A stretch of 34,286 bases of DNA from an uncultured Mycoplasmatota bacterium (GTDB lineage Bacteria; Bacillota_I; Bacilli_A; RF39; UBA660). The notes beneath the pieces are model-generated. The model was not told the origin of the DNA, made no database searches, and saw only the letters and a program-made list of their open reading frames with translations. The position numbers and the translations under genes were made by a program. Positions 1-34,286 of the stretch are shown piece by piece. The stretch lies in the NCBI GenBank assembly GCA_947643405.1, contig CANRVY010000017.1:1-34286 (forward strand). Reading direction: 5' to 3'. Within the stretch, counting starts at the first letter, position 1, and each line of letters starts with the position of its first letter.

Positions 1-7
1 ATTATAT

Positions 8-38
8 CAAAAAGCCGCACCTTTCTGGTGCGGTTCAA
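8..38 (-). terminator. Rho-independent terminator, minus strand
   Basis: The arms CCGCACC (15-21) and GGTGCGG (27-33) form a 7-bp GC-rich stem with a 5-base loop. On the minus strand a run of five T follows. It would end the minus-strand transcript that carries tRNA-Lys. A second inverted repeat at 52-71 (AAAGCCTTT/AAAGGCTTT) lies between them but lacks a clear T-run. Confidence 0.8.
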
Positions 39-82
39 ATTTCAATTTAGGAAAGCCTTTAAAAAGGCTTTTAATTTTATAA

Positions 83-158
83 TGGTGTCCTCTTAGGGAT
101 TCGAACCCTAGACCCACTGATTAAGAGTCAGTTGCTCTACCAACTGAGCTAAGAAGAC
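83..158 (-). tRNA. tRNA-Lys (anticodon CTT)
   Basis: The minus strand folds as a complete 76-base cloverleaf. The 7-bp acceptor stem pairs GTCTTCT with AGAGGAC, the T-loop reads GGTTCGAATC, the anticodon loop is CTCTTAA (anticodon CTT, reading AAG), and the 3' CCA is encoded. A terminator hairpin lies downstream on the same strand. Confidence 0.96.
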
Positions 159-217
159 AAATCAATAACAATTTCATTATAACATTTTTTGATTTTAATT
201 TCAACCTGTTTTTTGAG

Positions 218-352
218 AAAAAAACACATATTACTATGTGTTTTCTATAATTCACTATAAAAGTGAATTTGGTACTTCCTTTGTCCGGGAAGGGAGTACA
301 AGTCTCTTAATTGACTCTGTAGGGGAGTGGACTTGTGTTTGCTTCCAGGACA
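218..352 (-). ncRNA. putative small structured RNA of about 135 nt, family unknown
   Basis: A minus-strand promoter (-35 TTTACT, 18-base spacer, -10 TATAAT at 358-363) points into this stretch. A perfect 10-bp terminator hairpin with T-run (221-244) closes it. Between them the RNA can form a long imperfect hairpin: GTCC with GGAC, GGAAG with CTTCC, and ACAAGTC with GACTTGT around a loop of about 25 bases; a smaller hairpin AATTCAC/GTGAATT precedes the terminator. No open frame follows before the terminator, so this looks like a stand-alone RNA and not a leader. The hairpin-with-bubble shape recalls 6S RNA but is shorter than usual. I see neither an SRP RNA apical motif nor a T-box sequence. 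Confidence 0.5.
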
Positions 353-357
353 TATTC

Positions 358-387
358 ATTATAGCATATTCCAGACTAAGAAGTAAA
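358..387 (-). promoter_or_regulatory. sigma-A-type promoter of the putative small RNA
   Basis: On the minus strand TTTACT (382-387) is separated by 18 bases from a perfect TATAAT (358-363). The predicted start near 351-352 coincides with the 5' arm of the RNA hairpin. Confidence 0.6.
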
Positions 388-416
388 TAATTATTTTTGA
401 ATTCTTAAAAAAACTA

Positions 417-445
417 TTGAAAAAGTAGTTTTTATATAGTATAAT
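417..445 (+). promoter_or_regulatory. upstream promoter P1 of the tRNA-Ile/tRNA-Glu operon
   Basis: TTGAAA (417-422), a 17-base spacer and a perfect TATAAT (440-445) form a near-consensus promoter about 105 bases upstream of tRNA-Ile. It diverges from the small-RNA promoter. Confidence 0.6.
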
Positions 446-499
446 TGGTAATGGATTTAGAGCGTATGAAGTTTTTATGAAAAATTATTGCAAAAAGTA

Positions 500-528
500 T
501 TGCCAAAAAGCATAAAATAGGTTATACT
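500..528 (+). promoter_or_regulatory. proximal promoter P2 of the tRNA-Ile/tRNA-Glu operon
   Basis: TTGCCA (500-505), a 17-base spacer and TATACT (523-528) give a start near 535, about 15 bases before the first tRNA. With P1 this makes a tandem promoter pair, a common arrangement for stable RNA. Confidence 0.75.
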
Positions 529-549
529 GTAATAGTCTTATTTATTTAT

Positions 550-626
<77 letters not shown>

Positions 627-643
627 TTTATAAATTATGACTT

Positions 644-720
644 GGCCTGTTGGTGAAGTGGTTGAACACACATGCCTTTCACGCATGCATTCACGAGTTC
701 AAATCTCGTACAGGTCACCA
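644..720 (+). tRNA. tRNA-Glu (anticodon TTC)
   Basis: A 77-base cloverleaf with acceptor GGCCTGT paired to ACAGGTC (one G-T pair), anticodon loop CTTTCAC (anticodon TTC) and encoded CCA. A terminator follows ten bases later. Confidence 0.95.
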
Positions 721-729
721 AATTTGAGT

Positions 730-760
730 AAAACGAAGAATACCTTCGTTTTTTATTTTT
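730..760 (+). terminator. terminator of the tRNA operon
   Basis: AAAACGAAG (730-738) pairs with CTTCGTTTT (744-752) and a T-rich tract follows. It lies just before the ABC transporter gene, and I see no separate promoter between the two, so the transporter may depend on read-through. Confidence 0.8.
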
Positions 761-775
761 CTTGGAGGTGAATAG

Positions 776-2524
776 ATGAAAAAAGAAGCATTCAAAGAAT
801 CCATTTATAATTTTAAGAAAGCATGGAAATTTGCTAGAAAACAAAAGAAACTTTTAATTGGATATTTTATTTTATCTTTGGGGCTTTGCTTGATTAGTGC
901 GATTGCACCTATGCTAGATGCCAAAGGACTATTATATTTGACAGCAGGGAAATGGAATTCTTTATTTTTAATTGCTGCCTTGATACTCATAGTAGAAATT
1001 ACAAGAAATACTTGCCACTTTTTTTCTCAGCGTTGTAGTCAAATCTTTTTTAGAGAAACATTACTACAAATTCAATATACAATGGCTACAGAGATGTTAA
1101 AGTTGGAAACAGAAGAGATTGATCATCATTCTACTGGAACCTTTATAGATAGACTTACCAAAGATACTGGTGATATTGCCAATATTTTCACGCAATTGAA
1201 TTATTCGATTACTGATATTTTATCAAATATTGGAGTTATGGCAGCAATATTTATTATTAATAAGTGGGTATTTTTGTATTTCTTGATTGGATTAATTATA
1301 CTATATTTGATGAATCGAATTAAAATGAAAAAGTATTTTACATTAGATAAAGAACTTCGAAAAATTAATGAGCGAAACACAGGACTTACAAGTGAATTGA
1401 TTCGAGGAATGCGAGATATTAAAGTACTGAATGCAGGTACGACATTTTTAAACAAACTGAGAAATAAGCTATCTACATCCAATCAAGAGCGATATAAAAT
1501 GAGTGGAATTATGAGACGATATCAATGGCTTACTGGTTCCTTCCAAGACGTATTAACATTTTTATTCAATGTTTTAGGCATTTATCTTGTTTCTATTCAT
1601 AATTTAACAATATCTAATTTTGTAATTCTTTATATGTATCAGTCACGAGTATATAATTTACTTAGTTATATGACACAATTTTTAGAGCATTATAAAAACT
1701 TTAATGTTTCAGCAGAAAGAGTATTCCAAGTGTTGGATGAAGACGTTTTTAAAAAGGAAATCTTTGGAGAAAAACATATTGGAAAAATTAATGGAGACTT
1801 TGAATTTAAAAATGTTTCCTTCTCTTATGCTAATGGGAAACCAATTTTAAAGAATTTAAATTTTTCTGTATCTGCTAACGAAACTGTTTCTTTTGTAGGA
1901 AAAAGTGGAGCAGGAAAGTCAACGATTTTTAGTTTATTAACCAAACTTTATCCAGTACACAAAGGAAAAATATTAATAGATGGACATGATATAAATACTT
2001 TAGATAAAGATTCTATTCGAGATAATATTTCCATTATCACTCAAAATCCTTATATTTTCAATTTTTCAATTCGAGAAAATCTAAAAATAGTAAAAGAAGA
2101 TGTAACAGATGAAGAAATGATAGAAGCCTGTAAAATGGCTTGTCTACATGACTTCATTATGACTTTAGAAAATGGATATGATACTGTAGTAGGAGAAGGT
2201 GGGCTTACTTTATCAGGAGGAGAAAGACAGAGATTAGCAATAGCTCGAGCGCTTCTTAAAAAAACAGAAATTATTTTGTTTGATGAAGCTACAAGTGCAC
2301 TTGATAATAAAACGCAAAATAGTATTCGAAAAGCTATAAAAAATATGCAAGGAGAATATACTATATTAATGATTGCTCATCGACTTAGCACAGTCATTGA
2401 TAGTGACCGTATTATTGTCATTGATGAAGGAAAAGTAGTTGAAGAAGGAACTCATGAATACTTGTTGCATCATTCAAACTTATATAGAGATTTATATGAA
2501 CAAGAGTTAGAAGAAGTAAAATAG
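776..2524 (+). CDS. ABC exporter half-transporter, fused membrane and ATPase domains
   Basis: This 582-residue protein has the usual length and order of a type IV ABC exporter half. About residues 20-310 form a hydrophobic six-helix membrane domain. An ATPase domain follows with Walker A GKSGAGKST near residue 375, a Q-loop at IITQNP, signature LSGGERQ near 480, Walker B ILFDEA followed by SALD, and the H-loop AHRLS. It should work as a dimer in the cytoplasmic membrane and use ATP to export a substrate. The substrate cannot be told from sequence: MsbA/LmrA-type drug, lipid and peptide exporters share this layout. The start is backed by GGAGGTG six bases upstream. No partner half-transporter is adjacent, so a homodimer is likely. 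Confidence 0.93.
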   Translation: MKKEAFKESIYNFKKAWKFARKQKKLLIGYFILSLGLCLISAIAPMLDAKGLLYLTAGKWNSLFLIAALILIVEITRNTCHFFSQRCSQIFFRETLLQIQYTMATEMLKLETEEIDHHSTGTFIDRLTKDTGDIANIFTQLNYSITDILSNIGVMAAIFIINKWVFLYFLIGLIILYLMNRIKMKKYFTLDKELRKINERNTGLTSELIRGMRDIKVLNAGTTFLNKLRNKLSTSNQERYKMSGIMRRYQWLTGSFQDVLTFLFNVLGIYLVSIHNLTISNFVILYMYQSRVYNLLSYMTQFLEHYKNFNVSAERVFQVLDEDVFKKEIFGEKHIGKINGDFEFKNVSFSYANGKPILKNLNFSVSANETVSFVGKSGAGKSTIFSLLTKLYPVHKGKILIDGHDINTLDKDSIRDNISIITQNPYIFNFSIRENLKIVKEDVTDEEMIEACKMACLHDFIMTLENGYDTVVGEGGLTLSGGERQRLAIARALLKKTEIILFDEATSALDNKTQNSIRKAIKNMQGEYTILMIAHRLSTVIDSDRIIVIDEGKVVEEGTHEYLLHHSNLYRDLYEQELEEVK

Positions 2525-2528
2525 TATT

Positions 2529-2556
2529 GCATCATAATTTTGATGCTTTTTCTTTT
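2529..2556 (+). terminator. terminator after the ABC transporter
   Basis: GCATCA (2529-2534) pairs with TGATGC (2541-2546) and is followed by TTTTTCTTTT. Confidence 0.75.
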
Positions 2557-2562
2557 ATCTCA

Positions 2563-2571
2563 TGATATAAT
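2563..2571 (+). promoter_or_regulatory. extended -10 promoter element
   Basis: TGATATAAT is a perfect extended -10 (TG, one base, TATAAT). It lies 30 bases before the start of the 206-residue protein and after the preceding terminator. The -35 region is only T-rich. Confidence 0.5.
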
Positions 2572-2600
2572 AAATAGCGTTTTAGAAAAAGGAGATTTAT

Positions 2601-3221
2601 ATGGACTATATAAATTATAAAGATACAGATACTTCAGTTTACCATGACTTAATTAATATTGAAATGGGATATGATATATCAGTTCCACACGAATGGTATT
2701 TTTTAAACTTATTAACAAGACAAGAAATAAAAAAGAATAGAGAAATTGCTTCCATATTGGTAAGGTTTATTTTAGAGTATTATCCAGAGTATTCATGGAC
2801 GGCTTTTAATCCTGCCGATTTATTAGCAACTATTGTAGTAGAAAGCGAATTATGTTCTTATTTGTTCTTGCAAAAGTATAAATACCAAATTCCAGTACAG
2901 GATGTTTTTCTAGAAAAAGCAATGAAATTTGGAGATATTGTAACAGATTTTTTGATTCGCTATCAAAACTATAGTTTGATTAAATGTTCTGGGCAAAATA
3001 TCATTATTACAGCAAGAAGTGATTGCCATAAGAGATTTGAAGAATTATTATCAAGAGGTTATTCAATACAGAGAAAAGCCAAAATTTATTACAATCGAGG
3101 TTTTTATAAACTACCAGTATTACCAACAAGAGATATTGCCTATCCATTTGAAGAGTTTATTGAAACAGAAAATGGAAACTATCAGAAAATTATTCAAAAT
3201 AATATTTTTAGAAAAGAATAA
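2601..3221 (+). CDS. hypothetical protein, 206 aa
   Basis: I do not recognise this family. The protein is soluble-looking: it has no signal peptide and no clear membrane segment, and is rich in aromatic and charged residues (many Tyr). The start has AAAGGAG about eight bases upstream and an extended -10 promoter before that. It has its own transcription unit between the ABC transporter terminator and the tRNA-Ser promoter, so its neighbours give no hint about function. Codon use and base composition match the housekeeping genes around it. Confidence 0.8.
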   Translation: MDYINYKDTDTSVYHDLINIEMGYDISVPHEWYFLNLLTRQEIKKNREIASILVRFILEYYPEYSWTAFNPADLLATIVVESELCSYLFLQKYKYQIPVQDVFLEKAMKFGDIVTDFLIRYQNYSLIKCSGQNIIITARSDCHKRFEELLSRGYSIQRKAKIYYNRGFYKLPVLPTRDIAYPFEEFIETENGNYQKIIQNNIFRKE

Positions 3222-3239
3222 GAAAGCAAATAAATTCTA

Positions 3240-3268
3240 TTGACATTACCATATAAATTAGGTAAAAT
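3240..3268 (+). promoter_or_regulatory. consensus promoter of tRNA-Ser
   Basis: A perfect TTGACA (3240-3245), a 17-base spacer and TAAAAT (3263-3268) place the start near 3275, eight bases before the tRNA. Confidence 0.85.
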
Positions 3269-3282
3269 GGTAAATGTCAGAT

Positions 3283-3373
3283 GGAGTAGTACTCAAGAGG
3301 CTGAAGAGGCGCCCCTGCTAAGGGTGTAGGTCGGGTAACTGGCGCGAGAGTTCAAATCTCTCCTACTCCGCCA
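3283..3373 (+). tRNA. tRNA-Ser (anticodon GCT)
   Basis: A 91-base class II tRNA. Acceptor GGAGTAG pairs with CTACTCC, the anticodon loop is CTGCTAA (anticodon GCT, reading AGC/AGT), a long variable arm is present, and CCA is encoded. It is a single-gene unit with its own promoter and terminator. Confidence 0.95.
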
Positions 3374-3384
3374 TTATGATTGTG

Positions 3385-3423
3385 AAAAAAATCTTGTAAA
3401 TAAAAAATTTACAGGATTTTTTT
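3385..3423 (+). terminator. terminator of tRNA-Ser
   Basis: A 12-bp stem (3390-3401 with 3407-3418, one G-T pair) is followed by seven T. Confidence 0.85.
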
Positions 3424-3495
3424 AGTATATGTTATATAATGAAGAGAATATTGACGTAACTTTGGAATCTTCTTTTTTGAAAATAAAATATAGCA

Positions 3496-3526
3496 AAAAA
3501 GATTGAAACGAATTCAATCTTTTGAT
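3496..3526 (-). terminator. terminator of the minus-strand Pro/Glu-rich gene
   Basis: AGATTGAA (3501-3508) pairs with TTCAATCT (3514-3521), extended by A-T pairs. The minus strand continues in a T-run. It abuts the stop codon of the gene it ends. Confidence 0.75.
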
Positions 3527-4071
3527 TAACGAATATGTCTTGAGGGACAGTCTTCAAAAGGGCAATTTTCAACATACTCACCTGGTGATGTACCAGCTAT
3601 TTCATGACAATCGTGTAACCAAGAAGGCTCAACTGGATTAGTTTCTCCTGGATTCTGATCATAGTCTTCTCTTTCAGAAGAATCCTCTGGAAATGGAATC
3701 TCTGGAATTTCTGGTTTCTCTGGAAATGTTATCTCTAGAATTTCTGGTTTCTCTGGAAGTATTCGCTCCTCTGGGATCTGACCTTGGTTTTGACTAGGCT
3801 CTATAGTAATATGATCCTGTTCTGTCATAGCATCAGGACTAAAAAGATTTTCAACTTCAGAATAAGAAAAAGTAATGTTTTTTCCATATAATAAATTATT
3901 TGTTTTATGCGTTATTTCCTCTCGTGATATTGGTTTTCCAGATCCTAAACTATTTATCAACAAATTATATGCTACTTGGGAAGGTATCCCTTCCACAATT
4001 AAAGTTGTAGTAGTAGGTAAAGTTTCCTCTCCTTCTTTTTTTTGCGCAAATTGTAAAAATTCGTCTTTCAT
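3526..4071 (-). CDS. hypothetical protein with Pro/Glu repeats and a Cys-rich C-terminus, 181 aa
   Basis: I do not recognise this protein. Its N-terminal ~90 residues look like a small soluble domain. The middle is a low-complexity linker with repeated PEKPEI-type units. The last ~30 residues hold three cysteines (around CHEIAG, ENCPF and DCPSR). There is no signal peptide. I chose the ATG at 4071, not the one at 4107, because GAAGAGGTG lies seven bases upstream of it. The gene stands alone on the minus strand with its own terminator. The flexible linker plus a small Cys-rich tail could be a metal-binding or interaction module, but that is a guess. Confidence 0.72.
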   Translation of the reverse strand: MKDEFLQFAQKKEGEETLPTTTTLIVEGIPSQVAYNLLINSLGSGKPISREEITHKTNNLLYGKNITFSYSEVENLFSPDAMTEQDHITIEPSQNQGQIPEERILPEKPEILEITFPEKPEIPEIPFPEDSSEREDYDQNPGETNPVEPSWLHDCHEIAGTSPGEYVENCPFEDCPSRHIR

Positions 4072-4195
4072 AATATTCACCTCTTCCCATTTATTATATA
4101 ATATCATATTCTAAGCTGTAATAGCAATATAGAATGGTAATAAGTGTAAACCTAAAAATAACTTTTTATATTTTTATTGAAGTAAAGAAAACTCA

Positions 4196-4224
4196 TTGAC
4201 TTTTTAAGGTTTCTCGTATAATAT
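4196..4224 (+). promoter_or_regulatory. promoter of the LysR-type regulator
   Basis: TTGACT (4196-4201) lies upstream of overlapping -10 candidates TATAAT (4217-4222, 15-base spacer) and TAATAT (4219-4224, 17-base spacer). The gene starts about 25 bases further on. Confidence 0.55.
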
Positions 4225-4246
4225 AAAATCAATGGGAGGGAACATT

Positions 4247-5128
4247 ATGGAAAAATACCAAACTCCAGTCATGAATCTGAATTTAGTAAGGACATTTGTA
4301 ATTGTAGGGCAATCAAAAGATTTGAGTGATGCAGCCCATAAGCTTGATATAGATAGAACCAATGTATCTAGACATATAGCTGCATTAGAATCTATTTATG
4401 AAACAAAATTATTAAACAATGATTCAAAAACATTTGAACTTACTGAGGATGGAAGAAAATTATTTGATGACTATGAAAAAGCCTATAATTTAATGTTTGC
4501 TGCGGAAAAAAACTTTAGACAGGGAAAATCTCTTAATACTGGAAGACTTACGATTGGCCTTTCTTCAGATGTTGATCCAAGCTTTGTAAATAAAAAGATT
4601 GAATTATTTAAAAAGAAGTATCCAAATGTAGTCATTAAAATATTAGTATTGCCAACCAAAGACTTGTATGATAAATTAGCGCAATTTTATATGGACTTTA
4701 TTATAGATACTCCAATTGACAGCATTCAAAAGGTAAAAAATATTGAAATGGAAGAACTGGGAAAAGAACCATTCTGTATTGCATACTCTAAAAATCTTTA
4801 TAATTTAAAAATTACATCAATAAAGGATTTAGATAATTTGCCATTAATTCTCCCAATTAGTGCGAAAAAGGAACGATCAGAATTTGACAAAATATTAGAA
4901 AAAGAAGAGATCAATAAGAATATATCATTAGAAGTAGATGATTATCATTTTGCTTTAGAATATGCGAAAAGTGGTTTGGGATTTGCTTTGCTTCCAAAAC
5001 GATGCGTTAAAGAAGAATTGTTGAGTGTTGATATTGATCTTATAAAAACAATATCAGTTGCCTATATCGAAAAAAATCTTTGCCCTGCAGCTAAAAAATT
5101 ACTAGAAGAATTTGATTTGATAAAATAA
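4247..5128 (+). CDS. LysR-family transcriptional regulator
   Basis: The 293-residue length and layout match LysR regulators. An N-terminal winged helix-turn-helix (about residues 5-65) contains the typical pattern LSDAAHKL...NVSRHIAALE, and a periplasmic-binding-like effector domain starts near residue 90 (TGRLTIGLSSDV). It should bind DNA as a tetramer and respond to a small molecule. The ATG at 4247 is preferred over 4232 because GGGAGGG sits seven bases before it and includes the upstream ATG. Its target is unknown: no divergent gene is placed to be its classic partner, and the nearest divergent gene is the Pro/Glu-rich protein at 4071. Confidence 0.88.
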   Translation: MEKYQTPVMNLNLVRTFVIVGQSKDLSDAAHKLDIDRTNVSRHIAALESIYETKLLNNDSKTFELTEDGRKLFDDYEKAYNLMFAAEKNFRQGKSLNTGRLTIGLSSDVDPSFVNKKIELFKKKYPNVVIKILVLPTKDLYDKLAQFYMDFIIDTPIDSIQKVKNIEMEELGKEPFCIAYSKNLYNLKITSIKDLDNLPLILPISAKKERSEFDKILEKEEINKNISLEVDDYHFALEYAKSGLGFALLPKRCVKEELLSVDIDLIKTISVAYIEKNLCPAAKKLLEEFDLIK

Positions 5129-5148
5129 CGAATTATGAATATATTATG

Positions 5149-5178
5149 AAAAAGCCATTATCTCAATGGTTTTTTTGC
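5149..5178 (+). terminator. terminator after the LysR gene
   Basis: AAAAGCCATT (5150-5159) pairs with AATGGTTTTT (5165-5174), followed by T. It covers an apparent upstream ATG at 5146 and so argues that the next gene starts further downstream. Confidence 0.8.
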
Positions 5179-5265
5179 ATTCACGCAGAATCGATTGTAA
5201 AATTGCATCACTTCATTTCTAATATAGTGTGTTATTATAAAAAGCAATTTAGTGAGGTGATTTAT

Positions 5266-6387
5266 ATGGCAGTAGTAGAAATGCATTCTAGTTGGTTAGC
5301 AATCAATTCTGTAGTAGGATGTCCAAATGGTTGTGAATATTGTTTATTACAAGCAACGGGGCACAACAAATGTATTCCAAAAGCAATTGCAACTCCAAAG
5401 GAAGCTGTAGAAGAACTTTTAAAATTTCAATATTATGATGAAGCGATACCTGTTTGTTTACTCCCAAATACAGATGTTTTTGTAAACCTTCATAATATTA
5501 ATTATTTATTTGAACTATTTAATGAAATAGAAAATCATCAAGTAAAAAATGAATTGATTATTATTACCAAATGTGCAATTCCAAATATTGTAATTGAAAA
5601 AGTACTTGATTTAAAAAGGAAAGGTATACATGTTATTTTCTATATTAGTTATTCTGGTCTTGGAAAAGAATATGAACCAAGCATTTCAGAACAAGCCTTA
5701 TTAGATAACTTTAGAAAGCTTGCCGAAAATGGGATTGATGTAATTCACTACTTTAGACCTTTTTTGCCAGATAATTCAAGCCCTGAAAAAATCACTAAAA
5801 TATTAGATGAAGTAAGTCTATATACAGATGTATCTGTTACAACAGGACTTGCACTGATTGAGACCTTTATTGATAAAATTGATTTTTGGAAGTCAATTAA
5901 AGCAAATCGAGAACAGTGTTTAAAAGCTAACTGCGTTTGGACTGATACAGCCTGGGATTATTTTCAAAATAATTATAATCATACCCAACAAATATTTCAA
6001 ACGAATACATGTGGACTAAATGCAAAGTTAAATAGACCTTCTCCTCAGTATTATGGAACACAAGAATGTTTAAATTATAATCACTGTAGTAAAGAACAAA
6101 GGGAAAGATGTAGAAAACATCATATAGAAATCAATCAAGAATCGACTAAGGAAAAGTGTTCTGGATTATTAGAGAAACTTGGCTTTGATATTACAAATGT
6201 TGAATTTGTGTTTGATAAGTATGGAAGTTTAGAACTAAAGAATATTGAGCTAAAAATCTGCGATGCTTCTTATTTATCTTATGTCTTAGGAGTAAAAGTT
6301 TATATAAAAACAAACAACATCGTTTCGAACACTTATAATTCTACATTAAATGGAGCCACTCCTCTTGTTTTAAAGGTAGGAAGATAA
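5266..6387 (+). CDS. radical SAM protein with additional C-terminal Cys cluster
   Basis: Residues 19-26 read CPNGCEYC, the CxxxCxxC motif that holds the radical SAM 4Fe-4S cluster and cleaves S-adenosylmethionine. The next ~200 residues fit a partial TIM barrel (EELLKF, LIIITKC, VIFYISYSG, HYFRPFLPD). More cysteines occur at about 218, 223, 249, 268, 274 and 282, which could hold an auxiliary cluster. The start at 5266 follows GAGGTG seven bases upstream; the longer frame from 5146 would begin inside a terminator. The overall style recalls spore photoproduct lyase-like radical SAM proteins, but I cannot assign the substrate. The stop is followed one base later by the MazG/Nudix gene, so the two are very likely cotranscribed. 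Confidence 0.82.
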   Translation: MAVVEMHSSWLAINSVVGCPNGCEYCLLQATGHNKCIPKAIATPKEAVEELLKFQYYDEAIPVCLLPNTDVFVNLHNINYLFELFNEIENHQVKNELIIITKCAIPNIVIEKVLDLKRKGIHVIFYISYSGLGKEYEPSISEQALLDNFRKLAENGIDVIHYFRPFLPDNSSPEKITKILDEVSLYTDVSVTTGLALIETFIDKIDFWKSIKANREQCLKANCVWTDTAWDYFQNNYNHTQQIFQTNTCGLNAKLNRPSPQYYGTQECLNYNHCSKEQRERCRKHHIEINQESTKEKCSGLLEKLGFDITNVEFVFDKYGSLELKNIELKICDASYLSYVLGVKVYIKTNNIVSNTYNSTLNGATPLVLKVGR

Positions 6388-6388
6388 T

Positions 6389-7822
6389 ATGATTGAGTTT
6401 TTAGATCATCATTTAGAAAGTGCTATAAAACTTGTACATGATTTTGATAAAACAAAAGAAAAAAAATGGGAAGCAAAAGATTACTTAAATGAACTTTATG
6501 TACAATTGGGTCATGTTTATAATGTTTTGTATGGTGATCCATATGTGAATGAAAGAAATAGAAAAATTGATAATTTAGGTGATGAGTTATCAGATGTATT
6601 ACTACAACTGATTAATTTAGCTGATCTTTTAAATATTGATATGCATGAAATCAAATCTTTTGAGAAAGAAGATTACCAAGATGTAAATGGTCTTCCAATT
6701 CTTCTAGGACAACTTTCTGAAGTGATTATGGAAATGAGTAATTGTCGATTCAAAAAAGAAAGAATTGGATATCGTACAAGTTATGATTTTGCAAAAGAAC
6801 GAATTTTCAAATTATTTATAATTACTTATAATATTGCTATGAAATATGATTTAGATATGATAAAAGAATTTGGGGATATGGTAGAAGATGCGAATGGTTT
6901 CTTAAGTCGATTTGAACCAAAAAAAGCAGAATATATAGATATCTATGATGAAAAAGAAAGATATCTTGGTTATTCAGAAAAAAAGAAAGCGCATGAACTA
7001 GGACTTTTTCACAAAGTTATTGGTTGTTTCGTATTAAGCAAAGAAAAAATATATTTCCAGCTTAAAAATCCAAAACATAATGGAGTGCATGAAAAAGAAT
7101 ATTTAGAAATTACAGCAGGAGGCCACTTAATGTCTGGGGAAACATTAAAAGGTGGGGTACGTGAAATAGAAGAAGAAACGGGGTTAAACGTCTTATTTGA
7201 AGATCTTACTTTTTTAGAAAAAAGAATCTGTGATAAAAGAATAAAAGAGGATTATATTATAAAAGAGTTTCAATATTTTTATTATTTAGACATCCATCAT
7301 TTTTCACTATTGAATTTTAAAAATTATGATAAAGAAGAAATCGTTAGTTTTGTAGAACTAAAAATTAATGATGTCATTCATCTATTAAATGGAAAAAGAA
7401 AAAGAATAAAAGGGAAAAAAATAAAAGAAGAAAAAGAAGTAGAAATTATAGTAACATTAGATGATTTTGATCCAGACTTTTTAGAGGAAGGACTATATCA
7501 TACATTATTACATAAAATAAAGAATAAAAGGGTAAATACAAAAAAGAAATTAAAAAGAATAAAAGGGATTCATAGAAAAGCAAATACAATCAACCGAAAA
7601 GATTTTATTAGAAATGGATTATGTTTTTCTGTAACAATAGATGAAGAACAAGAAAATTATATCGTTGGTTTAACAATTGACCAGAAAGAGGGGCTATTAG
7701 AAAAGGTATTTCAAAATTATAACGTTGCAATGAAATATTTTGAAAGGCTCATTAGTTATGTAGAAAATACAGCAGGAAGTGAAATCATTACAGACTGCTA
7801 TGAAGAAAAACATGGGAAGTAA
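6389..7822 (+). CDS. fusion protein: MazG-like domain plus Nudix hydrolase domain
   Basis: The first ~180 residues resemble an all-alpha NTP pyrophosphatase (MazG/MazG-like): GDELSDVLLQLINLADLL gives the ExxD metal-binding helix. Residues ~185-330 form a Nudix domain of the YfcD/IPP-isomerase-like type (DIYDEKERYLGY, then AGGHLMSGE, then REIEEETG). A basic C-terminal region of ~140 residues follows, with no family I recognise. Both domains hydrolyse nucleoside diphosphate linkages, so a nucleotide-pool cleaning role is likely. The Nudix box (residues 245-259) has six residues between the first Glu and RE where the signature has seven. The gene overlaps the end of the radical SAM transcript and has its ribosome site AGGAAG inside the preceding gene. 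Confidence 0.8.
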   Translation: MIEFLDHHLESAIKLVHDFDKTKEKKWEAKDYLNELYVQLGHVYNVLYGDPYVNERNRKIDNLGDELSDVLLQLINLADLLNIDMHEIKSFEKEDYQDVNGLPILLGQLSEVIMEMSNCRFKKERIGYRTSYDFAKERIFKLFIITYNIAMKYDLDMIKEFGDMVEDANGFLSRFEPKKAEYIDIYDEKERYLGYSEKKKAHELGLFHKVIGCFVLSKEKIYFQLKNPKHNGVHEKEYLEITAGGHLMSGETLKGGVREIEEETGLNVLFEDLTFLEKRICDKRIKEDYIIKEFQYFYYLDIHHFSLLNFKNYDKEEIVSFVELKINDVIHLLNGKRKRIKGKKIKEEKEVEIIVTLDDFDPDFLEEGLYHTLLHKIKNKRVNTKKKLKRIKGIHRKANTINRKDFIRNGLCFSVTIDEEQENYIVGLTIDQKEGLLEKVFQNYNVAMKYFERLISYVENTAGSEIITDCYEEKHGK

Positions 7823-7838
7823 TTTACATGTTTTTTTT
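7807..7838 (+). terminator. terminator of the radical SAM/Nudix operon
   Basis: AAAACATG (7807-7814) pairs with CATGTTTT (7827-7834) and eight T follow. The stem includes the last codons of the gene. Confidence 0.75.
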
Positions 7839-7994
7839 GTGATGATTTGAAAAGTAAAATGATAATTTAGAAAATTTTTTTATATTAGACAATACATTGT
7901 TTACTTATTTCTTTATTTAGAAAGGAAAAACTAAAATTTAAAGTACTGAAAAAATACTAAAAAATTGCCTGAATTTTAGCTCTATTATTTTAAT

Positions 7995-8010
7995 GATTGT
8001 CATGATACAA
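7995..8010. promoter_or_regulatory. candidate operator or extended -10 in the tail-locus leader
   Basis: The 16-base dyad has arms ATTGT and ACAAT around six bases. It contains TGATACAAT, an extended -10-like element, just upstream of the leader hairpin at 8018. The rest of 7839-7994 is AT-rich, with one loose inverted repeat CTAAAATT...AATTTTAG and no gene. Confidence 0.3.
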
Positions 8011-8017
8011 TTGATAT

Positions 8018-8053
8018 AAATAGAAATTTTAACGAAACATTTCTATTTTTTTA
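8018..8053 (+). terminator. terminator or attenuator ahead of the tail-locus regulator
   Basis: AAATAGAAAT (8018-8027) pairs perfectly with ATTTCTATTT (8039-8048) and seven T follow. A strong ribosome site and a 7-codon open frame come immediately after it, which suggests a regulated leader more than a simple gene end. Confidence 0.7.
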
Positions 8054-8074
8054 TTTCTGGAGGTGCAAAAACGC

Positions 8075-8098
8075 ATGAATTTGTGCAAAAAAACTTGA
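8075..8098 (+). CDS. possible 7-residue leader peptide MNLCKKT
   Basis: A near-perfect ribosome site CTGGAGGTG (8058-8066) stands nine bases before ATG, and the frame ends after seven codons (MNLCKKT) with TGA. The stop overlaps the -35 box TTGACA of the next promoter. Such a strong site is unexpected unless it is used. It may be a leader peptide or a decayed gene start. Confidence 0.35.
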   Translation: MNLCKKT

Positions 8099-8122
8099 CA
8101 TTTTTTGGAAATCAGTTAAAAT
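8095..8122 (+). promoter_or_regulatory. consensus promoter of the tail-locus regulator
   Basis: A perfect TTGACA (8095-8100), a 16-base spacer and TAAAAT (8117-8122) lie 28 bases before the start of the regulator gene. Confidence 0.75.
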
Positions 8123-8149
8123 AAGTGTCAATTAGTCAGGGGGAGAGGT

Positions 8150-8578
8150 ATGAAATTATTACTTCCAAAGGAGAACTTACAAAAATATAACCTAAGAGAT
8201 ATTGTCCGAGAGGTATATCAATTGTTTAATGATTATAATGCAAAAAAACTTATGATGAAAGCATATGGTGAAAAAACGTTATCAAGAACGATACATTTAG
8301 AACGCATGAAGCCACATCATAGTGATCCAGTTTTTGCTGCAACTTTAAAAAGAGAACGTTTAAAAGCAGAAGTTGAACAATTTAATAAGAAACTTAAAAA
8401 TTTAAAATTGACAATGACAGAAGAAGAAAAGAAAGTCTTTAAATGGTGTGTAGAAGATCGAAAAACAGAGTATGAGCTTTGTGATTTGTTGCATAAGTCT
8501 TCAAAAACAGTGCATTTGATTAAAAAAAGTTGTTATGTGAAAATAGCCCTTCACTTTGGACTAGTTGACGTGGATTGA
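8150..8578 (+). CDS. sigma-70 region-4-like / ArpU-type phage transcription regulator
   Basis: The 142-residue protein has a basic N-terminal half and a C-terminal segment (about 92-140: TMTEEEKKVFKW, then YELCDLLHKSSKTVHLIKK) that looks like a sigma region 4 helix-turn-helix. Size and layout match ArpU/RinA-type regulators, which in phages switch on the late structural genes. It has its own consensus promoter and a GGGAGAGG ribosome site. As the first gene of the tail locus it is the natural candidate for activating the tail operon beginning at 10357. Family naming is by overall likeness only. Confidence 0.6.
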   Translation: MKLLLPKENLQKYNLRDIVREVYQLFNDYNAKKLMMKAYGEKTLSRTIHLERMKPHHSDPVFAATLKRERLKAEVEQFNKKLKNLKLTMTEEEKKVFKWCVEDRKTEYELCDLLHKSSKTVHLIKKSCYVKIALHFGLVDVD

Positions 8579-8608
8579 TCATAGTTTATGCAAGAAATAT
8601 GTAATTAG

Positions 8609-8636
8609 TTAATGAAAAAAGGAATTGTGTTATAAT
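8609..8636 (+). promoter_or_regulatory. extended -10 promoter of the zinc-ribbon gene
   Basis: TTAATG (8609-8614), a 16-base spacer and TATAAT (8631-8636) preceded by TG form an extended -10 promoter. The -10 overlaps an ATG at 8635, so the gene must start further downstream. Confidence 0.6.
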
Positions 8637-8661
8637 GTATTTAGTAAGGAGTAGTAGTTGT

Positions 8662-9327
8662 ATGAAAAAGAAGTTTTGTGAAAATTGTGGACAGCCATTA
8701 GAAAGTGATCAGGACGTTTGCTTATCTTGTGGGAGTAAATTAGAAAAGCCAGTAGAAAAAAAATCAAAAAATAAGAAAGTAGCTATTATTGTTGCTGTAG
8801 TTGTTTCTATATTGTTAGTAGCAGGTATTGCATTAGGCGTAATTTTAAAAATAAAAAATGACGAAATTAGAAAGCAAGAAGCTTTACAAGAGGCAGTAAA
8901 GCAATATAAGGAAGATGCTTATTTATTTAATCTTAGTATGTTAATTTCACTTGCAGAGATTGAAACGGTTGGAAATGATATATCTTCTTATTGGAGAGAT
9001 TATATTTATAATAAAAAGTATTTAAGTGTTGATGATGCAGTGCAAAGTGCATTAAATAAAAACAAGAGTTTAATTGAAACTATTAATAAAAATAAAATTA
9101 CCATTGAAAGTGATTATAAAAAGTTATTAAGTCTACCAGACGAGAATGATAGTGAACTGATAGAAATAAAAGCAAAAATTAAAGAGTTATATAGTGAATA
9201 TTATGATTTTTATGATATTGTAATAACTCCAACTGGAAACTATAATTCATTTAGAACAGAGTTTACTTCTCATGATGGCTCTGCTATAAAGAAATATGAT
9301 GAACTAAATACATTATTAGGTCATTAA
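8662..9327 (+). CDS. membrane-anchored zinc-ribbon protein
   Basis: Residues ~5-25 hold two CxxC knuckles (FCENCGQ and CLSCGSK), a zinc-ribbon typical of bacterial membrane sensor or scaffold proteins. A Lys-rich stretch and one strongly hydrophobic segment (about 39-62) follow, then ~155 helical, charged residues likely outside the cell. There is no catalytic motif. The start at 8662 is preceded by AAGGAG. It sits between the regulator and the small paralogous proteins, but has its own promoter and terminator, so it may be a host gene or a cargo gene. Confidence 0.75.
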   Translation: MKKKFCENCGQPLESDQDVCLSCGSKLEKPVEKKSKNKKVAIIVAVVVSILLVAGIALGVILKIKNDEIRKQEALQEAVKQYKEDAYLFNLSMLISLAEIETVGNDISSYWRDYIYNKKYLSVDDAVQSALNKNKSLIETINKNKITIESDYKKLLSLPDENDSELIEIKAKIKELYSEYYDFYDIVITPTGNYNSFRTEFTSHDGSAIKKYDELNTLLGH

Positions 9328-9334
9328 TAAATGT

Positions 9335-9364
9335 GCTCCTATTACTAAATAGGAGTTCTTTTTT
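9335..9364 (+). terminator. terminator of the zinc-ribbon gene
   Basis: CTCCTATT (9336-9343) and AATAGGAG (9348-9355) make an 8-bp stem, followed by a T-rich tract. Confidence 0.85.
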
Positions 9365-9404
9365 AATAATAGGTAACTATTATTTTTTTTTGGAGGTTTT
9401 TTGT

Positions 9405-9617
9405 ATGTATATAGATAAAAATGATACAAGTTTTATTGTGTATTTAATTAGAAAGTATCAAATGAGATTTGATTCTATTGATGATTATTTGTTTTGGTTA
9501 TATAGAAGTTTTTCAAATTCTAATAAGATAAAGTATTATCAAACATTAGAAGAAGATATTATTTTATATAGTAATATTCAAACAGGAAAGGAAGATAAAG
9601 ATGGGGCGCTTGAATAA
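9405..9617 (+). CDS. small hypothetical protein, paralog A, 70 aa
   Basis: The start at 9405 has GGAGG eight to nine bases upstream; a longer frame from 9333 would begin in the terminator. The protein shares IDDYLFWLYRSF and YYQTLEEDI with the next gene (IDDYLLWLYEEL and YYQTLEEDI), so the two are tandem paralogs. It is acidic and soluble-looking. I do not know its function. The pair overlaps by 17 bases and runs into the LexA-like gene, so all three form one operon. Confidence 0.7.
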   Translation: MYIDKNDTSFIVYLIRKYQMRFDSIDDYLFWLYRSFSNSNKIKYYQTLEEDIILYSNIQTGKEDKDGALE

Positions 9618-9810
9618 ACAATCTACTTTTGTTAGTTTTATGTCTCATAGTTATAGAAGACATCAAGTAGTATTTCATTTTATAGATGATTATTTATTAT
9701 GGTTATATGAGGAGTTATGCAATTATAATGAGACTATGTATTATCAGACATTAGAAGAAGATATCGTAAAGTTTTGTGAATTTCAGGAAAGGTGGAAAAG
9801 AGGATGTTAA
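9601..9810 (+). CDS. small hypothetical protein, paralog B, 69 aa
   Basis: The start has AAAGGAAG six bases upstream and lies inside the end of paralog A (17-base overlap). The similarity to paralog A covers residues ~28-60, with spacing conserved. The last codons overlap the start of the LexA-like gene. Tight coupling to a DNA-binding protein suggests a regulatory or anti-repressor role, but this is inference. Confidence 0.7.
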   Translation: MGRLNKQSTFVSFMSHSYRRHQVVFHFIDDYLLWLYEELCNYNETMYYQTLEEDIVKFCEFQERWKRGC

Positions 9811-10022
9811 CAAACAAACAAAAACAGGTTTTCAATGCAATTGAATATTTGATAGAAGAAAAAGGGTACTCGCCAACTTATCAAGAAATAGCGGATTTAT
9901 TAAATGTGAAAAATGTAAGTAATATATTTAATATTGTCATGAATTTAGAAAAAAAAGGATATGTCTCTACAAAACAAGGAAAAAGTAGAACCATTATGAT
10001 TGTAAAAAACAATCATGAATAA
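9804..10022 (+). CDS. LexA DNA-binding domain protein without peptidase domain
   Basis: The 72 residues match the N-terminal winged helix-turn-helix of LexA (start LTNKQKQVFNAIEYLIEE, then GYSPTYQEIADLL, then LEKKGYV). Full LexA has about 200 residues with a self-cleaving Ser-Lys domain; that part is absent here. The ATG at 9804 has AAAGGTGG at the right distance and is preferred over the GTG at 9792. A LexA-type DNA binder that cannot self-cleave could compete with host LexA or hold the tail operon off by another switch. A 26-base perfect palindrome lies 72 bases after its stop. Confidence 0.8.
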   Translation: MLTNKQKQVFNAIEYLIEEKGYSPTYQEIADLLNVKNVSNIFNIVMNLEKKGYVSTKQGKSRTIMIVKNNHE

Positions 10023-10094
10023 TCTTGTTTTATAAATATAAAAAAATCTTTAAATGGAAATAATGATGATAAAAAATAAATCTGTTATTGACTG

Positions 10095-10120
10095 AAAACT
10101 CGAAAATATTTTCGAGTTTT
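10095..10120. promoter_or_regulatory. 26-base perfect palindrome between the LexA-like gene and the tail operon
   Basis: Two 12-base arms (AAAACTCGAAAA and TTTTCGAGTTTT) flank TA. As RNA it would fold into a hairpin, but only four T end it, so it is a mediocre terminator. As DNA it is a strong two-fold symmetric site, and the CGAA/TTCG core resembles LexA-type half-sites. It could be the operator of the LexA-like protein, a terminator, or both. Confidence 0.5.
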
Positions 10121-10168
10121 GAACTCTATCCATTGTATGAATTCAAAAGTCCATGTATAAATGTAATC

Positions 10169-10202
10169 GAACAAGCGGATTTTATCCCTTATCTGTTTGT
10201 TC
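10169..10202 (+). promoter_or_regulatory. 12-bp RNA hairpin upstream of the tail operon
   Basis: GAACAAGCGGAT (10169-10180) pairs with ATCTGTTTGTTC (10191-10202) with two G-T pairs. No T-run follows. It may be part of a leader controlling the tail operon. The interval 10023-10356 otherwise holds about 64 stop-free codons (about 10072-10265) without a start or ribosome site. The dyads suggest that stretch is not coding, though it could be a gene remnant. Confidence 0.35.
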
Positions 10203-10356
10203 ATAAAGTGCTGTTGAAACGTTATGTTTCTCAAATTAAGAAAAAGTATGAAATTTTTAATTACTAAAAATCCAATGGGGATAAACCAAGTAAAGAATTA
10301 ATTATTATGTTAGTCAAATTAAAAATATTCATATAACTTTTAGGAAGGTGTTAAAA

Positions 10357-10737
10357 ATGATAGTAGCAGATTTATTTGAACAAACCATTTTTCCAAATTT
10401 AAAGGAGTATGTAGAATCGAATTCAAATGCCCTAGTGTCAAAAAAGAAAATAGATAGCTATCCATTAGTGGTAGTAAAACTGCTTCCAATTAAAAATCAA
10501 TATAGCAGTTTGAATTATGAAGAAGAAATTTACATATTTGGGATTGATATTAAAATATTTTCAAATGAAGATATTACTGTAATTACCAATAAAGTAATTG
10601 ATTATTTTAGAACGAACTTTCGATTAACTTTAAGATTGGAATTAGATGTGAGCGAAAGTATTTATCAAAATAATATTAGAGTAACTGGAAAAATGAAAGA
10701 TCATATTGTCTACCCATTTGAAGACTACAAAGAATAA
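10357..10737 (+). CDS. phage tail terminator-like protein
   Basis: The 126 residues resemble the small siphophage proteins that cap the tail tube and join it to the head: a core reading YPLVVVKLLP, then EEIYIFGIDIKIF, then a helix VITNKVIDYF and a final strand with RVTGKM. It is the first structural gene, directly before the tube gene, which is the usual position of a tail terminator. AGGAAGG lies eight bases before the ATG at 10357; a GTG nine bases earlier is less likely. No head or connector gene precedes it. Confidence 0.6.
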   Translation: MIVADLFEQTIFPNLKEYVESNSNALVSKKKIDSYPLVVVKLLPIKNQYSSLNYEEEIYIFGIDIKIFSNEDITVITNKVIDYFRTNFRLTLRLELDVSESIYQNNIRVTGKMKDHIVYPFEDYKE

Positions 10738-10776
10738 AAGCACTCTAAAAAGGGATTAGAAGAAAGGATGATTAAA

Positions 10777-11208
10777 ATGTTAGATTTAGGAATTGAATTA
10801 TTTGTTAAGGAAACAACAGAAGAGAAGTTTCCAAAATTACCATTAGTAGCAGTGAAAGGGGCTCCAGCAAGTGGACAAGCAGCAGGAACAGTTGAAACAA
10901 CAACTTCAAGTGATCCTGTAAAAGTATATATTGCAGATAGACCAGATACAGGTGCTATGGATTTTGTTTACAATTATTCAGCAGAAAATTTTGCGGCAGT
11001 AAAAGAAATTTGTGATAATGTTGCAAAAGATATTATGATTAAATATCCAGATGGAACAGGTGCTATGTATAGAGGTACTTGCCAAACTTGGAGAAATGAA
11101 GTATCAGTAGGTGGTATTATTGAATGTACTTTGCATACTGTACCAAGTGCACAGGTAGTTGATAAAACTGCAACAGAAGTAACCGCTTTAATGGCAGTAG
11201 AAGCATAG
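10777..11208 (+). CDS. phage major tail (tube) protein
   Basis: The position after the terminator-like gene and before the chaperones, the length of about 143 residues and the beta-rich sequence with an exposed Thr/Ser/Ala-rich turn fit a tail tube subunit. It would polymerise around the tape measure into the tail tube. The ATG at 10777 has AAAGGA eight bases upstream; an ATG at 10768 is too close to that site. Its many GCA, GGT and ACA codons differ from neighbouring genes, as expected for a highly expressed structural gene. No sheath gene is near, which points to a non-contractile tail. Confidence 0.7.
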   Translation: MLDLGIELFVKETTEEKFPKLPLVAVKGAPASGQAAGTVETTTSSDPVKVYIADRPDTGAMDFVYNYSAENFAAVKEICDNVAKDIMIKYPDGTGAMYRGTCQTWRNEVSVGGIIECTLHTVPSAQVVDKTATEVTALMAVEA

Positions 11209-11222
11209 AAAGAAGGGCTTTT

Positions 11223-11555
11223 ATGAGAAAGATTACAATAAATGTAAGTGATAAAGATTATGAGCTATTATTAAATCGTAATGGGATTAAATGGTTAGAG
11301 GCAAAAGGATATGTATATGAAAATTCTAATAAAACGCCAATTACAAATTATGATTTATTATGGACAGTTGGTTTTTTAGCAAATTATCCTAATTTTACAG
11401 AAGAAGAAATTTTGAAGTTACAAGATACTTATCGAAAAGAAAAAGGAAATCCAGCAGAAGTTACTTCGTTTATGGTAAATGAATATCTCGCTTTTATAAA
11501 TGCCCTAGTCGATACAAAATCAATCAAGAAAAAAGCGACGATAACAGAAATGTAG
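11223..11555 (+). CDS. tail assembly chaperone, short form (gpG-like)
   Basis: This 110-residue helical protein lies between the tube and tape measure genes, where siphophages encode the short tail chaperone. It should bind the tape measure and recruit tube subunits. It ends just after a run of six A (11529-11534), and the -1 frame continues open into the following reading frame, as in the lambda G/GT arrangement. Confidence 0.72.
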   Translation: MRKITINVSDKDYELLLNRNGIKWLEAKGYVYENSNKTPITNYDLLWTVGFLANYPNFTEEEILKLQDTYRKEKGNPAEVTSFMVNEYLAFINALVDTKSIKKKATITEM

Positions 11556-11959
11556 GAAAACAATATAAGAACTTGACAGATTGGTTTTATGATTTGCTTC
11601 CTATGGCAATTACATATGGTATGTCTGTAAAAGAGTTCTGGGAAGAAGACCCCGATCTTTTCTGGGCATACCGTTTTTCTTATATTGAAAGAATTAAGTT
11701 TGAAAATGAGGATAAAAATCAAACTGCTTGGCTACAAGGGGCTTATATATATGAGGCAGTATCGATTGCACTTGCTAATGCTTTTAGTAAACAAAAGTTA
11801 AATTATTCTAAATTACCTTATGGAGTAAAAGTAGAAGAAGATAAAGAAAAGATGTTAGAAGTGCAAGTAGCTGAAATTAAAGCAAGAATAAAACAAATCA
11901 ATAAAATAAAAACAGCACTTCCAGAAAGGGATAATACACCTGAGGAGGTGAAAGAATGA
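11223..11959 (+). CDS. tail assembly chaperone, long -1 frameshift form (gpGT-like)
   Basis: In frame -1 the reading is open from before the A-run (AAG AAA AAA GCG at 11526-11537) to the TGA at 11957. A slip near 11534 would give about 245 residues: 104 from the first frame and about 141 from the second (SDDNRNVGKQY, then LTDWFYDLLPM). The second frame has no good start of its own: TTG at 11573 has AGGAAA at least 13 bases away. G/GT frameshifting is conserved in long-tailed phages. The slippery stretch G AAA AAA G is plausible but not the best-known heptamer. The stop overlaps the tape measure ATG (ATGA). Confidence 0.68.
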
Positions 11960-13947
11960 GTAAAGAAACAATAAAATATAAATTTGAAGTGGAAGAAAGT
12001 GGAATATTAAATAATTTGAATAAAATTAGAATTATATTAGATGGAAGCAAAGATATTATTTCAGATTTTCAAAAATCTTTCATTAATTTTTCTACTAAAA
12101 CTTTTATATCAGAATTAGATAAATTAAAAATGAACCAAAGTATTCCATCATCAACTAGTTGGTCAGATGCCAAAGAGAACTTAAAAACATCATTAAGAGA
12201 TAAACCAAATAGAAATATTAATGATACTGCATTATTTGGAAGTTGGCAGGATCCAGTAACAGAGTATGCAACTATTGGAAATAATGCATTTGGTGGTGCA
12301 TTAGGACCAGTACTGGGAATAGTAAAAATGCTTGAAGATGCGGCAGATATAAATCTTTTTGGCGATATAGTGGGGAAAAAAGCCCAAATGGAATCATTGT
12401 CAACAACAATTTTAGAATTGTCTAATGTTACTAAAACATTTGCAAATAATTTATTAAGTAGTTATGATACAATTACACAAAGCTTGTCAAAAGAGAGTGC
12501 TTTAATAGACAATCATAAAGCGTTAGCTTCAGAATTAAAAACTATCGTTGATGAAAATGGCAACGTAAAAGCAGGATATGAAGATAGAGCACAATTTATT
12601 GTATCGGTTCTTAATGATGCATATGGAGTAGAAATGGGTTTGATTAATGGCACTATAAAAAATTATAAGGAAGAAATTCAGTCTGTTGAAGACATCATAA
12701 CAATGAAAAAACAAGAAATGGTTTTGAATGCTTCTGAAAAACAATATCAGTTAGCGTTAGAAACAAAAGTTGAAACATATAAAAATCTGAAAAGGGCGGA
12801 AGAAGAGCATAATATTGTATTGAATAAGCAGAAGGAAATAGAAACTGAAATAAATGAGCAATACAGAAAAGGAAAAGGTAAAAAAGGTGAATCGCTGGAA
12901 GAATTCACCAAAAGAATGATTGATGAAAATGAATATTATCAGCAAGTAACAGATTTGGCAATAAAAACACAAGAAACATTAAATGTTTCTAAAGCAGCTT
13001 ATGATGCTAATATACAAGCTAGAATGAATTATCAAGGACTCCAAACTGCAATTGCTAATAAGGATGCTGAAGCTATAGAATATTATACAAACAGAATAAC
13101 TAATTCATATTATGATGGGAAAAATATGATAGCATTTACTCAAGAAGAAATGCTAGATGAAGCAAAACTTTATCATAATAAGGTTTATGATTTAACAGAA
13201 GAAGAAAATTTAAAAATAGCAGATTCTTTAAAAAGAGGAGCAGATTATGCACTAGAATCTACAAGAAATGGTTTATTAGGACAAACAACAAGTGTAGAAT
13301 CGCTAACTCCAAGTGTTATAGAAGCGTGGGGAGAATTGTCAAAAGGTAGTACAGAAGAGTTTTTAGAGTATTTTAATAAAATACCAGAAAATGTGCGACA
13401 AAATATAATTGATAAAATGGAACAGCAAGGATTTGACATCAGTAACGAGCTAGAAAAAGGATTAAAAGAAAATAATCCTGAAATCGTTATAAAATCCAAA
13501 GCAGAAAAAGCAACTGTATTAATTGATGCTGATACTAGAGAAGCAGAAAGAAAAACTAATAACTGGCTAAGTGGAGTATTAGGATCAGTAATAGGAGGAG
13601 CATGGATTCTTAAAAAAGAGTGTGGTGGCATTTATACAAATGGTTCTTGGCTGAAAATTCCACAATATGCTAATGGTGGATTACCAAATCATGGAACGAT
13701 GTTTATAGCAGGAGAAAGAGGAGCAGAAATAGTAGGGCATATTAATGGAAGAACAGAGGTTTTAAATAAATCTCAGATAGCAAGTGCAATATATACAGCA
13801 GTAGCAACTGCTATGAGTCAGTATGGAGGAAAAGGTCAAGATATAAGAGTATATGCAGAAGAAGGACTAATTGTGGAAAAAGTATCAAATGGTATTAATC
13901 AATATGTGAAACAAACAGGCATATTACCTTTTGATATTCCAATATAA
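11956..13947 (+). CDS. tail tape measure protein
   Basis: The 663 residues sit right after the chaperones. The N-terminal part and the centre are helical, with charged coiled-coil-like stretches. The C-terminal ~110 residues carry the typical tape measure end: YANGGLPNHG, FIAGERGAEIVG and GRTEVLNKSQI. It sets tail length and occupies the tube. At about 0.15 nm per residue this suggests a tail near 100 nm. GGAGGTG lies five bases before the start and the ATG overlaps the previous stop. A second copy of its last ~27 codons lies at 14528-14608. Confidence 0.88.
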   Translation: MSKETIKYKFEVEESGILNNLNKIRIILDGSKDIISDFQKSFINFSTKTFISELDKLKMNQSIPSSTSWSDAKENLKTSLRDKPNRNINDTALFGSWQDPVTEYATIGNNAFGGALGPVLGIVKMLEDAADINLFGDIVGKKAQMESLSTTILELSNVTKTFANNLLSSYDTITQSLSKESALIDNHKALASELKTIVDENGNVKAGYEDRAQFIVSVLNDAYGVEMGLINGTIKNYKEEIQSVEDIITMKKQEMVLNASEKQYQLALETKVETYKNLKRAEEEHNIVLNKQKEIETEINEQYRKGKGKKGESLEEFTKRMIDENEYYQQVTDLAIKTQETLNVSKAAYDANIQARMNYQGLQTAIANKDAEAIEYYTNRITNSYYDGKNMIAFTQEEMLDEAKLYHNKVYDLTEEENLKIADSLKRGADYALESTRNGLLGQTTSVESLTPSVIEAWGELSKGSTEEFLEYFNKIPENVRQNIIDKMEQQGFDISNELEKGLKENNPEIVIKSKAEKATVLIDADTREAERKTNNWLSGVLGSVIGGAWILKKECGGIYTNGSWLKIPQYANGGLPNHGTMFIAGERGAEIVGHINGRTEVLNKSQIASAIYTAVATAMSQYGGKGQDIRVYAEEGLIVEKVSNGINQYVKQTGILPFDIPI

Positions 13948-13970
13948 AAATAATGCACTATAGTGCATTA
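13944..13970 (-). terminator. terminator of lipoprotein gene 1
   Basis: AATGCAC (13952-13958) and GTGCATT (13963-13969) form the stem. On the minus strand a T-rich tract follows; on the plus strand none does, so tail-operon transcription can pass. Confidence 0.7.
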
Positions 13971-14339
13971 TAGTTCGTCATCCCGACATTTTATATTAGC
14001 AATTTTAATTTTGAATTTTGTAATAATATCTTCATAATCGCCGATATACATACATTTTGCAGTAAAAGTTTCTCCGTTATCAAATTTTGGCCATTCTAGA
14101 CAAGTTTTATGTATCTCAGTTCCATTTCTTTTATAAATTAAATCAATTGCTATAGAATTGCATTTTTTAGGACTAGTATTAGTAATATCAGCGACTGCTA
14201 TAGCTAGTCCAGTAGAACTTTGTTCCCATTTAAAAGGAGTAGCTTCGAAATTTAAATACCACGCTTTTTCCTTTTTCTTTTCACCACATCCTGTAAATAA
14301 AAATAAACTACAAAGTGCTAATAAACAAAACTTTTTCAT
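13968..14339 (-). CDS. lipoprotein 1, antisense to the tail operon (moron)
   Basis: The 123-residue product starts with a signal peptide ending in the lipobox LFTGC, with the lipid-carrying Cys at residue 18. The exported part (about 105 residues) has several Cys and a beta-rich look. It has GGAGGAG eight bases upstream, its own promoter (TTTACT, 17 bases, TATGAT) and its own terminator, so it is made independently of the tail genes. It lies directly behind the tape measure gene. Lipoproteins in prophages can block DNA entry by related phages; Ltp of phage TP-J34 acts on a tape measure protein. A self-protection role is therefore an attractive inference. Family not recognised. Confidence 0.82.
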   Translation of the reverse strand: MKKFCLLALCSLFLFTGCGEKKKEKAWYLNFEATPFKWEQSSTGLAIAVADITNTSPKKCNSIAIDLIYKRNGTEIHKTCLEWPKFDNGETFTAKCMYIGDYEDIITKFKIKIANIKCRDDEL

Positions 14340-14367
14340 GAACTAACTCCTCCTTAATTATTTATTA

Positions 14368-14396
14368 ATCATATCATAATATATGATAAAAGTAAA
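14368..14396 (-). promoter_or_regulatory. promoter of lipoprotein gene 1
   Basis: On the minus strand TTTACT (14391-14396) is followed after 17 bases by TATGAT (14368-14373). This allows expression while the tail operon is silent. Confidence 0.65.
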
Positions 14397-14527
14397 TGAA
14401 TGATGAAGTTACAAATAGGACTTTTAAAAAAGGTATGGAAGAAAAAAATATAATAATAATTAAAGAGGGTTATGAAGCTAAATAGAAATGAATTATTAAA
14501 TTGCAAAATGATGTTTATAGAATAAAG

Positions 14528-14608
14528 TCTAATTGTAGAAAAAGTATCAAAGGGAATTAATCAACATGTAAAACAGACTGGCTCATTACCATTTGTTATT
14601 CCAATATA
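14528..14608 (+). pseudogene. stranded second copy of the tape measure 3' end
   Basis: The frame reads LIVEKVSKGINQHVKQTG, then SLPFVIPI and a stop, against LIVEKVSNGINQYVKQTG, then ILPFDIPI at the true tape measure end. The copy has no start and no upstream domain. It is followed by a hairpin, as is the true end. The stretch before it (14396-14485) holds only a 29-codon frame without a ribosome site and the lipoprotein 1 promoter. This is a remnant of an alternative tape measure gene end. Confidence 0.85.
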
Positions 14609-14636
14609 AAAAATAATATGCAAAAACATATTATTA
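14605..14636 (-). terminator. terminator of lipoprotein gene 2
   Basis: AATAATATG (14612-14620) and CATATTATT (14627-14635) form a 9-bp stem, with a T-run on the minus strand. Its position relative to the tape measure remnant is the same as for terminator 1 and the true end. Confidence 0.7.
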
Positions 14637-14651
14637 ATACTATTTTTAAAT

Positions 14652-14879
14652 CTATTGTGCAGTAGAATCTTTAACACATTCTTTGTATCCTGACTCATCA
14701 AAAAATAATTCCATACCATCAAATTCAGCATTAGCACAATTATTATTTTCCCATCTTCCACCATATTGTTGGCAACAACTTTTTTTCGCTGTATTTGTAA
14801 CATCGTTTTCTATTTTCTTTTCACCACAACCAGTAAATAATAACAGACTACAAATTACTAACAAACTAAACTTTTTCAT
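14652..14879 (-). CDS. lipoprotein 2, antisense to the tail operon (moron)
   Basis: The 75-residue product has nearly the same signal peptide as lipoprotein 1, including LFTGCGEKK with Cys 18. The mature part is different: short, with four Cys (SCCQQYGG, NNCANA, KECVKD) that could form two disulfides. AGGAGG lies eight bases upstream. It has its own promoter and terminator and lies behind the tape measure remnant, as lipoprotein 1 lies behind the intact gene. It is therefore likely an older or alternative version of the same cargo. Function as for lipoprotein 1 is inferred. Confidence 0.8.
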   Translation of the reverse strand: MKKFSLLVICSLLLFTGCGEKKIENDVTNTAKKSCCQQYGGRWENNNCANAEFDGMELFFDESGYKECVKDSTAQ

Positions 14880-14899
14880 ATCTTTCCTCCTATATTTTT

Positions 14900-14928
14900 A
14901 TTGTATCAAAGTTTATCAGAAAAAGAAA
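14900..14928 (-). promoter_or_regulatory. promoter of lipoprotein gene 2
   Basis: On the minus strand TGATACAAT (14900-14908) is an extended -10; a weak -35 TTTCTT (14923-14928) lies 17 bases upstream of TACAAT. Confidence 0.5.
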
Positions 14929-14940
14929 GATGGTGAATTT

Positions 14941-15378
14941 ATGATAAAAGAATTTATAAATGGAAATTATCACTATATATTAGGAAGTCCAGCCACTGTA
15001 ATATCAAAAGTAAAAATCAATGGTGTTGACATTTCTAAATATTTAACCAATGAATCAAAAATCGGTTGGTATGATGTAACAAGCGATTCAAATGCTACCA
15101 ATGCAGATGGAACCATGGTATTTAATGTCATCAATACAAAATACCGTTTGGACTTAGTTACAAGACCATTATTAGAATATGAACTAATCGATTTTTATAA
15201 AGAAATACTAGAAAATCCCACTGTAACAATTGATTTCTATAATCCTTTTACAGGAACTTGGAAACAAACCAGATGTTATAGAGGAGATAGAGGGGTACAA
15301 GCGATGTACCCAATTGAAACACCAGAGGATAGAGTAGAACTATATAGTCCTATCTCACAATCCTTTATAGAACTGTAG
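14941..15378 (+). CDS. phage tail-module protein, DUF6711-like
   Basis: The 145 residues contain VKINGVDIS near the start, an alpha/beta middle, and YNPFTGTWKQ with CYRGDRG towards the end. This pattern matches the small proteins between tape measure and tail-tip genes in siphophages (DUF6711); I assign it by recall of that pattern, not a search. It probably plays the distal-tail role, since no separate Dit is visible. The ATG at 14941 is used because the longer frame runs back through the antisense lipoprotein gene. The ribosome site is weak. Confidence 0.6.
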   Translation: MIKEFINGNYHYILGSPATVISKVKINGVDISKYLTNESKIGWYDVTSDSNATNADGTMVFNVINTKYRLDLVTRPLLEYELIDFYKEILENPTVTIDFYNPFTGTWKQTRCYRGDRGVQAMYPIETPEDRVELYSPISQSFIEL

Positions 15379-15385
15379 GTGTTTT

Positions 15386-17293
15386 ATGAATGATTTTATC
15401 GAAGCGTGTAAAAAAGGCGCAAATAAAGATAGACTTGGAATATTAAAAATAGGAGAAAGAGAAATAACAGGAAGTGATTCTTTAAAAAGTTTTACAGTAG
15501 AAGAGAGCTGTTATGTAGATGGTTCTATCATAGGAGCTATCTATATCAAATGTTTGACAGGTGAATTTGTAAATTTAAATGAAAGTTTGTTAGAAAAAAG
15601 GATAGAAGCTAAAGTAGGGATAAAGAGAAACGAAACGATTTGTCATCTAGGAAATTATATTGTAGAGAAACCAAAAGATGAAAAAACTTCAAGTTTTAGT
15701 AGTATCAAAGCTTATGATTATTTGATAGATAAAATAGATGAAAAATATGTATGTGGAATTAACTATGAAGAACAAGATGAAACAAACAAAATATGTGTAT
15801 CTGATTTATATCAAGATGTTTGTAGAAACTTAGGTTTCACTCCTAAAACAATTGAATTTTTAAATAGTGATATTGAAATATTCAATAATCCATTTACCAA
15901 TAATGAAACCAATAGAACTGTTTTAAAAGCAATTGCAACAGTTGCTTGTTCTTTTGTAGTAATAGATGAAAATAATCAAATTGATTTATCTTGGTTAAGT
16001 GACACTTTAGATTATACATTTTTGAAAAGTGATTATTCTACTTTAGAAAGCAATGATACTGTTTTAGGACCTATCAATACGGTGGTTTTAAAAAATAGCG
16101 AAGTGGATGATGAAAACGTTACAAAAAAAGCAGAAAATGTAGAAATAGAGCGTTCTATTGTGATTAGTGAGGACTATATTTTGTATGATGCAGAATTAAG
16201 AAAAAAGGCAATTGATAAAATCTTTGAACGATTAAATGGACTTACTTATGTAGATATGAAGTTAACAACTTATTATGGAAAACCATTTTTAAAAATGGGT
16301 TCAAAAATAAAGATAGAAACAGATAATGGATTTCTAGAAACTTATGTTTTAAAACATCAATTTACATTTAATGGTGCTTTTACAAGTACCATAGAAAGTC
16401 CATTAGAAACAGAACAAGAAATTAAAACAAAACAAAATGTTACTTTAAAAGAAGCATTAAAAAATACACAAATTATAGTAGATAAGCAAAATCAAAAAAT
16501 AGAAGCAATTGTAAAAGAAGTTGATACATCCAATGAAACTATGAAAGAAATGAAAAATGAAATTACTCAAAACAAAGAAGAGACAACAAACTTAATTAGT
16601 CAAACAGGTGGAAGCAATTTACTTGTAAATTCTCAGTTTTATCAAGAAGCAGACGGATGGACAACAAGTGAAAATACAAATCTAGAAGTTCTTACATCTG
16701 GACATGATATTGAACATAACACAGTTAATAAAACAGAATTGATATTAAAGAATGGGATTTTATCTCAATATATCTCTTTAATAGTGGGAAAAGAATATAC
16801 AATTTCTTTTAAATATAAAAAAAATGGAATTAATACTAGAAAATCAAGTATTAAAATGTATTGGACAGAAAGTGAATTTGAAACAGTTTTAGAACTTACT
16901 AGTGCGATAATTAATAGAACAAATAAAGCTTACTCTTTTATAGCTCCTACTAGTAGTGCAAAAATAGTAATAGAAACAGACCAAGATGAATTTTATATGA
17001 GTGATTTTATTATTCAAAGTGGCACAAGTACAGAATGGTCTCCAAATGCATTAGAAACAAGAGGACTTGGACATAAATTAACTAAATCAGATTTAGAACT
17101 CTATGATTTAGGAAAATCAAACGAGAAAGCAAATTTAGACTATAATAATTTAACTTTTTATCAAGGAAACAATTTAAAAGCAGAATATGGTGCTGATAAT
17201 ATGCAGGTAGAAAAAGGGCTTGTAAAAACATCATTTGAAATGTGTGGTTTAGTCATACGAAAAATAGATGATGACAATGTCATTGTAAATTAG
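15386..17293 (+). CDS. tail-associated baseplate protein (Tal-like) with carbohydrate-binding-like module
   Basis: The 635-residue protein follows the DUF6711-like gene, where siphophages encode the tail tip hub. The first ~340 residues resemble the prophage tail hub/endopeptidase fold (YIVEKPKDE, AYDYLIDK, then a repeated hub domain). Residues ~345-405 are coiled-coil-like. A jelly-roll-like domain starts near 410 (GSNLLVNSQF, then GWTT) and runs to about 560 (STEWSPN), as in CBM4/9-like modules of tail tips. No clear peptidase motif is visible. It probably ties the tube to the fibres and contacts cell-wall sugar. RBS upstream is weak; the stop is 10 bases before the next start. Confidence 0.7.
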   Translation: MNDFIEACKKGANKDRLGILKIGEREITGSDSLKSFTVEESCYVDGSIIGAIYIKCLTGEFVNLNESLLEKRIEAKVGIKRNETICHLGNYIVEKPKDEKTSSFSSIKAYDYLIDKIDEKYVCGINYEEQDETNKICVSDLYQDVCRNLGFTPKTIEFLNSDIEIFNNPFTNNETNRTVLKAIATVACSFVVIDENNQIDLSWLSDTLDYTFLKSDYSTLESNDTVLGPINTVVLKNSEVDDENVTKKAENVEIERSIVISEDYILYDAELRKKAIDKIFERLNGLTYVDMKLTTYYGKPFLKMGSKIKIETDNGFLETYVLKHQFTFNGAFTSTIESPLETEQEIKTKQNVTLKEALKNTQIIVDKQNQKIEAIVKEVDTSNETMKEMKNEITQNKEETTNLISQTGGSNLLVNSQFYQEADGWTTSENTNLEVLTSGHDIEHNTVNKTELILKNGILSQYISLIVGKEYTISFKYKKNGINTRKSSIKMYWTESEFETVLELTSAIINRTNKAYSFIAPTSSAKIVIETDQDEFYMSDFIIQSGTSTEWSPNALETRGLGHKLTKSDLELYDLGKSNEKANLDYNNLTFYQGNNLKAEYGADNMQVEKGLVKTSFEMCGLVIRKIDDDNVIVN

Positions 17294-17303
17294 GAGGTGG
17301 AAA

Positions 17304-19253
17304 ATGCCAGTATTATATAATAACACAATTAGCGTAGTCAATGTAGAAAATAAAGCAAAGCAATATGAATTTCGATTGGAAGTAATATTAAATTCTCAAA
17401 ACAGTATAACAGGAACTTCTAATATTACAATTAATTCTTATGCAAAAGGTATTTATGGTTCCTATTCTTTATATAAAACACCAAGAGAGATTCTTATTCA
17501 AAATGGAATTACAAGAGCAGAGGTAGCAGTAGGAGAGATTCCATTAAATAGTGAGGTTAGAATTGCAACATGGACAGGTAATGTAGAACATGATTATGCA
17601 GGAAATTATACATTATCAGTAAGCAGAAATTATAATCCAAATGCTACGGTATCTTATTTGCCAAAAGCAAATTTTGATAGCTTTTCTGTAGAACTTCCAA
17701 ATATTCCTAGAGCTAGTACTTTAGAAAAAATAGATGCAAATTTTATAGTAGAAGATGGAGTTAATATTAATGTTAATAAACCAGCAAGTTTTTACGATGT
17801 ATTAGAAGTATATATTTGGGGAGATAATGAAGTTTATCAAAAAATAGCAACTAGAGAATCTTTTCAAAAAGGATTATTTCAGTTTTCTACAAATGAAATG
17901 GAAATGATTTATCAAGTAACGACTAGAGCGAAAACAATGGATTTTAAATTTGTTTTAACAACTTATTCTAATTCTAGTAAAATGACAACTATTGGAAATT
18001 CAAGCGTTGTCATTACCAAAGGAAATTTAAAAGATGAAAACATTAGACCTGTTTATACAGAAACACAATTTACATATAAAGATATAAATGAGAAAACATT
18101 AGCTTTAACTGGAAATAATCAAATTTTAATTCAAAATTATTCTAATATTGAAGTTACATTATTAGAAAAAGCAGTAGCTCGTAAATATGCTTATTTAAAA
18201 GATGGATCTTATGAGATAAAAGTTACTACAGAAAATGAATTTGAAAGAAAATCAATTAATGAAGCAGATGAATTTCCGGTTTCAAAAACTTTTTCAAATA
18301 TTTATGGAAAAGATTTGGTAGTAACAGTTATTGACTCACGTAAAAATGAAACGATTTGCCTAAAAGAAATGACAATTTTAGATTATCAAAATATTTTATT
18401 TGATAAAAAAAATTCTAAAGTAGTAAGAGAAGCAGATGTAGAAAAGAAAACATTATTAACATTAAAAGGTACTTATTATGAATTTGAAAATGCAAATAAT
18501 GGTATTACAAAATGTATTTGTAAATATCGAATAAAAGGAAGTTCTGTAGATTATATAGAAGAAGATATTACTAATGCTATTCAATATGCAAATGGAATTT
18601 TTGAATTAAATAATTATGTATTAGGAGATCTTGATGTATCTAATGAATATGAAATTTTTATTGAAATTGAAGATCAATTGTCAAATGATAGTTTAAAACT
18701 AGATTTAAATAGTGCGAAGCCATATCTTTGGCATATGAAAAAAAAGAAGATTATGGGAATAGGAGGAAAACCAAATACTAGTTTAAAAGAAGGGTCTTTA
18801 CATCTTTATGGTGATATTAAAGTAGAAGGAAAATATATTGATATTTATCCAGTTGGTTCAATCTATATGAGTGTTAGTAATACGAATCCAAGTACTTTAT
18901 TTGGGGGAACTTGGGAACAAATTAAGGATTGCTTTCTATTAAGTGCTGGAAATACTTATACAGCAGGTAGTGTGGGAGGAGAAGCACAAGTAACTTTAAA
19001 AGTTTCAGAAATGCCAAAGCACACTCACACTCAAAATCCTCATGGTCATCCACAACATCCTGATACTTGGATGAATGTTGATAATCCTTGGGTTCCTAAA
19101 TCAGGTTATTATTATGCACATTCTGGAAACGGTGTTTCGAATAATTATTGGACAGGAAGCGTAACTGCTACCAATAACAATACTGGGGGAGATAGTCCTC
19201 ATAACAATATGCCTCCATATTTAGCTGTTTATGTTTGGAAAAGAGTGTCATAG
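17304..19253 (+). CDS. tail fibre / receptor-binding protein with collar-type tip (DUF859-like)
   Basis: The 649-residue protein starts with a beta-rich siphophage domain (about 1-135; ITGTSNITINSYAKG, then YGSYSLY) of the DUF859 type. Several beta repeats follow. The C-terminal ~130 residues form a tail-collar/Gp10-like tip: YPVGSIYMS, TLFGGTWEQI, EMPKHTHTQNPH and NNMPPYLAVYVWKR. The His-rich part can bind metal in related fibre tips. It should recognise the target cell surface. AGGAGGTGG sits six bases upstream. The tip is nearly repeated in the gene at 20646, so tips may be exchanged. Confidence 0.75.
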   Translation: MPVLYNNTISVVNVENKAKQYEFRLEVILNSQNSITGTSNITINSYAKGIYGSYSLYKTPREILIQNGITRAEVAVGEIPLNSEVRIATWTGNVEHDYAGNYTLSVSRNYNPNATVSYLPKANFDSFSVELPNIPRASTLEKIDANFIVEDGVNINVNKPASFYDVLEVYIWGDNEVYQKIATRESFQKGLFQFSTNEMEMIYQVTTRAKTMDFKFVLTTYSNSSKMTTIGNSSVVITKGNLKDENIRPVYTETQFTYKDINEKTLALTGNNQILIQNYSNIEVTLLEKAVARKYAYLKDGSYEIKVTTENEFERKSINEADEFPVSKTFSNIYGKDLVVTVIDSRKNETICLKEMTILDYQNILFDKKNSKVVREADVEKKTLLTLKGTYYEFENANNGITKCICKYRIKGSSVDYIEEDITNAIQYANGIFELNNYVLGDLDVSNEYEIFIEIEDQLSNDSLKLDLNSAKPYLWHMKKKKIMGIGGKPNTSLKEGSLHLYGDIKVEGKYIDIYPVGSIYMSVSNTNPSTLFGGTWEQIKDCFLLSAGNTYTAGSVGGEAQVTLKVSEMPKHTHTQNPHGHPQHPDTWMNVDNPWVPKSGYYYAHSGNGVSNNYWTGSVTATNNNTGGDSPHNNMPPYLAVYVWKRVS

Positions 19254-19255
19254 AT

Positions 19256-19579
19256 ATGGAAAATATAACATTAAACGAATTATCAAATTTATTAATTTTC
19301 ATTATTACTTTTATATCTTCGATAGGAACTTTATTAATTGGAATAAAAACAATATTCAATAAACAATTAAAACCGTTAGAAGAAAGTATAGAAAATTTAG
19401 ATAGGAATCAGTGCAAGAATTATTTGGTACGCTTTTTAGCAGACATAGAACGAGGAGAAAACTTTGATGATGTTGAAATTAAAAGAGCTTATGATGTTTA
19501 TGATCATTATGTAAAAGATTTAAAGGGAAATAGCTATATTCATGACAAGTGGGAGAAATTAATGAGAGGTAGTGATTAA
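19256..19579 (+). CDS. small membrane protein of the lysis module
   Basis: The 107-residue protein has one hydrophobic segment (about 12-35), then a charged helical domain (LEESIENLDRNQ, FLADIERGEN, YDHYVKDLKG). It precedes a holin-like gene by zero bases (TAA then ATG). This layout fits XhlA/BhlA-like holin partners or a spanin-like anchor. The start at 19256 is chosen because a TTG start at 19235 lies inside the fibre gene. A ribosome site is weak, so translation may be coupled to the fibre gene. Confidence 0.6.
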   Translation: MENITLNELSNLLIFIITFISSIGTLLIGIKTIFNKQLKPLEESIENLDRNQCKNYLVRFLADIERGENFDDVEIKRAYDVYDHYVKDLKGNSYIHDKWEKLMRGSD

Positions 19580-19858
19580 ATGCAAGAATTTATGAATTGG
19601 GAAATTTTAACTACTTATGCAACTTTTGTAACTGTTGTATTTATGGTAGTGGAATTTATTAAAGAATTAAAATATGTAAAAAAAATAAAAACAAAATATG
19701 TAAGTTTTTTAGTCGCGTTGATTTTATTGACGATTACTAATTTCGCACTTCATACATTTCATGTTTTAGATATTACTTTATATATATTAAGTGCGATTAG
19801 TATTAGTTTAGGAGCAAACGGATTAAATGATTTTAATAGAAAAGGAGGAATTTTATGA
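19580..19858 (+). CDS. phage holin
   Basis: The 92 residues hold three predicted membrane helices (about 9-27, 41-58 and 64-81) and a charged C-terminus, the class I holin pattern. It lies directly before the endolysin, overlapping it by four bases. It would open the membrane so that the endolysin can reach the wall. Confidence 0.75.
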   Translation: MQEFMNWEILTTYATFVTVVFMVVEFIKELKYVKKIKTKYVSFLVALILLTITNFALHTFHVLDITLYILSAISISLGANGLNDFNRKGGIL

Positions 19859-20640
19859 AAAAAGGAATGACAAGTATTAGAAATGGAGTAGAAGATTTAC
19901 TTTGTCCATTTGAATATGTAGGAATTAGCCAACCAGCAAATGGAGCCTATTCTCATCAAGGAACAATGGCAAATGATATTGGTTTTAAAGATATTAGAAA
20001 TCCATATGAACCATATTATGCACCTTGTCATATTAAATGTATTCATATATGGAAAGACTATGGACAAGCTATGTGGCAATCGATAAACAAAGTTCGTTTT
20101 ACAGATGGTTCTGTTGATTATCTTACTTTTGTAACAGCACATGATAATTCATTTACCACAACAGTTGGAACGGAAAGACAACAAGGAGAATTAATTGGTC
20201 ATAAAGGAAACAAAAAAGCAAGTGGTGTTCATGCTCATATTGAGTGTGCAAAAGGATTATATAGTGCGAAAGATTGGAAATATAATTCTTATGGCAATCC
20301 ATGTTTTCCTAATGAAATCAATATTGATGAAGTATTCTTTTTTGATGAAACAGAACTAAGTAAAAATCATATTCCAAGTACTTATAAAATCAAATACTTA
20401 AAAGATGTTGTATTAGAAACATCATCTAATAAAGAACCGCTTCCTTTAAAAGTAGGAGACCAAGTAAAAATTATAAAAACAGGAAATGGTTCTAGTTTAG
20501 GAACTTCAAATATAGCTTATGGAATTGGCTGGGATAGAAAAATATTAAAAATTTGGGAAGATAGACCTTATCCATATCAAGTAGGAAATGAAACAGGAAC
20601 AACAGGCTTCTATAGAAGAGAAGCATTAGAAAAGAGGTAA
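19855..20640 (+). CDS. endolysin, M23-type peptidase with SH3-like C-terminus
   Basis: The 261-residue protein carries M23/LytM zinc-binding residues: His34 and Asp41 in YSHQGTMANDIGF, and HxH at 126-128 in GVHAHIE. M23 peptidases cut peptide cross-links of the cell wall. Residues ~190-260 (LKVGDQVKIIKTG, GFYRREALEKR) resemble an SH3-type wall-binding domain. There is no signal peptide, so it depends on the holin. AAAGGAGG lies eight bases upstream and the start overlaps the holin stop. Confidence 0.85.
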   Translation: MKKGMTSIRNGVEDLLCPFEYVGISQPANGAYSHQGTMANDIGFKDIRNPYEPYYAPCHIKCIHIWKDYGQAMWQSINKVRFTDGSVDYLTFVTAHDNSFTTTVGTERQQGELIGHKGNKKASGVHAHIECAKGLYSAKDWKYNSYGNPCFPNEINIDEVFFFDETELSKNHIPSTYKIKYLKDVVLETSSNKEPLPLKVGDQVKIIKTGNGSSLGTSNIAYGIGWDRKILKIWEDRPYPYQVGNETGTTGFYRREALEKR

Positions 20641-20645
20641 TAAAA

Positions 20646-21245
20646 ATGAACGAAACAATAAATTCTGTTTTTACAGAAACACAAGATGGAGTAAATGCAT
20701 CCATTAATCAATTAGAAGTAACTTGTATTACTTCAAAACAAAACAAATTTCACTTAGATAGTGAAGGAAATTTATCCGTAAATAGTATCACAACAGTAGT
20801 TGATAATCCAAATACAACAGTTGATTTTAACTCTATTTATCCAATTGGTTCTATTTATATGAACACAGCTTTGGTAGAACCAACAACGCTTTTTGGAGGA
20901 ACTTGGGAATTGTTAAAAAATAGATTCTTAATTGGAGCAGGAGATTTATATGAAGTAGGAGAAATGAAAGGCGAAATAGAGCATAAATTAACAAAAGAAG
21001 AAATGCCAAAACATACTCATACTCAAAACCCACACAGTCACACACAACATCCTGATACTTGGATGAATGTTAATAATACTTGGGTTCCTAAATCAGGTTA
21101 TTATTTTGCGGATTCTGGAAATGGAATATCCAATAAATATTATACTGGCAATACAACCGCAACTAATAATGATACAGGAGGTTCACAACCTCATAACAAT
21201 ATGCCTCCATATTTGGCAGTTTATATGTGGAAGAGAGTCGCTTAG
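20646..21245 (+). CDS. second tail-collar tip protein
   Basis: The 199 residues consist of a short N-terminal linker (about 1-60) and a collar/Gp10-like tip. The tip is close to the C-terminus of the fibre at 17304: YPIGSIYM, TLFGGTWE, MPKHTHTQNPH, NNMPPYLAVYMWKR. It lacks the large DUF859 shaft. It lies after the endolysin, an odd place for a fibre gene. It could be a second receptor-binding subunit, a spare tip for exchange, or an adaptor next to the Rhs gene. AGAGGTAAT lies before the start. Confidence 0.75.
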   Translation: MNETINSVFTETQDGVNASINQLEVTCITSKQNKFHLDSEGNLSVNSITTVVDNPNTTVDFNSIYPIGSIYMNTALVEPTTLFGGTWELLKNRFLIGAGDLYEVGEMKGEIEHKLTKEEMPKHTHTQNPHSHTQHPDTWMNVNNTWVPKSGYYFADSGNGISNKYYTGNTTATNNDTGGSQPHNNMPPYLAVYMWKRVA

Positions 21246-21254
21246 CTCTCTTTC
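21231..21254 (+). terminator. weak hairpin at the end of the tail operon
   Basis: AAGAGAG (21231-21237) pairs with CTCTCTT (21246-21252), but only TTCC follows. It may slow transcription between the tail genes and the Rhs gene without stopping it. No separate Rhs promoter is evident. Confidence 0.35.
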
Positions 21255-21282
21255 CTCTTAAATTTTTAAAAGGAGTGATGAT

Positions 21283-24200
21283 ATGGAAAAAGAACTAAAA
21301 AATTTAAGAAAGAAAAACGAAAAACATTTTTTACAAGATGATGGAACAATTATTGCGAAAATGTATAGAGAAAATATCCACTATTTAAAAGATGGTATTT
21401 ATGAAGAAATTGATAATACATTAATTAAAAAAGGAAATAAAATTCAAAATAAAAGCAATGAATTTAAAGCATCTTTTAGTGAAAATGATAAAAATAAATT
21501 ATTAGAAATGGAAAGAGATGGACATAAACTTTCAATGAGTTTAAAAAATGAAAATGAAGTTTGTCCAAATGTAAAGAATACAGAAATTTGTTATCAAGAA
21601 TTATTAGAAAGTATTGATGTTACTTATAAAGTATTATCTAACAAAGTAAAAGAAGCGATTCTTTTAAAAGAAAACAAATATAAAAAGTTAGAATTTGTAA
21701 TTGAAACAGATTTAGAATTAAGTATCAAAGATAAAACAATAGAAGCTAAATATAACAATGAAATTATCTTTGTAATAGAAGCTCCTTATATGATGGATGC
21801 AAACAATATTGAAAATCATAATATTTATTACACTTTAGAAAAACATAGCAATCATTATGATGTAATACTATATTTAGATACTGAATGGTTAGAAAAAGCT
21901 AAATTTCCAGTGATTATTGATCCAACTATAACAAACTATAAAGATGGCGGAGTGACATATGATACCTATATCTTTGAAGGAGATAAAGACTACCCAAGGG
22001 GACACTCAAAAAAATTATGGCTAGGAGTACATAAAGAAGATGATGGAACAATAGAAAAGTATCGTGCATTATTCAAATTTAATTTGCCTAAAATAGGAAC
22101 AGGAAGTCAAATTATAGGAGCTGAAGCAGTCATGCTAGCATTTGGAAATCCATATGATAAACAAGACATTTTTGTAGTTCATAAAATCAACAAAGAATGG
22201 GATGAAAATACAGCAACTTATAAAACGATGTGGAATGCTTATGACTCTAGAATAGAAGCTTATAGTATGTTTAGAACATCATTACATTTATCCAATTGGG
22301 GACCAGAAGAATATAATCATATTGATATTACAAACTTGGTAAAATCTTGGTATTCAGGAGAACCAAACAATGGAATTATGATTAAAAGCTACTATGAAGT
22401 CTATGATCCAGATATAAATAGTTTGCTAATTTATTCTAGTGAAAATGATGAGAAAGCAAATCCTCCATATCTATTAATCCATTATAGAAATCAAAATGGA
22501 TTAGAAAGTTATATGGATTATCAAACACAGAGTTTTACAGATGGAAGTACAAGTGCGAATTTATATAATGGAAACTTAGTATCCGTATGGAATGTTGGGA
22601 AAACAGTATCAGGAAAGTTCCCCGTTAATTTAGACCTTATTTATAATACCAATGATATCATTTTAGAAACCAATTATGGATATGGTTTAGGAGAACAACT
22701 GAGTCTTCATCAAACATTAGAATTTGAAACCATTGAAGAATTTGAAAAAGATGAAAAACTTATCATGCTAAGATATAAAGATGGAGATGGAACCTATCAT
22801 TACTTTTATAAAGGAAGTGATATTACACCTACTCCAGTAGAAGGCTATGAATTTGATGTTGTTGAAAGAAACCCAGAATCTTATTATGACGAAGATGGAT
22901 TATCTTTGGTAATTACAAAAGATAATGACAATTTTATGATGCAAGATAATGATGGCAATACTTCTTATTTTACAAAAAATGGGGATATTTGGTATTTAAC
23001 AGAAATCAAAGATACAAAAGAAAGTACTATAAAAATAGAATATTTGAATAATAAAATTGTGAAAGTGATTGATGGAAATGAAAAAGAAATTACGGTTACT
23101 TATGGAACAAATGTAATCACAGTAACAAGTCCAAATGAAACTGTTACACTAAATTATGAAAATAATCTATTAAAAAGTATTGTATCAAAAAATGGAACAA
23201 CAAGTATAGAATATAATAGTAACAAAATCATTACTAAAATTACAGATATAACAGGAAAAAGTATTGGTTATGAATATTATGATATGATTCCATATCGAGT
23301 AAAAAAGATCAGTGAATATGGAATAAATAATACTTTAGGAAATTATTTAGAATTCATTTATGGATTTAATGTAACAACAGTAAAAGACAATAAAAACAGA
23401 AGCCAAACTTATACGTTTAATAATAATGGAAATACAGTAGGAATTACTAATTTAGATGAAGATGAAAATCTAAACGAAGCATTTGGAAAATCGATGATTT
23501 ATGGTTCTAAAGATCAATATACAACTTCATTTGGAAGTGTTAATAAATTAGTATCAGAAAATTCTATGGTAAAAGTTGTAAAAAACTATTTACAAAATTC
23601 TAGTTTTGAACAAGATACAAATGACTTATTTTTTACTACAGATAGTGAGAATGTTCAAATTTCAATTTCATCTGATTATGCAAATACAGGATCAAAAAGC
23701 TTATATATAAAATCCAATGTAATGAATGAAAAAGCGATTTTAAATAAAGCATTTGTAGGAAAACCAATACATGCTTATACATTTAGTATGTATGTAAAAA
23801 ATGATGTTCCATTTAAATTAAAAACATCAGTGTCTTTAGCAGATTCTGTAGGTGGATCACAAGGAAAAGCAATAGAAATTCCAATTAACCTAGAATTTAC
23901 ACGATATGATATTTCTTTTTTACAAAACATAAAAGATAAATCATCAACAATATCATTAGAAATTGAAAATCCAGGAAATATTTATATTGATGATGTTCAA
24001 ATAGAAGATGGGCAAACAGCCAATCTTTATAACTTAATTGATAATTCAGATTTTAGCGATGGAACAATGAATGGTTTTTCATTAGGATATAGTAGAATTT
24101 TTGAAACTCCAGCTCCAGAAGAAATTCCAACTATGAATGTTGTAGATATAGGAAATGCAAAGGCATTAAAAATAACAGGAAGTCCTTATTTAAGTGAAGC

Positions 24201-26643
24201 AATTGAAAAGACTTTTCCTGTAAGTGGGAAAGCTGGAGATATTTATACGATTTATTTCTGGTATAAAAATGAAGAAACAGTGAACGATGTTTATACTACA
24301 CGTAGAAGAGTATTAATTAGTTTTGATTATGGAGAAGTAGATGATCCACATTGTTTAATTCCAAGAGGAACATTTACGCAAAATAATACAACTTGGCATT
24401 TATTTGAAGCTACTTTTATGGCAGAATATGATTATACAAATTTTAAATTGAATATTTTTAATGATTGTAATGCAAACAATTTATATTTAACGAATTTTGG
24501 ACTTTATAAACCAATTGCAAGTACAGGATATGATTATGATTCTAATGGAAATGTAACAACTGTTCATGATCCTCTTTCAGGTCCAAAAGAATTATCTTAT
24601 GATAAGAATAACCAATTAGTAGGAATGTTAGATGTAAAAGGTTCTAACTTTGTCTATGAATACGATAATGAAGTTAAGACAAGAGTGTTAAAAGGAATCA
24701 GTGCAACTGGAATTTCTAATGAAATTGAATATGATGAATTTGGAAATCCAATTATTACCAAAATTACCAATAAAAACACAAGAGAAGCAATAGAAGGTAT
24801 TTACCACATTCGTATGAAAGGAACAAAGAAATATTTTGATAATAACTTTTATGCCAACATGATTTCTTTAAGAGAAGATTGCTGTAGTCATGATGGATAC
24901 AATTTCATAAAAGAAGATAATTATTATAAAATAATTCCAATTGATAATCCAAATTATGCAATTCATCATTTTGGTGAAAGAATTACATTAAGTAAAACAG
25001 AATATTCTTTATTTGAACTCATTAAAAATAAAAATGGAAGTTATATGTTCAAATTAAAACAAGAAATTGATGAAAATGAAGAAATATCTGGAGTAGAAGA
25101 ACAACCTAAAATCTATGTCACATTTGATAATGAAAAATTAGTTTTAGAGAAAAAAGAAATAGAAAACCCAAATCAAAACTTCTATTTAGAAGAAGCAGGA
25201 AATCATTTATTTGTAGTTAATACTGCTGAATATACAGAAGATGGAAAATATATAAAATCTACAAAAGATACTTTAGGAAGAACAACAACTTATGATATTG
25301 ATACAGAAACAGGTTTAACAAAAAGTGTTACAGATTCAAAAGGGATTTCTGTAAATTATACTTATAATAGCAAAGAACAATTAACCAAAGTAGAAAAAGA
25401 TGATAAAAAAGTAGAATATGAATATAATGATAAGAACCTATTATCTAAAATTAAACATGGAACAAAAGAGTACAATTTTACTTATGATGAGTTTTTAAAT
25501 ACTAAAACAATTGGAATTGGGAATCATTTATTAATTACCAATAATTATGAGGAAAATAATGGGAATTTAAGTTCTTCTACTTATGGAAACAATGATACGA
25601 TTTCTTATACATATGATAAATTTGATCGGGTAAAAACAATTACTAAAATGAATGGAACTTACACGTATTATTATGACAATTTAGGAAATGTAGCTAGAAT
25701 TGCATTTAATGATAAAGAAATTTATAGATACCAATATGATTTATTAAAGCGATTAACAGATTATCAATATAATAGTTTTAGAATCAAATATAAATATGAC
25801 GAAACAAGTAATGTAAAAGATAAATACTTTAATAGTTTAGAGACTGCTCATCATATTCATTATGAATACAATAAAGATAATGCAGTAACAAAAATAGTAT
25901 TTGATAATTCATTAGACACAAAAGACAATACCCCTTATCAAGATGAATTAGTATATAAGTATGATGAATTAGGAAGAGTGACAGAAAAGAACTTAAATGA
26001 TACTTATAAAACAAATTATCATTTTATTACAAAAGGAAAGAGAACATCATTTATATTAGATAAGTTGAAAGACAACTTTAATGAGTTTGAATATAAATAT
26101 GATAGTTTAGATAATATAACAGACATTTATAAAAATGGAGATTTAATCAATCATTATGAATATGATAATTCTAATCAGTTAATAAAAGATGATGATTATG
26201 AAAGTGGCATTACAACTATTTATAGTTATGATAATGTAGGAAATATCATATCTAAAAAAGATTATCGATTACAAACAGAAAGATTATTACATGAAGATAT
26301 TTATGAATATAATAACACTAATTGGGAAGATCAATTAACGAAATTTAATGATGAAAATATTACTTATGATGAAATAGGAAATCCATTAACCATTGGAACA
26401 AAAACATTAACATGGATAAATGGAAGACAGTTAGAAAGTATTGTAGATGGAAATAATACAATTACTTATGAGTATAACAAAGATGGAATCAGGACTAAGA
26501 AAACAGTAAATGGAAAAGAAACAAAATATTTACTAGAAAATAATAATATAATATTTGAAGAAAGTCCAAAAGCTATGATATACTATAAGAGAGATGAGAA
26601 TAATCATCTAATAGGATTTAGACACAATTATAAACACTATTAA
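21283..26643 (+). CDS. WapA/Rhs-type YD-repeat shell protein, cut off before its toxin tip
   Basis: The 1786-residue frame starts with AAAGGAG upstream. Domains: an Rhs N-terminal domain (1-220, ending FPVIIDPT), a DNRLRE domain (about 225-402), first YD-repeat part (about 410-760), two jelly-roll-like modules (about 765-1080; NSSFEQD and DNSDFSD), a ricin-like beta-trefoil insert (about 1170-1300) and the main YD repeats (about 1310-1786). YD repeats form a hollow shell around a C-terminal toxin. There is no Sec signal peptide: the N-terminus reads MEKELKNLRKKNEK. A TAA at 26641-26643 ends it ahead of the conserved tip; the same frame continues in the toxin gene at 26680. Uninterrupted, the protein would have about 2080 residues. 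Confidence 0.88.
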   Translation: MEKELKNLRKKNEKHFLQDDGTIIAKMYRENIHYLKDGIYEEIDNTLIKKGNKIQNKSNEFKASFSENDKNKLLEMERDGHKLSMSLKNENEVCPNVKNTEICYQELLESIDVTYKVLSNKVKEAILLKENKYKKLEFVIETDLELSIKDKTIEAKYNNEIIFVIEAPYMMDANNIENHNIYYTLEKHSNHYDVILYLDTEWLEKAKFPVIIDPTITNYKDGGVTYDTYIFEGDKDYPRGHSKKLWLGVHKEDDGTIEKYRALFKFNLPKIGTGSQIIGAEAVMLAFGNPYDKQDIFVVHKINKEWDENTATYKTMWNAYDSRIEAYSMFRTSLHLSNWGPEEYNHIDITNLVKSWYSGEPNNGIMIKSYYEVYDPDINSLLIYSSENDEKANPPYLLIHYRNQNGLESYMDYQTQSFTDGSTSANLYNGNLVSVWNVGKTVSGKFPVNLDLIYNTNDIILETNYGYGLGEQLSLHQTLEFETIEEFEKDEKLIMLRYKDGDGTYHYFYKGSDITPTPVEGYEFDVVERNPESYYDEDGLSLVITKDNDNFMMQDNDGNTSYFTKNGDIWYLTEIKDTKESTIKIEYLNNKIVKVIDGNEKEITVTYGTNVITVTSPNETVTLNYENNLLKSIVSKNGTTSIEYNSNKIITKITDITGKSIGYEYYDMIPYRVKKISEYGINNTLGNYLEFIYGFNVTTVKDNKNRSQTYTFNNNGNTVGITNLDEDENLNEAFGKSMIYGSKDQYTTSFGSVNKLVSENSMVKVVKNYLQNSSFEQDTNDLFFTTDSENVQISISSDYANTGSKSLYIKSNVMNEKAILNKAFVGKPIHAYTFSMYVKNDVPFKLKTSVSLADSVGGSQGKAIEIPINLEFTRYDISFLQNIKDKSSTISLEIENPGNIYIDDVQIEDGQTANLYNLIDNSDFSDGTMNGFSLGYSRIFETPAPEEIPTMNVVDIGNAKALKITGSPYLSEAIEKTFPVSGKAGDIYTIYFWYKNEETVNDVYTTRRRVLISFDYGEVDDPHCLIPRGTFTQNNTTWHLFEATFMAEYDYTNFKLNIFNDCNANNLYLTNFGLYKPIASTGYDYDSNGNVTTVHDPLSGPKELSYDKNNQLVGMLDVKGSNFVYEYDNEVKTRVLKGISATGISNEIEYDEFGNPIITKITNKNTREAIEGIYHIRMKGTKKYFDNNFYANMISLREDCCSHDGYNFIKEDNYYKIIPIDNPNYAIHHFGERITLSKTEYSLFELIKNKNGSYMFKLKQEIDENEEISGVEEQPKIYVTFDNEKLVLEKKEIENPNQNFYLEEAGNHLFVVNTAEYTEDGKYIKSTKDTLGRTTTYDIDTETGLTKSVTDSKGISVNYTYNSKEQLTKVEKDDKKVEYEYNDKNLLSKIKHGTKEYNFTYDEFLNTKTIGIGNHLLITNNYEENNGNLSSSTYGNNDTISYTYDKFDRVKTITKMNGTYTYYYDNLGNVARIAFNDKEIYRYQYDLLKRLTDYQYNSFRIKYKYDETSNVKDKYFNSLETAHHIHYEYNKDNAVTKIVFDNSLDTKDNTPYQDELVYKYDELGRVTEKNLNDTYKTNYHFITKGKRTSFILDKLKDNFNEFEYKYDSLDNITDIYKNGDLINHYEYDNSNQLIKDDDYESGITTIYSYDNVGNIISKKDYRLQTERLLHEDIYEYNNTNWEDQLTKFNDENITYDEIGNPLTIGTKTLTWINGRQLESIVDGNNTITYEYNKDGIRTKKTVNGKETKYLLENNNIIFEESPKAMIYYKRDENNHLIGFRHNYKHY

Positions 26644-26901
26644 TATATAAAAAATGCACAAGAAGGCATTATAGGAATTATGGATAGTGATTATAATGTA
26701 ATAGCAAACTATAAATATGATGCATATGGTAAAGTAGTTTCTATTACAGATAATGAGAAGAAAGAAATCACTGATACCAATCATATCGCTTATATCAATC
26801 CATTTAGATATAGAAGCTATTACTATGATGAAGAGACAAAATTATATTATTTAAATTCTAGATATTATAATCCTTTATTTGGTAGATTTATTAATGCTGA
26901 T
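26575..26901 (+). repeat. Rhs tip repeat, copy 1 (resident)
   Basis: This ~327-base segment encodes the end of the YD core up to YNPLFGRFINAD. Near-identical copies occur at 28958-29283 and 30721-31047, and a decayed copy at 32669-32780. Divergence begins right after GRFINAD, the known boundary between Rhs core and variable toxin. This copy has TAA at 26641 where copy 3 has TAC. Confidence 0.92.
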
Positions 26902-27525
26902 AATTATGTATCTACAGATAGTGGATACTTAGGTTATAACATGTATACATATTGTAATAATAATATAAACTATGTTGATGAAACAGGTCATTGGATAACT
27001 TTAGGGCTGATGGCAGGAATTGCTATTGTGGGGACTATAATAATAGGAAATACAATTTATCGAGGTCATAAGGCTCAAAAGGAAATAGAAAAAGTTCAAA
27101 AAAAACCAAATGTATCACGTAAAGAAAATCAAAATTTTCAGAATACTTTAAAGAATAATGCTAGTACAGTAAAAAAAGAAACTAAAAATATGAATGTTAC
27201 ACAGAAATTAGATTATTTTATATCAAATGTTAAAAGTGGTGGACAATATGATTTAAAAAGAAAAGCTGAATGGCAAAGAGATATATATTTTGACAATCAT
27301 ATAATGGAGCCTCAAGATATAGGAAATTATCATTTTGGTTATATTGGAAGGGCAATGGGATATGATACGACATTTTTGACAACAGGCGGTGGAGCTTATC
27401 AATTTTACGAACATTATAGAGAACCAATAACATATGCGAATTGTTTAAGTTTTTATACATGTGATGATCCTAGAGATAATTATTATATAAGATTAGGAGC
27501 GATAGCTTATGATAGAGATAATTAA
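26680..27525 (+). CDS. Rhs tip plus type 44 polymorphic toxin
   Basis: Read from the first ATG after the TAA, this frame gives 281 residues and is in phase with the shell gene. Residues 1-75 are the conserved tip ending YNPLFGRFINAD. Residues ~108-130 form a hydrophobic linker. The C-terminal ~100 residues match the bacterial toxin 44 (Ntox44) pattern: SGGQYDLKRK, then IGNYHFGYIGRA, then DDPRDNYYIR. That family is a predicted effector of polymorphic toxins. AGGA lies five bases before the ATG, so weak independent translation is possible. It overlaps the following immunity candidate by 17 bases. Confidence 0.75.
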   Translation: MDSDYNVIANYKYDAYGKVVSITDNEKKEITDTNHIAYINPFRYRSYYYDEETKLYYLNSRYYNPLFGRFINADNYVSTDSGYLGYNMYTYCNNNINYVDETGHWITLGLMAGIAIVGTIIIGNTIYRGHKAQKEIEKVQKKPNVSRKENQNFQNTLKNNASTVKKETKNMNVTQKLDYFISNVKSGGQYDLKRKAEWQRDIYFDNHIMEPQDIGNYHFGYIGRAMGYDTTFLTTGGGAYQFYEHYREPITYANCLSFYTCDDPRDNYYIRLGAIAYDRDN

Positions 27526-27868
27526 AAAGCATAATAAAAAAATTATTATTATTTGTTTAATAATGATATTATATACTGCATGTAATAGTAGACTGATAAT
27601 GTATGGATTGCCAAAAGGAGAATACATATCAAGTTTAGCATCTCCAAATAAAAATTATATTTTAAATGCGTATCGTTATAGCGGTGGAGCCACTATGGAT
27701 TGGAGTTTAAGAGTAGAGTTAGAAAATAATAAAACTAAAAAAAAGATAAATATTTATTATAAATATCATCAATTTAAGGTAGATATGAAATGGATAGATA
27801 ATGAAAATGTAGAAATTAATGGAATTAAACTAAATATTTATAAAGACTATTACAAAAAGGAAAATTAA
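27509..27868 (+). CDS. putative immunity lipoprotein, DUF5412-like
   Basis: The 119-residue protein begins with basic residues, a hydrophobic segment (about 11-24) and a lipobox-like YTACNSR. The exported part reads LPKGEYISSLASPN, GGATMDW, ENNKTKKK and WIDNENVEINGIKLN, the pattern of DUF5412 proteins. It overlaps the type 44 toxin by 17 bases, typical for toxin-immunity pairs. If it is a lipoprotein, it would act at the outer membrane face, before the toxin enters. This is inferred from context. Confidence 0.72.
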   Translation: MIEIIKKHNKKIIIICLIMILYTACNSRLIMYGLPKGEYISSLASPNKNYILNAYRYSGGATMDWSLRVELENNKTKKKINIYYKYHQFKVDMKWIDNENVEINGIKLNIYKDYYKKEN

Positions 27869-27903
27869 GACATATATTAATTATAATTTTAAACTACTAA
27901 AAG

Positions 27904-28092
27904 GAGAGTATAGAAAAAGTTGTGTAAATAGAAAACCTTCCAGTATGATAAAATAAGAAAAGGAAGGTTTTTAATATGAAAAAAAATGAATTACCAAAAG
28001 AAGTAAATGACTATATGGATGAGTATATAAAAACTCATACAATAAAAAATATGGAATTTATACACCTTCACAAGAACATGCTAAAGCTTTAG
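27904..28092 (+). mobile_element. truncated left end of an IS256-like insertion sequence
   Basis: The stretch GTATAGAAAAAGTTGTGTAAAT resembles IS256-type terminal repeats with their TGTGTAAA core. A perfect inverted repeat AAAACCTTCC/GGAAGGTTTT (27932-27941, 27962-27971) surrounds the -10-like TATGATAAAAT and leads to ATG at 27976. The frame MKKNELPKEVNDYMDEYIK resembles the N-terminus of IS256-family transposases but breaks off after ~22 residues at the toxin remnant. Only the left end remains. The assignment is from memory of the family pattern. Confidence 0.5.
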
Positions 28093-28223
28093 CTATTGCT
28101 ACAGGTGCTGATAGAGATGATTTACCAAAAGTTCATAATAATGGATATTATGGTCATTATCATGATAAACTTCATAGAGTACATATTTGGTATGGAGGCC
28201 CAGTAAGATGGGATGAAAAATAA
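28035..28223 (+). pseudogene. C-terminal fragment of an orphan polymorphic toxin
   Basis: A frame without start gives KYGIYTPSQEHAKALAIATG, then DRDDLPKVHNNGYYGHYHD, then HRVHIWYGG to a stop. The His-rich HYHDxxHxxHxW end resembles a metal-dependent nuclease-type toxin tip, but I do not recognise the family. The upstream part, including the Rhs tip, is lost at the junction with the IS-like fragment. An intact immunity-like gene follows 49 bases later. This is the stump of a cassette. Confidence 0.72.
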
Positions 28224-28272
28224 GATAGCTATTACATGAGCGGCAAATAGTGAAAAAGGAGGAGTTTTTAAT

Positions 28273-28773
28273 ATGAATAAAATTAATCTGTTTGATTTAG
28301 ATAATGCCTTTTCAAGTTTTATCGATATGTATATTAATAAGGAAACAGGAGAAATTATAGAAGATTATGATTATCATATATTACCAAAAGAGATTCAAAA
28401 ACAATATATTATCATTCCTAAATTTACAAAGAAGGATGTAGTAGAAATTATAGATGAATATATAGAAAAAAATAATATTACAACATATACTTATAACGAA
28501 GATGATGATAAAGATGATATTATACAAAATTTTGACTATTGGCTCAGAGATAATAATTTATTAGACAATTATATTGAATTTTTGCGTAAAAAAGAATATG
28601 AAATAGTATCTGAATGGTGTAAAAAAAATAATTATGATTATTATTATGAAATACCAGCTAGGTTCAAAAAAACAGAAGAAGAGCTTATGGATGATGTAAT
28701 AGAGCAAGTCATGAACATGGAGTCAGAACGATTGGAATATTACCATGATTATGCCCCAAGGAATAATCAATAA
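28273..28773 (+). CDS. putative immunity protein for the lost toxin, 166 aa
   Basis: The 166-residue protein is acidic and soluble, with no signal peptide (INLFDLDNAFSSF at the start; WLRDNNLLDNYIEF in the centre). AAAGGAGGAG lies nine bases before the start. It sits directly after the toxin fragment, in the immunity position. A cytoplasmic acidic protein fits protection against a nuclease that acts inside the cell. Its retention after toxin loss fits the usual protection against siblings that still carry the toxin. Family not recognised. Confidence 0.65.
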   Translation: MNKINLFDLDNAFSSFIDMYINKETGEIIEDYDYHILPKEIQKQYIIIPKFTKKDVVEIIDEYIEKNNITTYTYNEDDDKDDIIQNFDYWLRDNNLLDNYIEFLRKKEYEIVSEWCKKNNYDYYYEIPARFKKTEEELMDDVIEQVMNMESERLEYYHDYAPRNNQ

Positions 28774-28781
28774 TAATTTGA

Positions 28782-28818
28782 AAAAGGAATTTACTAAATT
28801 ATAGTATTTCCTTTTTTC
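28782..28818 (+). terminator. terminator after the orphan immunity gene
   Basis: AAAAGGAA (28782-28789) pairs with TTCCTTTT (28808-28815), with an inner TACTA/TAGTA stem, and a T-run follows. Confidence 0.75.
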
Positions 28819-28849
28819 TATGTAATTATTTTAACTATTTGAAATATTA

Positions 28850-28957
28850 AAATTTATGTTGATACATAATAATCTTTTTGCTATAAAGCTCTATCAGAAA
28901 CACATAAAAGAAAGAAAAGCTAAAAACATATAAGTTTATAAAATAATTATAATGATG
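28850..28957 (+). repeat. cassette upstream block, copy U2
   Basis: About 105 non-coding bases (AATTTATGTTGATACATAAT..., then CTATCAGAAACACATAAAAG) precede the Rhs tip of cassette 2. Closely related blocks lie at 30616-30720 and, decayed, at 32563-32668, and the start of another at 34193-34233. Each follows an immunity gene and leads into a tip copy. The block is missing before the resident tip, as that one is inside the shell gene. Confidence 0.85.
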
Positions 28958-29283
28958 TGATATACTATAAGAGAGATGAGAATAATCATCTAATAGGATT
29001 TAGACACAATTATAAACACTATTAATATATAAAAAATGCACAAGAAGGCATTATAGGAATTATGGATAGTGATTATAATGTAATAGCAAACTATAAATAT
29101 GATGCATATGGTAAAGTAGTTTCTATTACAGATAATGAGAAGAAAGAAATCACTGATACCAATCATATCGCTTATATCAATCCATTTAGATATAGAAGCT
29201 ATTACTATGATGAAGATACAAAATTATATTACTTAAATTCTAGATATTATAATCCTCTATTTGGTAGATTTATTAATGCAGAT
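28958..29283 (+). repeat. Rhs tip repeat, copy 2
   Basis: It is nearly identical to copy 1 over its whole length, including the same TAA (29023-29025) four codons after the GFRHNY motif. It has no shell upstream. Confidence 0.92.
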
Positions 29284-29970
29284 AGATTGCTTGGACCTGG
29301 AAATGATTTGGCTTATAACCTATATCTATATTGTGGCAATAATCCAGTAAGTAGAGTAGATGAAGATGGAAATTGGTTTTTTGGAGTAGTTGCTAAAGGT
29401 ATTAAAGCTGTAGCTAAACCAGCATTAAAAGCAGCAGATAAAATGGTGAAAGGAGCTGGAAATTGTATTGGCGCTGTATTTGGAGCAGGGGCATCAACAA
29501 CTGTAAAACAAGATTATAAGTCCCCAATATTTAATAAAGCTGGAGTGTCAATGATAACTGGGAGTTCTATTAATATTCCAATTAGTTCTGTTGGTGATTC
29601 AAATAAGCCAATTTCAGGTTATTATTCGCAAGCAAATAACGATGCAAATATAGGAATAAATTTAAATTTAGGATATTTTAAAGAGACGGTCAATGTTGGA
29701 TTCGATGGTATTCCTATTAGTTATGGAATATATTCGAATAGAGAAAAGACAGGATTTCATGAGTTCAAACTAGGTGCTTCTATAAAGCAATTTACTGTTT
29801 TTGCTCAAGGAAATTATAATTTAGCGAATAGTGATGGTAGTAGTGTAGATACTTATGCAAGAGTTGATGTGAATGCGTGGATACCTATTGCTGTATTTGC
29901 AGGTGGTCCTATTATAAGAACTATAGCAGCAGCGCTTCAGGGGGGAGGGGCATTAGTTCCCGTGCATTAA
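29062..29970 (+). CDS. orphan Rhs tip plus unrecognised toxin, cassette 2
   Basis: The 302-residue frame starts at the same ATG as cassette 1. Residues 1-75 are the tip; the variable end starts after GRFINAD with RLLGPGNDLAYN. It has a short helical, Ala/Lys-rich region (about 108-150), then a beta-rich domain with regular strands (NIGINLNLGYFKETVNV, HEFKLGASIKQ, FTVFAQGNYNL) and ends in a hydrophobic, glycine-rich tail (IPIAVFAGGP...GGGALVPVH). Long amphipathic strands plus a membrane immunity candidate hint at a membrane-active toxin; I do not recognise the family. Translation is uncertain, since the tip has only AGGA before the ATG. Confidence 0.65.
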   Translation: MDSDYNVIANYKYDAYGKVVSITDNEKKEITDTNHIAYINPFRYRSYYYDEDTKLYYLNSRYYNPLFGRFINADRLLGPGNDLAYNLYLYCGNNPVSRVDEDGNWFFGVVAKGIKAVAKPALKAADKMVKGAGNCIGAVFGAGASTTVKQDYKSPIFNKAGVSMITGSSINIPISSVGDSNKPISGYYSQANNDANIGINLNLGYFKETVNVGFDGIPISYGIYSNREKTGFHEFKLGASIKQFTVFAQGNYNLANSDGSSVDTYARVDVNAWIPIAVFAGGPIIRTIAAALQGGGALVPVH

Positions 29971-29995
29971 TGCAATTTATGAAAGGAAATGAAAA

Positions 29996-30616
29996 ATGAC
30001 AGCATATTTGAATACAGTAACGATTAAAAGATTAGCTGATATTATAGTAATAATTTTAATTATTCTAGTTATAAGAAAAAAGAAAATCAAACTATCAAGA
30101 AAAGGAAGAAGAAACTTGCTAATAGGGATGATTGTATTGGTAATATTCTTAGAAACAGGAATATCCTTACTAGAAATGAAATTTTTAGCTTTTAAAAATT
30201 TAAGACAGGCATTTGTCTATAATTTTCCTGAATATAAATTAAAAGAAAGTATAATAGTAGATGATACTGGTTTTATCTTGTATAAACAGAGTGATGGCGA
30301 TATATCTATAATGAATTATGAAAATAAGAATGGTTATTGGAAGTATAAAAATATTTTTTATCAAAAAAATAATGAGCATCATGGAGGTGTTTACAAAGAC
30401 TATATTATTTCACTAAATAATAATTATGATAGATCAATTTATTTGATTTTAATTACATATGCATGTTCCAAAAGTATTCCTATATCAGATAGTTACAATT
30501 CAGAGTTTTATTCTTTTAAATCGGGAATAATATGCTATCAATATACAACATTAAAAAATCCAAAAAATGATTATTTTATAATGTTTGGTGAAAATAAATA
30601 TAGTGTGAAACTATAA
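29996..30616 (+). CDS. putative membrane immunity protein for cassette 2
   Basis: The 206-residue protein has two N-terminal hydrophobic segments (about 12-30 and 42-62) and a ~140-residue soluble domain rich in Tyr, Asn and Lys. GAAAGGAAATG-type ribosome site lies 7-8 bases before the ATG at 29996. It lies 25 bases after the toxin, the immunity position. Membrane location fits a toxin acting at the envelope, which is inference. Confidence 0.62.
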   Translation: MTAYLNTVTIKRLADIIVIILIILVIRKKKIKLSRKGRRNLLIGMIVLVIFLETGISLLEMKFLAFKNLRQAFVYNFPEYKLKESIIVDDTGFILYKQSDGDISIMNYENKNGYWKYKNIFYQKNNEHHGGVYKDYIISLNNNYDRSIYLILITYACSKSIPISDSYNSEFYSFKSGIICYQYTTLKNPKNDYFIMFGENKYSVKL

Positions 30617-30720
30617 AAATTTATATTGATACATAATAATCTTTTTGTTATCAAACTCTATCAGAAACACATAAAAGAAAGCAAAGCTAAAACATAAATT
30701 TATAAAATAATTATAAAGGT
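30616..30720 (+). repeat. cassette upstream block, copy U3
   Basis: It matches U2 closely: TTGATACATAATAATCTTTTTG, CTATCAGAAACACATAAAAG and TTTATAAAATAATTATAA. It begins right at the stop codon of the cassette 2 immunity gene and ends at the tip ATG. Confidence 0.85.
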
Positions 30721-31047
30721 ATGATATACTATAAGAGAGATGAGAATAATTATCTAATAGGGTTTAGATACAATTATAAACATTATTACTATATAAAAAA
30801 TGCACAAGAAGGCATTATAGGAATTATGGATAGTGATTATAATGTAATAGCAAACTATAAATATGATGCATATGGTAAAGTAGTTTCTATTACAGATAAT
30901 GAGAAGAAAGAAATCACTGATACCAATCATATCGCTTATATCAATCCATTTAGATATAGAAGCTATTACTATGATGAAGATACAAAACTATATTATTTAA
31001 ATTCTAGATATTATAATCCTTTATTTGGTAGATTTATTAATAGTGAT
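30721..31047 (+). repeat. Rhs tip repeat, copy 3 (uninterrupted)
   Basis: This copy has TAC (30787-30789) where copies 1 and 2 have TAA, and a few other changes (YLIGFRYNYKHYYY versus HLIGFRHNYKHY). Its frame runs without a break from 30721 to the toxin. Confidence 0.92.
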
Positions 31048-31758
31048 GCCTTTGTATCAACAGGGCAAGGACTTACTGGAAATAATATGTATTCATATAC
31101 TGAAAACAATCCGATAAATAGATCTGATTTGAGTGGTTATTTTTGGTTTCAAGTGGCAGGAGCTTTTGTTGGTGGCCTAGTTGGTGGAGCAGCAAAAGTT
31201 GTAAGTAATGTAACATCTGGAAAAAAATGGAGCGATGGAATATGGGGAGCAATGGCAGGAGGAGCAGTAGCTGGAGTAATAGCTACTACAACAGGAGATT
31301 TAGTAACTGCTTCATATGCAAGTGCACTTACAGAATCGGTAGTAAATAATTTAGCTGATGGAAAAGGAATACCATTAAAAACTGTAGCATGTGATACAGT
31401 GCTAAATGGAACAATTAATTATTTTACTGGGCAAGTAGCTAATAAGCTAGTAAAGATAAATTCAGGTTGGTTCAAGCCAACGAAATTTAAAACAAGTTTC
31501 ACAGGAAATTATACGAAAAAGATAACTCAAAACACAATAGTGCAAGCTATAATGAATATAGGGGCAACGGCTCCATCATCTATATCAACTGTAGAGAGTA
31601 GCAATTCATGCACAGTTTATATTCCGAAGCAAATTCCAGATGGAGCATCATGCCCTATTGTTGCTAATGATATAAAAACAGTTGTTTCCGTTGTCAATCA
31701 ACAAATTAATTCTATAAATAGAGATATAAAGAATATATTTGGATTTAATATTTTTTAG
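30721..31758 (+). CDS. orphan Rhs tip plus unrecognised toxin, cassette 3
   Basis: The 345-residue frame includes the full tip (about 1-110, ending GRFINSD). The variable part begins AFVSTGQGLTGNN. It has two glycine/alanine-rich hydrophobic stretches (about 143-155, AGAFVGGLVGG; and 175-190, GAMAGGAVAGVIA) as in many Rhs toxin linkers. The last ~120 residues carry Cys (VACDTV, SNSCTVYIP, GASCPIV) and have no recognised motif. This is the only tip with an open frame across the 26641-equivalent site. The ATG at 30721 has AAAGG only two bases away, so it is probably poorly translated and serves as a store for recombination. Confidence 0.68.
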   Translation: MIYYKRDENNYLIGFRYNYKHYYYIKNAQEGIIGIMDSDYNVIANYKYDAYGKVVSITDNEKKEITDTNHIAYINPFRYRSYYYDEDTKLYYLNSRYYNPLFGRFINSDAFVSTGQGLTGNNMYSYTENNPINRSDLSGYFWFQVAGAFVGGLVGGAAKVVSNVTSGKKWSDGIWGAMAGGAVAGVIATTTGDLVTASYASALTESVVNNLADGKGIPLKTVACDTVLNGTINYFTGQVANKLVKINSGWFKPTKFKTSFTGNYTKKITQNTIVQAIMNIGATAPSSISTVESSNSCTVYIPKQIPDGASCPIVANDIKTVVSVVNQQINSINRDIKNIFGFNIF

Positions 31759-31787
31759 AAAAAGTAAATTAGAAATGTGGGGATTGA

Positions 31788-32513
31788 ATGAAAAATAAAT
31801 ATAAAATAATTTTAGTCAAATCTGTTATAGCAATTGGGGGGATGTTATTTATATCATCTTTATTTTTAGGAATAACATCAGAAATGCTTTTATATGGTAG
31901 TTACAATGACTTTTTCAATAAGTTAGCTTATTTCTTGCTCTTTTTATGTACAATTGATACAATTGTAATGCTTATATTAATGTGTAAAATAGATATAAGA
32001 CCAGAAAAAGCTAAACCAATGAGATTAAAATTAAAAGATAATAATTATGAAATGATTAAAGAAAATCTATGTCAAAAATATGAACACAATGGATATCGGA
32101 AATTAACAAAATATGAATATAATAATGCGAAAATTGATTATATGATAAGGCAAAATCATTCTGTAGTCAGTCTAGTGATATATATAAGAATAGAAAAAAT
32201 AACAGAAGAGTTGATGTATGGATTTGAAGAACATATATTTGTAGAACAAATTCTAAATTTAGAAGATATCGAACCAAAAGACAAATTAGATATAACATAT
32301 CTCATTGCCGTAGATAGAGTAACCCCTACATTTTCAAAATATATAGAAAGAAATGTTAAACAAACTTTTTGGACTACAGTATTACCAGTAGGAATATCAT
32401 TAGCTTCAAAAACATTGTATATTTCAACTCAAGAAGAAGGATTTTCAATCTTCAGATATAAAAAAATGAAAAAGCAATTTATAATGGATATAGATGAACT
32501 GCTAGAAAAATAA
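31788..32513 (+). CDS. putative membrane immunity protein for cassette 3
   Basis: The 241-residue protein has two hydrophobic segments (about 7-30 and 43-67) and a cytoplasmic-looking C-terminal domain of ~170 residues. GGGGATTG lies before the ATG. It follows the toxin by 29 bases and precedes the next cassette block, the same place as the other immunity candidates. Family not recognised. Confidence 0.62.
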   Translation: MKNKYKIILVKSVIAIGGMLFISSLFLGITSEMLLYGSYNDFFNKLAYFLLFLCTIDTIVMLILMCKIDIRPEKAKPMRLKLKDNNYEMIKENLCQKYEHNGYRKLTKYEYNNAKIDYMIRQNHSVVSLVIYIRIEKITEELMYGFEEHIFVEQILNLEDIEPKDKLDITYLIAVDRVTPTFSKYIERNVKQTFWTTVLPVGISLASKTLYISTQEEGFSIFRYKKMKKQFIMDIDELLEK

Positions 32514-32530
32514 TAGAAATTAAAACGATT

Positions 32531-32562
32531 AAAGAACAATAAACTCTTTAGTTGTTTTTTAT
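32531..32562 (+). terminator. terminator after the cassette 3 immunity gene
   Basis: AACAA (32535-32539) pairs with TTGTT (32552-32556), with AAAGA/TCTTT as an alternative, and six T follow. Confidence 0.6.
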
Positions 32563-32780
32563 CATAAATTTCTGCTAATAAGCAAAACGTTTTTGTTATC
32601 TATCCTTATCAGAAACATATAGAAAAAGTAAATCTAAAAAGTGAATATTATAAAATAATTATAAAGGTATGATATACTATAAGAGAGATGAAAATAATTA
32701 TCTAATAGGATTTAGATACAATTATAAACATTATTACTATTTGGAAAATGCTTAGGAAGACATTATAGGAATTATTATTA
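32563..32780 (+). repeat. decayed upstream block U4 and Rhs tip remnant, copy 4
   Basis: The block still shows TATCAGAAACATATAGAAAA and TATAAAATAATTATAAAGGT. The tip begins normally (32669) but carries TAG at 32752-32754 (in the sequence GAAAATGCTTAGGAAG), and stops matching after ATTATAGGAATTATT near 32780. The rest of the tip and the toxin are gone; the interval up to 32839 is AT-rich without a gene. Confidence 0.85.
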
Positions 32781-32839
32781 AACGATTACCATGGTAGTAA
32801 ATTTTTATAAAATAATCATTTGAAATAAAAGGTGATAGA

Positions 32840-34141
32840 ATGACAAAAAGAAAAGAATCGTTAGTAGCGAAATTATTTGGGAATGTAATTTTTACTTTAG
32901 TAAAATGGGGAAATGCAATAGAAGTATTAAAAAGTCCCACATCTGAAAAGGGAACGTATCCGAGCTTTAGAAAAGAATTAAAACGGTTAGGATTTCGAAC
33001 ATTTAAATATGTAGATCAAGATTATTTTTGCCAATTATATCCAGAAAAGACAAAAGAAATGGTATTAAAATATTATTATTTAACAGAAGATATAAAAGAA
33101 AAATCATTTTATTTAAGTTGTTTATTTTCACCTAAGAATAGTGAGCTTTTTGATTTCTTTTATAAAGAATATGAAAAATATACAGATTTGTTTATAGAAA
33201 GAGAATATTTTATTAAATGCCTTCTAGATTGTATTTATATAACAAGGGATATAAAATGGAAAGAAGAATATATTAACGGAGTATGGGAGTTCCTTTTTGG
33301 TGAAGAAATATGGCCATTTATTATGACATGTGGTGAATATAATTTGGAAGAACCTCTTTTAAACTCAACAATAAGAGAAATGATAAGACTTAGCAATTAT
33401 GTAGAGCATGATGTTGCAGTAGTGGCATTAAAAAAATATAAAAACCAAAAGGTTAATTTCTTAAAAAATGATGACAAATACTATAATTATTATTTATTTG
33501 ATATTACAAATAAAATGTTTGAAGATAAAATAATTGATTTTAAAGAAGATAAACAAATGAGCACTATTTCTGAGTTTAAGAAAGCATTAAATATTTCATT
33601 TGATGCAGAAACTGACATTATTCGGTTTTGTCATAACAATGCATCAGAAGTGAAAGAAACAATTTTAAAATTTTATCAAAGTGCTACCTTATTAAGTGAT
33701 AAATGTTTTTATATAAAATGTTTAGCAGTTCAAAAAAATAACGATTTATTTCCATTCTTAATAGAGGAATTAAAAATCTGGAGAAGAAGGAAATTAGATA
33801 CTGCATATATTTGTGATAGTTTAGGAAATAACTTATATATTATAAAAAATATAAAGTATAAGAATGAATATATAAAGATAATAAAGAATAAAAAATTCGT
33901 AAATAGTTATGCTTATATATTATTAGCATGTGGAAAATTACAAATAAAGGAAATAATACCAGATTTGTTAAAGGTATTAGAAGATGAAAGGAATCCACAA
34001 TGTATTCAAGCTATGCAAGCATTAGTTTGCTATAGAGATAAGGAAGAATATAAAGATATTTTTATAAAATATTCAAAATCTAATATTCAAGATATGAGAA
34101 ATTTTGCAAACAAAGCATTACGCTCAATTGCTAAAAAATAA
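32840..34141 (+). CDS. HEAT-repeat-like protein, orphan immunity candidate of cassette 4
   Basis: The 433-residue protein is all-helical and built from irregular ~30-residue units (KEKSFYLSCLFSPKNSELF, then DKCFYIKCLAVQKNNDLF, twice the same pattern, at about 100 and 293). The final units (EIIPDLLKVLEDERNP, then CIQAMQALVCY) are clear HEAT-like. Two homologous halves are evident. AAAGGTGATAG lies before the ATG. It follows the tip remnant where toxin and immunity genes sit in other cassettes. HEAT-like proteins occur as immunity proteins in polymorphic toxin loci, which supports but does not prove that role. Confidence 0.7.
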   Translation: MTKRKESLVAKLFGNVIFTLVKWGNAIEVLKSPTSEKGTYPSFRKELKRLGFRTFKYVDQDYFCQLYPEKTKEMVLKYYYLTEDIKEKSFYLSCLFSPKNSELFDFFYKEYEKYTDLFIEREYFIKCLLDCIYITRDIKWKEEYINGVWEFLFGEEIWPFIMTCGEYNLEEPLLNSTIREMIRLSNYVEHDVAVVALKKYKNQKVNFLKNDDKYYNYYLFDITNKMFEDKIIDFKEDKQMSTISEFKKALNISFDAETDIIRFCHNNASEVKETILKFYQSATLLSDKCFYIKCLAVQKNNDLFPFLIEELKIWRRRKLDTAYICDSLGNNLYIIKNIKYKNEYIKIIKNKKFVNSYAYILLACGKLQIKEIIPDLLKVLEDERNPQCIQAMQALVCYRDKEEYKDIFIKYSKSNIQDMRNFANKALRSIAKK

Positions 34142-34147
34142 CATCAA

Positions 34148-34187
34148 AAGCTACTAAAGAACTAAAAACTCTTTAGTAGTTTTTTCC
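34148..34187 (+). terminator. strong terminator after the HEAT-like gene
   Basis: CTACTAAAGA (34151-34160) and TCTTTAGTAG (34170-34179) form a 10-bp stem, followed by seven T. Confidence 0.88.
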
Positions 34188-34192
34188 TTTCA

Positions 34193-34286
34193 AAATCTAT
34201 GTTGATACATAATAATATTTTTGCTATCAAACTGGATTGTCAACATTTTTTTAGACAATTTTTATAAGGACAGTTGTAAACGATAT
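34193..34286 (+). repeat. start of upstream block U5, interrupted by another element
   Basis: Bases 34193-34233 repeat the start of the block (AATCTATGTTGATACATAAT...CTATCAAACT). The match then breaks. The rest, starting GGATTGTCAACATTTTTTTA, has a TTGTC/GACAA hairpin and a T-run and may be the end of an insertion sequence. It shows a fifth cassette once started here; the window ends before more can be seen. Confidence 0.7.

Follow-up and report, generated by a model that had tools for sequence, protein, structure and literature searches.

A tail gene cluster carried by small-genome gut Bacilli was found to hold a recombining slot of antisense lipoprotein genes between its tape measure protein (TMP) gene and its probable Dit gene. 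The window spans the entire contig CANRVY010000017.1 (GenBank; C17, 34,286 nucleotides) from a 1.55-Mb draft genome of an uncultured Mycoplasmatota bacterium, and its slot reads, from TMP to Dit, TMP, lipoprotein A, a remnant of the TMP 3′ end, and lipoprotein B. It seems an even bet that the slot serves surface lipoproteins protecting against tail particles of this family. It is also possible, although I hold it tentatively, that the slot is an immunity-gene array of a tailocin, in which the TMP of a headless tail is the killing part to be neutralised and interchangeable orphan lipoproteins anchored in the membrane set survival of kin particles.

The tail cluster and its neighbours

The locus was sampled in three genomes (G000, to which the window belongs, and G001 and G005 of the same genus) and in two viral records (G387 and G388). 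The organism is known here from MAGs and viral contigs alone. In the window, host genes for an ABC transporter, a regulator, a radical SAM protein and a NUDIX protein lie upstream of the tail cluster, all of whose tail genes are on the plus strand. The cluster opens with a gene for a LexA DNA-binding-domain protein without peptidase (9792–10022; Pfam LexA_DNA_bind, E=7e-16), directly 5′ of the tail genes. There follow a minor tail protein, a major tail protein and two genes named tail-assembly-chaperone-like by position (together 10348–11959), and then the TMP. The major tail protein (10768–11208; PHROG major tail protein, E=2e-8) is 96.5–100% identical in amino acids among related loci. Beyond the TMP and the lipoproteins, the first tail gene is a probable Dit (DUF6711-like; 14941–15378; dN/dS 0.09 against G005). 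It is followed by baseplate/tail proteins whose distal parts are swapped between strains, as seen from profile searches and strain comparison (15386–19253), a holin and an endolysin (19580–20640; profile matches, dN/dS about 0.17), a tail collar/fibre-like protein (20646–21245; Pfam Gp10_C, E=3e-22) and an RHS-repeat protein. The distal baseplate/fibre genes within 15386–19253 form a second hypervariable block between strains of one species.

An RHS-repeat gene lies 3′ of the tail genes in all five tail-only loci. In the window, the region 21283–32513 encodes an RHS-repeat protein of 1786 aa and then three displaced RHS C-terminal fragments with small genes between them, which is a classic Rhs orphan array. 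The displaced fragments have the stretch MDSDYNVIANYKYDAYGKV in common, and one carries a Bacterial toxin 44 domain.

A terminase was not found in G000, G001, G005, G387 or G388, while the same query was positive in the headed relatives G390, G391, G367 and G383. No head or packaging gene was found at the locus, and there are no head ORFs between the LexA-like gene and the tail genes. In the headed relatives, the gap before the tail genes holds the terminase (with portal and head genes where these were profiled), and in G390, G367 and G391 the counterpart of the LexA-like gene sits before the head genes. Four of the five tail-only loci share their host flanks, and the G001 contig starts within the locus. 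Tail and lysis genes are under purifying selection in several genomes (dN/dS 0–0.2; 0–0.15 for the tail protein and the chaperone). Since terminase and head genes are absent, the flanks are fixed and dN/dS is low, the locus is probably a domesticated, non-contractile siphophage tail cluster resembling an F-type tailocin, and not a complete phage. The initial annotation had assumed that the producer makes its own particles. The locus would indeed make particles, but these would be headless tails and not those of a phage.

The tape measure end and the antisense lipoproteins

The TMP (11956–13947, plus strand, 663 aa) has a variable body and about 97 conserved last codons. The window TMP has no Pfam or PHROG match of its own, and phage records searched with it gave weak matches only, without annotation. 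The gene is called a TMP because of its position, its 33% identity over 653 aa to the TMP of the headed phage G390, and its C-terminal region, which is 69% identical to that of a protein on another contig of the same genome (C39), a clear TMP (PHROG, E=7e-36). TMPs of the tail-only loci are 518–695 aa long, against 1145–1267 aa in the headed G390, G367 and G383. The TMP is the ruler of tail length; thus, the tails of the tail-only loci would be about half as long.

The C39 protein belongs to a second module, found in G000 (C39; L044 4464–11683), G001 (C56) and G005 (C17), and located near leuS in the last two. Purifying selection (dN/dS 0.13–0.16) maintains in this module a LexA-like gene, a pair of chaperone-like genes and a TMP that is intact, with no recognised tube or Dit; a TMP without its tail is odd. 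Its TMP is followed by an antisense gene for a prepilin-like Ig surface protein. Between the chaperone-like genes and the TMP, an antisense array (L044 5634–7150, minus strand) encodes two to four YbjQ-like paralogues, each some 90 aa long, and their number varies among genomes.

As the initial annotation had noticed, the TMP 3′ end and an antisense lipoprotein gene are present twice in the window. The TMP 3′ end at 13857–13950 recurs as a direct repeat at 14519–14612, with 85% identity over 94 nt. The second copy, on the plus strand, is a remnant without a start codon. It has an in-frame TAA at 14523–14525, then 27 sense codons (SLIVEKVSKGINQHVKQTGSLPFVIPI) and a stop, and it is orthologous to the G001 remnant (95%). 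Because TMP-end remnants recur in relatives, one in G001 and two in G387 (about 256 and 230 nt), the duplication does not result from chance.

Lipoprotein A (13968–14339, minus strand, 123 aa) is adjacent to the TMP and has a dN/dS of 0.15 against G001. Lipoprotein B (14652–14879, minus strand, 75 aa) is displaced, adjacent to Dit, and has a Cys-rich domain (CC..GG.W..C..FD..Y..C). A second repeat, of 97 nt and 77% identity (14266–14362 and 14806–14902), covers the leaders and start regions of both genes. The shared signal peptide with differing mature parts, also described initially, is confirmed: A and B have the leader MKKF...LFTGC in common, with LFTGC as the lipobox in both, and their mature parts are unrelated. 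AF2 predicts A with moderate confidence as an all-beta protein forming a beta-sandwich (pLDDT 70), and B as a small Cys-rich helix-hairpin-helix protein with high local confidence (pLDDT 84–92 for the mature part). The lipoproteins have a dN/dS of about 0.15.

Each gene has a terminator of its own. An intrinsic terminator of A lies at 13950–13971 (minus strand), with its U-tract abutting the TMP stop (terminator scan; fold z −2.6 on this strand), and folding together with a comparison of cassettes places a terminator-like hairpin of B at 14610–14645 (minus strand). A hairpin with a U-tract abutting the TMP stop closes every cassette in the tail-only loci, and is also present in G383; the stems differ between cassettes. 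A promoter scan found no more sites than in shuffled sequences.

Searches of A and B against Pfam, PHROG, NCBIfam and PADLOC returned matches to the signal peptide only, and their models had no PDB match at E<=0.001 (solved structures and Foldseek). Weak EexN/SP0191 matches were discarded, as they covered the leader alone. A was searched for in viral contigs and none was found. The Cys-rich domain of B also ends two host proteins, a pilin-like protein of a Tad-like locus and a zinc-ribbon membrane protein (L010 1486–1725; L011 1297–1641), neither with a link to phage.

Lipoprotein arrays and block exchange in relatives

Is the order in the window common to its relatives? Among the five tail-only loci, the array holds between one and four lipoproteins and no more than two remnants of the TMP end. 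From TMP to Dit, G001 has X, a remnant and A; G387 has X, a remnant, C, D, a second remnant and B; G388 has E and B′; and G005 has a single BB, with two copies of the Cys-rich domain. Lipoprotein A is thus adjacent to the TMP in the window and lies behind a remnant in G001, and the B family is adjacent in G005, L106, L107 and G383 and displaced in the window, G387 and G388. This agrees with the earlier proposal that a new unit displaced an old one. G005 and G388 also have an extra antisense lipoprotein of 267 aa 5′ of the tail genes, whose N-terminus, leader included, resembles that of A. An antisense, frame-broken relative of the G005 protein was observed behind a TMP in another genus (L072 3223–4053).

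Phage and prophage relatives use the same antisense slot: L106, L107 and the prophage G383 each have one B-family lipoprotein, and the single one in G255 belongs to the X family (the terminase confirmation covers G383 alone among these four). The idea that the lipoproteins are confined to headless loci was dropped when these relatives were found. In 13 other distinct phage loci of the tail family, Dit follows the TMP within about 25–96 nt, with no lipoprotein. Related phages thus carry zero or one lipoprotein; only the five tail-only loci showed arrays and remnants.

Comparison of strains suggested how the arrays may have arisen. By their flanks, which are mostly 97–100% identical in protein (two flank genes, 77–83%), the window and G387 are of one species. 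Their DNA matches at 99.1% as far as position 11985, shortly after the TMP gene begins. Beyond it, nucleotide similarity all but vanishes in the TMP body and stands at about 85% identity in the TMP end, and the adjacent lipoproteins differ; similarity returns at the remnant. A like pattern was found for G005 and G388, also of the same species, which are 99.4% identical to just inside the TMP and then replaced. In both same-species pairs, the TMP body and the adjacent lipoprotein(s) were thus exchanged as one block. A crossover between a donor remnant and a recipient TMP end would bring in the new block, with the previous lipoprotein ending up behind a remnant. The leader of G001 lipoprotein A is exactly that of window lipoprotein B, with 96.7% identity in the flanking DNA; therefore, the signal-peptide sequence is, on this comparison, a second recombination anchor.

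According to the initial annotation, the two TMP ends differ and each lipoprotein matches one of them. The first does not hold in any strong sense: the two ends are close to each other in sequence, and among relatives the TMP end stays constant, with the variation lying in the TMP body and the mature lipoproteins. The second fails. Among ten 94-nt TMP ends compared, the ends did not track the adjacent lipoproteins, and matching was rejected, which is the outcome that the initial annotation had itself named as refuting it. The remnants of the window and G001 are 95% identical and have the TAA lesion in common, yet they carry B and A, respectively, and the two A-linked ends are only 82% identical. 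What survives is a looser immunity reading, in which any specificity would have to be broad or reside in the body of the TMP. In this small set of five loci, the two block replacements support a link between body and lipoprotein, and X, which adjoins TMPs with bodies only 32% identical (G001 and G387), tells against strict linkage.

Possible function of the slot and known systems

It is proposed that the slot works as follows. Since the lipoprotein genes are antisense to the late tail operon and each has its own terminator, they may be made in uninduced cells. The products would be anchored outside the cytoplasmic membrane, presumably at the surface, and would most likely keep the TMP of own, kin and related-phage particles from penetrating the membrane. 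Repeated TMP ends may recombine with each other, as may repeated signal-peptide sequences, and so bring in new blocks of TMP and lipoprotein, and the older lipoproteins behind the remnants would remain as an orphan immunity stock. Such a mechanism is suggested by the position, strand and terminators of the genes, the block replacement, the selection on displaced copies, and precedents. Several observations tell against it: X is kept across the two dissimilar TMP bodies and the TMP ends do not follow the lipoproteins, as far as these sequences go; the 13 phage loci do without a lipoprotein gene; the Cys-rich domain of B occurs in host proteins; there is no promoter excess; and no sequence or structural match of the lipoproteins to any known exclusion or immunity protein was found.

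The main rival is a serious one, if rather doubtful. The gap between TMP and Dit may simply be permissive for antisense units, so that the lipoproteins are moron cargo serving the host otherwise (in adhesion, the envelope or redox) and the repeats drive recombination at the slot. The second module fits this idea, as in three genomes the same TMP end is followed there by an antisense surface protein that is not a lipoprotein. So do the host Tad-locus pilin-like and zinc-ribbon proteins with the Cys-rich domain, the diversity of the mature parts, and TMP ends that vary independently of the lipoproteins. Against the cargo reading, a few small-lipoprotein families (B, X and A-like) recur strictly at the slot across different genera, whether the locus has a head or not, old lipoproteins are under purifying selection, and TMP body and lipoprotein were replaced jointly in both same-species pairs.

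It is unlikely that the lipoproteins serve superinfection exclusion only, by excluding headed siphophages of the same tail family, with the tail-only locus having inherited the slot. The slot does exist in L106, L107, G383 and G255, and Ltp, discussed below, is a precedent, but exclusion alone does not explain the arrays and displaced copies of the five tail-only loci. That the duplication and the lipoproteins are recombination debris of a decaying prophage, as missing head genes and remnants with stops and without start codons might suggest, is very improbable, because several genomes have intact tail, lysis and lipoprotein genes that evolve under purifying selection, and the chromosomal locus is conserved.

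The protective reading would matter for tailocins. Their producers are generally held to resist their own particles since the particle cannot bind the producer's surface; a review describes self-resistance via LPS that does not bind the tailocin, and no immunity genes (PMC12090994). If the lipoproteins neutralise the TMP, tailocin immunity would be an inherited and exchangeable trait that sequence can predict, as with colicins or CDI. The lipoproteins would then be natural blockers and a genetic handle on how a TMP crosses the membrane.

The Ltp lipoprotein of phage TP-J34 acts through the TMP (PMC3952083). Like A and B, it is a small lipoprotein encoded by a phage, its synthesis probably falls outside the lytic programme, and its proposed target is the TMP of incoming particles. 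By the features tested, A and B are not members of the Ltp family, and Ltp is an analogy and not a homologue. A lipobox is present in both A and B, but no sequence relation to Ltp was found. The mature part of Ltp consists of Ltp repeat domains, unlike the predicted beta-sandwich of A and alpha-beta-beta-alpha fold of B. Ltp lies in the lysogeny module; A and B are part of the tail module, where they separate TMP from Dit. Ltp is acidic and its TMP target has a basic C-terminal region; here, the last 150 TMP residues have a net charge of −3 to +2, and the pI is 7.8 for A and 4.6 for B. Arrays with displaced copies are a feature of the tail-only loci and not of Ltp.

F-type tailocins (F-pyocin, monocin and rhizoviticin) resemble the locus in having a siphophage-like tail and lysis genes without head genes at a fixed chromosomal site. 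Unlike them, the present locus, whose particles are predicted from its genes, carries candidate immunity lipoproteins in an array. TMP relatives also serve as effectors in contractile systems of Actinobacteria (Sle1 relatives and Tme), one of them paired with an immunity protein (PMC13277306); the word "lipoprotein" is absent from that paper, and orphan arrays are not described in it.

Orphan toxin/immunity arrays have been described (PMC3150448), and the array with displaced lipoproteins behind TMP-end remnants resembles them. In orphan cdiA-CT/cdiI and rhs-CT/rhsI pairs, too, displaced 3′ fragments each come with a small gene, and what is the main pair in one genome is an orphan in another. 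The present small genes differ from cdiI and rhsI in being antisense, with their own terminators and putative targets. In the CDI and Rhs systems the polymorphic toxin C-terminus covaries with the small gene, whereas here the TMP end is constant and the small gene is variable.
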